DNA of 64,000 nt. It comes from Bacteroidota bacterium (lineage in GTDB: Bacteria > Bacteroidota > Bacteroidia > Chitinophagales > Chitinophagaceae). How positions within the stretch are numbered: position 1 is the stretch's first letter; the number at the start of each line of letters is the position of its first letter. This document shows positions 1 to 64,000 of this stretch, piece by piece. The position numbers and the translations under genes are program-made. The notes beneath the pieces were generated by a model. It was not told the origin of the DNA. It saw only the letters and a program-made list of their open reading frames with translations, and made no database searches. Where the stretch lies: assembly GCA_018266775.1 (NCBI GenBank), contig JAFDZS010000001.1, positions 310,001 to 374,000 on the forward strand, read 5' to 3'.

Positions 1-1575
1 ATTATTAAATGTATTGGCCGCACTGTTATTCACATCATTCCATAAAGTACCACTAACGGTACTACCAAATTTTAATGCGGTAGGGGCATCCTCTCCCGGA
101 TCGTCAGCCTTTAAATTACCTGTACTGTTTACAACTGAAGGTCCATTATTACTGATATCCGTAATTGTGGAACCATCAAAACCAACTGCACTGGCGCTGG
201 CTGAATTGGAATAAACTGTTGATGCAGTGTTAAGTCCACTCACGTCAAAACTTACACTGATTACCGCATAATTGGAACCCGGGGTAATGTTTCCTGTACC
301 GCCATTAAGATTAGCGCCTTTATAAATGGCTCCATATAAGGTTTTTGTTCCATCCAGTAAATTGGTGTTGGAGCCACCATTAAACGATGGATTTAATACC
401 AGGCCTGCAGGATTATTGACAAAGGCAACACTCATGTTGCTAAGGGTAAAACCTGAATAACTGTTTTGAAAATTATCAGACACCTGAACATTTTTTAAAA
501 TTGATTGCCCCAGGTTTTCAACCCGGATCCTGTATGTTAAACGAAATTTATTGGGGTAGCCCATGAATTGTACAGTGTAGAGTTGATTAGCACATCCAAG
601 AGAACTAAATACTTCAGTCAAATCGGCAAAATTAGCACTGGCTGGGGTTGCGAGGCAATTTACCCTGAAAGAGCCGGCAATTGCACCAGTAAGCGGCGAG
701 GCGTTGTAACTGCCATCTGCCCCATCACTGGCTCGGGTGCTGATCAGCAGTAAATTACTGTTATCATAGTCCCATGAAATTCCATAGGTGCCTGGTCCCA
801 CCCCGTAATTATAACCTACACCGGAAGGAAGAATGTTGCCCACTTCAACACAGGGAATAATACCGGTACCCGTAATTGAACTGTAATTGGGGATGGTTAT
901 GAGTTTTTTGCCAATGGTCATATACATGGTATTATCTGGTGCCACTACAAGGTCTCCAAAACCTGCTGAACCCAATTGCGCAGCATAATATGGAGTGGTG
1001 GCGTTAGAGGAGGACCAATAATTGCCATCATTATAGGGCGCTGGCATGGTGGATGCATAAGCAGCGGGACATTGTATATTACCCAATACTGTAAGTGTAT
1101 TTGTGGCCGGATTGTAGCGGGTTAATTTTACCGTATTGATGTCAATACGTGGTGATGCAGAAACGGTAGTTACATTAGCCGTAATGGTTCCATAAACATT
1201 ACCATCCTGACCGACACCCATTCTGAAGTATTCACCTCCGCTAATGGTGGAAATATTTGAATTGACAGCAGTACTGCCCGTGTTATCAAAAACATTAAAC
1301 ACACTACTTCCCGCGGTGGTTCCTGGTTTTGAATAATACAATTTACCAGTAGTGGGATCGAATGCCGCACCATAAGGTAAATTATTGTTGCCCGAGGGAA
1401 TGCCGTTGGTGGTGGCGATTGTGGTGCCATAACAACCAGTAGTACCATTAAGTGTACAAATCTGGTTCAGGCTTCCGGAAGGGTTACCCGAAAGTATGTT
1501 AAAAGATTTCCATGCTTGTGCTGAAGCATTAAATAAAGTAAACGCATAAACGTAAACGAGTAAAAGCTTTTTCAT
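1..1575 (-). CDS. Secreted repeat-domain protein, C-terminus beyond the left edge
   Basis: The reading frame is open from an ATG at 1575 to base 1 (525 codons, no stop), so the gene continues off the window. The first ~20 residues form a signal peptide (KK, hydrophobic run, then ASAQA). Residues ~30-330 are rich in G, T, N and Y and include phrases such as YGAAFDPTTGKLYYSKPG, which resemble the quasi-propeller start of Bacteroidota cell-surface proteins. From ~343 the phrase RLTYRIRVENLGQ followed by VQVSDNF resembles a DUF11/conserved-repeat surface domain. The end in view (SGTLWNDVNNS) looks like the start of an SdrD_B-like module. An ATG 3-5 nt further upstream is followed at once by a stop, which supports 1575. 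Function is unknown; a surface or T9SS-exported adhesin-like protein is my inference. Confidence 0.8.
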   Translation of the reverse strand, partial: MKKLLLVYVYAFTLFNASAQAWKSFNILSGNPSGSLNQICTLNGTTGCYGTTIATTNGIPSGNNNLPYGAAFDPTTGKLYYSKPGTTAGSSVFNVFDNTGSTAVNSNISTISGGEYFRMGVGQDGNVYGTITANVTTVSASPRIDINTVKLTRYNPATNTLTVLGNIQCPAAYASTMPAPYNDGNYWSSSNATTPYYAAQLGSAGFGDLVVAPDNTMYMTIGKKLITIPNYSSITGTGIIPCVEVGNILPSGVGYNYGVGPGTYGISWDYDNSNLLLISTRASDGADGSYNASPLTGAIAGSFRVNCLATPASANFADLTEVFSSLGCANQLYTVQFMGYPNKFRLTYRIRVENLGQSILKNVQVSDNFQNSYSGFTLSNMSVAFVNNPAGLVLNPSFNGGSNTNLLDGTKTLYGAIYKGANLNGGTGNITPGSNYAVISVSFDVSGLNTASTVYSNSASASAVGFDGSTITDISNNGPSVVNSTGNLKADDPGEDAPTALKFGSTVSGTLWNDVNNSAANTFNN

Positions 1576-2042
1576 TTCATTAAAGATTTTAAGTAGATAA
1601 ATTGTTAGGACATATTTAACCGTTATACCTAAGTTTTTATTGCGTATGCATTTTTACATTGTCTATACTGAGTACTTTATTTCGGAATTCACAAAACTTA
1701 GCTTAATTATTGGTTAGTTAATTTTTAGTATTCATTTATTAAACAAGAGTATTTATTAATGCCTGCCAGATTTAAAAAAAACATGAATGAAAAATCCCTT
1801 CGTATTTTTACGTTAGCGTTAAACCTTTTTGCAGAAAGCCAAATGCTGAAAAGCATCTATATTACCAGGTCTGAAAAAAACATATTTGCTCTCCTAAATA
1901 AACAGTATTCATTTTTAGAGAATAGGGCTGATTAAAAAAATAAACAATAAGATTTAAACCTACCCTCACCATAAAAGGACGTATGTTACAGGTAGTATTT
2001 TGGGAACATAATCCAAACATAATTTAAAAGTTAGCTACAACC
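1576..2042. other. AT-rich intergenic stretch, no gene seen
   Basis: This stretch lies between divergent genes. It is AT-rich with stops in every frame and no recognisable RNA gene. On the minus strand a TAAG-TTTTG string about 115 nt upstream of the left gene resembles a TAnnTTTG box with one extra T, too weak to call a promoter. Confidence 0.5.
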
Positions 2043-2075
2043 TTTGAAACAAAATTTCTGCAGGAATTACTTTTG
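2043..2075 (+). promoter_or_regulatory. Bacteroidota-type promoter candidate for the beta-barrel protein gene
   Basis: TTTG at 2043-2046 and TACTTTTG at 2068-2075 match the Bacteroidota vegetative consensus (TTTG near -33, TAnnTTTG near -7) exactly, with a 21-nt spacer. Transcription would begin near 2081, leaving a leader of about 200 nt before the ATG at 2278. That leader holds a 37-codon open frame (2100-2213) of doubtful significance. Confidence 0.5.
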
Positions 2076-2277
2076 TGAAGGCTTAAAGTCTTATTGATCA
2101 TGCAACATATCTCCTTTCACCTTGTCTCTATAATGGCATCTGTCATTGGCAGTTTTGCAACAGTGGGAAGAAATACTGTTTGCAAGTTTGTTAACCGGGT
2201 CAACCAATACTGAACCTTGTTCATTATAAAATAAGTATAGCAATTTTAATATAGCCATTCAACAACTGAATTAAAAC

Positions 2278-5082
2278 ATGAAAAACATCCTATTGCTTTT
2301 TATGTGCACAGCCATCTGCACAACAGCCTTTCCGCAGGCAACATTGAAGGGAAAATTGATGGACAGTGCAGCAAAAACACCGCTGCCCTTAGCCACTGTA
2401 ACTGTTTTTAAAGCAGCAGATACAGCCATTATTACCTACCGGTTAAGTAACCCTGATGGGGAATTTAAAATACCTGGGTTACCATTTGATGTGCACTGCA
2501 GGGTGGTAGTTTCCTACAGCGGGTACGCCGGGTACAGGAAAGAATTTACCCTTACAAGCGATCAGCCTGTGTTGGACCTGGGCACAGTTTATATGTCGCC
2601 CGTGTCCGCAGCCATGCAGGAAGTAATCATATATGCAGAACGGCCACCGGTGGTCATTAAAAAAGATACCGTTGAATTTAATGCATCTGCTTTTAAAACA
2701 TTACCCAATGCATTGGTGGAAGATCTGCTGAAAAAATTGCCCGGGGTGCAGGTAGATAATGATGGCAATATTATGGTTAATGGTAAACCTGTTAACAGGA
2801 TATTGGTTGATGGCAAAACATTTTTTGGTGACGACCCGAAGATGGCCACCCGCAATCTACCATCGCAGGTAATTGATAAAGTGCAGGTAACCGATGATAA
2901 AGAAGAGATGATGCGTAATGGGGATGATAATGCCAACAACGTTGGCAAAGTGATCAACCTTACATTAAAAAAGGGCATCAAGAAAAGCATGTTCGGCAAA
3001 GCCTATGCCGGTGGCGGTGGCGGGCCGCAGGGTGGCCGGTATGAAATGGGCGCTATTGCCAATATTTTCAGGGACACACTACAGGTAAGTGTAATGGGCT
3101 ATTCCAATAACCTTAACCGCCCCGGCTTCAGCGTAACGGACATGCGGCAAACAATGGGCATCAACCGCTCCATCGAGACGATGGGGGGCAACTCTAACAA
3201 TAATAATAATACCAGCAATTTCGGTTCTTCGTTCAGTATTAACGATATCAATTTTGGAGGAGAATCACGGAATGGTGGTATTACTAAAAGTGATGGCGTG
3301 GGCATTAACATCAACCATTCGCCCAGCAATAAGCAATCCGTCTATGCTCAATATTTTTATGGGCGTGTGCATACAGATGTGCAAAGCGAGAACAGAACCG
3401 ATATTTATAAAGAAGATACGGTAATTAATAATTTTTCAAACCAGCGCTATACCGAAATCGGTAATTCGCATGTGTTTGGTGCCGGCGCCAATTTAAAGCC
3501 GGACTCTACCATCAACCTCATCATTGGTGTAAACTATGTTATATCCGGAACTGCATCTGAAAAAAATGATACCCGAAGCGGCGTCAATAATTTTTTGGGC
3601 AATTTAAATAACGGTCTTGTAAATAATACAGGTGATTGGAAAACCAACATGTATAGTCATAATATCATGTTCACCAAACTATCTAAAATTAAAAAAGGGC
3701 GGCGATTCAATATTACGCATTACCTGGGATGGAACAAAAAAGACCGGGATGACTATACTAATGCCGACATTGCCTACCAGCAGCCCATTACCAAAGACAC
3801 CACTTACCAGCAATTGCGCAACGAATGGGTTCCAACCTGGACGGCTAACGTGGCCGGTAATTACAGCGAACCGCTGATCAAAAACTTTTTCTTCAGATTG
3901 GGGGCACGTTACGATTATGAAAAAATGGATGACAGGGTGGGAACATTTGCCAATAAAACCAGCGACCCAATCAAAGAGCTGAGCAGCAGGTTTACCAGGG
4001 AAAGCAATAAGTACAGTGTTTACGGGGGAATTGAATACCGGTACAAAAGCTTCACTTTCCGGCCTGCTATGCGTTATCAATCGCAAAAATTCGATAACAA
4101 TATCTACTCATTAAATCAGTCCATTAAACAGGAGCAGCGTAATGTGTTGCCACAGTTTGATTTTGTATATAAAAAATTATCGCTTTCGTATAACCGTGAT
4201 GTGGTGTTACCTTATTACACCAACCTGGTACCGGTATTGAACAACAGCAATCCTTATATGGCAAGGCTGGGCAATCCTGACCTTCAACCGGCATTGCAGG
4301 ACAGGGTGCGGATTACCATGAACACGTACAGCCCTAAAAGTACTTTGGGTGTATGGTCGTGGTTTGAAGCCTCACAATCTAAAAACGTAATTGTAGACAG
4401 CATTACGCTAGACCAGGGTGGTATACAAACCATATACCCGGTAAATGCAAACGGCTATAAACGTATTGCCACTAATTTTGGTTTATACCAGAATAAAAGG
4501 AATGCAAAGAATTTTATGATTCCATGGAACTTTGGTACCTGGACGGAATATGTTCAAAATTATTTTTACTATAATGGCGTTCGAAGCCTGCAAAACAGGT
4601 TGAATTGCAATTTCTGGAGCAGCATTGGATTGAATTGGGATGATAAGCTGGAGTTAAACCAGGAATATTCTTTTGGTTACCGGTTTGTAAAGAACAGTAA
4701 TGCCGGTTTTGAAGATATCAAAACCTTCAGCCAAACTATCGGTACAGAAGTAGTTGTCCGTTATATAAAACATGTAATATTTGATTCAAGATTGCGCCTG
4801 ATCACCAACAACGTATTTGATGACCCGGCATTAAAAAAGATGTACTTGTGGAATGCGGCAGTAAACTTTACTTTCTTTAAAGATGAAAGAGCCGTATTGA
4901 GGATAAGCGCCAATGATATATTGAACCAGGGGAAAAATGTGTACATGTCGCCCAATCAAAATACAGCATACTTTTCTAAGGGGGATGTGCTGGCGCAGTA
5001 TTTCTTGTCGACATTCACCTATAACCTAAGGCCTGCAGGTGCAAAGAAAACAGCGGTAGGGGGAAAATGGTCTTTGTTTTAA
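2278..5082 (+). CDS. TonB-dependent-receptor-like outer-membrane beta-barrel protein
   Basis: A 934-residue outer-membrane protein with a signal peptide (residues 1-20, ending AFPQA). Residues ~22-110 form a CarboxypepD_reg-like beta-sandwich (LKGKLMDSAAKTPLPLATV). A plug-like domain follows at ~125-230, with KLPGVQVDNDGNIMVNGKPV and the ILVDGKTFFGDDP segment. The rest is a long aromatic-rich barrel ending in WSLF, a typical terminal beta-strand with a C-terminal Phe. This order fits the 'outer membrane beta-barrel' family rather than classical SusC: there is no SusD neighbour and no clear SusC signature. Such proteins resemble TonB-dependent transporters, but I see no evidence for the ligand. 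The gene stands alone, with its own promoter candidate and a strong terminator. Confidence 0.88.
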   Translation: MKNILLLFMCTAICTTAFPQATLKGKLMDSAAKTPLPLATVTVFKAADTAIITYRLSNPDGEFKIPGLPFDVHCRVVVSYSGYAGYRKEFTLTSDQPVLDLGTVYMSPVSAAMQEVIIYAERPPVVIKKDTVEFNASAFKTLPNALVEDLLKKLPGVQVDNDGNIMVNGKPVNRILVDGKTFFGDDPKMATRNLPSQVIDKVQVTDDKEEMMRNGDDNANNVGKVINLTLKKGIKKSMFGKAYAGGGGGPQGGRYEMGAIANIFRDTLQVSVMGYSNNLNRPGFSVTDMRQTMGINRSIETMGGNSNNNNNTSNFGSSFSINDINFGGESRNGGITKSDGVGININHSPSNKQSVYAQYFYGRVHTDVQSENRTDIYKEDTVINNFSNQRYTEIGNSHVFGAGANLKPDSTINLIIGVNYVISGTASEKNDTRSGVNNFLGNLNNGLVNNTGDWKTNMYSHNIMFTKLSKIKKGRRFNITHYLGWNKKDRDDYTNADIAYQQPITKDTTYQQLRNEWVPTWTANVAGNYSEPLIKNFFFRLGARYDYEKMDDRVGTFANKTSDPIKELSSRFTRESNKYSVYGGIEYRYKSFTFRPAMRYQSQKFDNNIYSLNQSIKQEQRNVLPQFDFVYKKLSLSYNRDVVLPYYTNLVPVLNNSNPYMARLGNPDLQPALQDRVRITMNTYSPKSTLGVWSWFEASQSKNVIVDSITLDQGGIQTIYPVNANGYKRIATNFGLYQNKRNAKNFMIPWNFGTWTEYVQNYFYYNGVRSLQNRLNCNFWSSIGLNWDDKLELNQEYSFGYRFVKNSNAGFEDIKTFSQTIGTEVVVRYIKHVIFDSRLRLITNNVFDDPALKKMYLWNAAVNFTFFKDERAVLRISANDILNQGKNVYMSPNQNTAYFSKGDVLAQYFLSTFTYNLRPAGAKKTAVGGKWSLF

Positions 5083-5100
5083 GCGGTTGGTCCGGCTGGA

Positions 5101-5140
5101 CGATAAAAAAGGTCAACAGTATTGTCGACCTTTTTTATCG
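5101..5140. terminator. Bidirectional intrinsic terminator
   Basis: A perfect 14-bp inverted repeat, CGATAAAAAAGGTC (5101-5114) with GACCTTTTTTATCG (5127-5140). After one mismatch the stem continues with three more pairs around a 4-nt loop. The A-run on one arm and T-run on the other let it end transcription both ways, which suits the convergent genes at 5082 (+) and 5162 (-). Confidence 0.85.
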
Positions 5141-5161
5141 CGTAAATTTTCGTTATATACT

Positions 5162-5563
5162 TTACGGGCGATGCTCGAGGTCTGTTGCATAACCTCCGTT
5201 AGTAAAATAGGTTTCATCCCAATACTCTCCATCATCTCCTATCACTTTTGCATTAAGCACTTGCGCAATTTTGATCATCTTGCCAATGGTATGCCTATCG
5301 GGATATTTTGCAGAAATACTTCCTAGCCCAAAATCAAACCAGGGAAATGGTGCTGGTCCCGGGTGCGCTACCCATTCACAAAAACCCAAACTCTCCCGCC
5401 AACTAACTTCCGGTTTACCGGGAAAATTGATGTGGAATCCATTGGTAAGATTAAGTTCACTGTCTGACTGAATATACTTTATCCATTCGTCTAAAGTAAT
5501 ATTACTCCTTTCATTTTCATTATCATAATCGTTTTGTCTTATAATATGTAATTCATATCCCAA
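5162..5563 (-). CDS. Conserved-type small cytosolic protein of unknown function
   Basis: A 133-residue protein without signal peptide or membrane segment. It begins GYELHIIRQNDYDNE and continues ITLDEWIKYIQSDSELNL. I associate this pattern with small uncharacterised bacterial proteins, but I cannot name a function. It has a WFDFGLGSISAKYPD stretch and ends in an acidic, aromatic tail. The start codon is TTG at 5563; no in-frame ATG lies nearby, and the GYELHI start matches where such proteins usually begin. It lies 63 nt downstream of the Fic gene on the same strand, so the two may be cotranscribed. Whether it is a partner or antidote of Fic cannot be told from sequence. Confidence 0.7.
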   Translation of the reverse strand: MGYELHIIRQNDYDNENERSNITLDEWIKYIQSDSELNLTNGFHINFPGKPEVSWRESLGFCEWVAHPGPAPFPWFDFGLGSISAKYPDRHTIGKMIKIAQVLNAKVIGDDGEYWDETYFTNGGYATDLEHRP

Positions 5564-5626
5564 AATACTATTGACTGGATTAATTAATTAGGTGGTAAGG
5601 TTCTTGTTTTATGTTAAAATATACAA

Positions 5627-6742
5627 TTAATCTACCAACATATAACTCGTACTCCTGCCTCCTCCTACCTCTTTCACCAATATTTTTTTATTCATCAATT
5701 CCTGTATATCTCTTAATGCGGTATCGGGTGATGTTTTGGTGATCCTGGCCCATTTGGATGTATTCAGTTTACCCTCAAAACCATCCAGTAATTTATTAAG
5801 CATGAATTGCTGTCTCGCATTAAGAATGGTGGTGGCATGCTTTTCCCAAAACCATGCTTTTCTCAACACCATTGCAAGTGTTTCATCAGTAGCTTCTAAA
5901 GCACGGTTTAAACACTGTAAAAACCAGGTCAGCCATACAGTAATATCCATAGAACCTTTTTGCGTTTGTTCCAGTATTTCATAATACGCTTTTCTTTCTT
6001 TACGTATCTGTGCACTCATACTGTAAAAGCGTTGTGCAGATTTATCAGAGCGGGAAAGCTGCATATCTGCAATGGCCCTAGCTATACGCCCGTTACCATC
6101 ATCAAATGGATGTATGGTTACAAACCAAAGATGTGCTACAGCTGCCTTTATTACAGCATCCATACCTGTATCTTCATTAAACCAGTTAATAAAATGGGTC
6201 ATTTCTTCATGCAGTCTGCCGGCCTCGGGTGCCTGAAAGTGTACTTTTTCCTTACCCATTGCACCAGACACAACTTGCATAGGATCATCTATGGTATTGT
6301 TACGCCAGGCGCCTGCCACTATTTTATGCATACCACTTCTGCCCGAAGGGAACAATGCCGCATGCCAACCAAATAAACGGTCATCAGATAAAATATGCTG
6401 ATAGTTCTGCGTGGCATCCACCATCATTTCCACTACGCCATCTACATTACGGTCAACCGGAATTAATCCGGCTATATCCATTCCTAATTTTTTTGCAATA
6501 GACGACCTTACTTGTTCCGCATCTAATAATTCACCTTCAATTTCGCTGGTTTTTAAAACATCCAGTGTTAGGGTTTTAAGATTTGCTTCTGCCTTTAAAC
6601 TGAAGCCCATATGTTCCATTTTGCCCAGCAACCTTCCTTGCTGGTGACGTACTTCAGACAACAGGGAAGCAACAGCCTCCTGTTTCCAGGTAAACCGGGG
6701 CCAATGAGGAAGTTGATGGATATATATAGCTATTTGCCGCAA
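5627..6742 (-). CDS. Fic family protein (probable protein AMP-transferase) with C-terminal winged helix
   Basis: A 371-residue protein carrying the full Fic motif HPFDDGNGRIAR at residues 211-222 (catalytic His211), so it should transfer a nucleotide, usually AMP, to target hydroxyl groups. An N-terminal inhibitory-helix motif of the (S/T)xxxE(G/N) type is present as TSEIEG (65-70), making it a self-inhibited, N-terminal type Fic protein. The start (IYIHQLPHWPRFTW) resembles the DUF4172 domain that precedes many Fic domains. Residues ~310-371 look like a DNA-binding winged helix (TKTSPDTALRDIQELMNKKIL). The start is TTG at 6742; there is no ATG close by. The start codon is overlapped by an operator-like array, so autoregulation through the winged helix is likely (inference). 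Target unknown. Confidence 0.93.
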   Translation of the reverse strand: MRQIAIYIHQLPHWPRFTWKQEAVASLLSEVRHQQGRLLGKMEHMGFSLKAEANLKTLTLDVLKTSEIEGELLDAEQVRSSIAKKLGMDIAGLIPVDRNVDGVVEMMVDATQNYQHILSDDRLFGWHAALFPSGRSGMHKIVAGAWRNNTIDDPMQVVSGAMGKEKVHFQAPEAGRLHEEMTHFINWFNEDTGMDAVIKAAVAHLWFVTIHPFDDGNGRIARAIADMQLSRSDKSAQRFYSMSAQIRKERKAYYEILEQTQKGSMDITVWLTWFLQCLNRALEATDETLAMVLRKAWFWEKHATTILNARQQFMLNKLLDGFEGKLNTSKWARITKTSPDTALRDIQELMNKKILVKEVGGGRSTSYMLVD

Positions 6743-6826
6743 AATATGCGGTAAATATAGCCATTATTCCCCGCACACTAAAGATTTTTAATAAAAATGC
6801 GGAGAATAAGGAGCTTATTCTCCGCA
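6731..6826. promoter_or_regulatory. Five alternating TGCGGnnAATA half-sites over the Fic start
   Basis: Five copies of TGCGGnnAATA alternate in orientation: 6731-6741 (minus, CA in the variable positions), 6747-6757 (plus, TA), 6765-6775 (minus, GG), 6798-6808 (plus, AG) and 6816-6826 (minus, AG). Sites 2-3 and 4-5 form two inverted repeats, each with a 7-nt spacer and 51 nt apart. The last pair is part of a perfect 13-bp stem (6797-6809 / 6815-6827). Site 1 overlaps the first four codons of the Fic gene. This looks like a multi-dimer repressor site, probably for the Fic protein's own winged helix. Confidence 0.7.
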
Positions 6827-6893
6827 TAAACCAGGAAAGATAAAAATTCCTGATGTTTGTTTACCAACACTTTTTCATAGCCCAGGCAAAAAC

Positions 6894-8942
6894 TCAAATG
6901 CAATATTGCGGGTTACCTTCAAGGATCTCTTGCTCCAATTTAGGTGTCTCACCAGCTTTCCATAAATGTGTGCGATGTACAACACGATAAAGTAAAGGGC
7001 CGCCATCGGGGCTTTCGCTGCGCTCAAATGGTATCGGAATACAAACAAATTCTGTTGAGAGCTGATCAGCAGTAGCGGTTACTAACCCATAACCGTGGCC
7101 GCCAAAATCGAGAAATGACAAATGTGGGGCCACGTCAGGATTACGTACCGCACGGGCCTGCTGCATATCGCCTGTTTCCTTCAGTTTTAATGTGGAAAGC
7201 ACGCCATGCATAGGGGTTACATTCAAAGACGGGATCACTTTACCATCGGGCTGATCGATCAGGTGCAGCACACGTTTGGGGTGGTCTTTTTTCATCGTTA
7301 CTTCCAGCACTTCAAAAAGGGTTTGCTGCGATATGGAACCGGTAATGAATTCCACCCCTAAGGGCTCGAATGGTTTTGGCGGAAGCGATTTGGAAGCCAG
7401 TCCGGCATGAAACGCATGACGGTCGCCACCAACCACACAAAAACCAGTTATGTTGTGCGCTTTGATAAAATCAAATACCTCGTCTTTATCCCTTAAAAAA
7501 CGATTGTCTACTACTGCATAGCCGGCATCTTTTGGCCACTTGCTGCCCAGTTCTCCCGGCAGGTTTTGATAATCGCTCCGCACTTCCATAGTACCAAAAC
7601 CGTGGCCCCATATTTTCCAGCGTGCTGTAGAGTTGCCGAGCTGTTCTAAAAACCATTGCCGTTGATCTTTTCCGAGGTACGTTTGTGCATGGGTGTTTTT
7701 GGTTGGGTTCGGGTAATCCTTACCGTTAAAACGAATCGTATCGGGAGGATTATCGTTATTATAATGACGGCCGTAATTCATAATTTCAAAAGGTAATTGT
7801 GGTGATACCCTTGGATATTCCGGGGCATCAAAATCATCAGTCGACATATCTGGAGAACGGAACGACCAATTATCCGTCAGCAGTAAATCAACATTTTTGC
7901 CCCAACGCAGTACTCGCTGTATCTTCAGGCAGTTGATCGCCTTCAGGTTATTCGGTTCTTCATAAAGTCCGTCTTCGTTTAAATTGGTTAGTGGTGTATC
8001 CACTACTTCCGGCGCTATAAAATGCTCAAGTTTGGGATTACCGGGTTGTTGCACATGTGCAGGTATGAATTCCCACCAGGCCTGGTTGGCATCTACCTTT
8101 TGGTTTTGTGCAGGGGCATGGTAACCGCCACCGGCAACATACTGACTTTGATATCCTGCCCACGCAAATTCATGGTTATCCCAGATACAAACAAAAGGCC
8201 AACGGGCACGGGCATCCTGCAAGTCAGGGTCTTCCAGGTAGGCACGATAAAGGGTACGATAATCTTCCAGCGTAACCGGCAGGTGGAAATTACTCACCTT
8301 TCTGCCCTGGGGAAACTTGTACAGGTTCCTGATGCGGCGGCCACGGTTTCCATTCGGGTTATCTTCTGCATACCAGGTTACTTCATAAATAAAATCACCC
8401 AGGTGTAATACAAAATTGAGTTGTTGATCTTTTGGGCGTGCCTCATCTTCAAAGATCATTTTTCGATAAGCATTCAGTCCAGCTTCGTTAGGGCATTGGC
8501 AGCATACAAATGTAAAACGAACCGGTGCATCTGAATTGCCGGATGGAGCTGTTATGGTGCGGCCAATGCGGCTTGCAAATCCATGGTCATCAACAAAACG
8601 GTACCAATATTCCCGGTTGGGTTTAAGATCTTTAGCCAGGAAACGGCAGGTCCAGTCTGAATCGGCACTGATATTCGCTTTACCTCTTACCAGTATCTTT
8701 TTAAATTCGGGCGTAGTTGAAATTTCAACAAACAGCTTACTGCTGGAACTGCCATTAATTGGCGGGCGCCTCGTCCAAAGGATAACACTGCTGGCTGCAG
8801 GGTCTCCTGATGCCACGCCTTGCGGAAAAAGGTCGCGGCGTTCAACGGCAAGTGTGGAGAGTTTACCAGCCCAGCTTTTTTTTGGCGTTAATGCAGAAAC
8901 GATGAAAAAGCCCTGTAAGAATTTGCGTCGTGTTAAACTCAT
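6894..8942 (-). CDS. PhoD-type alkaline phosphatase/phosphodiesterase, Tat-exported
   Basis: A 682-residue protein with a twin-arginine signal (TRRKFLQG, residues 4-11), so it is folded before export to the periplasm or surface. PhoD-family features appear in order: the beta-sandwich start PQGVASGDPAASSVILWTRR (40-59), the Cys-containing FVCCQCPNE segment (145-153), LHLGDFIYE (179-187), WDNHEFAWAG (254-263) and GGDRHAFHAG (505-514), which together supply metal ligands. The family hydrolyses phosphomonoesters or diesters and often serves phosphate scavenging. It is about 150 residues longer than Bacillus PhoD because of insertions between the second and third ligand motifs. It is transcribed alone toward the Fic operator region; no Pho-box-like repeat was recognised upstream. 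Confidence 0.9.
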   Translation of the reverse strand: MSLTRRKFLQGFFIVSALTPKKSWAGKLSTLAVERRDLFPQGVASGDPAASSVILWTRRPPINGSSSSKLFVEISTTPEFKKILVRGKANISADSDWTCRFLAKDLKPNREYWYRFVDDHGFASRIGRTITAPSGNSDAPVRFTFVCCQCPNEAGLNAYRKMIFEDEARPKDQQLNFVLHLGDFIYEVTWYAEDNPNGNRGRRIRNLYKFPQGRKVSNFHLPVTLEDYRTLYRAYLEDPDLQDARARWPFVCIWDNHEFAWAGYQSQYVAGGGYHAPAQNQKVDANQAWWEFIPAHVQQPGNPKLEHFIAPEVVDTPLTNLNEDGLYEEPNNLKAINCLKIQRVLRWGKNVDLLLTDNWSFRSPDMSTDDFDAPEYPRVSPQLPFEIMNYGRHYNNDNPPDTIRFNGKDYPNPTKNTHAQTYLGKDQRQWFLEQLGNSTARWKIWGHGFGTMEVRSDYQNLPGELGSKWPKDAGYAVVDNRFLRDKDEVFDFIKAHNITGFCVVGGDRHAFHAGLASKSLPPKPFEPLGVEFITGSISQQTLFEVLEVTMKKDHPKRVLHLIDQPDGKVIPSLNVTPMHGVLSTLKLKETGDMQQARAVRNPDVAPHLSFLDFGGHGYGLVTATADQLSTEFVCIPIPFERSESPDGGPLLYRVVHRTHLWKAGETPKLEQEILEGNPQYCI

Positions 8943-9354
8943 AACATCATTTTTTCTTTGTTTATAAACCGGGTTCAGGTATGCAGGATGCTTATCTTAT
9001 TATATTCAGGACAACAGGGAATAAACTGCCCAATCATTATTTTCCACCACTGAAAAAAAGGATTGCATGTTGTTCCCCATGGCATGAAAGCATTGCCATA
9101 TCCGCACAGTGCTGCTGCTGATTAAAGGAACGAATTTTTTTTATGACTTTTAAGAGAATTGATAAACGGTTAGGGGAAACTGTTTTGGCGCAAAGCAAGC
9201 TTTTCAAAACTTAAACAATTGCTTCTGCCAATAATTGGGATACAGCAAATCTGTATATACCAACTTTTAGTAAATAGTGGCCACGTAAACAACAGGGATG
9301 AATGCCAATGATTAAAGATTTTGCGGCAGGGAAAATAAATGCGTATAGAATAAT
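8943..9354. other. Intergenic stretch, nothing recognised
   Basis: About 410 nt between the regulator gene and the PhoD gene, both on the minus strand. I found no convincing open frame, RNA gene, strong hairpin or TAnnTTTG promoter box. The PhoD promoter must lie here but is not evident. Confidence 0.4.
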
Positions 9355-10035
9355 TTACTCCTCAAACCACTTATTATGATGTGCCATATTGATGACCTCC
9401 GGGTGCGATTGCACATGTAGTTTTTCGTAGATGTTGGCAATATGATTGCGTACCGTATTGATGCTGATATCCAAAATGCTGGCAATCTTCTTGGCATCCC
9501 AGCCTGCCACCATGTATTTTAATATTTCTTCTTCCCGGCTGGTAATGATGTCCGGTACGGCCATTTTTTTTACCGGCGTTGTTGCTGCTTTAAATGAAGA
9601 TTTACCGAGTAATTGCAACGCCTTCCTGGCAATAGCGGGGCTCATAGGAGCACCTCCGTATTCCAGTACATTGATGACTGCTTCCTCCAGCACATTTGCC
9701 GGTTCGTGTTTTAATAAATAACCGGAAGCGCCAGCCTTTATGGCTTCGAATATCCTGTCGTCGTCATCAAAAACGGTAAGGATGATAAAATGAATGTCCC
9801 TGAACATGGATTTGGCTAACCGTATGGTTTGAATGCCGTCCATTTCCGGCATTTCCAGGTCCATAAACATAACCTGCGGCAATTTGGCCGGGTGCATTCC
9901 TCTCAGTTCTTTAAGGCATTGGTTACCGTTAGTGGCAACAAATGCAACATCCATATTACCCAGTAAAGCGATCTTTTGCAGAAAAGTATTCCTGTTGATA
10001 GTATTATCTTCTGCCAATGCAATAGTAAATCTCAT
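9355..10035 (-). CDS. NarL/LuxR-family response regulator
   Basis: A 226-residue regulator. The receiver domain (1-125) has the acidic pair E9/D10, phospho-acceptor D59 in FMDLEMPEMDG, T87 and K109. A linker is followed by a GerE/LuxR helix-turn-helix at ~163-226 (ITSREEEILKYMVAGW ... SINTVRNHIANIYEKL). It should bind DNA as a dimer when phosphorylated. It lies 40 nt downstream of the TPR kinase gene and is surely its partner. The target is unknown; the divergently transcribed giant secreted-protein genes are the nearest candidates (inference). Confidence 0.93.
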   Translation of the reverse strand: MRFTIALAEDNTINRNTFLQKIALLGNMDVAFVATNGNQCLKELRGMHPAKLPQVMFMDLEMPEMDGIQTIRLAKSMFRDIHFIILTVFDDDDRIFEAIKAGASGYLLKHEPANVLEEAVINVLEYGGAPMSPAIARKALQLLGKSSFKAATTPVKKMAVPDIITSREEEILKYMVAGWDAKKIASILDISINTVRNHIANIYEKLHVQSHPEVINMAHHNKWFEE

Positions 10036-10075
10036 CGTACTTCAAAATAGCGTGATTGCCGGAATAAAAAAATAA

Positions 10076-12007
10076 TCAGTTTGCACTATGTGAAATGTTT
10101 ACCACTGTGCCATTCCCGGGCTGTGATGACCATGTAATGAACCAGCCAGACTCCATGCAGCGGTTTTTCATGTTTTGTATACCATTTCCCGTTTCGCCGG
10201 CGGAATCCGGTATAAACCCCGTTCCATTATCCCGGATAATAACAACCCAATGTTCACCACCGGTAATTTCAACACCAATAGTGCTGCCTTTGCTGTGTTT
10301 TAACGCATTATTTACCGCTTCCTGGATTACGTAATACAAATTAAACGCCTGGGAAGAAGACATCATAACATCGTCATCAATCTTTTCGTCTACATAAAAA
10401 TTCACTTCAGGATAACTTTTTTTGATGCGGTTAATAAAATTTTTTACCCGGTCGCTTATAGCAGTAAGGTACAGCGCTTCTTTTTTCAATACCCAGATGG
10501 TATCATTTAACTGCGATATCATGGCATTGGAATTATTTTGCAGCTCCACCATCGCATGTGCCGAACGTTCATCTTCTTTCGGTATCCGCAGGTAACCCAG
10601 GTTAGATGCCATTGATGCTGCATACACGCCAAGGTTGTCATGCAAATCGGCAGCAATCCTGAGGCGCTGTTTTTCTTCCGCAGTTTTAACTGCATCAGCA
10701 GCTTTTCTTTGTTCTTCATCCAATATCATTTTCAGCTTCATTTTCTCCCTGGTGCGGTAATGATAAAAGGCAAGCAGGGCAATAAGCGTGAGCATTATGC
10801 CAAAAATGCCTGAACCAATTAGCCAGTAATTTTTTTGTGTAAGCTTCAGTTTTTGTTCCAGTATTTCTTTTTGTTTTTCCCGTGCCTGGTTATTGGCCTG
10901 TATATCTGCAATCAGTTTGGATGAGTTGATATTATTGAAAGAATCTTTCAGGATTATGATAGCTTCTAAAGTTTTGCTGTACATATCCTCGCGGCCAATG
11001 GCTTTATAATTTTCGGCCAGCGTTTTATAAATCATTAACAGCTGGGAGCTTAACCCGCTTTCTTTTGCCAGTACAATGCCTTCCTGGCATAGTTGAATGC
11101 CTTTTGCTGTTTGATTATTGTTGGCATAATAACTGGCCAGCGTATTCATATCGTACACAATGTAAAAAGGGTCGCTCAGTTTTTTCCTGATGGCCAGCGC
11201 CTCAATCAATGGCGCTTCTGCCTGGCTGGTTTTTTTATTGTCGATAAAAATTTTGGCCTGTATACTTAAGGCGGTGGCTAAAAACAACAGGTTTTCGTTT
11301 TGCCGGGCATCGTTTATGGCTATCTCAATGTAATGCTGCGCAGAATCTCCATTGCCCAGCGAATTATAAGCTGAAGCAATATTGCTGTACAATGCACCAT
11401 AGTTTTTGTAAAATTTTTTATCGGGCGATTTGTACATGGCTTTGTACAGCCATTTCAGCGCTTCTTTGTATTGCCCCATTTCCATTTGTACCCAGCCAAT
11501 ACCTGTTGTTGCCTGAATTTGCGTTGCAGTATCATGCTGGTCTTCTGCAAGCTGGATGACCTGCGCCAGGCTGGAGATTGTTTTCGTGTACTGGTTACCG
11601 CGATCAAATATTTTTGACCTGAAAAAAAGGAAGGTTAAATACCGGTGTGCATGCTGCGGATCGTTTTTATACTTGCTTACAAGAGGGTCGATGATCAGTT
11701 CAGCACTGTCAATGAAGTTTTTCCGTGTGTAATAAGAACATCTGCAGAATGCAACCAAATCAGCATCTTCCTGGTTTTTAGATGCAGCAGTAATTTTTTC
11801 TGCAATGATGATATAAGGCAAAATCGAGTCTGCATTGATGGCCTGGTCGTTTAATGCAAAAATATTTTTCAGTTTAACGGAATCAACAGTTGATTCCTGT
11901 ATAAGCCTGCGGAGGCTGTCAATGGTTTTTGTTTGAGCCGCCGCCGCTGTACAACAAAATATCAGACTGATAAATACTAAGCGCAAGTTTTTTCTTAAAA
12001 ATATCAA
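10076..12007 (-). CDS. TPR-containing sensor histidine kinase (HisKA_3/NarX-like)
   Basis: A 643-residue kinase. A signal peptide (1-24) leads into a periplasmic, helical region with several TPR-like units (~60-370; for example LYSNIASAYNSLGNGDSAQHY). One membrane helix lies at ~391-417, then a cytosolic HisKA_3 dimerisation helix with phospho-acceptor H456 in AADLHDNLG. The HATPase domain shows the N box EAVNNALKH near 560, the G1 box DNGTGF and the G2 box GNGIQN. This is the layout of Bacteroidota TPR kinases paired with NarL-type regulators. The start is TTG at 12007, which gives a complete signal peptide; no ATG is available. It is divergent from the 2966-aa protein gene, with a 153-nt shared control region. 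Confidence 0.93.
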   Translation of the reverse strand: MIFLRKNLRLVFISLIFCCTAAAAQTKTIDSLRRLIQESTVDSVKLKNIFALNDQAINADSILPYIIIAEKITAASKNQEDADLVAFCRCSYYTRKNFIDSAELIIDPLVSKYKNDPQHAHRYLTFLFFRSKIFDRGNQYTKTISSLAQVIQLAEDQHDTATQIQATTGIGWVQMEMGQYKEALKWLYKAMYKSPDKKFYKNYGALYSNIASAYNSLGNGDSAQHYIEIAINDARQNENLLFLATALSIQAKIFIDNKKTSQAEAPLIEALAIRKKLSDPFYIVYDMNTLASYYANNNQTAKGIQLCQEGIVLAKESGLSSQLLMIYKTLAENYKAIGREDMYSKTLEAIIILKDSFNNINSSKLIADIQANNQAREKQKEILEQKLKLTQKNYWLIGSGIFGIMLTLIALLAFYHYRTREKMKLKMILDEEQRKAADAVKTAEEKQRLRIAADLHDNLGVYAASMASNLGYLRIPKEDERSAHAMVELQNNSNAMISQLNDTIWVLKKEALYLTAISDRVKNFINRIKKSYPEVNFYVDEKIDDDVMMSSSQAFNLYYVIQEAVNNALKHSKGSTIGVEITGGEHWVVIIRDNGTGFIPDSAGETGNGIQNMKNRCMESGWFITWSSQPGNGTVVNISHSAN

Positions 12008-12047
12008 ATTAATACACGTGAAACAAGGGCATAGTGCAAAATGAGTA

Positions 12048-12078
12048 TTGATTAAAAAAAGTTATTCAATCATTTTTG
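12048..12078 (+). promoter_or_regulatory. Weak promoter candidate for the giant secreted-protein genes
   Basis: TTG at 12048-12050 and CATTTTTG at 12071-12078, with a 20-nt spacer, resemble the Bacteroidota -33/-7 pair; the -7 box has CA instead of TA. The predicted leader to the ATG at 12161 would be about 75 nt. Confidence 0.35.
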
Positions 12079-12160
12079 TATCGTCTCTTATTATTCCAAG
12101 TTCCTTTTACGAACCGGCGTAACCTCTTTTACATACGCATACTCTCAAAATATACAGAGA

Positions 12161-15100
12161 ATGAAAATGAAAGCAATATTCATATGGGCATGCCTTTGCC
12201 TGTTAGTACATACAGCAGTAACAGCTCAAATGAAGCGGGTTGTGGTGAAAATGAGCAGTAAAGTGCGTACTGCACCGGTGCAAAATAATTTCAGCCCAAA
12301 CAATATTTCATCCTGCACGGTTGATACCATTATATTAACCAGCCAGGCGCAAATTGATAATTTTACAACTGATTATCCTGCATGCACCACACCAAAATAT
12401 TTGTTTATTGACGGTACTGGTGCCAGCCCCGCCATCACCAACCTTGATGGACTGAGCAGCCTTACTGAAATAATAAATAAACTGAAGATCAGTCATACCT
12501 CCATTGTAAATGTATCGGCATTAAACAATATTACATTTATTGGAGACACACTTGAAATTGATCATAATCCATTATTAACCGGGCTTGGACTGAACAACTT
12601 AGATTCTTTAGGTGCGCTCATTCTCACAGCCCTTCCATTATGCACAGATATCAGCGGGCTCAGTAACAATATTACTGCCACCGGCTCAATAAATATCGAC
12701 TCTACTGCAATAACTAATCTCAGTGGTTTAAGCGGAATTGTCAATATTACGAACGGAGGTTTTTTAGGATTACGCATTGCACATACACCCGTTACGAGCC
12801 TGAATAGTTTTGCGAACCTTAACAGTATAGCAGGATATATGCTACTGGAAGGCAACCCTGATCTTTCCAGTATTGATATGAACAGCCTCACCAGTGCATA
12901 CGGTTTTCTTTTTAGTGATATGCCCAACCTGGTAACTATAAGCGGGCTTACCACAAATTTCCCCAATGCCGGTATTGGCACCTTCTGGATGATTAATACA
13001 GGGATTACTAACCTCACGGGTATGGAAGGGGTAACATCTGCCACAAATTTTTACCTCTGGAGTAATCCCAACCTTACCAGTTTACAGGGTTTGCAAAATT
13101 TAAGTGGCAATATCGGCGGGGGAATATCTATTCATGATAATCCACTACTGAATGATGTTAGTGCTTTAAGCAACATCACAACAATCAATGATGGTACTTT
13201 GGAATTTGATTCTAACCCTGCATTAATCAACCTGGCCGGTGTTGGTAATATCACCACCATCGGTCGCGGCCTTTGGATTACGAATAACAGCAACCTGCCT
13301 TCATTAGCTGATTTAAACGCCAATCTTGTTATTCAAAATAACGGCAATACAGATTCGGTAAGGATTACCGATAATAATCAACTGGCGCTTTGTTCATTTA
13401 CACCATTATGCAATTATTTAAATATTGATGGAAGGGCCGACATTGAAAACAACGCAACCGGTTGTTCTTCTATTGCAGAAATACTGGCCTCCTGCGCCAG
13501 CAGTTGTACTGCGCCCCCTGCAAGCGTATGGAATGGTACTAACAGCAGCAATTGGGACGATGCAGATAACTGGACACCGTCAGGCGTTCCGGGATTTTGT
13601 ACCAAAGTAACCATTCCAGCTTCGTGGAATGTAAACAATTACCCGGTTGCCAACAGCAATATCACTATTGGAGGATTAATCATGGAAAGCGGCGCAGAAC
13701 TGGATCTTAGCGGAAATGCACTAAATATAACCAAAACACTTCAGCTGGATGGTGCCAATATTTATTCGGCAACCAATGTTATCGCTACAAGAGTATATGC
13801 ACCCGATGTGGCCAATACTACTATTGAAGGCAATTTTACCTGCCAGGATTTTGGCGGCCTTTCCACCTTCCAGTTCAATAATTTTAATGGTGATGTAGTG
13901 TTCAGCGACAGTACCGGAAGAACAGCACAGTGCAGTGTTTTTCTGAACCAGTTTTATGGCAACCTCAACTTTATCTGCAACAGCGATTTTGGAAACATGT
14001 ACCTGAGCAATGCATCTCCCGGTTACGACTATGTGCAGGGAAACCTTACTGTAACCAATAATTCCAGTGCAGATATTTCTGTAGGGCTGGGCGGCGACAG
14101 GCCGCTTAAAGTACAGGGCGATTTTATTGTTGATGCAAGCAATGGCCATGTTGATATCAATAACCTCACTTTTGTTGGCGGCACATTTAATCCGCATACT
14201 ACACAGTTGGGCAGCAACCGCATAAAAATAAACAACCTGTTTATGGAAAACGGTGCGGAAACAAGATTAGACCAAACAGTGGAAATTAATAACAGCCTGG
14301 TATTTGATAATGGCAGTAACAAGATCAATACCACGGCTTCAAATTTATTGATATTAAATAATGGTGCTACAGTAACAAGAGACCCATTAAATAACAGGGG
14401 TTTTATCAATGGCCCAATGAAAAAAATAGGAAATGAAGCGTTTACTTTCCCTGTAGGGAAATATGAGTTTCAATATGGTGGTGATAATTATGGGCCCATA
14501 AGTATTTCGGCACCGGCCAACAGTACAGATGAGTTTACTGCAGAATATTTTCATCACAGCGCAGGCAATGATGGGTACGACACTTCATTATATTCACCGG
14601 GTTTTGGTGGTATTTCCGGCAAAGAATACTGGACGCTGCAAAGAGATAACGGCAATACAGATGTGAATGTAACGCTCAGTTACGACAGTGCAAGAAGTGG
14701 TGTGGCATACCTTGCTGATGCCATGCAGGTTGCAGGGTGGAACGGCAGCTTGTGGAAATCGTGGGGCAATGGCGGGTACAATGGTAATGTGGCTTCAGGA
14801 ACGTTACTTTCCGGCGTTCCGCTTACTGGTTACGGGCCGTTGACACTTTCTTTTAAACCGTTCAGAAAACCGGTTATCACAATAGGTAATGTAGATTCTA
14901 TACCCTGTGGAAACAATTTTATCAGTGTACCGTTCAGCCTGGATACGGCAATGATTGCCGGCAATACATTTAAAGTGGAATTGTCTGACAGCCTCGGGGT
15001 TTTCAGTTCTTCTTTTAACCCGGTATTGGGTACAAAAGCAACCATCACGTCTGATACGATCACAGCATTTATTTCCAGCGGCCTGAATATGGGCAGCCAT

Positions 15101-18100
15101 TATAAAATAAGAGTGGTGGGTAATTTACCGGGCGATACCAGCGTGAACACCAAAACCATCATTCCGCACAGCACACCACTGCAAACATTCAATATTATTG
15201 GCCCGGCGCCGGCATGCCTGGGAGTTGGTGTACAAAAATATTATCCCAGTATACATGAACCTGGTGTAACTTATAACTGGATACTTTCCGGTGGCGGAAG
15301 TTTTACTACAAACGGCGATACAGCAATGGTGAGCTGGGCATCAACAGGTTTTTATTCGCTTACGTGTACCAGTGCTAACTATTGCGGTAACGGCCCGCAG
15401 AAATTTTTATCTGTTGAAGTAAAACCTGCTGCGCCAACAGCCACACCAACGGTGAACAATAGTGGCAGATGGTTGTTTGCTTCACAGCTGCCGGCAAACG
15501 CCAGCTACCAATGGTATAGAAACGGCGGTGTGATCAGTGGTGCCAATAATTCAACTTACTACGCATCATTAGCCGGAGATTATACGGTACGGTTTACCAA
15601 TTATTGCGGCAACAGCCCGGCTTCCAATATCATTTCATTTGCAGCGAACGCATTGCCGCAGACAATAACTTTCCCCGCAATGCCAACTAAAACTTATGGC
15701 GATGCGCCTTTTGTGCCTAACGCAACGGCTTCATCCGGGCTTCCTGTTGCTTTTACGGTAGTGAGCGGCCCTGCTGTTATTAATGCACAAACCAATATAC
15801 TCACCATTACGGGCACAGGCCCGGTAACAGTAAAAGCCAGCCAACCGGGTGATAATTTGTATGATACAGCCGCACCTGTAACCCAAACCTTCGCTGTTAA
15901 TAAAGCGCCACAAACCATAACATTTACCGCCATACCTGCACAGAATTTTGGTAACCCGCCCATTATTTTATCAGCAACGGCAACTTCGGGTCTGCCTGTC
16001 AGTTATGCAATTGTTTCCGGGCCAGCCACGCTTTCTGGTAATACGGCAACATTAACCGGGCTTGGCACGGTAACCGTTAGCGCTGCCCAAAGCGGCGATA
16101 CTAATTATTTACCGGCAACCGCGGTAAACAACAGTTTCTGTGTAAGTGTTTCCGCTTTAAGCACAATATCCGGCTATACAAATCTTTGTCCTGGTACAGC
16201 AACATATACTGTAAATGATATTCCGGGTGCAACCTATTTATGGCGCATTGCTGGCGGCGGCACACTGCCTTCCACCACAAGTACAGCAACCGTTAACTGG
16301 TCAACACCTGGTTTGTACGCCTTAATTGTATCTGCCAGCGGAAGCTGTGGTGCAGCAAGCGGTAATGATACGTTGATGGTGGAAGTGATTAACAGCATAC
16401 AGCCAGACTCTGTAATTAGTATGTTACCGGCAGATGGAGCCATCAATCAACAGTTACCACTTGCACTGTCATGGGTTCCGGCGCATCCCAATAATTTTTA
16501 TACGTTTGATGTGTACATCTGGCCGGCCAACCAGGTACAACCTTCAACACCATACGTTGCCGGGTTAACATCAGTAAATTATACCGTACCGGTAAGCAGC
16601 GGCTTGCTGGCCAACCAGGCATATAAATGGATGGTGGTGGCGCATAACGGCTCCTGTACACAAATTAATACAGGGCCAATACAACAATTCACTTTAATAC
16701 CATTGCCTGATTTGATTGTACAGAATGTGCAGGCACCCGCCACCGCATTTTCAGGACAAACTATTGCTGTGAACTGGACGGTAAAAAACAATGGCCCCGG
16801 CAATACCAGCACCAATCAAAGCTGGACGGATGCGGTATTTCTTTCGTTCGATACCATTCCCAATTTCAATATTGTGCCGGAAACCAGCCCGGCTGCGTGG
16901 AGCCAGTTGCAGTTTCCCATTAAGCCACTGCTCATCGGCACCAAACAAAATGTGAGTGCATTAAACAACGGCCAGCAATACAGCAATTCCATCAACTTCA
17001 CATTGCCCCTGAGTTACAGCCAGCCCTTATATGCATATGTAATTACCAACTACCAGGCAGGCACAAACGCACCACAGGAAGTTACACTGCAGAACGATAC
17101 TGCAAGGGCACCGCAGGCTATTGCGGTAACGCTTTCACCAACCCCAGATTTAAGGGTGGATACAGTATTTATCCCTAACAGCACTTTTTCAGGCAGTACT
17201 ATCAATGTCACCTATAAAGTAAAAAACTATGGTGCACTTACGCCACCCGGTGTTTCCTGGAAAGATAAAATTTACATTTCGCAAAGCCCCATTTTTAATA
17301 TCAGTACGGCAATACCGCTTCAATTGCCCAAAGCAAATGGTACCTATTACGCCAATGCAGATGAAGCAGAATCAGTGAACAGCACACAATTGGCTACAGA
17401 CAGTTCTTATACAAAGAGCATACAGGTAGTGGTACCGAATTTTATTTTTGGGCAATGGTTTATTTATGTATTTACCAATTACAATAGTTCTCTTTACGAA
17501 GGTGCACTGGCAAATAATAATGTTAACAATAACCAGCTGCAGGTATTTCTTACCCCAACACCACATTTAACGGTTAGCAGCCTGACACTGCCACTAACTG
17601 TTGCCAGCACCACGCAGCAAATTGGTGTGAACTGGAATATTAATAATGCCGGCTTTAATGATAATATTGAAAAAAACAAAGGGCATTATTTTGTACCGAA
17701 CGGTTCCTGTACGCTGCCCGGTCCGCTTGGCACAGGCCTGGCTATAAGAGACAGTGTTGGCTTTGGATCCAGCTATTGGGTAGACAGGGTGTACCTGAGT
17801 ACAGATGCAAGTGGTTTGAATATTGCCAATGCTGTACAGGTGAGTGAAACGGTGCATGGCATATCGGGCTCTGGTTTATACGCAGACTTTGGACCCTTCC
17901 CTGCCCTTTGCCAGCCACCCGGTACAGACCCTTCTCAATTTAATGTGAACACACAGCCTGTGATACTTCCTGCAGCAAATTATCCTGCCAACAATGGTTT
18001 TGTTATACCAGATGATATAGTACCGGGCAATTATTACGTGTATGTGCTGGCCAACGCCATGCATAACGTATATGAATACCCTGGTACACCGGAAACAAGA

Positions 18101-21061
18101 AGAAGCACATTGCCCATTACCATACAAAGACCGGATGTGGTGGTATCGGCAATCAGTGTTCCATCCACAGCGGTGGGCGGACAAAGCATCCCTGTCAGCT
18201 ACAGTATTTTAAACAATGGCCCTGGCGCAGTGTATAACCATATCCGCAGGGATAAAATTTATATGAGTACTTCTCCCGTATTCGACATCAGTGCCCAATT
18301 GATCAGCACGGAGGTGTTTACAGAGAATTTGCCGGTGAACACACCAACGCCACATACGCTTAATTATACATTCCCTGTTTCAACATCAGGCACAAGATAC
18401 TTTTATGTGCAAACCAATTTCGACAGTGCATTTAAAGAAACCAACAGTAATAACAATATCAGTGCAGCGGCAGTAACAACAGTGAGTACAGCTGTTGCCA
18501 ATGATCTTGTTGTTTCCGGTGTTCAGGTTGCAGATACCATCTTCAGCATCTATCCCGGTTTGATCAAATACACAGTGCAAAACAATGGCACAGGCACTAC
18601 TGCCGGTGTGTGGAAGGACAGTATATTTATCAGCTGCAATTCCACTTTCAATGCTGCAACCAGTTATTTCATTGCAACAAGAAATCATTCAGAACAAATA
18701 ACCAACGGGCAGAGTTACATGGATTCATTCTATGTAAACATTCCTTTCAGTTATACCATTAACAACTGCTTTTTACCAACTGCAGTGAACACGGCTTACT
18801 TCTTTGTCAAAACCAATGCCGATAATGTGGTGTTTGAAGGCAGTAACGGAAACAACAACATAACAGGGTCAGGTATACGTACTTTAATTAACCCATTGGT
18901 GGATCATATTGTAACAACAGTTACCGCACCGGATACCGCAACAGTGGGAAGGCCATACCCTGTGAACTGGTCAGTAAAGAATATTGGATACAACCCGGGT
19001 CAATTTAATTATGGTGTTAACGGCCTGTGGAGTGATGGGGTTTATTTTTCAACCGATTCTGTTTTCAACAGTAATGCAGTATTCGCTTCCGATTTTTCTG
19101 AAAGTACGGTACTGAATACCAACCAGAGTTACAGCGACAGTAAGAATGCCACACCACCCAATATTCCCACAGGCGATTATTATGTATTGGTGAAAACCAA
19201 TTATAACGGAATGATTACAGCCGAAAAGGTGCTTGACAATAATACCAACCTGGTACGCACTGCCGGCGGCGCAGCTAAAAAAATACATGTGATACAGCCA
19301 TTGCTGCCCGATCTTACAGACTCCATAATAACTGCACCTGCGTTAATTGCAACCGGCCAGCCATTAACTGCAATTGCAACTGTAAGTAATAAGGGTGCTG
19401 GTGATACTTACCCGGCTAACTGGAGCGATCAGCTGTGGTTATCGCAGGATTTTATTCCTGGAAATTCGGGTGATATTTTATTATCTGCAACCAGCCATAA
19501 CGGTACTTTACAACCCAATCAATCGTATAATGATACCACTGTTGCCAATATTCCATTAAACATTGTTCCCGGAAATTATGTACTGATCAGCCGTACCAAT
19601 TCAACCGGCAATGTATTCGAATCTAACAGTAATAACAACCTTGGCTTTAAATATATTACTGTATACAGCCCGGCGCCATCAGATCTTATCGTGCAAAATG
19701 TTGTAACGCCGGATACTGTACTGCTGGGTTATACTATCGACACTGCTCAATGGGTTGTAAAGAATATTTCATCCAATACAGCAGCAGGTGTATCTGCCGA
19801 TGGAATTTATTTATCGAATAGTAACACACTTGATTCCACAGCCATATTGCTGGGTATAAAAAATAAGACGATCAATATTGGCCCATTATCCGCAGATACA
19901 GTCAGGATGGTGCCGTTGGTATTGGGTGCCACAGAAGGCAATTACCATGTAATAGTAAAAACCGATCTGCTGAACAATATTGTTGAAACGAATAAAGACA
20001 ATAATACTGGTGTTGCCGCCTTGCCTATATATGTTAAGGTAAAAGAGCTGCCCATGAATGTGCTAACACCCAACACGCTTTATAACACACCAAGATTTTA
20101 TAAACTGGTAATACCGGATTCATTAAATGGCGCTACGATACTGCTCACATTAAAATCGGGTGATTCATTAACCATGAAAAATCAACTGTTTGTTGGCAAG
20201 GAATATGTGCCCACTGCAGCCCACTTTGATTATGCATACAATAACCCCAACTATGGTAACCAGCAAATCACTATGGCATCAGTAACGGCGGGTACTTATT
20301 ATATCATGGCAAGATGTGTTGCTTCACAGCCGGTGGTGCAGAATATCAGTTTACTGGCAGAGCGGTTACCCTTTGCTATTCTTTCTGTGCAATCTTCTTC
20401 CGGTGGTAATATTGGCAATGTAACGGTTAAGATTAGCGGCTCATTGTTCACCAATGATATGACAGCGAAATTGAGCAACGGAACCACTACCATTACTGCA
20501 TCGGCAGTATACTTTACCAACAGTACACAGGTATTTGCAACATTTAATTTACAGGGCAGGCCGTTGGGCATCTATGACCTCTCGTTGATAAAAACAGATT
20601 TATCAATTGCTGTACTGCCTGCCAGCTTCAGCATTGTAAATGGTAACAATGGTGGCGTACTCACCGGTGGTGGAAATAATACCGGCCAGAGCGGAAGCGG
20701 CGGACAACCGGGTTGCGATCCCGGAACGCCTGGTGGATTAAATTCATTGCTGGTAACAGAAATTGTTGCGCCCGCTAAAGTATTTGTAGGTTGGCCATTT
20801 GTGATACAAATCAATTATAACAACCCGGCCAACTTTGATATACCCGTACAAACAAGAACATTGTTTAACGATAAGAATGTAACAATGGCATTGACACAGG
20901 CAGGGCTTGCCAATGGTACCACAACATTGTACCTGGAATTATCTGAAAACGGCGGGCCTCCGGGTATCATCAGGGCCGGTGGAAGTGGTACGATAACCAT
21001 ATATGCAAAAACACCGCCCAATACGCCGGGGCACACACACATCAATTTTACACTAAAGTAA
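12161..21061 (+). CDS. Giant secreted CARDB/MBG repeat protein (2966 aa)
   Basis: After a signal peptide (~1-22) come L-domain-like leucine-rich repeats (~80-440, recurring xNPxLxxLxGLxN phrases), then a WNGTNSSNWDDADNW module (~455) leading into beta-strand repeats (~480-750). Next are two PKD-like modules (~1007-1090 and ~1327-1413) flanking two MBG-like repeats (~1163-1327; PQTITF ... YGDAPF and PQTITF ... FGNPPI). Eight CARDB domains start near 1515, 1660, 1800, 1990, 2113, 2246, 2382 and 2505 with the pattern PDLxVxxVxxP ... VNWxVKNxG. A degenerate ninth starts near 2860 after a glycine-rich linker. CARDB and MBG modules are typical of large adhesins. No T9SS sorting domain or anchor is seen at the C-terminus (ending INFTLK), unlike the next gene, 31 nt downstream. 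Role in adhesion or matrix is inferred. Confidence 0.88.
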   Translation: MKMKAIFIWACLCLLVHTAVTAQMKRVVVKMSSKVRTAPVQNNFSPNNISSCTVDTIILTSQAQIDNFTTDYPACTTPKYLFIDGTGASPAITNLDGLSSLTEIINKLKISHTSIVNVSALNNITFIGDTLEIDHNPLLTGLGLNNLDSLGALILTALPLCTDISGLSNNITATGSINIDSTAITNLSGLSGIVNITNGGFLGLRIAHTPVTSLNSFANLNSIAGYMLLEGNPDLSSIDMNSLTSAYGFLFSDMPNLVTISGLTTNFPNAGIGTFWMINTGITNLTGMEGVTSATNFYLWSNPNLTSLQGLQNLSGNIGGGISIHDNPLLNDVSALSNITTINDGTLEFDSNPALINLAGVGNITTIGRGLWITNNSNLPSLADLNANLVIQNNGNTDSVRITDNNQLALCSFTPLCNYLNIDGRADIENNATGCSSIAEILASCASSCTAPPASVWNGTNSSNWDDADNWTPSGVPGFCTKVTIPASWNVNNYPVANSNITIGGLIMESGAELDLSGNALNITKTLQLDGANIYSATNVIATRVYAPDVANTTIEGNFTCQDFGGLSTFQFNNFNGDVVFSDSTGRTAQCSVFLNQFYGNLNFICNSDFGNMYLSNASPGYDYVQGNLTVTNNSSADISVGLGGDRPLKVQGDFIVDASNGHVDINNLTFVGGTFNPHTTQLGSNRIKINNLFMENGAETRLDQTVEINNSLVFDNGSNKINTTASNLLILNNGATVTRDPLNNRGFINGPMKKIGNEAFTFPVGKYEFQYGGDNYGPISISAPANSTDEFTAEYFHHSAGNDGYDTSLYSPGFGGISGKEYWTLQRDNGNTDVNVTLSYDSARSGVAYLADAMQVAGWNGSLWKSWGNGGYNGNVASGTLLSGVPLTGYGPLTLSFKPFRKPVITIGNVDSIPCGNNFISVPFSLDTAMIAGNTFKVELSDSLGVFSSSFNPVLGTKATITSDTITAFISSGLNMGSHYKIRVVGNLPGDTSVNTKTIIPHSTPLQTFNIIGPAPACLGVGVQKYYPSIHEPGVTYNWILSGGGSFTTNGDTAMVSWASTGFYSLTCTSANYCGNGPQKFLSVEVKPAAPTATPTVNNSGRWLFASQLPANASYQWYRNGGVISGANNSTYYASLAGDYTVRFTNYCGNSPASNIISFAANALPQTITFPAMPTKTYGDAPFVPNATASSGLPVAFTVVSGPAVINAQTNILTITGTGPVTVKASQPGDNLYDTAAPVTQTFAVNKAPQTITFTAIPAQNFGNPPIILSATATSGLPVSYAIVSGPATLSGNTATLTGLGTVTVSAAQSGDTNYLPATAVNNSFCVSVSALSTISGYTNLCPGTATYTVNDIPGATYLWRIAGGGTLPSTTSTATVNWSTPGLYALIVSASGSCGAASGNDTLMVEVINSIQPDSVISMLPADGAINQQLPLALSWVPAHPNNFYTFDVYIWPANQVQPSTPYVAGLTSVNYTVPVSSGLLANQAYKWMVVAHNGSCTQINTGPIQQFTLIPLPDLIVQNVQAPATAFSGQTIAVNWTVKNNGPGNTSTNQSWTDAVFLSFDTIPNFNIVPETSPAAWSQLQFPIKPLLIGTKQNVSALNNGQQYSNSINFTLPLSYSQPLYAYVITNYQAGTNAPQEVTLQNDTARAPQAIAVTLSPTPDLRVDTVFIPNSTFSGSTINVTYKVKNYGALTPPGVSWKDKIYISQSPIFNISTAIPLQLPKANGTYYANADEAESVNSTQLATDSSYTKSIQVVVPNFIFGQWFIYVFTNYNSSLYEGALANNNVNNNQLQVFLTPTPHLTVSSLTLPLTVASTTQQIGVNWNINNAGFNDNIEKNKGHYFVPNGSCTLPGPLGTGLAIRDSVGFGSSYWVDRVYLSTDASGLNIANAVQVSETVHGISGSGLYADFGPFPALCQPPGTDPSQFNVNTQPVILPAANYPANNGFVIPDDIVPGNYYVYVLANAMHNVYEYPGTPETRRSTLPITIQRPDVVVSAISVPSTAVGGQSIPVSYSILNNGPGAVYNHIRRDKIYMSTSPVFDISAQLISTEVFTENLPVNTPTPHTLNYTFPVSTSGTRYFYVQTNFDSAFKETNSNNNISAAAVTTVSTAVANDLVVSGVQVADTIFSIYPGLIKYTVQNNGTGTTAGVWKDSIFISCNSTFNAATSYFIATRNHSEQITNGQSYMDSFYVNIPFSYTINNCFLPTAVNTAYFFVKTNADNVVFEGSNGNNNITGSGIRTLINPLVDHIVTTVTAPDTATVGRPYPVNWSVKNIGYNPGQFNYGVNGLWSDGVYFSTDSVFNSNAVFASDFSESTVLNTNQSYSDSKNATPPNIPTGDYYVLVKTNYNGMITAEKVLDNNTNLVRTAGGAAKKIHVIQPLLPDLTDSIITAPALIATGQPLTAIATVSNKGAGDTYPANWSDQLWLSQDFIPGNSGDILLSATSHNGTLQPNQSYNDTTVANIPLNIVPGNYVLISRTNSTGNVFESNSNNNLGFKYITVYSPAPSDLIVQNVVTPDTVLLGYTIDTAQWVVKNISSNTAAGVSADGIYLSNSNTLDSTAILLGIKNKTINIGPLSADTVRMVPLVLGATEGNYHVIVKTDLLNNIVETNKDNNTGVAALPIYVKVKELPMNVLTPNTLYNTPRFYKLVIPDSLNGATILLTLKSGDSLTMKNQLFVGKEYVPTAAHFDYAYNNPNYGNQQITMASVTAGTYYIMARCVASQPVVQNISLLAERLPFAILSVQSSSGGNIGNVTVKISGSLFTNDMTAKLSNGTTTITASAVYFTNSTQVFATFNLQGRPLGIYDLSLIKTDLSIAVLPASFSIVNGNNGGVLTGGGNNTGQSGSGGQPGCDPGTPGGLNSLLVTEIVAPAKVFVGWPFVIQINYNNPANFDIPVQTRTLFNDKNVTMALTQAGLANGTTTLYLELSENGGPPGIIRAGGSGTITIYAKTPPNTPGHTHINFTLK

Positions 21062-21092
21062 ACAGCCAAAAATAAGTAGTTCACTTTTAAAC

Positions 21093-24000
21093 ATGAATAT
21101 GAAAAAGACAACGATTTGTAAGTACATATATCAACATACATTATTGCTCATGGCAATGTTGTTGACAGCAGCTGTTCATGCTCATGCACAGAATATTAAT
21201 ATTCCCAATAAAACAGGCCCGATGGGTTTACAGGTGAATACGCTTACAGGTAACTTATTCTTTACCCGTAATGATCTGTATATTCCTGCAAGACATTTTT
21301 CATTCAACATCAGTTTTCATTATAACAGCTTCAACTTCGATAGTAATGTTGGTTATGGTAATGGATGGAACTTCGATTATAATATTAAATATGCAAATGA
21401 CACAACAGGCGGTAAAATTATTACCTGGGGCGATGGAAGGGAAGACGGTTATAAAGCAGGCGCTAACGGAATATTCATTGCACCCAGGGGTTTTTTTAGT
21501 ACACTTGCCGAATACCAGCCCGGCAAATTCAGCATCACCGAAACAGACGGTACAAAATACTTTTTTGATAACAGCACGAACAGGCGCATTACCCGGATGG
21601 AGGAACCGAATGGCAATTACCTGAACTTCTCCTATACGGACACACTGCTTACAGCCTTGACTAACGGTGCAGGTCAGACTATTTCATTTACTTACACCAG
21701 CGGCAGGCTGACTGCTGTAACAGATGCCATGGCAACGCCAACCCGTACATTCACCTATGTATATGATGGTGCAGGCAACCTGAAAGAAGTAAAAGACCCG
21801 CTGAATAATTCAACCAAATATTCTTATCTCGTAAACGGACCAATCAAAGATGTGACAGATAAAAACAACAACAAGGTTGATATTATCTACTTCAATAATT
21901 TCAGCATCAGTGAACTGATTGGCTGTAATAAAAGGCTTAGCTTCTCCTACGATACGGCCACACTCACCACCCTGGTTACCGATTACCTGGATGATGGTAA
22001 TAACCAGGTGACCAAATATGAATATAAAAAGCAGGAAGGCAGTACCTGGCTCAGCGGTATGTCTGGTAATTGCTGCGGATTCGATACAAAATTTGAATTT
22101 GATAACAACGGCAACAAAATAAAAGAGACGGATGCCAATGGAAATATTACCAGCTTCACTTACGACAGCCATGGCAATATGCTTACCATGACAGATGCCC
22201 TTAATCAAACAGTAGCGTATACCTATACACCGGATTTTAGTAAGATAACCAGTTTTACAGATGAAAATGGATACATCACCACGATGACCTATGACACCAG
22301 GGGCAATCTTACCCAAATTACAGAACCGGGTAACCTTGTTTATACAGCAACCTATGCAGCGAACGGAGATATTATAACCAGTACCGACCCCAGGGGTAAT
22401 ACATTTACGTATAACTATGACAGTTATGGAAACCCATTAAGCGTTAACGGCCCTGAAGGTTTTACCGCCCAGCTGGCTTTTGATACCAGGGGAAACCTGC
22501 TTTCGGTTACAGATGCCAACGGTAATACGAATAATATAGAATATGATATTTTAAGCAGGCTTAAAAAAATAACCGACCCATCAAACAGCAATATACAGGT
22601 AAGCTACGACGCAGAAGGAAACCCGGTTTTACTGAAAAATGATAACAATGAAACCATCAATATGGCTTATGATGCCAGTAACAGGCCGGTAGAAATAACC
22701 AATCCCGTGGGCGAAAAAACAAAGGTTACCTACGATGCAATGGATAACCTTAAAAGCGTTACCAATACCATAGGCGGTACCTTCAGCCTGAATTACGATA
22801 ACAGGAACCGGCTGAAAAAAGCCACCGATCCTTCAGGCAATACACTTACCACCGATTATGATGCCAACGGCAACCTTACTGTTTTAAATATGCCCAATGG
22901 TCAAAAAGTAAATTATACTTACGATGCTTTAAACAGGGTAACTGTTGTAAGTGATATAAACGGTACAGCGCTTAAACTCAGCTACGATAAAAAAAGTAAT
23001 ATTACCAGTTATACCAACAGCAGCGGCGCCATATTTAATGTTGAATATGATAACCTTAACAGGGTTAAAAAACTCACCGATCCCCTGGGCAACTTTTATG
23101 CACCCGGCTATGATAACAACAGTAATGTAATTAGTATAACCGACCGCAACGGATATACTTCTACCTACACCTACGACAGCCTTAACCAGGTTAAAACAAT
23201 GACCGATAATAATGGAAATACCATTACCACCGATTATGATGCCGCCAGTAATCCTGTTGCAGTAAAAGATCAGAATAATAATATTACCACTTACACTTAC
23301 GACAACCTTAACCGGTTAAAGCGGGTAACCTACCCCGATGGAAAATTTATTGAGTATACTTATGATAATAAATCCAACATCATTGCCAAAAAAATCCCGG
23401 ATGGAAGTACAATTAACTTTGTGTACGACACACTGAACAGGGTGATTTCGAAAACCCTCCCCGGTGGAGAAGTATTTGCCTACACTTATGATTCTGCCGG
23501 GCGTATACGCACTGCCACTAATAATGCAGGAACCGTAACATTAACTTATGATGCACTAAGCCGCGTGAGTTCAGAAATATTTGCAGGCAAAACAGTAAAT
23601 TACAGCTACAACGTTTCCGGCAGGATGCAAACCACCGTTTATCCCAATGGTACAACGGTGGTTAAAAGTTACGATACCCGCAACAAGCTCATCAGTATTA
23701 CGCAGGATAATGCGGTGCTGGTAACTTATCAATACAATGCAGCCGGCCAGCTTGCTTCAAAAACAATGGCCAATGGAATTATCACCAACTATCAATACGA
23801 CTTTGCCAACCGGCTGATCAATATTTCAACAGCAGGCGGCGCCATACAAAACAGCAATTTTGCCTACAACAACGAACAGCAAAAAACGTCCATCAACCGC
23901 CTGAATGATCCGACTGCGTCTGAACAATTCACTTATGATAACGGTGGGCGGTTAACGGATTACAAAAGGGGTATAATTGGCGGCCTGCCTGTAATACAAA

Positions 24001-27000
24001 ATACTTACGGCTATGATGCGCTGGGCAACAGAACAACAGCCAATTTGAATGGCACCAATACAACCTATACCAGCAATAACCTGAACCAGCTTCTTAACAG
24101 CAATAACGGCACCCAGAATATTAATTTCACTTATGACAATAATGGTAACCTTATTTATGACGGACAATTTTATAAGAGCTATGATGCCGAGGGAAGGTTA
24201 CTTAAAGATTCTTCATCACCGGCAAATGTGATAACCTATCAATACGATGCCTTTAACAGAAGGGTGACAAAAAGCCTTAATGGTAACGCCCTGCACTACA
24301 CGTTCTCCGGCTTAACACCCATTGAAGAAAGAGATGCAACAGGAAACTCAGTTATCAATAAAACAATTTTTGCAGGTTTTCTTAAACCGGTGGTCAACGA
24401 AAAAAATAACCAGCAGTTCTTTTATCATGAGAATGAAATGAATTCGGTGGAAGCCATCACCAACCAGCAGGGAAGGTTACTGGAAAAATACCAATATGAT
24501 GTGTATGGAAAAATAAGCATGTACGATTCATTAAATAATCCGTTAACGGGCTCGCTTGCCGGCAACTATTTTGGTTTTACCGGCCAGGTGTATGACAGTG
24601 CCACGGGCAGGTATCATTTCTTCTTCAGGGAATATAATCCGGAAACAGGGTTGTTTAACCAGCGGGATCCGATTGGTTATACAGATGGTATGGGCATGTA
24701 TCAATATGTGCATAATAACCCGGCCAATGGAATTGATATTTTAGGATTGGAATCCGGCCAGGTTGTTTTAGATGAACTGCAACAAATGCAACAGGACAGG
24801 CTGAGAGAAGAAGACAGAAAAAATCCCTGCAACAGGATAAAAACCAACCTGCTAAAATTAGTAAATGAAGAAAGTACACCTTACAGTTTAAAAGATTTAC
24901 TTACAGATGTCAAGAATATTCGCGGCTTAACGGAACAATTCAGGGATTTAGATAACCGCACCAACTTTGGCGCTTTAGAGCTGATGGAGGAAACCACAAA
25001 AGTGCCGCTGAGTTCCCTTAATAAAGGCCTTGGTAATTTACTTTCTTTAAACACCGTTTTAAATGACATAGGTGATTTTGCAGTGAATGGCGCAAATGGA
25101 AAATCAAACGCAGAAGTATTGGGAACAGTGGTGAAAGATTTTAACAGCAGCGTAAAGCTTGTAAATACGCTGGCAAATGCCAGCCCAAGTACTGTAGAGT
25201 TTTTAGCATCAACACCTAAAGTATCGCAGTTTTTAAAAGTGGGCGGAGAAGTGGCAGGTGCAGAAGTACTTGCAGTGGCCTCTATTTTAGAACCCGCCAT
25301 TACTTATTCTGCCGAACAGTACTATAGCTCAAACGATGGTATGCTGGGATTAATAGTTCCTAAAAAAGTGGGCGACCCTGATTTACGCTTTGCAGACAGG
25401 CAGGCTACCAACCGCAGTGAAAATCCATTTTTCAGGGCGAGCAGAGACCAGGCGATGGTCGATATTGAAAAAAGAATAGCAGAAGCCAATCAAAAAAAGA
25501 AAGTATTATCTGAAAGGTACAGGAGAGAATTTATCAGGAGAGTAGCTTCTTTTTTAAGAAGAATTGGTTGCCCTCAAAATTATAACGGTGGTACCCAAAG
25601 GCCGGCTGGCCCTGTTACTGGTAATGGCAAAGATGTGGAAGCCATTACCTCCAACGATCCCAATGCCATCATTGGCCCCGATGGACAGCCGGATAAACAT
25701 TGGGTGAGTGTAAAAGACAGGCTGCCCTATACCATTTTGTTCGAAAATTCAAAAACAGCCAGTGCTCCTGCAAAATTTGTACGCATCACTTCACCCATCG
25801 AACCGAAAGAAGATGCCGCTACATTCCAGCTGAGCAATTTTGGTTTCAATAACCAAACATTTACTGTGCCCAATGGTACATCATCCTATTATCAACGCCT
25901 GGATTGCAGGGATTCTTTGGGGCTATACGTTGACGTTACTGCCGGTTATGACCAGGTTGCCAACCAGGCATTCTGGGAATTTCAATCCATAGACCCGGTA
26001 ACACTGCTGCCGCCCACCAATCCGTTAAAAGGGTTTTTATTGCTGCAGGACAGTACTAATATGACCAGTGGACATGCCTTTGCAAGCTTCAGTATGAAAC
26101 CCAAAACAAATGCCATCACCCTGGATACCATTGGGGCAAGGGCTTCTATTGTTTTTGATATTCATGATACCATACCCACCAATATTGCCACCAATACTAT
26201 CGATGCATTTGCACCCACCAGCCATATCACTGCGGTAACATCGCCTGCACCCAATACCATAACACTTAACTGGACAGGCACTGATGATAGCGGCGGTTGC
26301 GGAATAGATTACTATACCATTTATGTATCCAACGATCATATCAATTATACTGTGTTTATTCCAAAAATCAGCAGAACCGATACTACCTTTACCCTGCCAC
26401 CCGACACCAGCTATTGCTTTTTTGTACTGGCAACAGACCGGGTGGGCAATACCGAAGTATTGCGGCAGGGAGAAATACAATGCGGTGTAACAGCACCTTT
26501 GCCGGTAACCTGGCTGTTTTTCAAAGGCAGCACTGTGGCTAAAGATAATGTACTGGACTGGGCAACAGCCAGTGAACAAAACACCAAACAGTTTGATGTG
26601 GAACGGTCGCTCAATGGTGTTACGTTTACAAAGATTGGCGTGGTGAATGCCGTTGGCAACAGCAGCACAGTGAGCAACTACCAGTATACAGATTATAATA
26701 TAGACAGGCTGAACAGCACAGTAATGTATTACCGCTTAAAACAAATTGACATCAACGGTAAATTCAATTACAGCAATATTGTACGGTTGAATTATAATGC
26801 AAAGCAGCGTGTGCCAACAATAGTATATCCTAATCCAACACAGGGAACAGTAACGATACTTTGCGGAGATAAATCCTTTGTAGGCACCATGGCTGTTATA
26901 TATGATATCAACGGCAGGGTTTTGGAAAACATCAAAATTACCGCCAATGCCCAGGCAGTACATTTAGATCAATATGTAAACGGAGTGTATTTAATTAAAC

Positions 27001-27038
27001 TCAGTAATAATGAAGTGCTGAAAGTAATAAAGCAATAG
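21093..27038 (+). CDS. RHS/YD-repeat protein with T9SS C-terminal sorting domain (1981 aa)
   Basis: After a signal peptide (ending near residue 33, HAHAQ) comes an RHS N-terminal region (GPMGLQVNTLTGNLFFTRND), then dozens of YD repeats to ~1150 (YDxxGN, TYDSLNQVKTMTDNNGN). The RHS core is at ~1165-1217, with DPIGYTDGMGMYQYVHNNP and NGIDILG. In polymorphic toxins a toxin tip follows here. Instead ~300 helical residues of unknown type (~1218-1520) lead into a surface module (~1520-1706; WVSVKDRLPYTILFEN ... ASIVFDIHDTIPTN), an FN3-like domain (~1709-1799), a LPVTW-type module (~1804-1899) and a T9SS type A sorting domain (~1909-1981; VYPNPTQG ... VNGVYLIKL). It is therefore probably carried to the cell surface or released by T9SS. 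No immunity gene follows. It is probably cotranscribed with the preceding gene. Confidence 0.92.
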   Translation: MNMKKTTICKYIYQHTLLLMAMLLTAAVHAHAQNINIPNKTGPMGLQVNTLTGNLFFTRNDLYIPARHFSFNISFHYNSFNFDSNVGYGNGWNFDYNIKYANDTTGGKIITWGDGREDGYKAGANGIFIAPRGFFSTLAEYQPGKFSITETDGTKYFFDNSTNRRITRMEEPNGNYLNFSYTDTLLTALTNGAGQTISFTYTSGRLTAVTDAMATPTRTFTYVYDGAGNLKEVKDPLNNSTKYSYLVNGPIKDVTDKNNNKVDIIYFNNFSISELIGCNKRLSFSYDTATLTTLVTDYLDDGNNQVTKYEYKKQEGSTWLSGMSGNCCGFDTKFEFDNNGNKIKETDANGNITSFTYDSHGNMLTMTDALNQTVAYTYTPDFSKITSFTDENGYITTMTYDTRGNLTQITEPGNLVYTATYAANGDIITSTDPRGNTFTYNYDSYGNPLSVNGPEGFTAQLAFDTRGNLLSVTDANGNTNNIEYDILSRLKKITDPSNSNIQVSYDAEGNPVLLKNDNNETINMAYDASNRPVEITNPVGEKTKVTYDAMDNLKSVTNTIGGTFSLNYDNRNRLKKATDPSGNTLTTDYDANGNLTVLNMPNGQKVNYTYDALNRVTVVSDINGTALKLSYDKKSNITSYTNSSGAIFNVEYDNLNRVKKLTDPLGNFYAPGYDNNSNVISITDRNGYTSTYTYDSLNQVKTMTDNNGNTITTDYDAASNPVAVKDQNNNITTYTYDNLNRLKRVTYPDGKFIEYTYDNKSNIIAKKIPDGSTINFVYDTLNRVISKTLPGGEVFAYTYDSAGRIRTATNNAGTVTLTYDALSRVSSEIFAGKTVNYSYNVSGRMQTTVYPNGTTVVKSYDTRNKLISITQDNAVLVTYQYNAAGQLASKTMANGIITNYQYDFANRLINISTAGGAIQNSNFAYNNEQQKTSINRLNDPTASEQFTYDNGGRLTDYKRGIIGGLPVIQNTYGYDALGNRTTANLNGTNTTYTSNNLNQLLNSNNGTQNINFTYDNNGNLIYDGQFYKSYDAEGRLLKDSSSPANVITYQYDAFNRRVTKSLNGNALHYTFSGLTPIEERDATGNSVINKTIFAGFLKPVVNEKNNQQFFYHENEMNSVEAITNQQGRLLEKYQYDVYGKISMYDSLNNPLTGSLAGNYFGFTGQVYDSATGRYHFFFREYNPETGLFNQRDPIGYTDGMGMYQYVHNNPANGIDILGLESGQVVLDELQQMQQDRLREEDRKNPCNRIKTNLLKLVNEESTPYSLKDLLTDVKNIRGLTEQFRDLDNRTNFGALELMEETTKVPLSSLNKGLGNLLSLNTVLNDIGDFAVNGANGKSNAEVLGTVVKDFNSSVKLVNTLANASPSTVEFLASTPKVSQFLKVGGEVAGAEVLAVASILEPAITYSAEQYYSSNDGMLGLIVPKKVGDPDLRFADRQATNRSENPFFRASRDQAMVDIEKRIAEANQKKKVLSERYRREFIRRVASFLRRIGCPQNYNGGTQRPAGPVTGNGKDVEAITSNDPNAIIGPDGQPDKHWVSVKDRLPYTILFENSKTASAPAKFVRITSPIEPKEDAATFQLSNFGFNNQTFTVPNGTSSYYQRLDCRDSLGLYVDVTAGYDQVANQAFWEFQSIDPVTLLPPTNPLKGFLLLQDSTNMTSGHAFASFSMKPKTNAITLDTIGARASIVFDIHDTIPTNIATNTIDAFAPTSHITAVTSPAPNTITLNWTGTDDSGGCGIDYYTIYVSNDHINYTVFIPKISRTDTTFTLPPDTSYCFFVLATDRVGNTEVLRQGEIQCGVTAPLPVTWLFFKGSTVAKDNVLDWATASEQNTKQFDVERSLNGVTFTKIGVVNAVGNSSTVSNYQYTDYNIDRLNSTVMYYRLKQIDINGKFNYSNIVRLNYNAKQRVPTIVYPNPTQGTVTILCGDKSFVGTMAVIYDINGRVLENIKITANAQAVHLDQYVNGVYLIKLSNNEVLKVIKQ

Positions 27039-27105
27039 GCTAAGTATAAGGTGGAATGAAATATTGAAGTGCGGCTGCACCATTCCGTTCAATAAAAAGT
27101 GCAGC

Positions 27106-27145
27106 AATAAAAAAACTCCCGTGAATCAACGGGAGTTTTTTTATT
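27106..27145. terminator. Strong bidirectional intrinsic terminator
   Basis: A perfect 17-bp stem: AATAAAAAAACTCCCGT (27106-27122), loop GAATCA, and the exact complement at 27129-27145 with a run of seven T. It separates the RHS gene (+) from the convergent esterase gene (-). Confidence 0.93.
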
Positions 27146-27177
27146 AAAATAGTTTGATGTGGGATAGCCTGAAAAAT

Positions 27178-28065
27178 TTATTTAATCAACTTTTTCACTG
27201 CCAGCCATTCTGCTAATCTTTCTATCCATGTATCGCTGGTAACATGCTGCACCCGCATCCCAAAACCATGGCCTCCCTGGTTGTATACATGCAGCTCAAC
27301 ATCTTTTTTAGCGGTGTTCCATGCAGTAAATAAATCAATGCTGTGTGATTGTAAATTCAATGGATCATTTGCAGCAACTGCAATAAACATGGGCGGCGCA
27401 TCTTCAGCAACAGTGCCCTGCATAGCTTTTGGAAAAAAAGCATATACAGGAACAACAAAGTTGGGTTTGTTTTCACGAGTATAATTAAATGCAGCAGCTG
27501 CAGCTACTGTTCCGCCTGCAGAAAAACCCATGATGCCAATTTTATTCGAGTCAATATTAAATTCTTTTGCATGCGCCCTTACATACGCAATTGCTGCTTT
27601 GCCATCTGCAATACTATAGGGCACATCATCCATTTGCTGCTTTTGTTTTTCTTTGTCGCCGCCATGCACCGCATCGTTAAAATACTGCACCGGATTGGTG
27701 GTGTTAATATGCGCCAACCGGTATTTTAATACAAAGCAAGTCACTCCTTTTTTCACTAACCAATTCGCTTCATCATATCCTTCATTCCCCATCAGCAATG
27801 CAAGGAATCCACCACCGGGGCAAATGATGAGTGCTGTACCATTAGCTACAGCAGAATCAGGCGTGAAGATGGTTAAACTGGGCTTGGTAACATTGTAAGC
27901 CACCTGCGTTTTCCACGCATTATTATTGTCAATGCCTTCTTCCCAATTCCAGTTTTCAGAACCCGGTGCTGCACCGGTATAAATTTGAACCACTTTGTGT
28001 TGCCCATATAGTGTACTGCTTACAGTGAGTATTGTAAAAAATAATACTGTAATTTTTTTCAGCAT
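27178..28065 (-). CDS. Secreted alpha/beta-hydrolase (acetyl-xylan-esterase-like)
   Basis: A 295-residue alpha/beta hydrolase with a signal peptide (1-21). The oxyanion segment PGGGF is at 83-87. The nucleophile elbow GFSAG places Ser182, and the probable rest of the triad is Asp234 (AANDP) and His266 (GGHGFG). The start (VVQIYTGAAPGSENW) is that of the esterase/lipase family often annotated as acetyl xylan esterase or xylanase accessory in Bacteroidota. It probably removes acyl groups from plant polysaccharides in the periplasm. It lies last in a three-gene minus-strand cluster, 52 nt after an oxidoreductase gene. The substrate is inferred from family and context only. Confidence 0.88.
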   Translation of the reverse strand: MLKKITVLFFTILTVSSTLYGQHKVVQIYTGAAPGSENWNWEEGIDNNNAWKTQVAYNVTKPSLTIFTPDSAVANGTALIICPGGGFLALLMGNEGYDEANWLVKKGVTCFVLKYRLAHINTTNPVQYFNDAVHGGDKEKQKQQMDDVPYSIADGKAAIAYVRAHAKEFNIDSNKIGIMGFSAGGTVAAAAAFNYTRENKPNFVVPVYAFFPKAMQGTVAEDAPPMFIAVAANDPLNLQSHSIDLFTAWNTAKKDVELHVYNQGGHGFGMRVQHVTSDTWIERLAEWLAVKKLIK

Positions 28066-28117
28066 GGCGTAATGGATTTATTATTTAACTGTAATGATGT
28101 GTATAGTCAGATAAAGC

Positions 28118-29293
28118 TTATTTTTTCAGCTTCATCGTTCTTGCTTTCTTCTGCGCCAGCAATGCCATCTCCGTAGCTAAAAAGCAATGGTGCTGTGTCA
28201 TGGCCGTGTCGGTTCTGTTCAGTACATCATCCACCAGTCTTGGGCCAAAGGGCAACACTTCATTATTGCAATCAATATGAACCATTTCTTTTTTATTGGC
28301 CATGTATAAATGATTGCCGCCTTTAAGGCCGGAAGCAATGTCTGTATTTTTTCTTACTTCAATAAAACCATCGGTACCCAAAATGGTTAAGCGGCCATCG
28401 CCCCAGGTATCTAATCCATCAGGCGTAAACCAGTCTACACGGATGTAACCGGTGCCGCCATTGCCACTCAGCATCACATCACCAAAATCTTCAAACAAAG
28501 GTTTATCGGGATGATGCACATTGCCGGTTTGCGACATCAATACTTCTGCTTCGGTGGAACCGGTGAAATGTAAGTACTGATCAAACTGGTGAGAGCCGAT
28601 ATCGGTAAGGATGCCGCCAAATCTTTTCTTATCCCAAAACCAATCCGGGCGAACCGCCAAACCTGTTTTACCAATGCCGTTAAAAATTCTGTGTGGTGCT
28701 AAGTTTACTGTTTGTATCACCTGGCCAATAGCGCCTTCTGCCACCAGCTTGCTGGCTTTTTCAGTAGCCTTGTTTTCAAAACGTTCACTGTACATGATGG
28801 AGTAAATGCGTTTGGTTTGCTGCTGTACTTTTTTTACCGCAGCAAATTGCTCCAGCGTAATGATGCCCGGCTTATCGGTAAGATAATCTTTTCCATGCTG
28901 CATTACCCGAATGCCCAGCGGTGCCCTTTCATCGGGTATGCCTGAACTTAATACTAATTGTATGGAAGGGTCTTCCAAAATTTCCGCTTCGCTTTTTGCC
29001 ATCTTTGCTTCAGGATAATTTTTTAAAAATGCAGCAGACAAATCTTCCTGTTTGGCATATAAAGCCACCAGTTCCCCACCACCTCTTTTAATAGCATCGG
29101 TCATTCCATAAATATGCGGGTGATCGATGTTGATCACCGCAAATTTTATTCTGCCCGCAACAACGGGTTTAATTTTTGGCGGGGCGATGGTTTGTGATTT
29201 GACAGTACCGGTAAAACCGGAAAATAAATACGCACCGGATAACAGAGAAGCTTCTTTTAAAAACTTACGGCGATTGGAATGGTTGTGGCTCAT
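28118..29293 (-). CDS. Gfo/Idh/MocA-family oxidoreductase, exported
   Basis: A 391-residue protein with a Tat-like leader (NRRKFLKEASLLSGAY, 7-22), so it probably acts in the periplasm. The Rossmann part begins near 48 (IKFAVINIDHPHIYGM), with the usual GxGxxG glycines replaced, and the family's EKP motif appears as DKP (LTDKPGIITLEQF). The second half has the GGILTDIGSHQFDQYLHF segment typical of the substrate domain, with His in the expected catalytic region. Members oxidise or epimerise sugars and cyclitols with NAD(P). The degenerate nucleotide-binding loop makes the cofactor use uncertain. It is probably cotranscribed with the hydrolase downstream; the upstream oxidoreductase is 147 nt away across an intergenic palindrome. 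Confidence 0.87.
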   Translation of the reverse strand: MSHNHSNRRKFLKEASLLSGAYLFSGFTGTVKSQTIAPPKIKPVVAGRIKFAVINIDHPHIYGMTDAIKRGGGELVALYAKQEDLSAAFLKNYPEAKMAKSEAEILEDPSIQLVLSSGIPDERAPLGIRVMQHGKDYLTDKPGIITLEQFAAVKKVQQQTKRIYSIMYSERFENKATEKASKLVAEGAIGQVIQTVNLAPHRIFNGIGKTGLAVRPDWFWDKKRFGGILTDIGSHQFDQYLHFTGSTEAEVLMSQTGNVHHPDKPLFEDFGDVMLSGNGGTGYIRVDWFTPDGLDTWGDGRLTILGTDGFIEVRKNTDIASGLKGGNHLYMANKKEMVHIDCNNEVLPFGPRLVDDVLNRTDTAMTQHHCFLATEMALLAQKKARTMKLKK

Positions 29294-29370
29294 GATGTGT
29301 TTTTTAAAATGATTTGATAGATGATAGCTTTGAAATTATCAATAAGATGGCCGCAGATGCGCAGATTAGT

Positions 29371-29398
29371 CATGGTCTGACGTCCACGTCTGACCATG
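29371..29398. repeat. Short dispersed palindrome, copy 1 of the TGACGT type
   Basis: Arms CATGGTC-T-GACGT (29371-29383) and ACGTC-T-GACCATG (29386-29398) around CC, with one central T/T mismatch in the stem. The core recurs nearly unchanged at 63035-63058, so this is a dispersed intergenic element and not a gene-specific operator. Confidence 0.6.
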
Positions 29399-29440
29399 TA
29401 AACGAATATGATTGATATGTTTGCTGCTGCTGCATAAAAT

Positions 29441-30841
29441 TTACTCCAAACCTTTTATTTGATAAGGAAAACGGTGTGGCCTGTTCAGCATGCTGTTGGC
29501 CACATCATCATTAATGAAGCGTTCATTCATCGGGTCCCAGTACACTTTGCGTTTTAACTTCATGGCAATATGATGAATTAAACAGGTGGAGCAGGCACGG
29601 TGTCCCACTTCAACAGGAGAAATGGGCGGCAGGCGGCTTTCAATACAGTCTAACCAGTTGCCATGCTGTTCATTGCTTTTATATAAATGAATTTCATTGT
29701 CACCAATTACAGAAGTAATGATCTTATCATCACTTGCGGTTAAAGCTTTGGCATTAGAGGTGGCCTGTACAGGATCGCTGGCACTGGCGCGGTAATCGCC
29801 ACGGGTAACAAAGATCCATCCTTTGGTACCTTCAAATTTTACACCGTTAGGAATTTCATTGCTGATGATCATCTTCACGCCGTTGGCATAAATACCTTCA
29901 CTTCTGAAAACGCCATGCACATCCCACAAACCACTTTGTGGAAATTGTGCTGTGCCGGAAACTTCAACAGGGCCGGTATATTCCGTATTCATGGCCCAGT
30001 GTGCACTGTCAACATGATGTGCACCCCAACCGGTAATCATGCCAGCACCAAACTGTTCCATGCGCAGCCATCCGGGCCTGCTGTAATCATTTTGCGGGTG
30101 CACTCTTTTCTCCGTATAATAAACATAAGGGGTGGAACCCAACCATGCTTCATAGTTCAGGTTTTTAGGAATAGGCATTTCAGGTTCTTCGTTGCCGGAA
30201 GGATCGCCGGGTAAACCCACATACACCATTTTTAAATCGCCAATGCGGCCATTGCGTACTAACTCTGCCGCATACCTGAATTGTGTTGATGAACGTTGCT
30301 GACTTCCAATCTGTAAAATCCTGCCGGTGCGGTGTACGGCGTTGCTCAACGCCCTTCCTTCTGCAATGGTTAAAGAAGCAGGTTTTTGCAGGTACACATC
30401 TTTACCCGCTTCCACTGCATGAATGCCGAGGTAGGCATGCGAGTGATCGGGTGTGCTGATCAATACTGCATCAATATCTTTATTGAGTAATAGTTCCCGG
30501 TGGTCATTATACATGGTAACACCATCATACGGGGCGCCGGTTTTTTTAGCATAAAAATCATTCACATAAGTTTTGCCTTCGCCCAGCCGCTTACTGTCTA
30601 CATCGCACACAGCTATAATCCTGGCTTTATCATACTTCAGCGTTTCGGCCATATCATGTTCGCGGGAAATTCTGCCCACACCAATAGCACCAATATTGAT
30701 TCGGTTACTGGGAGAATATTTTCCAAATACAGAAGCAGGTACAATAGTGGGAAACCCGCTGACAGATAAAGTGGTTAACGCACCGGCTTTTAAGCTGTTT
30801 TTTACGAAGCTGCGGCGGTCAAATTTTTTTGGCCCTGGCAT
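29441..30841 (-). CDS. Gfo/Idh/MocA-family oxidoreductase, Tat-exported
   Basis: A 466-residue oxidoreductase with a twin-arginine leader (FDRRSFVKNSLKAGA, 7-21). The Rossmann fold starts near 46 with INIGAIGVGRIS (GxGxxx nucleotide loop) and AVCDVD closing the second strand. STPDHSHA is the usual TPxxxH strip, and the family's EKP is present as QKP (YLQKPASL). The C-terminal domain includes GAGMITGWGAHHVDSAHWA with the expected His residues. It belongs to the secreted Bacteroidota branch often found in sugar-degradation loci; some relatives act as glycosidases by an oxidation/elimination route, but nothing here settles that. It is the first gene of the cluster ending at the esterase. Confidence 0.9.
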   Translation of the reverse strand: MPGPKKFDRRSFVKNSLKAGALTTLSVSGFPTIVPASVFGKYSPSNRINIGAIGVGRISREHDMAETLKYDKARIIAVCDVDSKRLGEGKTYVNDFYAKKTGAPYDGVTMYNDHRELLLNKDIDAVLISTPDHSHAYLGIHAVEAGKDVYLQKPASLTIAEGRALSNAVHRTGRILQIGSQQRSSTQFRYAAELVRNGRIGDLKMVYVGLPGDPSGNEEPEMPIPKNLNYEAWLGSTPYVYYTEKRVHPQNDYSRPGWLRMEQFGAGMITGWGAHHVDSAHWAMNTEYTGPVEVSGTAQFPQSGLWDVHGVFRSEGIYANGVKMIISNEIPNGVKFEGTKGWIFVTRGDYRASASDPVQATSNAKALTASDDKIITSVIGDNEIHLYKSNEQHGNWLDCIESRLPPISPVEVGHRACSTCLIHHIAMKLKRKVYWDPMNERFINDDVANSMLNRPHRFPYQIKGLE

Positions 30842-31119
30842 ACATTAAAAATTAAAAAGTTTACATTATACAAGCAGTGAGCAACAACCCTGTTTTCAAA
30901 TCATACAGACGCAATACGGGAGAGAGGATGAATGTAAGAAGATTTATCAGATATACAAAATAAGATTGAAGCCTTGTGTACTGCAGAAAGAAAATCACAA
31001 GAATACTTTGCAGATATCCATAATGCAATAAAAATTTGTTGTTGCAACTTTGGTAAATGCAATATCAGTTTTACAGGATACTTTGCCATAAACCGGTGAA
31101 CAGGATATACTCACCGCGG

Positions 31120-32463
31120 TTACCCAAACACCAGCGTAAACACCGTACCCTCTCCTTCCTTACTCTGCACTAAAATATTGCCTTTGTGCAGCAGCATAAT
31201 TTGTTTGCATAAACTGAGGCCGATACCACTGCCGCTTTTTTTAGTGCTGAAGAAGGGAATAAAAATTTTGTCGAGCAACTCCGGGGCAATGCCGCTGCCA
31301 TTATCAGATACCCGTATCAATAATTTATTATGATCCTGAACAGCGGACAGTAAAATGCGGGGCTGTGCTTTTTCTTTTACGGCTTCAATAGCATTTACCA
31401 CCAGGTTAATAAGCACCTGTTCAATTAAATTAATATCGATGGAACAGGTAAGGTGCGGATCTTTTAAAATTACTTCCAGTTCAATATGCTTCTGGTCCAG
31501 CGTAGGCTGCATGAGTGCATAGAGATTTTCAAAAAGGTCACGCACAAAAACTTTTTTCAAATTGGGTGTAGTGATCTTATTCAGGTTGCGGTAGGTTTCA
31601 GTAAATTTCAATAAACCCTCGCTGCGGCGCTGAATGGTTTCCAGCCCCAGTTCCAGGTCATCCATTGTGCCGTTATCTGCCGCAGGCGCTGCATGTGCCT
31701 GTGCCAGCCGGTTTTTTAAAGTGCCCGCCAAAGATGAAATGGGCGCAACAGAATTCATAATCTCATGCGTCATCACACTCAATAATTTTTGCCAGGCTTT
31801 GGCTTCAGTTTCATCCAGGGCTTCATTGATATTCTGGCAGGCAATGACCTTGTTTAATTTATTTTCTGTTTGAAAAACAGTGGCGGCTAAAAGAATTTTA
31901 AGCGGCCGGTTATCTTTGGTGATCGATACCACTTTGGTTTCGCCGGGGCGTATGTCAATCGCTTCACGATACAATACAGCATCACGTTTTTCCAATGAAT
32001 GAATGGTTTTTAAATACGGTATCTCCATCATCCGCTTAAAAGTATCATTCATCCAGTTCAGTTCCCCACTTTCTGTTTCGTAAGAAATAATACCGGTATC
32101 CACCAGCTCCAGGATTTTCTGCAGGTATTGATACTGCACTTCCTTTTCTTTACTGATTACTTTGAAGGTGGTGTTGATTTCATTAAAACCCTGGCGCAGC
32201 GGTTGTAATTCTGCAGGCGCATGTTTTACATTAAAATAGCGGGAGAAATCGCGGTAATGAATACTCTCTACAAATTCCTGCACTTCATCCTGTGCTTTTT
32301 GCATCATGCGGTACACATCATACATCAAAATAAGTGCCGCGGCACCAAGAATAATGATGAACAAATAATTTGCCTGCACTACAAACCATGCCGCAGCCAC
32401 CAGTATGCCAAACAGCAATACTAATTTTAATAACAGGCGCCATTCCAATTTTTTAAATATCAT
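31120..32463 (-). CDS. Intramembrane-type sensor histidine kinase, partner of the NtrC-family regulator
   Basis: A 447-residue kinase. Two membrane helices (~9-29 and ~33-52) are joined by only a few residues, so there is no periplasmic sensor domain. A HAMP-like linker and a PAS-like region (~105-215) follow. The phospho-acceptor is H233 in SVMTHEIMNS. The ATPase domain shows the N box (NLVVNAIEA, 353-361), G1 (DNGSGI, 387-392), F box (FIPFFSTK, 401-408) and G2 (GSGIGL, 411-416). This is the NtrB/NtrY-like class that pairs with sigma-54 activators. Its start overlaps the end of the regulator gene by 11 bp, so translation is probably coupled. Stimulus unknown; sensing within the membrane or through the neighbouring transporter is an inference. 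Confidence 0.95.
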   Translation of the reverse strand: MIFKKLEWRLLLKLVLLFGILVAAAWFVVQANYLFIIILGAAALILMYDVYRMMQKAQDEVQEFVESIHYRDFSRYFNVKHAPAELQPLRQGFNEINTTFKVISKEKEVQYQYLQKILELVDTGIISYETESGELNWMNDTFKRMMEIPYLKTIHSLEKRDAVLYREAIDIRPGETKVVSITKDNRPLKILLAATVFQTENKLNKVIACQNINEALDETEAKAWQKLLSVMTHEIMNSVAPISSLAGTLKNRLAQAHAAPAADNGTMDDLELGLETIQRRSEGLLKFTETYRNLNKITTPNLKKVFVRDLFENLYALMQPTLDQKHIELEVILKDPHLTCSIDINLIEQVLINLVVNAIEAVKEKAQPRILLSAVQDHNKLLIRVSDNGSGIAPELLDKIFIPFFSTKKSGSGIGLSLCKQIMLLHKGNILVQSKEGEGTVFTLVFG

Positions 32464-33805
32464 ATTTGCTTAGTCTGCGGTAAAGGGCAGTTCGGGTTAA
32501 ACCCAATTCTTTGGCAGCTTTGGTAATATTGCCATTGTGTTTTTCAATTACTTTTTGAATGGCGTTGCGTTCCACAGTGCTCAGCCTGAAATCGGTATCA
32601 TCATCAACAGCCTGTAACTGGTTTTCCAGCGATGAAAAGATCAGGTCATCATCAGTAATCTCATCCTGTTCGCTCATGATCACCGCACGCTCCATTACAT
32701 ACTGCAGCTCACGCACATTGCCGGGAAAATGATATTGCTGCAGCTTGTGCAGTGCAGCAGCATTCAGTTCCATATCAGGTTTAAAATATTTGGCTGCATA
32801 CAGTTTTACAAAATGTTTGGCCAGCAAGGCAATATCATCGCCACGTTTGCGTAAAGGGGGTATCGTAATTTCAACGGTGTTGATGCGGTACATCAAATCT
32901 TTCCTGAAACGGTTTTCATTGGCCAGTTCCATCATGGGCACATTGGTGGCACAGATCAAACGGATATCAATAGACGCAGGTTGATGGGAACCCAACCGCG
33001 TGATCTGCCGGTTTTGCAGTACCGTCAGCAACCTGGCCTGCTGGTGTAAAGTAATGTTTCCAATTTCATCTAAAAATAAAGTACCGGTATGGGCTGCTTC
33101 AAAGCGGCCCATACGGTCTTCCCGTGCATCGGTAAAAGCACCTTTTTTATAACCGAACAATTCACTTTCAAATAATGATTCTGTTAATGCACCCACATCC
33201 ACCTTTACAAAAGGCTGGCCGGCACGTAACGATTTTTCATGAATGGCCTTGGCCACTAAATCTTTACCCGTTCCGTTTTCACCCAGTATTAATATATTAG
33301 CATCGGTGGGCGCCACTTTTTCAATCTTCTTAAAAATATCCTGCATCACTTCTGAGTGGCCGAGTATACCGGTTGCAGCACTGCTGTTTTTAGTTTTTAT
33401 GGCCAAAGGCGATGGACCGGATTTCTGCAATAATTCTTTCATCGTATCCAGCAGGCGTTCATTATGCCAGGGCTTGATCATAAAATCGCCGGCGCCTTCT
33501 TTTAAAGAACGAACGGCCAGGTCAATATCGCCGTAAGCAGTGATCATGATGACTGCAGTATCCGGCGCCAGTTCTTTAATTTTTTTTAACCAGAAGATGC
33601 CTTCATTGCCGGTGTTGATAGAACTGTTGAAATTCATATCCAGCAAAATCAGGTCGAAATGTTTTTTGGGTAACAGTGTTTTAATGGCATCCGGGTTTTT
33701 TTCAATCATCACTTCCTTCACTTCTGTTTTCAGCAATAACCGTACCGCGGTAAGCACATCGGTATCATCATCAATAACCAGTATCGTGGCGTTCTTTAAT
33801 AACAT
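32453..33805 (-). CDS. NtrC-family sigma-54-dependent response regulator
   Basis: A 450-residue activator. The receiver domain has IDDD near the N-terminus, phospho-acceptor D56 (LILLDMNF), T89 and K111. The AAA+ domain shows Walker A GENGTGKD (175-182), the sigma-54 contact loop as GAFTDA (222-227) where the textbook loop is GAFTGA, Walker B GTLFLDEIG (241-249), and the later FRKDLMYRIN and FPGNVREL motifs. A Fis-type helix-turn-helix ends the protein (KAAKELGLTRTALYRRL). It should bind upstream enhancers and open sigma-54 promoters. It is divergent from the exporter operon across a 333-nt region that carries repeated sites, so that operon is the obvious target. Confidence 0.95.
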   Translation of the reverse strand: MLLKNATILVIDDDTDVLTAVRLLLKTEVKEVMIEKNPDAIKTLLPKKHFDLILLDMNFNSSINTGNEGIFWLKKIKELAPDTAVIMITAYGDIDLAVRSLKEGAGDFMIKPWHNERLLDTMKELLQKSGPSPLAIKTKNSSAATGILGHSEVMQDIFKKIEKVAPTDANILILGENGTGKDLVAKAIHEKSLRAGQPFVKVDVGALTESLFESELFGYKKGAFTDAREDRMGRFEAAHTGTLFLDEIGNITLHQQARLLTVLQNRQITRLGSHQPASIDIRLICATNVPMMELANENRFRKDLMYRINTVEITIPPLRKRGDDIALLAKHFVKLYAAKYFKPDMELNAAALHKLQQYHFPGNVRELQYVMERAVIMSEQDEITDDDLIFSSLENQLQAVDDDTDFRLSTVERNAIQKVIEKHNGNITKAAKELGLTRTALYRRLSKYDI

Positions 33806-33854
33806 ATTGCAACTAAAAATTCATCTGTTCATGCAATGCAATCGCATTTCATGC

Positions 33855-33952
33855 CAAATGTACAATTGCATGATAACAAAAACATTATTATTTAATGGTT
33901 TCAGCAACTGTATCAAAACCGTACACCTGTTGTTGCAAAATCGTACACTTGT
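33855..33952. promoter_or_regulatory. Enhancer-like direct repeats upstream of the exporter operon
   Basis: Two 16-nt direct repeats, AAAACCGTACACCTGT (33915-33930) and AAAATCGTACACTTGT (33937-33952), differ at two positions and start 22 bp apart, two helical turns. A related site with GTACAATTG lies at 33860-33868. Their place in the divergent region, next to an NtrC-family gene, suggests activator binding sites. Confidence 0.55.
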
Positions 33953-33999
33953 ATAAACAGTAAAAACCTAAAACATTGATAGTGAGTTGAAATAAAAAC

Positions 34000-34014
34000 T
34001 GGCACAGTGTTCAC
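34000..34014 (+). promoter_or_regulatory. Imperfect sigma-54-like promoter element
   Basis: TGGCAC at 34000-34005 is a perfect -24 element. The expected -12 element TTGC at 34011-34014 reads TCAC, so the usually invariant GC is AC. It lies 48 nt downstream of the nearest enhancer-like repeat and 125 nt before the membrane-fusion gene. The match is suggestive only. Confidence 0.3.
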
Positions 34015-34060
34015 AGGTAACAGCCAAACACAATCTTCCCGTGTTAGCCATGACATCAAC

Positions 34061-34089
34061 ATCATCCCGTACCTGCCAGTCGGGATGAT
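34061..34089 (+). promoter_or_regulatory. Leader hairpin before the exporter operon
   Basis: A perfect 9-bp inverted repeat ATCATCCCG (34061-34069) / CGGGATGAT (34081-34089) with an 11-nt loop, 50 nt upstream of the first gene. No T-run follows, so it is not an evident terminator. It may be a leader structure or a protein-binding site. Confidence 0.4.
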
Positions 34090-34138
34090 ACTTTTCAGCA
34101 GCGGCACCAAAGATTGTTCATAGCAGAAATCAATTTAC

Positions 34139-35392
34139 ATGGACAGAGTTATAGAAAAGAAAAAATGGAATACCAAACGCTTACTTACCATCGGTGGTAT
34201 TGCGGGCATTGTATTATTAATTGCAGGGTCAATTTATTTTACCTCCGGCAAAAGCAGGCTGAATGTGGACCTGGAAAGAATCACCATCAGCGAGGTAAAG
34301 AATGGCGTTTTTGAAGATGTTATTCCTGTTAACGGTGTGGTATTGCCGGAAACTTCCATTTACCTGGATGCACTGGAAGGTGGCCGCGTGGAAGAAAAAT
34401 ATGTGGAAGATGGCGCCATGATGAAAAAAGGCGAGCCTATTTTACGCCTGAGCAATACCGACCTGGAGCTGAGCCTCATTAACCAGGAAACATCGGTATT
34501 TAACCTGCTTACACAAATGCAGATCAGTAAAAATGCGGCGCAGCAAAATACGATTGGTAAACTGAACCAGGCCACCGATGTTGAAAATTCACTGAAAGAA
34601 GCAGAACGTATTTATAAGCTGGATAAAAAACTGTATGAAGAAAAAGTGATCGGCACACAGGAGTTTAAACAGGCAGAAAACAATTATAATTACCAGGTAC
34701 AGAAAAAGCAATTGTCGCAGGAAATTTTGAAGAAAGACTCCGTATCCTCCCAACAGGAAAGCAGCCAGGCACAACAAACGTACAGCCGTACACGAAATGC
34801 ACTGGATGTAATGCGCAAAAAAGTGGGCGACCTGATTGTAAGGGCACCGGTTGACGGTCAGCTGACTTCACTGGATGCAGAAATTGGCCAGTCCAAAAAC
34901 AAAGGGGAACGCCTGGGCCAGATTGACATTACCACAGGGTTTAAAGTACGGGTGGATGTGGATGAACACTACATTTCCCGTGTGTTTACCGGTTTAAAAG
35001 GCGAAGCTAATTTATCAGGTAAAAATTATAAACTGGTTATTAAAAAAGTATATACGCAGGTAACCAACAGCCGCTTCCAGGTAGATATGCAGTTTGCAGA
35101 CAGTGTTCCCGAAGGCATCCGCCGCGGACAAACCCTGCAGATACGCCTTGCATTAAGCGATGAAACACAGGCTTTGCTGGTACCCAAAGGCGGTTTTTAC
35201 CAGCAAACGGGCGGCAACTGGATCTTTAAAGTAAATGAAAGCGGAACAATGGCCTACAAAGTGGATATCATGATCAACCGCCAGAACCCGGAATACTTTG
35301 AAGTAATACAGGGATTAAAACCCGGCGATAAAGTGGTGACCAGCAGTTATGAAAACTATGGCAACATGCAGGAACTCATTCTTAAAAAATAA
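34139..35392 (+). CDS. Membrane fusion protein (HlyD/MacA-like) of the ABC exporter
   Basis: A 417-residue periplasmic adaptor. A basic N-terminus and one membrane helix (~15-35) anchor it to the inner membrane. The first lipoyl half is near 65-105 (NGVVLPETSIYLDALEGGRVEEKYVEDGAMMKKG is its span). A long alpha-hairpin runs through ~115-228, and the second lipoyl half is LIVRAPVDGQL (232-242). Beta-barrel and membrane-proximal parts follow to ~417 (LKPGDKVVTSSYENYGN). MacA-type adaptors join an inner-membrane MacB-like transporter to a TolC channel, and both partners lie downstream in this locus. It is the first gene of the operon. Confidence 0.93.
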   Translation: MDRVIEKKKWNTKRLLTIGGIAGIVLLIAGSIYFTSGKSRLNVDLERITISEVKNGVFEDVIPVNGVVLPETSIYLDALEGGRVEEKYVEDGAMMKKGEPILRLSNTDLELSLINQETSVFNLLTQMQISKNAAQQNTIGKLNQATDVENSLKEAERIYKLDKKLYEEKVIGTQEFKQAENNYNYQVQKKQLSQEILKKDSVSSQQESSQAQQTYSRTRNALDVMRKKVGDLIVRAPVDGQLTSLDAEIGQSKNKGERLGQIDITTGFKVRVDVDEHYISRVFTGLKGEANLSGKNYKLVIKKVYTQVTNSRFQVDMQFADSVPEGIRRGQTLQIRLALSDETQALLVPKGGFYQQTGGNWIFKVNESGTMAYKVDIMINRQNPEYFEVIQGLKPGDKVVTSSYENYGNMQELILKK

Positions 35393-35410
35393 ACCCAAAA
35401 AAGTATAGTC

Positions 35411-35605
35411 ATGAAACTTATTGTAATCATTGCAGGGATTGTGCTTACCGTATTGCTGCTGCAAACCAACAATTCGTTTGCCAATTCCGATTGTAAGGAA
35501 ATGTGCTGCAGTACATCAACCATTACTGCACCAGCAATACATGCGGTTGACATTGAACCCGACTACGATCCATTCACCATCTTAATCCCCGGCAATCATC
35601 TTTAA
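35411..35605 (+). CDS. Small secreted cysteine-containing peptide within the exporter operon
   Basis: A 64-residue product starting 18 nt after the adaptor gene and ending 11 nt before the ATPase gene, which argues strongly that it is real. Residues 1-24 form a signal peptide (hydrophobic IVIIAGIVLTVLLLQ, then NSFA before the likely cleavage). The mature ~40 residues hold a CKEMCC cluster, then a neutral Thr/Ala stretch and an acidic, Pro-containing tail (VDIEPDYDPFTILIP). There is no lipobox. I do not recognise a family. It could be the exporter's substrate, a periplasmic signal or sensor, or a small accessory subunit; nothing in the sequence decides among these. Confidence 0.7.
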   Translation: MKLIVIIAGIVLTVLLLQTNNSFANSDCKEMCCSTSTITAPAIHAVDIEPDYDPFTILIPGNHL

Positions 35606-35616
35606 AAAAAATTTGT

Positions 35617-36294
35617 ATGATCACAATTAACAACCTGGAAAAATATTACAGAACAGAGGAAGTGGAAACTGTTGCACTGAATAAACTTTCTATGTCAATT
35701 AAAGAAGGAGAATTTGTTGCTATTATGGGTCCTTCAGGATGCGGCAAATCTACCTTATTAAATATTTTGGGTTTGCTGGATGATGCTGATAACGGAAGTT
35801 ATGTATTCAATGGCATTGAAGTGGCCAAATTCAACGAGCGCAAAAGGGCCGATCTGCGCAAACGCAATATTGGTTTTGTATTCCAGAGTTTTAACCTGAT
35901 TGATGAACTGACAGTGTTTGAAAATGTGGAATTGCCGCTGATCTATACCGGTATTAAAGCAGCAGAAAGAAAAAAGCGTGTGGAAGAAGTGCTGGATAAA
36001 GTGCAGATCATGCACCGCCGCAATCACTACCCGCAACAATTATCGGGTGGCCAGCAGCAAAGGGTGGCCGTGGCCCGTGCAGTGGTGAACAATCCTAAAC
36101 TGATACTGGCCGATGAACCTACCGGTAACCTGGACTCCAGCAACGGTAATGAAGTAATGCAGATGCTGACCGACCTGAATGAACAGGGTACAACAATTAT
36201 TATGGTAACGCACAGTGAACATGATGCCAAGTACAGCCACCGCATTATACGCATGCTGGATGGGCAAACTGTTACCGAAAATATTCTGGTATAA
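35617..36294 (+). CDS. ABC transporter ATPase 1 (MacB/LolD type)
   Basis: A 225-residue stand-alone nucleotide-binding subunit. Walker A is GPSGCGKST (38-46), the Q-loop Gln is 90, the signature is LSGGQQQR (142-149), Walker B is LILADEP (162-168), the D-loop is NLDS (171-174) and the switch His is 199. All catalytic elements are intact. The sequence around Walker A and FVFQSFNLIDELTVFENVELPL is typical of the MacB/LolD/FtsE group, which powers mechanotransmission by FtsX-like permeases rather than direct transport. It should serve the permeases downstream, the first of which begins 105 nt away, the widest gap in the operon. Confidence 0.96.
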   Translation: MITINNLEKYYRTEEVETVALNKLSMSIKEGEFVAIMGPSGCGKSTLLNILGLLDDADNGSYVFNGIEVAKFNERKRADLRKRNIGFVFQSFNLIDELTVFENVELPLIYTGIKAAERKKRVEEVLDKVQIMHRRNHYPQQLSGGQQQRVAVARAVVNNPKLILADEPTGNLDSSNGNEVMQMLTDLNEQGTTIIMVTHSEHDAKYSHRIIRMLDGQTVTENILV

Positions 36295-36399
36295 TACAAT
36301 ACGGCATGCTGCATAACAATAGCCATGATTGCAGCACGCTGAACAGACCGGGATTAAGAACCGCCTTTATTCTTATTCATTCCAACTTAAAGTATAGCC

Positions 36400-38841
36400 A
36401 TGATTTCTTATTTTTTTAAAACAGCGTGGAGAAATCTTTTAAAAAATAAAGGCTACAGCGCCATCAATATTTTTGGCCTTGCTGTTGGCCTGGCCACCTG
36501 CCTCGTCATCATTCTTTATGTAACTGATGAACTGAGTTACGACCGTTTTTTCAATAACGCCGGCAGGATTTACCGCATTAACTCCGACATTAAATTTGGA
36601 GGCGCACACTTACGCATAGCCGAAACACCGGATATGATGGGCGAATTACTTAAAAAAGATTATCCGCAGGTGGAAGAATATACCCGGTTGTACACCAATG
36701 AAGGCGAAAAGCTGGTGAAAAAAGGCAGCGATTTTATCAGCGAACCAAGAGTGGCTTATGCAGATTCCACATTCTTCCGCATGTTTAACCTGCCCGCAGT
36801 TGAGGGAGATACCAAAACTGCATTGGACGAACCCAATACCGTTGTCATCAATACCACGATGGCTAAAAAATACTTTGGTGACGGGAATGTGATGGGCAAA
36901 ACACTGGAAATAAAAGCTGATGCAGGATTGGAGCCTTATAAAATTACAGCAGTGATAAAAGACATCCCTGGAAATTCGCACATGAATTTTGACATGCTTT
37001 TCTCTATGAAAAATGCGAATTACCAATGGGGGCAGCTGACCAGCCACAACTTCAGAACGTATATTCAGCTGCGGGAAGGAACGGACTATAAAGCGTTTGA
37101 AAAAAACTTTCCTGCTTATATAGATAAATATGTTTTGCCGCAGGTAAAACAATTCATGAATATTGGCACCATGGCCGATTTTAATAAAGCTGGCAATACA
37201 CTGGACTATTCTTTATTACCGCTTACCAAAATTCACCTGTACAGCGATTTTAGTTTTGAAATTACACCGCCGGGCAATATCCGTTACGTTTATATTTTCA
37301 GTGCGGTGGCTTTATTCATCTTATTGATTGCCTGTGTAAACTTCATTAACCTCAGTACAGCACGCAGCGCAAAACGGGCAAAAGAAGTAGGCATACGCAA
37401 AACATTGGGTACTGAAAGAAAAACACTCATTGCACAATTTCTTGCAGAGTCTGTGCTTACCGTTGTAGTATCCATGCTGATTGCGTTGTGTATTGCATGG
37501 CTCATACTTCCTTTCTTTAACGAAGTGGCAGGAAAATCCATAACCATGCAGCAGGTGCTGAATGGTAAAATACTGGTCACCATTTTTTTACTGCCCGTAG
37601 TAGTAGGTTTGCTGGCGGGCAGTTACCCTGCTTTGTATCTTTCCCGTTTTAACCCGGTAACGGTATTAAAAGGCAATACTTCAGCGGCATCATTTAAGAA
37701 AAGTAATTTAAGGAATGCGCTGGTGGTGTTCCAGTTTGCTGCTTCTATTATTTTAATTGTAGTTACTATTGTCATCTATAAACAATTGCATTTTATTCAA
37801 ACCCGGCAATTGGGTTTTAACAGGGACCAGGTGCTGATTATTGACGGCGCTTATGCACTGGACAATAACATTGATGCTTTTAAACAGGAAGTGCTGAAGA
37901 TGCCGGGTGTGAGCAGCGGAACCATCAGTTCATTTTTACCGGTATCAAAATCTTCCCGCAACGACAACTCTTATTCCAAAGATGCGGTAATGGATTCCAA
38001 AAACGGTATTGATATGCAAACCTGGCGGGTGGATTATGATTATATGAAAACACTGGGTATACAAGTTATTAATGGCCGCAATTTTTCAAAAGATTTTGGC
38101 AGCGATTCCAGTGCCATGATCATTAATGAAACCACTGCAAAGATTTTGGGCTACGATAATCCGGTAGGTCAGAAAATATATGCATTCAAAGGCAGTACCA
38201 ATAATCAATTGGTGGCCTATAACATTATTGGTGTGGTTAAAAATTTCAACTACGAGTCTATGCACCAGGATGTGGGCCCGCTTTGTTTTTTACTGAGCAA
38301 AAGTACCGGCCTGGCATCATTTAAAATAGATGCGGCAAAAGCATCTGCCATCATCCCGGAAGTGGAGCACCAGTGGAAAGCAATGGCTTCGGGTATGCCA
38401 TTCAGTTATCGTTTTCTCGATGATTCTTTCAACGATATGTACAGGGATGAACAGCGGGTTGGGCAACTGGCGGTATCATTTTCCATACTGGCCATTCTGA
38501 TTGCCTGCCTGGGATTATTTGGCCTGGCCACTTTTATGGCAGAACAGCGTACAAAAGAAATCGGCATCAGGAAAGTGCTGGGCGCCAGTGCCGGCAACGT
38601 GGTGCAAATGCTCAGCGGTGGTTTTATTAAACTGGTATTGCTGGCTTCCCTGTTTGCATTCCCCATTGCATGGTGGGCTATGGATAAATGGCTGCAGGAC
38701 TTTGCTTACCGCATCAGCATTCAATGGTGGGTTTTTGCAGCAGCAGCATTTGCCGCAATTATGATTGCATTGATAACGGTTAGTTACCAGGCAATAAAAG
38801 CTGCGTTGGCCAACCCGGTAAAATCTTTACGTACAGAATAG
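36400..38841 (+). CDS. FtsX/MacB-like ABC permease 1 of 8
   Basis: An 813-residue permease built as a duplicated unit: helix 1 (~18-42), a large periplasmic core domain (~43-290), three helices (~294-320, 347-372, 390-415), then helix 5 (~430-460), a second periplasmic domain (~460-685) and three more helices (~685-712, 740-765, 775-805). Each half carries a cytosolic coupling motif, KEVGIRKTLG at ~328 and KEIGIRKVLG at ~719, where the ATPase should dock. One chain can therefore supply both permease halves. The C-terminus is NPVKSLRTE. The second periplasmic domain has VDYDYMKTLG, a feature it shares only with permease 5. The stop is TAG, unlike the other seven. An inverted repeat TGCTGCA/TGCAGCA sits in the 105-nt gap upstream. 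Confidence 0.95.
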   Translation: MISYFFKTAWRNLLKNKGYSAINIFGLAVGLATCLVIILYVTDELSYDRFFNNAGRIYRINSDIKFGGAHLRIAETPDMMGELLKKDYPQVEEYTRLYTNEGEKLVKKGSDFISEPRVAYADSTFFRMFNLPAVEGDTKTALDEPNTVVINTTMAKKYFGDGNVMGKTLEIKADAGLEPYKITAVIKDIPGNSHMNFDMLFSMKNANYQWGQLTSHNFRTYIQLREGTDYKAFEKNFPAYIDKYVLPQVKQFMNIGTMADFNKAGNTLDYSLLPLTKIHLYSDFSFEITPPGNIRYVYIFSAVALFILLIACVNFINLSTARSAKRAKEVGIRKTLGTERKTLIAQFLAESVLTVVVSMLIALCIAWLILPFFNEVAGKSITMQQVLNGKILVTIFLLPVVVGLLAGSYPALYLSRFNPVTVLKGNTSAASFKKSNLRNALVVFQFAASIILIVVTIVIYKQLHFIQTRQLGFNRDQVLIIDGAYALDNNIDAFKQEVLKMPGVSSGTISSFLPVSKSSRNDNSYSKDAVMDSKNGIDMQTWRVDYDYMKTLGIQVINGRNFSKDFGSDSSAMIINETTAKILGYDNPVGQKIYAFKGSTNNQLVAYNIIGVVKNFNYESMHQDVGPLCFLLSKSTGLASFKIDAAKASAIIPEVEHQWKAMASGMPFSYRFLDDSFNDMYRDEQRVGQLAVSFSILAILIACLGLFGLATFMAEQRTKEIGIRKVLGASAGNVVQMLSGGFIKLVLLASLFAFPIAWWAMDKWLQDFAYRISIQWWVFAAAAFAAIMIALITVSYQAIKAALANPVKSLRTE

Positions 38842-38891
38842 CATATTACACGAACATCAGTTACAGTATACGCCAATCAAAAACACAACTT

Positions 38892-41279
38892 ATGTTTAAA
38901 AACTATTTACTTACAGGATTAAAAAACCTGCAAAAACATAAAGTATTCTCGTTGATCAATATTGTTGGCCTTACAGTAGGAATTGCCTGCTGCATCATGA
39001 TCGCCATCTATATTAAACATGAACTGAGCTACGATAATTTTCATACCAACAGCAATAACACGTACCGTATAGTACGGGTATCAGATTTTAATGGAGATGG
39101 AAACAACCGCAACATTGGCTGGGTATCCGGCCCGTATGCCGCAGCATTGAGAAATGATTATGCAGAAGCCATACAACATACTGTGCGTATACTACCGGAT
39201 AATGACCTGTTTGCATACCAGAATAATTCTTTTAACGAACAAAAAGTATATTTAGCAGACAGCAATTTTTTCAACTTCTTCAGCTTTCCCTTGCTGAAGG
39301 GAAATGCCACCAGTGTGCTGAACGATCCTGCAAGTATTGTACTTACTGCCAGCACTGCAAAAAAATACTTTGGCAACGATGATCCGATGGGTAAAGTAAT
39401 TACCATGAACGAAAAGCTTCAGCTTAAAGTAACGGGTATTGCCAAAGATGCGCCGCTGAATTCACACTTGTCATTTGATATGGTGGTGCCCTTATCTAAT
39501 TTCAGGCAGTATGATTCTGTACAGAATTTTCCCAACAACGGTTTGTATACCTACATTCAGCTGAACCCGAATGTGAATGTAAAACAACTGGAAAGCCACT
39601 TTCCGCAGTTTATGGATAAATACCTGGGCAAATACTTTGCTGCCAACGGTTTTAAAATTGGCCTTGCCGCAGAACCAATGAATAAAGTTTATTTTAACGA
39701 TACCGATCTTGATGGATTAAAGCACGGCAGTAAAAAAACCATTTGGGTATTTACATTGATTGGCATATTGATATTGGTGATTGCCTGCATCAACTTTATG
39801 AACCTGGCCAGCGCAAGGGCAACAGACCGTTCTAAAGAAGTGGGCCTGAGAAAAGTATTGGGTGCAGTAAGAAAACAATTGGTACAGCAATTTATTCTCG
39901 ATTCATTTTTGTATGTAACCATTTCCTGCATACTGGCATTGCTGGTGGTACAACTGCTGTTGCCGGCGTTCGGTAATTTACTGGGGCATCCGGTAACCGC
40001 TTTCTGGAGCGATCCTGCACTGTATATTTTTCTTGCAGCAGTGATTTTGGTGATTGGTTTATTGGCCGGTATTTATCCTGCACTGGTGCTGTCATCATTT
40101 TCACCCATAGAATCATTGAAAGGGAAATTGAAAGTGGGCAACTCCGGCGCATTTTTCAGAAAAGGACTGGTGATATTCCAGTTCAGCGTATCGGTCATGC
40201 TGATCATTGGTATCATCATTATTTCTGTACAAATGAACTATGTAAGAAACAAAGATCTTGGTTTTAATAAAGAACAAACACTGCTGGTAAGGATAGACAA
40301 CAGGGATATTTATAAAGAAAAGCAGCATTTTAAGCAAATGGTGGAAGCAGAACCGGGGGTGGCATCAGTATCATTAATGTCTGGCGAGCCCGGAGGTTTT
40401 CACGATAGATATGGTTTTGAAGCAGAAGCAAAACCCGGTGAAAAATTATTATTCAATACAGAATTTTCAGATTTCGAGTATGTAAAAACGTTAGGTTTAA
40501 AAATTATTGCCGGAAGAAATTTCTCTCCTGACTATCCTGCAGATTCAACCGGAGCAGTACTCATCAACAGATCTGCAGCCACTAACCTTGGCTATACACC
40601 CGAACAGGCTGTTGGCAAATGGATCAAAAATACCATGCGTGATACCATACACAGGAGTATTGTAGGCGTGGTGGAAGATTTTCATTTTGCTTCATTGAAA
40701 GAGCAGATCGGCCCGATGATCTTCTCCACCTATAAAGACTGGCGGGTGGCCGTGATACGCCTTAAGCCGGGCAATAACCTGCAGGCTACGGTAAAAAGCA
40801 TTGGTAAAGTATATGCAGCATCAGCTCCGGCATATCCGTTTGAATACAGTTTCCTGGATAAGCAATTTGATGGGCATTACAAAGATGAAATACGGGAAGG
40901 CACCATACTGAGTGTGTTCTCCACTATCGCCATATTGGTGGCGTGCCTGGGTTTGTTTGGCCTGGCATCATACACAGCAGTAAAAAGAACCAAGGAAATT
41001 GGTGTAAGAAAAGTACTGGGCTCGTCCATACCCGGTATCGTATTGTTACTCTCGAAAGATTTATTGAAACCCGTTTTCATCGGAACTGCAATAGCCATAC
41101 CGGCCGGTTATTATTTTATGAATAACTGGCTGCAGGGGTTTGCTTACCGCATCAGTATACAATGGTGGATGGTGGCAGCGGCCGCAATCATAGCTGTAGG
41201 CATTGCATTACTCACGGTGAGTTACCAGGCAATAAAAGCTGCATTGGCCAACCCGGTACAATCGTTACGTTCAGAATAA
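38892..41279 (+). CDS. FtsX/MacB-like ABC permease 2 of 8
   Basis: 795 residues. The N-terminal segment is YLLTGLKNLQKHKVFSLIN where its neighbours have AWRNL, so this copy diverges early. Coupling motifs are KEVGLRKVLG at ~315 and KEIGVRKVLG at ~701. The helix after the first periplasmic domain (~285-312) reads IACINFMNLASA. The second periplasmic domain carries EPGGFHDRYGFEAEA, not seen in the other copies, so it may recognise something different. The C-terminal tail is NPVQSLRSE, the only tail with Gln for Lys. Its last ~60 nt are nevertheless very close to those of permeases 1 and 3. It starts 50 nt after permease 1. Confidence 0.95.
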   Translation: MFKNYLLTGLKNLQKHKVFSLINIVGLTVGIACCIMIAIYIKHELSYDNFHTNSNNTYRIVRVSDFNGDGNNRNIGWVSGPYAAALRNDYAEAIQHTVRILPDNDLFAYQNNSFNEQKVYLADSNFFNFFSFPLLKGNATSVLNDPASIVLTASTAKKYFGNDDPMGKVITMNEKLQLKVTGIAKDAPLNSHLSFDMVVPLSNFRQYDSVQNFPNNGLYTYIQLNPNVNVKQLESHFPQFMDKYLGKYFAANGFKIGLAAEPMNKVYFNDTDLDGLKHGSKKTIWVFTLIGILILVIACINFMNLASARATDRSKEVGLRKVLGAVRKQLVQQFILDSFLYVTISCILALLVVQLLLPAFGNLLGHPVTAFWSDPALYIFLAAVILVIGLLAGIYPALVLSSFSPIESLKGKLKVGNSGAFFRKGLVIFQFSVSVMLIIGIIIISVQMNYVRNKDLGFNKEQTLLVRIDNRDIYKEKQHFKQMVEAEPGVASVSLMSGEPGGFHDRYGFEAEAKPGEKLLFNTEFSDFEYVKTLGLKIIAGRNFSPDYPADSTGAVLINRSAATNLGYTPEQAVGKWIKNTMRDTIHRSIVGVVEDFHFASLKEQIGPMIFSTYKDWRVAVIRLKPGNNLQATVKSIGKVYAASAPAYPFEYSFLDKQFDGHYKDEIREGTILSVFSTIAILVACLGLFGLASYTAVKRTKEIGVRKVLGSSIPGIVLLLSKDLLKPVFIGTAIAIPAGYYFMNNWLQGFAYRISIQWWMVAAAAIIAVGIALLTVSYQAIKAALANPVQSLRSE

Positions 41280-41298
41280 GCCATAAAAACAGGAAATA

Positions 41299-43674
41299 AT
41301 GATTAAGAATTTTTTTAAGATCACGTACAGGAACCTGCTCCGCAACAAAAGTTTCTCCCTGATCAATATCAGCGGGCTGGCCATTGGTATGGCCAGTGCC
41401 ATTTTAATTTTATTGTGGATACAGAATGAATTAAGCCACGATAAATTTCACGAAAAAGGAAGCCGCATTTACATTGCCAATAACAGGGACAAATTTAACG
41501 GCCAGGTTTGGGCATGGCCCACGACACCTAAGATAATGGCGCCCACATTAAAATTATCATACCCGGAAGATGTGGAAGATGCAGTACGGATCAACTTTGC
41601 CAATTTTTTATTTACTGTGGGTGAAAAACACCTGAACGTACAGGGAAATACCGTTGACTCCGGTTTCCTCAGCGTATTCAGTTTTCCGCTGCTTAAAGGC
41701 GATGCTACAAAAGCACTGGGCGGTGTGTACAATATTGTGATCACAGAAAAACTGTCTAAAAAATTATTTGGCGATGAAGATGCTATGGGTAAAGTGATCA
41801 GGATAGACAGTGTGGATAATTTTACGGTAACGGGTGTACTAAAAGATTTGCCCAACAACACGGCCTTCAATTTTGAATATTTACTGCCCTGGGCTTACCT
41901 GAAAAAAATTAACCAGGATGATGACAACTGGACTAATAATTCCATACAAACCTATATCCTGCTGAAACCCGGCGTATCGCAGCCGGCGTTCGATGAAAAA
42001 ATTAAAAACATCACCATCAGCCATACCACTAACAGCACATCACCCTCCACCACACAGGTGTTTACACAACTGTTCAGCGATCATTGGTTGTATTCAAAAT
42101 CGGAGAATGGAAAATATGTTGGCGGAAAAATAGAACAGGTTAAAATGTTTGCCATCATTGCAGGTTTTATTTTACTGATAGCCTGTATCAACTTTATGAA
42201 CCTGAGCACCGCACGCAGCGAAAAGCGGGCCAGGGAAGTAGGCATACGCAAAGTTGTGGGTGCAGAAAAAACGTCATTGATCATACAATTCATTTGTGAA
42301 AGCATTGTACTGGCATTGATTGCAGGTTTACTGGCACTGCTGCTGGTACAGATCAGTTTGCGTGCATTTAATACATTAGTAAGTAAACAATTGTTTGTTG
42401 AGTACAGCAATCCTTACTTCTGGATGATTGCACTTGGTTTTGTATTATTCACCGGGTTGCTGGCCGGCAGTTACCCTGCTTTTTATTTATCTTCTTTCAG
42501 GCCAATAAAAGTTTTGAAAGGAACTTTCAAAGCAGCCAATGCAGCAGTAACGCCGCGGAAAGTTTTGGTAGTACTGCAATTTACATTTGCTATTGCACTC
42601 ATCATTTGCACCATTGTGGTGGAGCACCAGATCAAGTATGCACAAAGCCGCGACAGCGGTTATGAAAAAGACCGCCTGGTATATACATTCATCCAGGGCA
42701 ACAATGAAAAACATTACGACCTGATCAAAAATGAACTGCTCAGTTCCGGTACAGCCGTTTCCGTTACCAAATCAATGAGCCCGATTACACAACGCTGGAG
42801 CGACAGCTGGGGCTATACATGGCCCGGCAGCAAACCCGGAGATGATAAAACAGATTTTGTGCGCTTTTCGTCTGATGCAGATTTTGTAAAAACCATGGGA
42901 GTAAAATTAGTGGCGGGCCGCGATATTGATATCAATAACTATCCTGCAGATTCCAATGCCATGCTGCTGAATGAAACTGCTGTAAGTGTAATGAAACTGA
43001 AAGATCCCATTGGTACTATTATCAGGGAAGATGATAACTCCGAATGGCATGTAGTGGGCGTGATCAAAGATTTTGTATTTGAATCGCCCTATCAAAAAGT
43101 CCAGCAACTGATGGTAAGCGGGCCTAAAAGCTGGTTCAACGTCATTCATTATAAATTAAACCCGGCGCTCAGTACCAGTAAAGCAATTGATATGGCCAGG
43201 AATATTTTTGATAAATATAATCCCGGGTATGGCTTCGACTATCATTTTGTTGATAAAGATTATGAACAAAAATTCTTTGCAGAAAAGCAATATGGTACGC
43301 TTGCTGCATTGTTTGCCGGTTTAACCATTTTTATTTCCTGCCTGGGTTTATTTGGTTTGGCAACATATATGGCCGAGAGCCGCATTAAAGAAATTGGTGT
43401 GCGCAAAGTGCTGGGTGCAGGTGTGGGCAACATCACCACATTATTATCCAAAGATTTTTTGAAACTGATAATGATCGCATTTTTAATTGCATCACCCATT
43501 GCGTGGTATTTTATGCACCAGTGGCTGCAAACTTATAACTACCGTGTGGGTGTGGAATGGTGGGTGTTTGCATTAACCGCTGCAGTATCGGTATGCATTG
43601 CCGTGGCAACGGTAAGCTACCAGGCCATTAAAGCTGCGCTGGCCAACCCGGTAAAATCTTTACGCACAGAATAA
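41299..43674 (+). CDS. FtsX/MacB-like ABC permease 3 of 8
   Basis: 791 residues, the shortest copy, starting 19 nt after permease 2. Coupling motifs are REVGIRKVVG at ~312 and KEIGVRKVLG at ~697. Just before helix 2 (~282) it has SENGKYVGGKIEQVKMF, and in the second periplasmic domain YTWPGSKPG. This ENG...GG plus WPG pair is shared with permeases 4 and 6. The 3' end, however, matches permeases 1 and 2 (SYQAIKAALANPVKSLR, serine codon TCT), so the gene looks mosaic. The loop after the second coupling motif is AGVGNITTLLSKDFLK. Confidence 0.95.
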   Translation: MIKNFFKITYRNLLRNKSFSLINISGLAIGMASAILILLWIQNELSHDKFHEKGSRIYIANNRDKFNGQVWAWPTTPKIMAPTLKLSYPEDVEDAVRINFANFLFTVGEKHLNVQGNTVDSGFLSVFSFPLLKGDATKALGGVYNIVITEKLSKKLFGDEDAMGKVIRIDSVDNFTVTGVLKDLPNNTAFNFEYLLPWAYLKKINQDDDNWTNNSIQTYILLKPGVSQPAFDEKIKNITISHTTNSTSPSTTQVFTQLFSDHWLYSKSENGKYVGGKIEQVKMFAIIAGFILLIACINFMNLSTARSEKRAREVGIRKVVGAEKTSLIIQFICESIVLALIAGLLALLLVQISLRAFNTLVSKQLFVEYSNPYFWMIALGFVLFTGLLAGSYPAFYLSSFRPIKVLKGTFKAANAAVTPRKVLVVLQFTFAIALIICTIVVEHQIKYAQSRDSGYEKDRLVYTFIQGNNEKHYDLIKNELLSSGTAVSVTKSMSPITQRWSDSWGYTWPGSKPGDDKTDFVRFSSDADFVKTMGVKLVAGRDIDINNYPADSNAMLLNETAVSVMKLKDPIGTIIREDDNSEWHVVGVIKDFVFESPYQKVQQLMVSGPKSWFNVIHYKLNPALSTSKAIDMARNIFDKYNPGYGFDYHFVDKDYEQKFFAEKQYGTLAALFAGLTIFISCLGLFGLATYMAESRIKEIGVRKVLGAGVGNITTLLSKDFLKLIMIAFLIASPIAWYFMHQWLQTYNYRVGVEWWVFALTAAVSVCIAVATVSYQAIKAALANPVKSLRTE

Positions 43675-43686
43675 AAGTACAGCACC

Positions 43687-46086
43687 ATGATAAAAAATTA
43701 TTTTACTATAGCGTGGAGAAACCTGCTGAAGAACAAAACATCTTCCTTTATAAATATTGCAGGGCTTGCTGCGGGCATGGCAGTGGCCATGCTTATTGGC
43801 TTCTGGATATATGATGAGGTATCGTATGACCAGTATCACACCAACTACAAACACATTGCAAGGGTAATGCAGCACCAGACATCCAATGGATATGTATTTA
43901 CTTCGGTAGCTATTCCTTTTCCATTGGGGGAGGAATTGCAAAGCAAAGACGGCAGCGATTTCAAATACATTGTACGTTCATCATGGAATGGCAGCCATAT
44001 ATTAAGCCTGGGCGATCAAAAGATTTCGGTAAGCGGTTCATACATGGATGCCGCTGCACCTAAAATGCTTACACTGAAAATGCAGGAAGGAAATAATGAC
44101 GGATTGAAGGAGATGAATACAATCTTATTATCTGCCGCTTCGGCTAAAGCTTTATTTGGCGATAAAGCTGCGTTGAACCAGGTGATAAAAATTGATAATA
44201 AACTGGATGTAAAAGTTACCGGTGTTTATGAGGATCTTCCGCACAATACTACATTTCGTGAATTAAATTTTATTGCGCCATGGGATTTATATGTATCGTC
44301 TGAACCGTGGATCAAAAATTCAATGACACAATGGGGCAACAATTCCTTTCAGTTGTTTGCACAAATAGCAGACCATGCCGATTTTGATGCAGTGAATAAA
44401 AAAATCATCAATGTAAAGCAAGACCGTGTTTCACCGGAAGAAAAAAAATTCAATGCTAAAATATTCCTGCACCCGATGCAGAACTGGCACCTGCACTCCA
44501 AATGGGAAAATGGTGTGAATGCGGGCGGCGCAATTGAATACGTACGCATGTTTTTAATTGTGGGCATATTTGTGTTACTGCTGGCCTGCATCAATTTTAT
44601 GAACCTGAGTACAGCACGCAGCGAAAAACGTGCAAAGGAAGTGGGTATACGTAAGTCCATTGGCTCACTGCGCAGCCAGCTTATTGGCCAGTTTTTTTCA
44701 GAGTCATTGCTGGTGGTGGCTTTTGCGTTCATCCTTTCTTTATTGATCACTCAGTTCACATTACCACTGTTTAATGATATTGCCGGAAAGCAAATGAAAG
44801 TACTGTGGGCAAATCCGGTTTTCTGGATGATGGGTATTGGCTTTGCACTGTTCACCGGAATTATTGCAGGCTGTTACCCCGCATTATACCTCTCTTCCTT
44901 CAAGCCGGTAAAAGTGTTGAAGGGTACATTTAAAGCCGGCCGACTTGCTGCTTTGCCCAGGAGGATACTGGTGGTGCTGCAGTTTACGGTATCGGTTACA
45001 CTAATTATTGGCACCATGGTGGTATACCGGCAAATTCAATATTCCAAAGACAGGCCGGTGGGTTATGACCGCAATGCGCTGATGATGGTGGAAGCAAAAT
45101 CACCAGATTTTATTGGTAAAGCAGCACTCATGCGCAACGAGCTGCTGGAAGAAGGCGCTGTTACACAGATTTCAGAATCATCCAGCCCGGTAACTGATGT
45201 ATGGTCCAACAACGGCGGTATGCGCTGGCCGGGTAAAGATCCTAACCAGGATGCCGACTTTGCCACTATCTGGATAAGCCATGATTTTGGTAAAACAGTA
45301 GGCTGGCATTTTAAGGAAGGCCGCGATTTATCAAGAGATTTTCCAGGTGATTCGTCCAGCATGGTCATTAATGAATCTGCTGTAAAATTCATGGGGCTTA
45401 AAGAACCAGTGGGTACAGTAATTTCCTGGGGCGATGAACCGCACGTAAGAAAATATACTGTTGTGGGTGTGATAGATGATATGCTGATGCAATCGCCTTA
45501 TGAACCTGTAAAACAAACGATATACTTATTGGGCCAGAATGATGATGTGAACTGGATCAACCTGAAACTGAACCCTGCAAAAAGTTTATCATCATCCATT
45601 GCTGCAGTGGAAGCTGCATTTAAAAAATATGTACCCAATGCACCATTCGAATACAAATTTGCAAATGAAGAGTTTGCCAAAAAATTTATTACAGAAGAAC
45701 GTGTAGGTAAACTGGCAGGCACATTTGCCATACTTGCGGTGCTCATCAGTTGCCTGGGCTTATTTGGTTTATCAGCATTTGTAGCAGAACAGCGCACCAA
45801 AGAAATTGGTGTGCGTAAAGTATTGGGCGCATCAGTTTTAAATGTTTGGCAAATGTTGTGTAAAGATTTTGTACAGCTCGTGATCATTGCCTGCGTAATA
45901 GCAGCACCATTGGCGTGGTATTATTTGCATAGCTGGTTAGATAAATATTCATACCGCACCACTATTTCTGTTTGGGTATTTGCAGGCGCATTTGTGGGTG
46001 CATTACTCATTACATTAATTACAGTAAGTTTTCAAAGCATTAAAGCAGCATTAATGAATCCTGTAAAAAGTTTACGTACCGAATAA
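43687..46086 (+). CDS. FtsX/MacB-like ABC permease 4 of 8
   Basis: 799 residues, starting 12 nt after permease 3. It begins IKNYFTIAWRNLLKNKTSS. Helix 2 starts near 283 after KWENGVNAGGAIEYVRMF. Coupling motifs are KEVGIRKSIG at ~317 and KEIGVRKVLG at ~705. The second periplasmic domain has GGMRWPGKDPNQ, placing it with permeases 3 and 6. The tail is SFQSIKAALMNPVKSLRTE with an AGT serine codon. It is the first of five copies (4-8) that use AGT there instead of TCN. Confidence 0.95.
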   Translation: MIKNYFTIAWRNLLKNKTSSFINIAGLAAGMAVAMLIGFWIYDEVSYDQYHTNYKHIARVMQHQTSNGYVFTSVAIPFPLGEELQSKDGSDFKYIVRSSWNGSHILSLGDQKISVSGSYMDAAAPKMLTLKMQEGNNDGLKEMNTILLSAASAKALFGDKAALNQVIKIDNKLDVKVTGVYEDLPHNTTFRELNFIAPWDLYVSSEPWIKNSMTQWGNNSFQLFAQIADHADFDAVNKKIINVKQDRVSPEEKKFNAKIFLHPMQNWHLHSKWENGVNAGGAIEYVRMFLIVGIFVLLLACINFMNLSTARSEKRAKEVGIRKSIGSLRSQLIGQFFSESLLVVAFAFILSLLITQFTLPLFNDIAGKQMKVLWANPVFWMMGIGFALFTGIIAGCYPALYLSSFKPVKVLKGTFKAGRLAALPRRILVVLQFTVSVTLIIGTMVVYRQIQYSKDRPVGYDRNALMMVEAKSPDFIGKAALMRNELLEEGAVTQISESSSPVTDVWSNNGGMRWPGKDPNQDADFATIWISHDFGKTVGWHFKEGRDLSRDFPGDSSSMVINESAVKFMGLKEPVGTVISWGDEPHVRKYTVVGVIDDMLMQSPYEPVKQTIYLLGQNDDVNWINLKLNPAKSLSSSIAAVEAAFKKYVPNAPFEYKFANEEFAKKFITEERVGKLAGTFAILAVLISCLGLFGLSAFVAEQRTKEIGVRKVLGASVLNVWQMLCKDFVQLVIIACVIAAPLAWYYLHSWLDKYSYRTTISVWVFAGAFVGALLITLITVSFQSIKAALMNPVKSLRTE

Positions 46087-46096
46087 ATCTATAGCC

Positions 46097-48505
46097 ATGA
46101 TAAAAAATTATTTCAAGATCGCCTGGCGCAATTTATGGAAGAATAAAACCTTTTCTACCATCAATATTATTGGTTTGGCTGTGGGCTTTACCTGTTGCCT
46201 GCTTATTGGAGGATTTTTGTATAGTGAATTGAATTATGATACCTTTCCCGATGGCGCCAAAAATATTTACCGTGCCGAAATTAATTTAGAGAATAAAGAT
46301 TTTTATTCCACTGTAGATGTTGGTGTTGGCCCCGGCATGAAAGCCGCTTTCCCGGAAATTGAAAGCCAGGCAAGATTGATCAACTGGGGACAAAAATTTG
46401 TACGGTATGAAGACAAGGAGTTTAAAGAAAATTCCATTTGCGCAGTAGATTCAAACTTTTTACAGCTGTTTTCCATTCCATTGCAAAAAGGCGATGTAAA
46501 AACAGCCTTGAATGAACCCTTCTCCCTGGTTATATCCAAAGATATGGCAACAAAATATTTTGGCAACGATGACCCTGTTGGCAAAACACTAACGATCAAT
46601 AACAGCACCAATCCATTTAAAGTTACCGGTGTGCTGGCCACAATGCCCGGTGACCTGCATTTTAATTTTGATATTTACGTGGCCATGGGCAACCAGCTGA
46701 AGGTAAACACATGGTCTAACGTTGGTATATACACGTATTTAAAATTAAAGCCAGGCACCGACCCCAAAAAGCTGGAAGCAAAATTTCCTCAACTGGTGGC
46801 CAAAAACGTAGTGCCCGAAGTACAACGGGATATGGGTGTAAGTTTGGCTGAAGCACAGAAATCAATAAACACGTTTATCTTTTACCTTAAACCCATTCAA
46901 TCCATACACCTGCATTCATCCAATAAAGATGAGCTGCAGGTAAACGGCAGTATTAAATACATCTACATTTTTGCTGCACTGGCAGTGTTTATATTGTTGC
47001 TGGCCGGCGTAAATTTCACCAACCTTTCTACTGCAACATCTATCAAACGGTCTAAAGAAGTGGGCATACGCAAAGTAATGGGCAGTGGCAAGCAACAACT
47101 AATCAGGCAGTTTCTTTCAGAGTCTGTATTGCTTACATTGTTTGCTTTTATACTTTCATTGGGACTGGTATATTTATTACTGCCTTATTTCAATAATTTA
47201 TCGGGCAAACATTTATTTTTTGTTTTCTTTTTAAAATACACCATATTATTGCCGGCACTTATTGGTGTGTTCCTTGTTGGTGTTTTGGCGGGCATCTATC
47301 CTGCATTTTTTCTTTCCTCATTCAACATCATCAGTGTATTAAAAGGAAAAAATAATGCAGCACCACACAGCACTAACCGTTTGCGCAGCAGCCTGGTGGT
47401 ATTCCAGTTTGCAGTATCCATTACACTTATTATTTGTACGATGGTGGTGTATAAACAACTGCGGTATATGCAAAATGCAGCATTGGGTTACGACTCATCA
47501 CAGGCGATGATCATTAACGATGCTTATTTACTGGGTAAAGACCAGGATGCATTTAAACAACAACTACTGAAAGACAGCCGTGTTGAAAATGTAACCATTT
47601 CAAGAAATGTTCCTGTTGCCTCAAACGATATTGGCGGCACACAGGCATTTGCAAAAGATAACCTTGATAACGAAAGCCGTTCAGAAATTCATATTGATAA
47701 ATATTTTGTGGATTACGATTATCTTAAAACACTGAACATCCCGGTTAAATCGGGCAGGTTTTTTTCAAAAGATTTTTCCACCGATTCCTTTGCTGTTGTG
47801 CTGAATGAAACAGCTGTAAAAGCATTTGGCATCAGTGGCGACCCGATAGGAAAAAGCATCATCACTTCAGGCCAGCATGAATATCATATCATCGGTGTGG
47901 TAAAAGATTTTCATTATATGCCATTGCGTGAAAAAATTGGGCCATTGGTAATGCAGCTGGGCAATAATTATGGTGGTATGATTGTGAAAGTAAAAACGGC
48001 AGATATTGGAAACCTGATTGCCGCTATAAAATCAGGATGGGAAAGTTTTAATGCCAAAGGCCCTTTCTCCTATAATTTTATCGATGACCGTTTTGCATCG
48101 GTATATAAAAGCGAAGAACGCACTGGTAAAATCTTCAGCCTGTTCACATTTTTATCTATCATCATTGCATCAATGGGTTTATTTGGTTTATCTGCCTTTG
48201 CTACAGCACAACGCACCAAAGAAATTGGTGTAAGAAAAGTGCTGGGGGCAACTGTTACACAAGTGGTGTTGCTGTTAAGCAAAGAATTTGTTGTAATGGT
48301 AATGATTGCATTCATTGTGGCAGTACCAATAACATGGTTTATTATGAACAAATGGTTGCAGGAGTTTGCCTACCGGATCGATATTGGGTGGATCACTTTT
48401 ATAGCAGCAGGAATACTGGCGCTGTTGCTGGCATTTGTAACCGTAAGTATGCAGGCTATAAAAGCAGCCATTGCCAACCCTGTAAAAAGTTTACGTACAG
48501 AATAA
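46097..48505 (+). CDS. FtsX/MacB-like ABC permease 5 of 8
   Basis: 802 residues, 10 nt after permease 4. Coupling motifs are KEVGIRKVMG at ~320 and KEIGVRKVLG at ~708. The second periplasmic domain carries VDYDYLKTLN and GPFSYNFIDDRF, like permease 1 (VDYDYMKTLG, FSYRFLDDSF), so copies 1 and 5 appear to be the closest pair in that domain although three genes separate them. Helix 2 reads LAGVNFTNLSTA where most others have ACINFMNLSTA. The region between helices 3 and 4 is unusually aromatic (HLFFVFFLKYTILL). Confidence 0.95.
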   Translation: MIKNYFKIAWRNLWKNKTFSTINIIGLAVGFTCCLLIGGFLYSELNYDTFPDGAKNIYRAEINLENKDFYSTVDVGVGPGMKAAFPEIESQARLINWGQKFVRYEDKEFKENSICAVDSNFLQLFSIPLQKGDVKTALNEPFSLVISKDMATKYFGNDDPVGKTLTINNSTNPFKVTGVLATMPGDLHFNFDIYVAMGNQLKVNTWSNVGIYTYLKLKPGTDPKKLEAKFPQLVAKNVVPEVQRDMGVSLAEAQKSINTFIFYLKPIQSIHLHSSNKDELQVNGSIKYIYIFAALAVFILLLAGVNFTNLSTATSIKRSKEVGIRKVMGSGKQQLIRQFLSESVLLTLFAFILSLGLVYLLLPYFNNLSGKHLFFVFFLKYTILLPALIGVFLVGVLAGIYPAFFLSSFNIISVLKGKNNAAPHSTNRLRSSLVVFQFAVSITLIICTMVVYKQLRYMQNAALGYDSSQAMIINDAYLLGKDQDAFKQQLLKDSRVENVTISRNVPVASNDIGGTQAFAKDNLDNESRSEIHIDKYFVDYDYLKTLNIPVKSGRFFSKDFSTDSFAVVLNETAVKAFGISGDPIGKSIITSGQHEYHIIGVVKDFHYMPLREKIGPLVMQLGNNYGGMIVKVKTADIGNLIAAIKSGWESFNAKGPFSYNFIDDRFASVYKSEERTGKIFSLFTFLSIIIASMGLFGLSAFATAQRTKEIGVRKVLGATVTQVVLLLSKEFVVMVMIAFIVAVPITWFIMNKWLQEFAYRIDIGWITFIAAGILALLLAFVTVSMQAIKAAIANPVKSLRTE

Positions 48506-48514
48506 ATTAAAAAT

Positions 48515-50899
48515 ATGCTCAAACATCAGCTGTTAATAGCCATAAGAAACCTGCGCAGGCATAAAGCTTCGTTCATCATCAACCTGGTGGGTTTATCTAC
48601 AGGCCTTGCCTGTGCTATACTTATATTTTTATGGGTGAACGATGAACTGCATTTCGATGCTTTTCATGCCAACGATAAAAACCTGTACCAGGTAATGGAA
48701 TTAAGCACAGAGAACAATGCTAAAGTAGTGCATGAAGCTACACAGGGGTTACTGGCAGATGCAATGGCAAAAGATCTTCCAGAAGTACAGGCAGCCACGT
48801 CAATAATGAGTTTACAGAAGGAAGGCTTTTTATTTAATGTAAAGACACCTGAGAAGACCATTAAGAAAGCGGGCATTTTCGCCAGCAATAATTTCTTTAG
48901 TGTATTTTCTTTCCCATTGCTCCAGGGAAATCCTCAACAGGTATTAGCGGGAAAAAATAATGTAGTCATTTCGCAAAGCCTGGCGAAAGATTTGTTTGGA
49001 AATGCAAATGCAGCTATTGGTAAATCCGTTGAATGGGAATTGGCCGGAATGATCAAACGGCAGGCATTGGTAAGCGGCGTATTTGAAAACACTCCCGCCA
49101 ACAGTTCATTGCAGTTTGACTTTGTACTCACACATGAAATGCTGTTAAGCGATGTATGGCCTAACGGGCAAAACTGGTATAATGAAGGGCCGCAAACTTA
49201 TGTATTGCTTAAACCGGGAACCAATTCCACAGCATTCAACAGTAAGATTGCAGCATACATAAAACATTATAATCCCGATACACAGTTCAGTTTATTTACC
49301 CGTAAATTTTCCAGTGGCTATCTCTATGGTAAATATGAAAACGGTGTGCAGGCCGGTGGCCGCATTGGTTATGTACGCATGTTTATCATCATCGCGTTGT
49401 TCATACTGTTTATAGCCTGCATCAATTTTATGAACCTGTCTACAGCCAGGGCATCGCGGCGCATGAAAGAAGTGGGTATTAAAAAAGCTGTGGGCTCATC
49501 CAGGAAACAATTGGTGTTACAGTTTTTAGGAGAAGCTTTGCTGATGAGTTTTATAGCATTGCTGATTGCACTGTTAATGGTTGTGCTGTTGCTGCCGGTA
49601 TTCAATAATATCACAGGTAAACAAATTGTTTTTGCCATAAATGCACAATGGATTTTAATGCTGATAGCAGCAACGGCAGTAACAGGTTTGGTATCGGGCA
49701 GCTACCCTGCATTTTATTTATCAGGCTTTAAGGCGGTAGCTGTATTAAAGGGAAAAATAAAAACCGCAACGGGAGAATTGCTGGCAAGAAAAGGTTTGGT
49801 GGTATTCCAGTTTGCCGTGTCGCTGGTGCTGATTGTTTCCGTATTGGTGATTCACCGCCAGGTAAATTATATACAGAATAAAGATTTAGGGTACAGCAAA
49901 AACGGTGTAATACAATTTGATAAAGAAGGAACTGTAGCCACTAATACCACTGCATTTTTACAGGAATTAAAAAAGCAACCGGGTGTTGTTGATGCATCCG
50001 CTGCATCGCAAAGCGCAGTGCAAAGTACCAACAACAGTACCACTTACGGTATAGAATGGCCCGGCAAAGACCCCAACAACCTCGTAAATTTTATAGTACG
50101 TAATGTGGATTATGATTTGACGGAAACATTGGGCATACAGATGAAAGAAGGAAGGAGTTTTTCAGCACAATATGGTGCAGATTCCACCAAACTTGTTTTT
50201 AATGAAGCCGCTATAAAAGCGATGGGGCTTAAAAACCCTGTTGGAACAAAAGTAAGGATGTGGCAAAAAGATATGGAAATTATTGGCGTGATGAAAGATT
50301 TTCATGTAGCATCATTGTATGATCAAATTGCACCTATGGTATTCCGTTACGACCCTTCACGCACCACATTGATCATAGCCAAACTGCAACCCGGTACGGA
50401 AAAGGCTACGCTGGATCATTTGCAGCAGTTTTACAAAAGCTATAATCCCGGCTATGTACTGAACTATACTTTTTTAGATACGGCTTACCAGGCACAGTAC
50501 GTAACCGAACAAAGGGTGGCTGCACTATCTGATTATTTTGCGGCGCTGGCCATACTTATTTCCTGCCTGGGTTTATTTGGCCTGGCGGCATTTAATGCAG
50601 AGGCCAGAACAAAAGAAATCGGCATCCGCAAAGTATTGGGCGCTTCAGTAACAACGGTCATGTATATCTTATCTAAAGATTTTATCAAGCTGATTATCCT
50701 TGCAATGTTGCTGGCCTTTCCTATGGCATGGTGGGCCATGAATAAATGGCTGAATGGTTTTGCCTATAAAATTCCTTTAAGTATAAGTGTATTTGCAGTG
50801 GCGCTGGTTGCGGTATGTGTAATTACTATGATCATTGTGGGATACCAGGCCGCAAAAGCAGCAGTAACAAACCCGGTAAAAAGTTTACGGTCAGAATAA
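48515..50899 (+). CDS. FtsX/MacB-like ABC permease 6 of 8
   Basis: 794 residues, 9 nt after permease 5. It starts LKHQLLIAIRNLRRHKASF, the most basic N-terminus of the set. The first coupling motif is KEVGIKKAVG at ~318, with Lys for the usual Arg; the second is KEIGIRKVLG at ~700. KYENGVQAGGRIGYVRMF before helix 2 and GIEWPGKDPNN in the second periplasmic domain group it with permeases 3 and 4. The tail GYQAAKAAVTNPVKSLRSE ends in Ser-Glu as in permease 2. Confidence 0.95.
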   Translation: MLKHQLLIAIRNLRRHKASFIINLVGLSTGLACAILIFLWVNDELHFDAFHANDKNLYQVMELSTENNAKVVHEATQGLLADAMAKDLPEVQAATSIMSLQKEGFLFNVKTPEKTIKKAGIFASNNFFSVFSFPLLQGNPQQVLAGKNNVVISQSLAKDLFGNANAAIGKSVEWELAGMIKRQALVSGVFENTPANSSLQFDFVLTHEMLLSDVWPNGQNWYNEGPQTYVLLKPGTNSTAFNSKIAAYIKHYNPDTQFSLFTRKFSSGYLYGKYENGVQAGGRIGYVRMFIIIALFILFIACINFMNLSTARASRRMKEVGIKKAVGSSRKQLVLQFLGEALLMSFIALLIALLMVVLLLPVFNNITGKQIVFAINAQWILMLIAATAVTGLVSGSYPAFYLSGFKAVAVLKGKIKTATGELLARKGLVVFQFAVSLVLIVSVLVIHRQVNYIQNKDLGYSKNGVIQFDKEGTVATNTTAFLQELKKQPGVVDASAASQSAVQSTNNSTTYGIEWPGKDPNNLVNFIVRNVDYDLTETLGIQMKEGRSFSAQYGADSTKLVFNEAAIKAMGLKNPVGTKVRMWQKDMEIIGVMKDFHVASLYDQIAPMVFRYDPSRTTLIIAKLQPGTEKATLDHLQQFYKSYNPGYVLNYTFLDTAYQAQYVTEQRVAALSDYFAALAILISCLGLFGLAAFNAEARTKEIGIRKVLGASVTTVMYILSKDFIKLIILAMLLAFPMAWWAMNKWLNGFAYKIPLSISVFAVALVAVCVITMIIVGYQAAKAAVTNPVKSLRSE

Positions 50900-50909
50900 A
50901 AATATCAGC

Positions 50910-53378
50910 ATGATAAAAAATTATTTCATTACCGCATGGAGAAATTTCAGGAAGAATAAACTCTTCTCACTGATCAATGTATCGGGCCTGGCCATTGGCA
51001 TCAGCGCCTCTTTGATCATTTATTTAATGGTGCAGTTTGAATTCAGTTATGATAATTTTCATAAAGATGGAGACAGGATTTACCGGGTGGTATCCGACCT
51101 TACCTTTCCCGGCAACGAGAAATTTTATAACTCAGGCGTACCGGTTCCCATGCCTGTTGCGGTGCGTAATGATATTACGGGATTAGAAACAGTCACCCAT
51201 TTTATTACCAGTAATGAAATGAATGTAATGGTACAGGTGAATGGCAGCCAGTCGCCGGCAATATTTAAAAAGCAAAAAGATATTTTGTATGCCGATGAAT
51301 ATTATTTTTCGCTGATCAGTTACAACTGGCTCGCAGGCTCGGCACAAACTGCACTGAAAGATCCGCACCAGGTGGTACTTACAGACGAAAGGGCGAAAGC
51401 TTATTTTGGTAACCTTGCGTATACCGATATGCTGGGTAAAACCATTACTTACGACGACAGTATTAAAGCCACCGTTTCAGGAATTGTACAAACACCGGTT
51501 GAAAAAGCCACTGATTTTCGTTTTAAGGAAATGATTTCGATGGCTACTGTAATGAGCACAAATTTAAAAGATAATTTTGGTGGCGATGACTGGAACAATA
51601 TCAACTCCGTTTCTCAACTGTTTATAAAATTAAAACCGGGGGTAACTGCGCAGCAGATCAACAACCAATTTCCGGCATTGCGCAAAAAATACCTCAAAAG
51701 ACCCGATAATTTAAATGATGACACCAAAAACCTTTTGCAACCATTAAGTGATATTCATTTTAATTCCACATACGATGCGTTCGATCAGCGGCAGGCCAAT
51801 AAAAATACTTTGTATGGTTTACTGGTGGTGGCAGCATTTTTATTACTGCTGGGCTGTATCAACTTTATTAATCTCACTACTGCGCAATCATCACAAAGGG
51901 CAAAAGAAATTGGCATTCGTAAAACACTGGGTAGTGATAAAAAACAACTGATCTTCCAGTTTTTGGCTGAAACATTGTTACTAACAGCATTGGCTACCCT
52001 GTTATCTATTGCAATAACACCAGGCTTACTGAAAATTTTTAAAGATTTTTTACCTCCCGAAATCAGTTTTGCATCGGTAAACCAATGGCATGTATGGGTT
52101 TTTTTGGCAGTGCTGGTAGTGGCAGTAACACTGTTGTCTGGTTTTTATCCGGCACTTATACTTACCAAATTTAAACCGGTGGCGGTAATAAAAAATCAAT
52201 TGAGTACGCAAAACAGTCAAACCCGTAAGGCATGGTTCAGGAAAACATTAACCGTAACACAATTTGTCATCGCACAGTTTTTAGTAATTGCCACCATTGT
52301 GGTAACCAAACAAATTCATTATTCACTTACTAAAGAACTGGGTTATAAAAAAGATGCGATAGTTACCATTAATACACCCTGGAATTTTGGTGATGGAAAA
52401 AAAGATACCAAACGTTTTGTTTTATTACAGCAAATAAAAGCTTTGCCGGAAGTGGAAAACGTTGCGTTGGGCGACAGGGCACCAGCCCATAACGGGGCAT
52501 CATCCACCACATTGAAAGTAAACACCGGTAAAAACACATCAGAAATAATGGTGGAGGTGATGAATGCCGACCCTGCCTATTTCGACATTTATAAAATGAA
52601 ACTGGCAGCAGGCCGTGTGCCCGCACAAAGCGACAGCATCAATGAATACGCCATTAATGAAACCTATGCTAAAGTATTGGGATTTACCAATCCCGAAGAT
52701 GCCGTTGGTAAAACCATTGAGCGGCACAATAAACAAACACCCATTGTGGGCGTGCTGAAAGATTTTAATGTACGCTCCACACACGAAGCCATAAAACCGC
52801 TGGCTTACGCCAGCGAAGATAACAGGAGTTATATGCTGCACATTGCATTAAAGCCAGAGGCAGGAAACCCGGGTTTATGGAAAAATGCGCTGGGTAAAAT
52901 GGAAAAGGCATACAAACAATTATATCCTGACAACGATTTTAACTACGATTTTTTTGATGCCACTATTGCATCGTTTTACAAAAAAGAAAGTGATATTTCC
53001 ACGTTGCTCAGCTGGTCATCCGGCCTCAGTATATTTATCAGTTGTCTCGGGCTGTTGGGCCTGGTGATATACACCACCAACACACGTACCAAAGAAATCG
53101 GCATAAGAAAAGTATTGGGTGCATCGGTGGTGCAGATTATTTCTTTGTTGTCTAAAGATTTATTATCATTAGTGCTGGTAGCATTTATTGTGGCTGTGCC
53201 ATTAGCATGGGTGGTTACACACGAGTGGCTGCAAAATTTCGTATACCGCACTAATATCAGTTGGTGGATATTTGGGGTATGCGGTGCAGGTATGATGGTT
53301 ATTGCATTATTGGTGCTGATGCTGCGCACGGTAAAAACAGCATTTACTAACCCTGTAAAAAGTTTACGTACAGAATAA
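50910..53378 (+). CDS. FtsX/MacB-like ABC permease 7 of 8
   Basis: 822 residues, the longest copy, 10 nt after permease 6. The extra length is mostly in the first periplasmic domain, so helix 2 begins near 303. Coupling motifs are KEIGIRKTLG at ~332 and KEIGIRKVLG at ~728. The second periplasmic domain lacks the WPG and VDYDY features and has GDRAPAHNGASSTTLKVNTG. Helix 6 leads to GLLGLVIYTTNTRTKEIG where the others have GLFGLA(T/S). The last helix ends LMLRTVKTAFTNPVKSLRTE, the most divergent tail before the conserved NPVKSLRTE. Confidence 0.95.
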   Translation: MIKNYFITAWRNFRKNKLFSLINVSGLAIGISASLIIYLMVQFEFSYDNFHKDGDRIYRVVSDLTFPGNEKFYNSGVPVPMPVAVRNDITGLETVTHFITSNEMNVMVQVNGSQSPAIFKKQKDILYADEYYFSLISYNWLAGSAQTALKDPHQVVLTDERAKAYFGNLAYTDMLGKTITYDDSIKATVSGIVQTPVEKATDFRFKEMISMATVMSTNLKDNFGGDDWNNINSVSQLFIKLKPGVTAQQINNQFPALRKKYLKRPDNLNDDTKNLLQPLSDIHFNSTYDAFDQRQANKNTLYGLLVVAAFLLLLGCINFINLTTAQSSQRAKEIGIRKTLGSDKKQLIFQFLAETLLLTALATLLSIAITPGLLKIFKDFLPPEISFASVNQWHVWVFLAVLVVAVTLLSGFYPALILTKFKPVAVIKNQLSTQNSQTRKAWFRKTLTVTQFVIAQFLVIATIVVTKQIHYSLTKELGYKKDAIVTINTPWNFGDGKKDTKRFVLLQQIKALPEVENVALGDRAPAHNGASSTTLKVNTGKNTSEIMVEVMNADPAYFDIYKMKLAAGRVPAQSDSINEYAINETYAKVLGFTNPEDAVGKTIERHNKQTPIVGVLKDFNVRSTHEAIKPLAYASEDNRSYMLHIALKPEAGNPGLWKNALGKMEKAYKQLYPDNDFNYDFFDATIASFYKKESDISTLLSWSSGLSIFISCLGLLGLVIYTTNTRTKEIGIRKVLGASVVQIISLLSKDLLSLVLVAFIVAVPLAWVVTHEWLQNFVYRTNISWWIFGVCGAGMMVIALLVLMLRTVKTAFTNPVKSLRTE

Positions 53379-53401
53379 TTGATGAACATCAATACAATGA
53401 T

Positions 53402-55807
53402 ATGAGAACACAATACATCAAAACAGCATGGCGTAATTTATGGCGGTACAAAGCCGGCAGCATCATTAACCTTACCGGTTTATCAATCGGCATGGCGGCT
53501 GCCATGCTCATTTTTATGTGGGTAAAAAACGAAACAAGTTTTGACAGTTATCATAAAGATGCCGACCATATTTTCAGGATAAAGAACTATTTGGCTGTTG
53601 ATAAAAACAGTACATGGGTTTGGGAAAACAGTCCTTATTTATTAGGTGAAGCCGCCAAAAAAGAAATACCGGGAATAATAAATGTGGCAAGGGTTTCACC
53701 GATGGTATATAATGCACCCTATTTTAATATTAAAGGAGATTTATTTAAAGAAGAAAAATGTGCTTATGTTGACCAGGGTTGGTTTGATGTTTTTAACTAT
53801 GATTTTATAAGCGGAACTGCAAAAGATTTTGATAACCATCCTTACAATATGGTGTTAACAGCATCTAAAGCAAAAAAATATTTTGGCAGCGATAATCCGG
53901 TAGGTAAAACCATTCGTATTGATACCATTGATTACGAGATTGGCGGCGTGGTAAAAGATAACCCCGTTAATTCCAGTTTTCAGTATGATGTATTAATATC
54001 GCTTGCGTCAAGGCGTGCATCTGCCAACAGCAGAAAGAATGATGACAGTTGGGGAAATTTTAATTACCTCACCTTTGTAAAGCTGATGCCTGCTGCCAAT
54101 CAAAAACAGGTAGTTGAGCAATTAGAAGGCATCATGCACAAACAAAGGCAAAAAAGCGACCTTGATATCAGCCTGCAACCGTTGGCTGGTTTACGTTTTG
54201 AAAACGACCTGCAGAGTTCGCAGTTGCTGCATACTGATAAAAAAGTAGTGTACATCTTTTCTGTGCTGGGTATTTTATTATTGCTGATTGCATGCATCAA
54301 CTATGTAAACCTCACCACAGCAAGGGCGGCCATGCGTGCGAAAGAAGTAAGCGTAAAAAAAATAATGGGCGCCGCAAAAACACAATTGCTGGCACAGTTT
54401 ATCACAGAGTCTGCAGTGATGAGTGTACTGGCATTATTGCTTACCGTTGGTATTATGAAGCTGGTAATGCCATTGTTCAATACATTTACAGAACAGCACT
54501 TCACACTTTCGCTGTCATCTATATCATTCTGGGCAATAACAGGCGGCACATTATTAACCACAATATTGCTTACAAGTATTTATCCTGCGCTGATGCTGTC
54601 TTCCTTTAAACCGCTTGCGGTATTCAGGGGCATCAATGTATTGGGTGTAAAAGATTCCGGTTTAAGAAAAGGCCTGGTAATGGCACAGTTTACAATATCC
54701 ATTGTACTGATTGTGGGCACAATTGTTATTTATCGCCAGTTGCATTATATCAACAACCAGTCAGCCGCATATAACCGCTCACAGGTAATGTCGTTTTCCA
54801 TTCCCTTTAAACTTGTCCGCAATATGGATGAAACCAAACGGCAAACAATCACTGAATCTTTAAAAAGAGAATTGTCGGGGCAGGCCGGAATAGAAACAGT
54901 ATCTTTTATGAACCAGGGATCAGTGATTAATATGGATGGATTCTCTTCCGGCAGCAGTGATTGGGATGGAAGGGCAGAGGATTTTAAACCGGGCATTGCA
55001 TTTTTTTATACTGATTCTAATTTAAAAAATATTCTGCATTTGCAACTGGCAGAAGGAAGATGGTTCAGGGATGGAGACGCAGGTGATGCACACAATTCAA
55101 TATTAAATGAAACAGCAGTGAAAGAATTCAACCTGCATCAACCACACATCGGCCAGCGTTTTGTGCGGCAGGGCGATACAGGAATAGTCATCGGTGTGGT
55201 GAAAGATTTTTATTATAAAAGTATGCACGATAAAATTGGGCCGGTAGTGCTCAGTTCGGCCAGCGATTATAACCTGACATACCTGGTAAAAATATTACCC
55301 GGACAAATTGCCACAGCAAAAAAATCAGTATCTGCTGTTTGGGGAAGTTTCTTTAATAGTGAACCCCTGGAGTTCAATTTTCTCGATGAGGAATTTAATA
55401 AACTGTATCACAACGATCAAAAGACCGCCGTACTCATCTGGATTTTTTCTGCTATAGCCATATTTATTTCCTGCCTTGGTTTATTTGGTTTGGCAACATT
55501 TACAGCAGAAAGAAAAACAAAAGAAATCGGCATCAGGAAAATTTTAGGTGCAGGAACAGCAAATATAGTAGCGTTGGTATCGAAAGAGTTTTTATACATC
55601 GTATTATCATCTATGCTTATTGCATTTCCTTTGGCGTGGTGGGCTATGAATAAATGGCTGGAAAATTTTGCGTACCGCATTTCATTATCATGGTGGATAT
55701 TTTTTGCAGCCGCTTTTATAGCATTATGTATTGCTTTAGCCACCGTTAGTATACAGGCTATACGGGCTGCATGGGTAAACCCGGTAAAAAGTTTACGAAC
55801 AGAATAA
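53402..55807 (+). CDS. FtsX/MacB-like ABC permease 8 of 8
   Basis: 801 residues, 23 nt after permease 7. The first coupling motif is KEVSVKKIMG at ~314, which changes both the Gly and the Arg conserved in most other copies; the second, KEIGIRKILG at ~707, is normal. If the first loop docks the ATPase, this copy may pair differently, for example with the second ATPase 11 nt downstream. The second periplasmic domain has GFSSGSSDWDGRAED. The tail is SIQAIRAAWVNPVKSLRTE. The start is ATG at 53402, within a short TGATATGAG context and no Shine-Dalgarno. Confidence 0.95.
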   Translation: MRTQYIKTAWRNLWRYKAGSIINLTGLSIGMAAAMLIFMWVKNETSFDSYHKDADHIFRIKNYLAVDKNSTWVWENSPYLLGEAAKKEIPGIINVARVSPMVYNAPYFNIKGDLFKEEKCAYVDQGWFDVFNYDFISGTAKDFDNHPYNMVLTASKAKKYFGSDNPVGKTIRIDTIDYEIGGVVKDNPVNSSFQYDVLISLASRRASANSRKNDDSWGNFNYLTFVKLMPAANQKQVVEQLEGIMHKQRQKSDLDISLQPLAGLRFENDLQSSQLLHTDKKVVYIFSVLGILLLLIACINYVNLTTARAAMRAKEVSVKKIMGAAKTQLLAQFITESAVMSVLALLLTVGIMKLVMPLFNTFTEQHFTLSLSSISFWAITGGTLLTTILLTSIYPALMLSSFKPLAVFRGINVLGVKDSGLRKGLVMAQFTISIVLIVGTIVIYRQLHYINNQSAAYNRSQVMSFSIPFKLVRNMDETKRQTITESLKRELSGQAGIETVSFMNQGSVINMDGFSSGSSDWDGRAEDFKPGIAFFYTDSNLKNILHLQLAEGRWFRDGDAGDAHNSILNETAVKEFNLHQPHIGQRFVRQGDTGIVIGVVKDFYYKSMHDKIGPVVLSSASDYNLTYLVKILPGQIATAKKSVSAVWGSFFNSEPLEFNFLDEEFNKLYHNDQKTAVLIWIFSAIAIFISCLGLFGLATFTAERKTKEIGIRKILGAGTANIVALVSKEFLYIVLSSMLIAFPLAWWAMNKWLENFAYRISLSWWIFFAAAFIALCIALATVSIQAIRAAWVNPVKSLRTE

Positions 55808-55818
55808 AACAACACAAA

Positions 55819-56499
55819 ATGTTATTACAACTGAAGAATCTATTTAAATGGGTAACTGTTGGCGGCAACAGGGTGTTTTTACTGAAAGACATTAATCTCT
55901 CCGTAAAAGAAGGAGAATTTATTTCCGTCATGGGGCCATCGGGTTCTGGTAAATCTACTTTATTAAATGTAATTGGAATGCTTGATCATTTTGACGAAGG
56001 CGAATATGATTTCCTGCATGAGAGTGTACACAAAATGAAAGATAAACAAAAAGCCAGCCTGTACAAACAATACATTGGTTTTGTATTTCAGCAATATCAT
56101 TTAATAGATGAACTGACTGTGTATGAAAATATTGAAACACCGCTTATTTACCAGGATTTAAAAACCAGTGAACGTAAAGCAATGGTGGCCGATATACTGG
56201 ACCGCTTTAATATTGTTGGTAAGAAAGATTTATTTCCCACGCAATTATCCGGCGGACAACAACAGCTGGTAGGTATTGCAAGAGCTTTAATAGCAAAACC
56301 AAAATTATTGCTGGCCGATGAACCCACCGGCAACCTCAACTCCAAACAGGGCGAAGAAATTATGAACCTGTTTACCGAACTCAATAAAGAAGGCGTTACC
56401 ATCATCCAGGTAACACACTCCGAAAAAAATGCCGCCTATGGGTCAAGGATCATTAACCTGCTGGATGCAAGAATAGAAAACGAACAAACCGCTTCATAA
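55819..56499 (+). CDS. ABC transporter ATPase 2 (MacB/LolD type)
   Basis: 226 residues from the ATG at 55819. A longer frame from 55771 would overlap permease 8 and add a non-homologous leader, so it is rejected. Walker A is GPSGSGKST (39-47), Q-loop Gln 91, signature LSGGQQQL (143-150), Walker B LLLADEP (163-169), switch His 200. Two deviations stand out against ATPase 1: Leu for Arg after the signature, and NLNS for NLDS in the D-loop (172-175), which in ABC dimers helps couple the two sites. It should still bind and probably hydrolyse ATP. Its position after permease 8 and before the TolC gene suggests a second or alternative motor for the array. Confidence 0.94.
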   Translation: MLLQLKNLFKWVTVGGNRVFLLKDINLSVKEGEFISVMGPSGSGKSTLLNVIGMLDHFDEGEYDFLHESVHKMKDKQKASLYKQYIGFVFQQYHLIDELTVYENIETPLIYQDLKTSERKAMVADILDRFNIVGKKDLFPTQLSGGQQQLVGIARALIAKPKLLLADEPTGNLNSKQGEEIMNLFTELNKEGVTIIQVTHSEKNAAYGSRIINLLDARIENEQTAS

Positions 56500-56527
56500 A
56501 AGAAGAAGATCTCATAAAAAATCAGTT

Positions 56528-57928
56528 ATGCGAAAAAGAATGGTAACAGCAGTATTGATACTGCTTTCATCGAAAGTATGGGCACAAACCATGACGTTGC
56601 AGCAATGTATTGACACGGCGATAAAAAATAATATTGCTGTAAGACAAAGCAGCCTGCAAAGCGATGCTGCATCGGTAAGATTAAGACAGGCTAAGGAAAA
56701 CTTGTTGCCGGATCTTAATGGTAATGCCAGTTATGGTTTGAACCAGGGGCGAAATGTTGACCCGCTGACCAATAATTATATCAACCAGCAACTGGCATCA
56801 TCAAACGTTGGGCTGAGCAGCGGCCTGTTATTGTTTAATGGTATGCGTTTACAAAACCTCATTAAACAAAATAATTTGAGTTATAACGCTGCGCAGATGG
56901 ATCTGCAACAGAATAAAGATAACCTTACACTCAATGTTATACTTGCTTACCTGCAGGTTTTGGATAATGAAGATGTACTCGCCATCAGCAAAGCGCAGGT
57001 GGATGTTACACAAAAGCAGGTTGACCGTATGAACATTTTAGTGAATGAAGGCGCAGCTGCCAATTATCAACTGGCCGATTTAAAAGGTCAGCAGGCTAAT
57101 GAACAATTAGCCATCATTAATGCGGCTAATGCATTACAACAGGCTAAACTGAGTTTATGCCAGCTGATGAATATGGATTACAACAGTAATTTGCAACTGG
57201 AAAAAACAGGTGTTGACCTTGAGGTAAAAAATTATACGGCAACATCAACAGAAGTATACCAAAGTGCATTGCAAAATTTTTCATTGATCAAAGCAAACAA
57301 TTATAAAACACTGAGCGCAGCAAAAGCAGTGGAAGTGGCAAAATCTGGCTATTATCCCAGCATCAGATTAACAGGAAATTTAGGCAGCAGTTATTCCAGT
57401 CTTGCTCAAACATTAACACCAACAAATATTTCGGAAGTTTCCACCGGCAGTTATGTGATCATCAACAGTGCACAAAATCCGGTATTGCGCCAACAACAAA
57501 ATTATTCATCTGCCAAAACAGGGTATACCAAACAGCTCAATAATAACCTGGGTACATTTGTGGGTATTAATGTGCAGGTGCCATTATTCAATGCTTTTCA
57601 AACAAAGAATAATGTAAAGCTGGCACAGATCAATTATAAAACCACGCAACTGGATGCAGACAATACCAAACTGCTGCTGAAACAAAATATTGAACAGGCA
57701 TATTTGAACATGACATCAGCGTATGAAAAATATGCAGTGCTGCAAGAGCAGGTAAAAGATTTTGAAGAAACCTTTCGTGCTGCAGAAGTGCGTTTTAATA
57801 ATGGCGTTATTAATTCTACTGAATACCTCATCAGTAAAAATAACCTGGATCGTACCCGTGTTAATTTTACACAGGCAAAATATGAATACAGCTTCAGGGT
57901 GAGGGTGCTCGATTATTTTAAGAAGTAA
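56528..57928 (+). CDS. TolC-family outer-membrane channel protein
   Basis: 466 residues with a signal peptide (1-20, ending VWAQ). It shows the TolC duplicated helical-hairpin pattern: MTLQQCIDTAIKNNIAVRQ at the start, long Ala/Gln/Leu-rich helices (~110-215 and ~340-450), and amphipathic strand segments such as GLSSGLLLFNGMRLQNLIK and VPLFNAFQTKNNVKLAQ, which are the usual outer-membrane strand phrases. It forms the trimeric exit duct across the outer membrane and periplasm. It begins 28 nt after ATPase 2 and completes a tripartite exporter with the adaptor at the far end of the operon. Confidence 0.95.
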   Translation: MRKRMVTAVLILLSSKVWAQTMTLQQCIDTAIKNNIAVRQSSLQSDAASVRLRQAKENLLPDLNGNASYGLNQGRNVDPLTNNYINQQLASSNVGLSSGLLLFNGMRLQNLIKQNNLSYNAAQMDLQQNKDNLTLNVILAYLQVLDNEDVLAISKAQVDVTQKQVDRMNILVNEGAAANYQLADLKGQQANEQLAIINAANALQQAKLSLCQLMNMDYNSNLQLEKTGVDLEVKNYTATSTEVYQSALQNFSLIKANNYKTLSAAKAVEVAKSGYYPSIRLTGNLGSSYSSLAQTLTPTNISEVSTGSYVIINSAQNPVLRQQQNYSSAKTGYTKQLNNNLGTFVGINVQVPLFNAFQTKNNVKLAQINYKTTQLDADNTKLLLKQNIEQAYLNMTSAYEKYAVLQEQVKDFEETFRAAEVRFNNGVINSTEYLISKNNLDRTRVNFTQAKYEYSFRVRVLDYFKK

Positions 57929-58053
57929 TCGTCCTCGTCTCTGACGAGGATGATTTGGTCTTGCGTCTCCGACGCATAGTGGTTGGAAGCTCCAGCTTCC
58001 AACTATTCGGAAGCCGGAGCTTCCGAACTACTATAAATCAGTTTTTAAACTGA
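57928..58053. repeat. Cluster of five short palindromes
   Basis: Five hairpins in ~125 nt: 57928-57954 (stem with TCCTCGTC/GACGAGGA, loop TCT), 57962-57976 (TGCGTC/GACGCA, loop TCC), 57982-58003 (GTTGGAAGC/GCTTCCAAC, loop TCCA), 58006-58027 (TTCGGAAGC/GCTTCCGAA, loop CGGA) and 58038-58053 (TCAGTTT/AAACTGA, loop TT). Stems differ but most loops are TCC-like or its complement. They may also end the exporter transcript, though there is no T-run. Confidence 0.75.
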
Positions 58054-58118
58054 CAGCCGTCACTTTTTTCCCGCCATCTGCTTTCTACTTTGTGTGCTCA
58101 TCACACAATACTATAATC

Positions 58119-61100
58119 ATGGAAAGTACTATTGAACAAGTAAAGCCACAGGAAGTGGCCGAAAAGAAAAAAGCTTCAGTAGCTGTTATGGATGGTAATG
58201 AAGCTGCCGTTACCATAGCATACAAAACCAGCGAGGTTTGTGCTATCTATCCTATCACACCATCATCTGCCATGGGCGAATTTGCCGATGAGTGGAGCAG
58301 CGATAACAAAACGAATATATTTGGGGAAGTACCCAAAGTCATAGAAATGCAGAGTGAAGCAGGGGCTGCAGGCGCCATCCACGGGGCATTACAGGGGGGC
58401 GCTTTGGCATCTACTTTCACCTGTTCACAGGGGTTATTATTAATGATCCCCAACATGTACAAAATAGCCGGTGAATTAACACCAACAGTATTTCATATCG
58501 CCGCCAGGGCTTTGGCAACACATGCGTTGTCTATCTTTGGCGACCACAGTGATGTAATGGCGGTGCGGTCCACCGGCTTTGCCATGTTGTTTGGCAACAG
58601 TCCGCAACAGGCACATGATATGGCCATGATTGCCACCGCATCCACACTTAATTCAAGTATACCCTTCTTAAACATCTTCGATGGTTTCCGTACATCGCAC
58701 GAACTAAATGAAGTGCAACTGATACCGGATGAAGTGATCAGCAAAATGATTGATCCTCAGGCAGTGGCCCGCCACCGCAACAGGGCATTGAACCCTGAAC
58801 ATCCGTTCATCCGCGGTACCGCACAAAACCCCGATGTATATTTCCAAAGCCGCGAAGCCTGCAATGAATATCACTGGCGGGTACCCGAAGTGGTGGAAAA
58901 AACCATGCAGCAATTTGAACAGCTTACCGGCCGTGCGTATAAATTATTTGAATACTACGGACATCCCGAAGCAGAAAATATCATAGTGATCATGGGCTCA
59001 GGATCAGGTGCCGTTGAAGAAACAGTTGATTACCTGAACAGCAAAGGACAAAAAACCGGATATGTATGTGTGCACCTGTTCCGCCCATTCTCTGTAAAAC
59101 ATTTCATCAACGCTTTACCGGCCACAGTAAAAAATATTGCTGTGCTTGACCGTTGTAAAGAAACCGGCGCCATTGGTGAACCATTGTTCATGGATGTGAT
59201 CAATGCATTGCATGCTGAATGGAATGGAACATTGCCAAGAGTGATTGGCGGCCGTTATGGACTGGCTTCTAAAGAATTTAATCCCGGAATGGTGAAAGCT
59301 GTTTTTGAAGAAATGCAGAAAGCACAACCACAAAAAGGATTTACCATCGGTATTGACGATGACTTAACCAACACCAGTTTGAAATATGACAAAACATTTT
59401 CGCTGGAAGATCAGCACCTGTTCCGCGGATTGTTCTTTGGACTTGGGGCAGACGGTACCGTTAGTGCCAACAAAAACACCATCAAAATTATTGGCGATGT
59501 AACAGAAGATCATGTGCAGGGTTATTTTGTGTACGATTCTAAAAAATCCGGATCGCTTACCGTATCGCACCTGCGCTTCAGTCATAAACCTATACAATCC
59601 ACCTATCTTATTAATTCCGCCAACTTCGTTGCCTGCCATCATTTCAATTATTTAGAAAAATATGATATTCTGAAAGATGTGCAGCATGGCGCCACTTTCT
59701 TATTGAATGCACCTTATGCCAATGAGGAAGTATGGCATAAATTACCCAAACGCATCCAGGAAGAAATTATAGAAAAGCAACTGAAACTCTATGCCATCAA
59801 CGCATCCAAAGTGGCAAAGGAAACCGGCATGGGTTCACGCATCAATGCCATATTGCAAACCTGTTTCTTCGCAATTTCTAATGTAATGCCAAAGGAAGAA
59901 GCCATTGGTTATATTAAAAAAGCCATCCGTAAATCTTATGGCAGAAAAGGCGAAGCTGTAGTTCAAAAGAATTTTGATGCGGTAGATAAAACCCTGGAAA
60001 ATTTATCATTGGTAGATTATACTCAATATACTGTAGGCAACAAAGAAACAGTTCCCGCCATTTCGGGTAATGCACCAGATTTTGTACAGAATGTACTGGC
60101 GAAAATCATAGCAGGCGAGGGTGATGATTTGCCTGTAAGTGCATTTCCGGCCGATGGTACTTATCCATCAGCCACCACCCGTTATGAAAAAAGAAATATA
60201 GCCGAACAGGTTCCGGTTTGGGATCCTTCATTGTGTTCACAGTGCGGTAAGTGTTTCTTTGTTTGCCCGCATGCTGCTATCAGGCCAAAAGTGTACAGTA
60301 ATGAACACCTGGAAAATGCACCGGACTTTTTCAAACACACTGCGCCGATTGGTAAAGAATTTTTTAAAGATACAGAATCCTATACCCTGCAGGTGGCTGT
60401 GGAAGATTGCACCGGCTGTAACCTTTGCGTGGAAGTTTGCCCGATAGAAAGTAAAACTGAACCCGGCCATAAAGCCATCAACATGCAGGAAGTACTGCCA
60501 TTAAAAGAAACAGAAAAGAAAAACTGGGACTTCTTCATTGGCCTGCCGGATATTGACCGCACCCGTGTAAACCGCAATACCGTTAAAGGTAGCCAGTTGC
60601 TGGAACCATTGTTTGAATTCTCTGGTGCCTGCAGTGGATGTGGCGAAACACCATACCTGAAATTACTTACTCAACTCTTTGGCGACAGAATGATGGTGGC
60701 CAATGCTACCGGATGCTCCAGCATCTTCGGCGGTAACCTGCCCACCACACCATGGAGTAAAAATAAAGATGGCCATGGGCCGGCATGGGCAAACTCATTG
60801 TTTGAAGACAATGCGGAATTTGGCCTGGGCATTAAACTGGCCACCGATATGAAACGCAGTTATGCCATATCATTACTTCAAGGCTTACGCGAAGATGTTG
60901 GTGGTGAATTAGTGGAAGCAATTTTGAATAATGCAGAAGCTGACGAAGCATCTGTCATTCAACAACGTAAGAATGTGGAAGCAGTAAAAAATATCCTTAG
61001 AACAAACATAAAACCAGAAGCTGGACTATTAATGCAGGTGGTGGAATTTTTAGAACATAAATCCATGTGGATTATTGGTGGTGATGGCTGGGCCTATGAT

Positions 61101-61694
61101 ATTGGCTTCAGCGGTTTAGACCACGTATTATCTACCGGAGAAAATGTAAACATCATGGTGCTGGATACAGAAGTGTATTCCAATACTGGTGGACAAAAAT
61201 CGAAATCATCACCCATTGGTGCCAGCGCAAAATTCTCTATCAAAGGAAAAACCACCGGTAAGAAAGACCTTGCCATGCAGGCCATCGCTCACGGCAGTGC
61301 TTTTGTAGCACAAATTTCCATGGGCGCAAACGATATGCATGCATTAAAAACTATACTGGAAGCCGAAGCTTATCCTGGCCCATCCATCATCATTGCATAC
61401 AGCCACTGTATTGCACATGGTTATGATATGTGCCATGGAATCGATCAGCAGGAGCTTGCAGTGAAAACCGGTTACTGGCCGCTGTTCCGCTACAATCCTA
61501 TGAAAGAGCAGGGAAAACGTTTTGTACTGGATAGTAAGGATCCATCTGTAAACTTAGATGAATTCTTATATCATGAAAATCGTTTTGCCACTATCAAAAA
61601 CTCTGATCCGGATAAAGCCGCATTCTTCTTACATGAAGCAAATGAAGGCATTCACCACAGGTGGGAAAAAATCCGGGCATTACAAGCACTATAA
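58119..61694 (+). CDS. nifJ: Pyruvate:ferredoxin (flavodoxin) oxidoreductase
   Basis: A single-chain enzyme of 1191 residues, the usual length, converting pyruvate and CoA to acetyl-CoA and CO2 with reduction of ferredoxin or flavodoxin. Domain I begins near 20 (GNEAAVTIAYKTSEVCAIYP). Two 4Fe-4S sites are present: CSQCGKCFFVCP (Cys706 on) and CTGCNLCVEVCP (Cys764 on). The thiamine-diphosphate domain has GCGETPY (~840), ATGCSS and GGDGWAYDIGFSGLDH (~988), then LDTEVYSNTGGQKS. The ATG at 58119 is chosen over an in-frame GTG at 58092, which adds nine unconserved residues. It stands alone between palindromes and a terminator. Its presence suggests low-oxygen metabolism or ferredoxin-linked routes. 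Confidence 0.96.
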   Translation: MESTIEQVKPQEVAEKKKASVAVMDGNEAAVTIAYKTSEVCAIYPITPSSAMGEFADEWSSDNKTNIFGEVPKVIEMQSEAGAAGAIHGALQGGALASTFTCSQGLLLMIPNMYKIAGELTPTVFHIAARALATHALSIFGDHSDVMAVRSTGFAMLFGNSPQQAHDMAMIATASTLNSSIPFLNIFDGFRTSHELNEVQLIPDEVISKMIDPQAVARHRNRALNPEHPFIRGTAQNPDVYFQSREACNEYHWRVPEVVEKTMQQFEQLTGRAYKLFEYYGHPEAENIIVIMGSGSGAVEETVDYLNSKGQKTGYVCVHLFRPFSVKHFINALPATVKNIAVLDRCKETGAIGEPLFMDVINALHAEWNGTLPRVIGGRYGLASKEFNPGMVKAVFEEMQKAQPQKGFTIGIDDDLTNTSLKYDKTFSLEDQHLFRGLFFGLGADGTVSANKNTIKIIGDVTEDHVQGYFVYDSKKSGSLTVSHLRFSHKPIQSTYLINSANFVACHHFNYLEKYDILKDVQHGATFLLNAPYANEEVWHKLPKRIQEEIIEKQLKLYAINASKVAKETGMGSRINAILQTCFFAISNVMPKEEAIGYIKKAIRKSYGRKGEAVVQKNFDAVDKTLENLSLVDYTQYTVGNKETVPAISGNAPDFVQNVLAKIIAGEGDDLPVSAFPADGTYPSATTRYEKRNIAEQVPVWDPSLCSQCGKCFFVCPHAAIRPKVYSNEHLENAPDFFKHTAPIGKEFFKDTESYTLQVAVEDCTGCNLCVEVCPIESKTEPGHKAINMQEVLPLKETEKKNWDFFIGLPDIDRTRVNRNTVKGSQLLEPLFEFSGACSGCGETPYLKLLTQLFGDRMMVANATGCSSIFGGNLPTTPWSKNKDGHGPAWANSLFEDNAEFGLGIKLATDMKRSYAISLLQGLREDVGGELVEAILNNAEADEASVIQQRKNVEAVKNILRTNIKPEAGLLMQVVEFLEHKSMWIIGGDGWAYDIGFSGLDHVLSTGENVNIMVLDTEVYSNTGGQKSKSSPIGASAKFSIKGKTTGKKDLAMQAIAHGSAFVAQISMGANDMHALKTILEAEAYPGPSIIIAYSHCIAHGYDMCHGIDQQELAVKTGYWPLFRYNPMKEQGKRFVLDSKDPSVNLDEFLYHENRFATIKNSDPDKAAFFLHEANEGIHHRWEKIRALQAL

Positions 61695-61717
61695 AGAAAC
61701 GGTTACTAACCCGTGAT

Positions 61718-61745
61718 AAGGGAAGCCTCGCAAAGGGCTTCCCTT
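61718..61745 (+). terminator. Intrinsic terminator after the PFOR gene
   Basis: AAGGGAAGCC (61718-61727) pairs with GGCTTCCCTT (61736-61745) around an 8-nt loop, followed by further T residues. It lies 24 nt after the PFOR stop. Confidence 0.85.
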
Positions 61746-61751
61746 TTGTAC

Positions 61752-61771
61752 ATTCATGCTCCGGCATGAAT
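61752..61771. repeat. Short palindrome with TCCG loop
   Basis: ATTCATGC (61752-61759) pairs exactly with GCATGAAT (61764-61771) around TCCG. The loop matches those of the 57982-58027 hairpins although the stem differs. Confidence 0.6.
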
Positions 61772-61832
61772 CTTTATTGCTGCAAAGCCTTTTGATATAT
61801 CTGATGTTCTGAAAATAAAATAAATTTTATTT

Positions 61833-61853
61833 GAACATGCCGCAGGCGTGTTC
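61833..61853. repeat. Short palindrome with G-U pair
   Basis: GAACATGC (61833-61840) and GCGTGTTC (61846-61853) form an 8-bp stem with one G-U pair and a CGCAG loop, directly downstream of the acetyltransferase stop. It may act as its weak terminator or belong to the dispersed palindromes. Confidence 0.45.
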
Positions 61854-62276
61854 CTACAAATACACATTTTTATGATGCACTTCCATCCAGCGGTCAGGCG
61901 CAGTAATGGGTTGCCATCCAAATTGTTTATACAATTCATGTGCATCCTGTGTCAATAAAATAAAGCGGCGCAAACCCTGCAATTGCGGGTGCTGCATTAC
62001 TTCCTGCAGTAATAATTTTGAAAGGCCTTTCCCTCTGAATTCAGGAAGAATAAATACGTCACCTAAATAAGCAATAGTTGAATAATCAGAGATCACACGT
62101 GCATAACCCACTTGCTGCTGTTGGTAATACACACCAAAATTCAATGAATGAGCAATAGCATTCTGAACAGTATGTAGAGGAATGCCTTTACACCAGTAAG
62201 CTTCTGTACTGAGGAAATGATGAATCATATCAATATCCAATAGTGCAGGATCGGTGGAAATATAAAATTCGTTCAT
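61854..62276 (-). CDS. GNAT-family N-acetyltransferase
   Basis: 140 residues from the ATG at 62276 (MNEFYISTDPALL). A longer frame reaching 62387 overlaps the preceding gene and adds a non-homologous stretch, so it is rejected. The acetyl-CoA-binding motif A is LGDVFILPEFRGKGLSKLLL (R/QxxGxG/A form: RGKGLS), followed by the LLTQDAHELYKQFGW segment typical of the motif B end in small-molecule acetyltransferases. The acceptor is unknown. It lies 17 nt after the DJ-1/PfpI gene and is probably cotranscribed with it. Confidence 0.9.
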   Translation of the reverse strand: MNEFYISTDPALLDIDMIHHFLSTEAYWCKGIPLHTVQNAIAHSLNFGVYYQQQQVGYARVISDYSTIAYLGDVFILPEFRGKGLSKLLLQEVMQHPQLQGLRRFILLTQDAHELYKQFGWQPITAPDRWMEVHHKNVYL

Positions 62277-62293
62277 AAAAAAACATATAGAAA

Positions 62294-62872
62294 TTAATAC
62301 ATACACACCTGCCCTTGCCCCACTGGCTTTACGGATGCGATTACATCCTGTGCAGTACCGGCATCGTATAAACGCCCGATAGCCCATTGCATTAAATCAA
62401 CAGCCGCAAGGCAACCGGCAGCAGTAGCTACATTGCCATGAATGACGAGATGATGGTCTTCAATAACTTCCACGCCCATATTGCGTAATTCAGTAAATAC
62501 AGAAGGATAAGTGATGGCACTGAGACCATCCAAAAGACCCAGGCCTGCCAGTAACAAAGCGCCGCTGCACATGGAACAAACTAATTGACGTGATGTATCA
62601 ATAGTAAAACGGCTTAAATACTCAGTATTTTGATACAAACGCCTTGTACCACTGCCACTGGCAAAGAAAACGAGATCGGCATCTTTACATGCTTCAATCA
62701 TTCCATGCATAGCAATGTCAATTCCTGCGCTGGAACGGTGCGTGGGTGCGGTACCCAGTAATTTCACTTCAAAATCTTTATGGCGGATGCGAACCCTGTT
62801 CAATAAATCCCAGGGAAGGAACACATCAACGTCGGTGAATTGATCGAAAACAATTATGGCTGCTTTTTTCAT
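62294..62872 (-). CDS. DJ-1/PfpI-family protein
   Basis: 192 residues of the class-I glutamine-amidotransferase-like fold. It starts KKAAIIVFDQFTDVDVFLPWDLL, with Asp14/Asp16 near the usual active-site acidic position. The nucleophile elbow is Cys102 in CSGALLLAGLGLLDG, and TYPSVFTEL resembles the segment after it. Members act as isonitrile hydratases, chaperone-like or glyoxalase-type enzymes; the ThiJ/InhA-like spacing here fits the isonitrile-hydratase side, but that is only a guess. It is the first gene of a two-gene unit with the acetyltransferase. Confidence 0.9.
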   Translation of the reverse strand: MKKAAIIVFDQFTDVDVFLPWDLLNRVRIRHKDFEVKLLGTAPTHRSSAGIDIAMHGMIEACKDADLVFFASGSGTRRLYQNTEYLSRFTIDTSRQLVCSMCSGALLLAGLGLLDGLSAITYPSVFTELRNMGVEVIEDHHLVIHGNVATAAGCLAAVDLMQWAIGRLYDAGTAQDVIASVKPVGQGQVCMY

Positions 62873-63034
62873 GGTAATACTTTCATGATAATAATTTACT
62901 AAAACACAAAATTCACAAAAGCTGAAAAATTAAACCTGTAGCAGATTTGGAAAAACGGGGCAGTTCAGAATGGTGAAGTAGGTTAATGCGCTTTTTAAGT
63001 AAAAATTTTTTTAAGCTAATAATGAATAGTTCAA

Positions 63035-63058
63035 TGATCTGACGTACACGTCTGACCA
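63035..63058. repeat. Short dispersed palindrome, copy 2 of the TGACGT type
   Basis: TGATC-T-GACGT (63035-63045) and ACGTC-T-GACCA (63048-63058) around AC. Over about 23 nt it differs from the copy at 29371-29398 at only two positions, including the same central T/T mismatch. Confidence 0.6.
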
Positions 63059-63074
63059 ATTCAATAAACGCTAA

Positions 63075-64000
63075 TCATTTCAAACCGAAAACAGATCGTA
63101 ACACCTTTATAGCCTCTTCCATCTCCTTCTCGTTCAACGATGCAAAACCCATACGCAACGCATTATAATTAACACTACCGGTATTATAAAACTTGCCATC
63201 ATTAATAAATAAACCCTGTGCGGAAGCCTTAGCTGCAAGTGCAGGCAGCGAATATTTTTTATATATGGTAGCCCAGGTGGCCATGCCGCCGGCGGGTACA
63301 GTAAAATCAATTACATCCCGTAAATGTTCGTGCAACAAAGCACAAAAATAATCACGGCGCTGATGATACAATTTCAGCGATTTTTTTAAATGCTGCTGCA
63401 TCACCCCGCTTTGAAATAATGTGGCCAGTGCTTCTTCCAGTAAATTATCGCCACGAATGTCTATCAACCGGCGCCATTGCAGGGCGGTATCAATAAAATT
63501 TTCCGGCGCCACCATATAGCCCACTTTCATTGTAGTGGTCAGCGATTTTGTTAATGAACCAATATAGATCACATTGCCGTTATGGCTGGCACTGGCCAAT
63601 GGTAAAACCGGGCTGCTGTTATAATGAAAATCATAATCATAATCATCTTCAATTACAGCAATATTATATTGGCGGATGAGTTGCAGCAACTGCATGCGCC
63701 GCTGCGGGCTTAATGTAACCGTTGTAGGGTGATGATGATGCGGAATAATGTACAATAATTTGGGCACTTTCTTTTTACAAATGGCTTCAATCCGGTCTAC
63801 ATCAATACCGTTTTCGTCTACAGGTACAGGTAATAATTTTGCTCCGCAGTTTGTGAACACCATATTCGCCATGCCATAATTGGGTTCGCCCACTATTACA
63901 GTATCGCCGGGTTTTAAAATAATTTGTGCCGCAACAAACAAAGCCATTTGTGCACCCCGTGTAACTAATATATGTTGCGCTGTACATTGAACGCCACGGG
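63075..64000 (-). CDS. MocR/PdxR-like protein, aminotransferase domain (N-terminus beyond the right edge)
   Basis: The frame is open to the right edge (ending there in RGVQCTAQHILVTRGAQMALF), so the visible 308 or so codons are the C-terminal part. They form a fold-type I aminotransferase domain: PGDTVIVGEPNYGMAN, IIPHHHHPTTVTLSPQRR, the Asp-containing VIEDDYDYDFHY, and the PLP-lysine segment YIGSLTKSLTTTMKVGYM. These phrases are those of MocR/PdxR regulators, which add an N-terminal GntR winged helix; that part would lie outside the window. A plain aminotransferase cannot be excluded. The nearby DJ-1 and GNAT genes on the same strand are ~200 nt downstream and may be separate. Confidence 0.88.
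   Translation of the reverse strand, partial: RGVQCTAQHILVTRGAQMALFVAAQIILKPGDTVIVGEPNYGMANMVFTNCGAKLLPVPVDENGIDVDRIEAICKKKVPKLLYIIPHHHHPTTVTLSPQRRMQLLQLIRQYNIAVIEDDYDYDFHYNSSPVLPLASASHNGNVIYIGSLTKSLTTTMKVGYMVAPENFIDTALQWRRLIDIRGDNLLEEALATLFQSGVMQQHLKKSLKLYHQRRDYFCALLHEHLRDVIDFTVPAGGMATWATIYKKYSLPALAAKASAQGLFINDGKFYNTGSVNYNALRMGFASLNEKEMEEAIKVLRSVFGLK

What the first reader, a model, noticed from the sequence alone, without database searches (positions are those of the whole stretch)
35411..35605. A 64-residue secreted Cys-rich peptide embedded between adaptor and ATPase genes
The frame fits exactly between two genes (18 and 11 nt gaps), has a clear signal peptide and a CKEMCC cluster in a ~40-residue mature part. 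MacB-type exporters take substrates from the periplasm, and a peptide reaching the periplasm by Sec would be positioned to be pumped out. It could be a cargo, a signal read by the kinase/transporter, or a small subunit.
Basis: partly seen in the sequence, partly recalled or inferred. Interest (0 to 1): 0.7.

Follow-up and report, generated by a model that had tools for sequence, protein, structure and literature searches.

The report
Fast-evolving secreted peptide of exporter operon
Inside a pump operon of Chitinophagaceae bacteria sits a real, fast-changing gene for a tiny secreted peptide; about 80% of the related operons examined carry one such gene, its hydrophobic tail is the part that is kept, and it is probably carried or sensed by the pump, though this has not been tested.

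Summary
The 64-aa ORF is real and exactly placed. Ordinary sequence search finds no clear relative, but synteny does. Of 106 distinct related operons (adaptor >55% identical, almost all Chitinophagaceae), 85 carry one small signal-peptide gene: 72 between adaptor and ATPase, 8 before the adaptor, 5 after the ATPase, never two at once. Shuffled sequence predicts fewer than one. Eighteen homologous pairs show purifying selection (pN/pS 0.39, p = 2e-36). The Cys pattern is not kept, although Cys is about 5.5-fold enriched. What is kept is the hydrophobic signal sequence and a hydrophobic C-terminal tail, usually with a Pro (the window's DPFTILIPGNHL). The operon has a conserved sigma54-like promoter next to an NtrC-type regulator and a short-loop kinase, and encodes a DarBCD/MacAB-like exporter plus TolC. 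Best reading: a Sec-delivered periplasmic peptide handled by this exporter through its tail, more likely cargo or signal than structural subunit. About 20% of operons lack it, so the pump does not need it. Arrest peptide, adaptor-bound subunit and chance ORF were tested without support. Function is inferred, not shown.

The parts
35411..35605 (+). Small secreted peptide gene, 64 aa; signal sequence about 1-24, variable Cys-containing middle 25-50, conserved hydrophobic tail 51-64
35561..35602 (+). C-terminal tail DYDPFTILIPGNHL (acidic/x/x-P-hydrophobic pattern), the most conserved part of the peptide across relatives
34000..34011 (+). Probable sigma54 promoter element TGGCAC-N4-TT upstream of the operon
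   Evidence: TGGCAY within 330 nt upstream in 91 of 98 related operons, 0.09 expected per upstream region
34139..35392 (+). HlyD/MacA-type periplasmic adaptor (closest NCBIfam model DarC, below cut-off)
35617..36294 (+). ABC ATPase (MacB/LolD type; closest NCBIfam model DarD, below cut-off)
36400..55807 (+). Eight tandem double FtsX/MacB_PCD permeases (first one scanned: ADOP/DarB-like)
55771..56499 (+). Second ABC ATPase of the cluster
56528..57928 (+). TolC-type outer membrane efflux protein
32453..33805 (-). NtrC-type sigma54-activating response regulator, divergent
31120..32463 (-). Histidine kinase with two closely spaced predicted transmembrane segments (about 10-29 and 34-52) and almost no periplasmic loop

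Best explanation
The gene encodes a lineage-specific, fast-evolving peptide that Sec carries to the periplasm, where the signal sequence is removed. It is a dedicated ligand, most likely cargo, of the adaptor-ATPase-permease-TolC exporter encoded by the same operon, and the hydrophobic C-terminal tail is the part the envelope machinery recognises. Operon expression is switched by the divergent kinase/NtrC-type regulator at a sigma54 promoter, so peptide and pump are made together; the pumped peptide would act outside the cell as a signal or competitive factor. Shown here: real gene under purifying selection, position, at most one per operon, conserved signal-plus-tail anatomy, conserved sigma54-like element. 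Inferred: secretion and cleavage, recognition by the tail, export, role outside the cell.
For: Position and uniqueness: 85 of 106 operons carry one copy in one of three slots, none with two. Selection: pN/pS 0.39 over 18 pairs, p = 2e-36; amino-acid differences 15% in the tail, 25% in the signal, 41% in the middle, while the adaptor changes several-fold more slowly. Tail: last residue I/L/F/Y/M/V/W in 67 of 83 peptides against 26+-4 in shuffles; Pro at -14..-6 in 64 against 32+-4; motif 28 against 2.5. Cleavage: in one clade of 11 divergent peptides the Ala at -1 of the predicted signal peptidase site is invariant. All 16 profile matches at E < 1e-5 lie between adaptor and ATPase of this operon. 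[quoted passage not shown]
Against: 21 of 106 operons have no detectable peptide yet keep adaptor, ATPase and mostly kinase/regulator, so the pump must do something without it. Cys number is irregular (0-4, often odd), and the 50-aa versions before the adaptor have only about 20 residues after the hydrophobic segment, so a folded disulfide peptide is not a general model. Signal peptidase sites across the whole family are only modestly above chance (64 of 83 against 55.6+-3.6). AlphaFold of an adaptor-peptide read-through gave no order in the mature peptide.
Confidence: 0.42

Rival explanations
1. Regulatory accessory: the peptide stays in the periplasm or at the membrane and reports on or modulates the pump, for example by coupling it to the short-loop kinase, as accessory proteins do in BceAB-like sensor/transporter modules. 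The tail docks on pump or kinase.
For: The kinase has almost no sensor loop, so it probably senses through a partner; the kinase/regulator pair is next to nearly all operons; the shortest versions are little more than a hydrophobic segment plus tail; the peptide is absent from some operons, as expected of an accessory.
Against: Very fast evolution compared with the adaptor; some operons lacking the peptide still have kinase and regulator; no order or interaction predicted with the adaptor (permeases and kinase not tested).
Confidence: 0.3
2. Translation-arrest (SecM-like) leader: N-terminal signal plus C-terminal arrest motif that controls translation of the next gene according to secretion activity.
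For: Same outline (signal, variable middle, conserved end near the stop, directly before a gene). Arrest peptides upstream of secA and secDF are known in Bacteroidota (PMC10987492).
Against: The tail is a degenerate hydrophobic pattern, not a fixed motif; it does not end in the Pro-stop described for Bacteroidota; no excess RNA structure around the ATPase start (mean z +0.48, none below -2, 72 loci); the gene changes place relative to adaptor, ATPase and permease.
Confidence: 0.08
3. Structural small subunit of the exporter complex.
For: Encoded inside the operon between two pump genes.
Against: Missing from 21 of 106 operons and not seen in the more distant families searched; very variable; disordered in the model.
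Confidence: 0.1
4. Chance ORF or decaying remnant.
For: No sequence-detectable relative by ordinary search.
Against: 70 of 76 gaps against 0.22 expected; purifying selection.
Confidence: 0.01

Closest known systems
Darobactin exporter DarBCD with propeptide DarA
   Same: Adaptor, ATPase and first permease find DarC, DarD and DarB among their best NCBIfam matches; small peptide gene in the exporter operon.
   Different: All three are below the equivalog cut-offs; DarA is modified by the radical SAM enzyme DarE (PMC7616364), and none was found among the neighbouring genes scanned; this peptide has a Sec-type signal and no family match.
MacAB-TolC with its peptide cargo STII
   Same: Sec-delivered small peptide with Cys and a periplasm-to-outside pump of the same superfamily (PMC5985334).
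   Different: Here the peptide is encoded within the pump operon, the pattern of Cys is not fixed and the tail is conserved; export not shown.
BceAB-type sensor/transporter modules
   Same: Short-loop kinase plus regulator linked to a MacB-superfamily transporter (from general knowledge; PMC5985334 discusses the BceAB kinship).
   Different: Regulator is NtrC/sigma54 type, exporter is tripartite with many permeases, and a variable secreted peptide is added.
Bacteroidota Sec-related arrest peptides (uA_NSP-stop, uDF_NAP-stop)
   Same: Short ORFs just upstream of an export gene (PMC10987492).
   Different: No terminal Pro, no RNA structure signal, different target genes.

Membership tests
MacAB-TolC-like tripartite ABC exporter (neighbouring genes) | HlyD/MacA adaptor, ABC ATPase, MacB_PCD/FtsX permease and TolC-type outer membrane factor | tested here: met
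   Pfam HlyD_3, ABC_tran, MacB_PCD+FtsX, OEP
Darobactin exporter DarBCD (equivalogs) | NCBIfam equivalog cut-offs of DarB, DarC, DarD | tested here: not met
   149 of 700, 167 of 450, 306 of 375 bits
Darobactin-type RiPP cluster | Radical SAM maturase next to the propeptide | tested here: not met
   No radical SAM domain among the neighbouring genes scanned with Pfam; permeases 2-8 were not scanned but look like permeases by length and N-terminus
Any curated peptide family (Pfam, NCBIfam) | Match above threshold | tested here: not met
   Window peptide without match in Pfam and NCBIfam; three relatives without match in NCBIfam
Double-glycine-leader bacteriocin/pheromone | GG leader | tested here: not met
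   Hydrophobic Sec-type N-terminus instead; no leader-family match
MacAB peptide cargo | Peptide leaves the cell in a pump-dependent way | not testable with these tools
   needs an experiment
Translation arrest peptides | Fixed C-terminal arrest motif and regulated structure before the next gene | tested here: not met
   degenerate tail; no structure excess; stalling itself not testable here
Sigma54-dependent operon | -24/-12 element plus NtrC-type activator | tested here: met
   TGGCAY in 91 of 98 upstream regions, Sigma54_activat domain; the -12 half is less canonical

The most novel reading that the evidence does not exclude
A previously undescribed class of rapidly diversifying secreted peptides in Chitinophagaceae, each paired with a sigma54-controlled DarBCD-like exporter whose permease set also varies, forming a strain-specific peptide export or communication system recognised through a conserved C-terminal tail.
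Probability: 0.3. Interest if true: 0.8.

Novelty: new variant of a known kind. Interest (0 to 1): 0.6.

Why it matters
Small hypervariable genes escape similarity search; here synteny shows that a family of environmental bacteria keeps such a gene in most copies of a widespread exporter operon. If the peptide is cargo, it gives a natural substrate and a recognition tail for a DarBCD/MacB-type exporter, whose natural substrates are mostly unknown, and a handle on peptide signalling or competition in Bacteroidota.

Tried and rejected
Sequence search in 60 relatives gave only chance-level hits. Chance ORF: rejected. Arrest peptide: no support. Adaptor-bound subunit: the adaptor-peptide read-through model leaves the mature peptide disordered, pLDDT about 28. 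Conserved Cys framework: not found. Two profile hits outside the operon (L206, L218) turned out to be another small gene near an ECF sigma gene. In L117 a hydrophobic frame after the ATPase was read by eye as a broken permease, not the peptide. Canonical-spacing sigma54 scans gave weak scores; the TGGCAY-N4-TT form is the conserved one. Literature searches found no description of this peptide; subscription papers are not covered.

Full report
Observation. ORF 35411-35605 encodes 64 aa, 18 nt after the adaptor and 11 nt before the ATPase. Ordinary similarity search finds nothing convincing, so synteny was used. Adaptor homologs were collected from the genus, from GTDB genomes and from the order.

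Equivalent genes. In most Chitinophagaceae loci the adaptor-ATPase gap is 200-300 nt and holds a 48-88 aa ORF with basic start, hydrophobic core and hydrophobic end. Of 76 non-redundant gaps of at least 150 nt, 70 have one; shuffles predict 0.22. Where the gap is short, a similar gene often lies before the adaptor (L061, L074, L082, L087, L094, L124, L135, L141) or after the ATPase (L058, L083, L086, L143, L144); L058 has no clear ATG and is the weakest. The slot of L143, L144, L058, L083 and L141 was assigned by reading the frames, not by the automatic criterion. No operon has two. On an adaptor tree of 106 rows: 72 in the gap, 8 before, 5 after, 21 none; the tree needs at least 17 changes among these states. 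More distant families with adaptors of about 40% identity or less have no such gene at these places, but a second adaptor clade in the same genus has its own version, mostly ending in IKYF[YF].

Selection and anatomy. Eighteen pairs give pN/pS 0.39 (p = 2e-36); the tail changes least, the middle most, and peptide dN is several times adaptor dN. Tail statistics against shuffles are far outside chance. In an alignment of 15 peptides chosen for a Pro-containing tail, that Pro and Met1 are the only invariant residues. Cys is enriched (4.1% against 0.74%) but its number and place vary. The signal peptidase Ala is invariant in one clade of 11, while the whole family shows only modest enrichment of cleavage sites, so cleavage may not be universal.

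Setting. Divergent kinase and NtrC-type regulator, then adaptor, peptide, ATPase, eight permeases, a second ATPase and TolC. NCBIfam places adaptor, ATPase and permease nearest to the darobactin exporter DarC, DarD and to ADOP/DarB, all below cut-off. A TGGCAY-N4-TT element precedes 91 of 98 operons, in line with a report of sigma54 control of FtsX-type ABC systems in Bacteroidia (PMC12316311). The kinase has two adjacent transmembrane segments with almost no loop.

Mechanism. Shown: a real, selected, operon-bound gene with signal and tail. Inferred: Sec export, cleavage, recognition through the tail, and pumping. Cargo or signal is favoured (0.42) over regulatory accessory (0.30), because the peptide evolves quickly, is Cys-enriched like known MacB peptide substrates, and is dispensable to the pump. 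Arrest peptide and structural subunit are less likely.

Profile test. A profile of one clade finds 16 matches at E < 1e-5 in 299 family genomes, all between adaptor and ATPase of this operon. Two of the weak matches are another, unrelated small gene.

Limits. The window genome is one assembly; expression is unknown; public annotation of the relatives was not available; loci often end before the operon does, so some of the 21 'none' operons may carry the peptide further downstream.

Noticed in passing
36400-55807: Eight tandem double-FtsX permeases follow one ATPase; in relatives the permeases next to the ATPase differ strongly (often 30-60% identity) while adaptor and ATPase stay at about 70-90%, suggesting reshuffling of the permease set.
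   Followed up: partly
L220 and L221 around 5.1-5.6 kb: A different small Cys-containing secreted ORF lies between kbl and an ECF sigma/anti-sigma pair in two other Chitinophagaceae genomes.
   Followed up: partly
21093-27038: 1981-aa RHS-repeat protein with a Por secretion tail (type IX secretion), next to a 2966-aa CARDB-domain protein at 12161-21061.
   Followed up: no
55771-55807: The reading frame of the second ATPase overlaps the end of the last permease by 37 nt if its first ATG is used.
   Followed up: no
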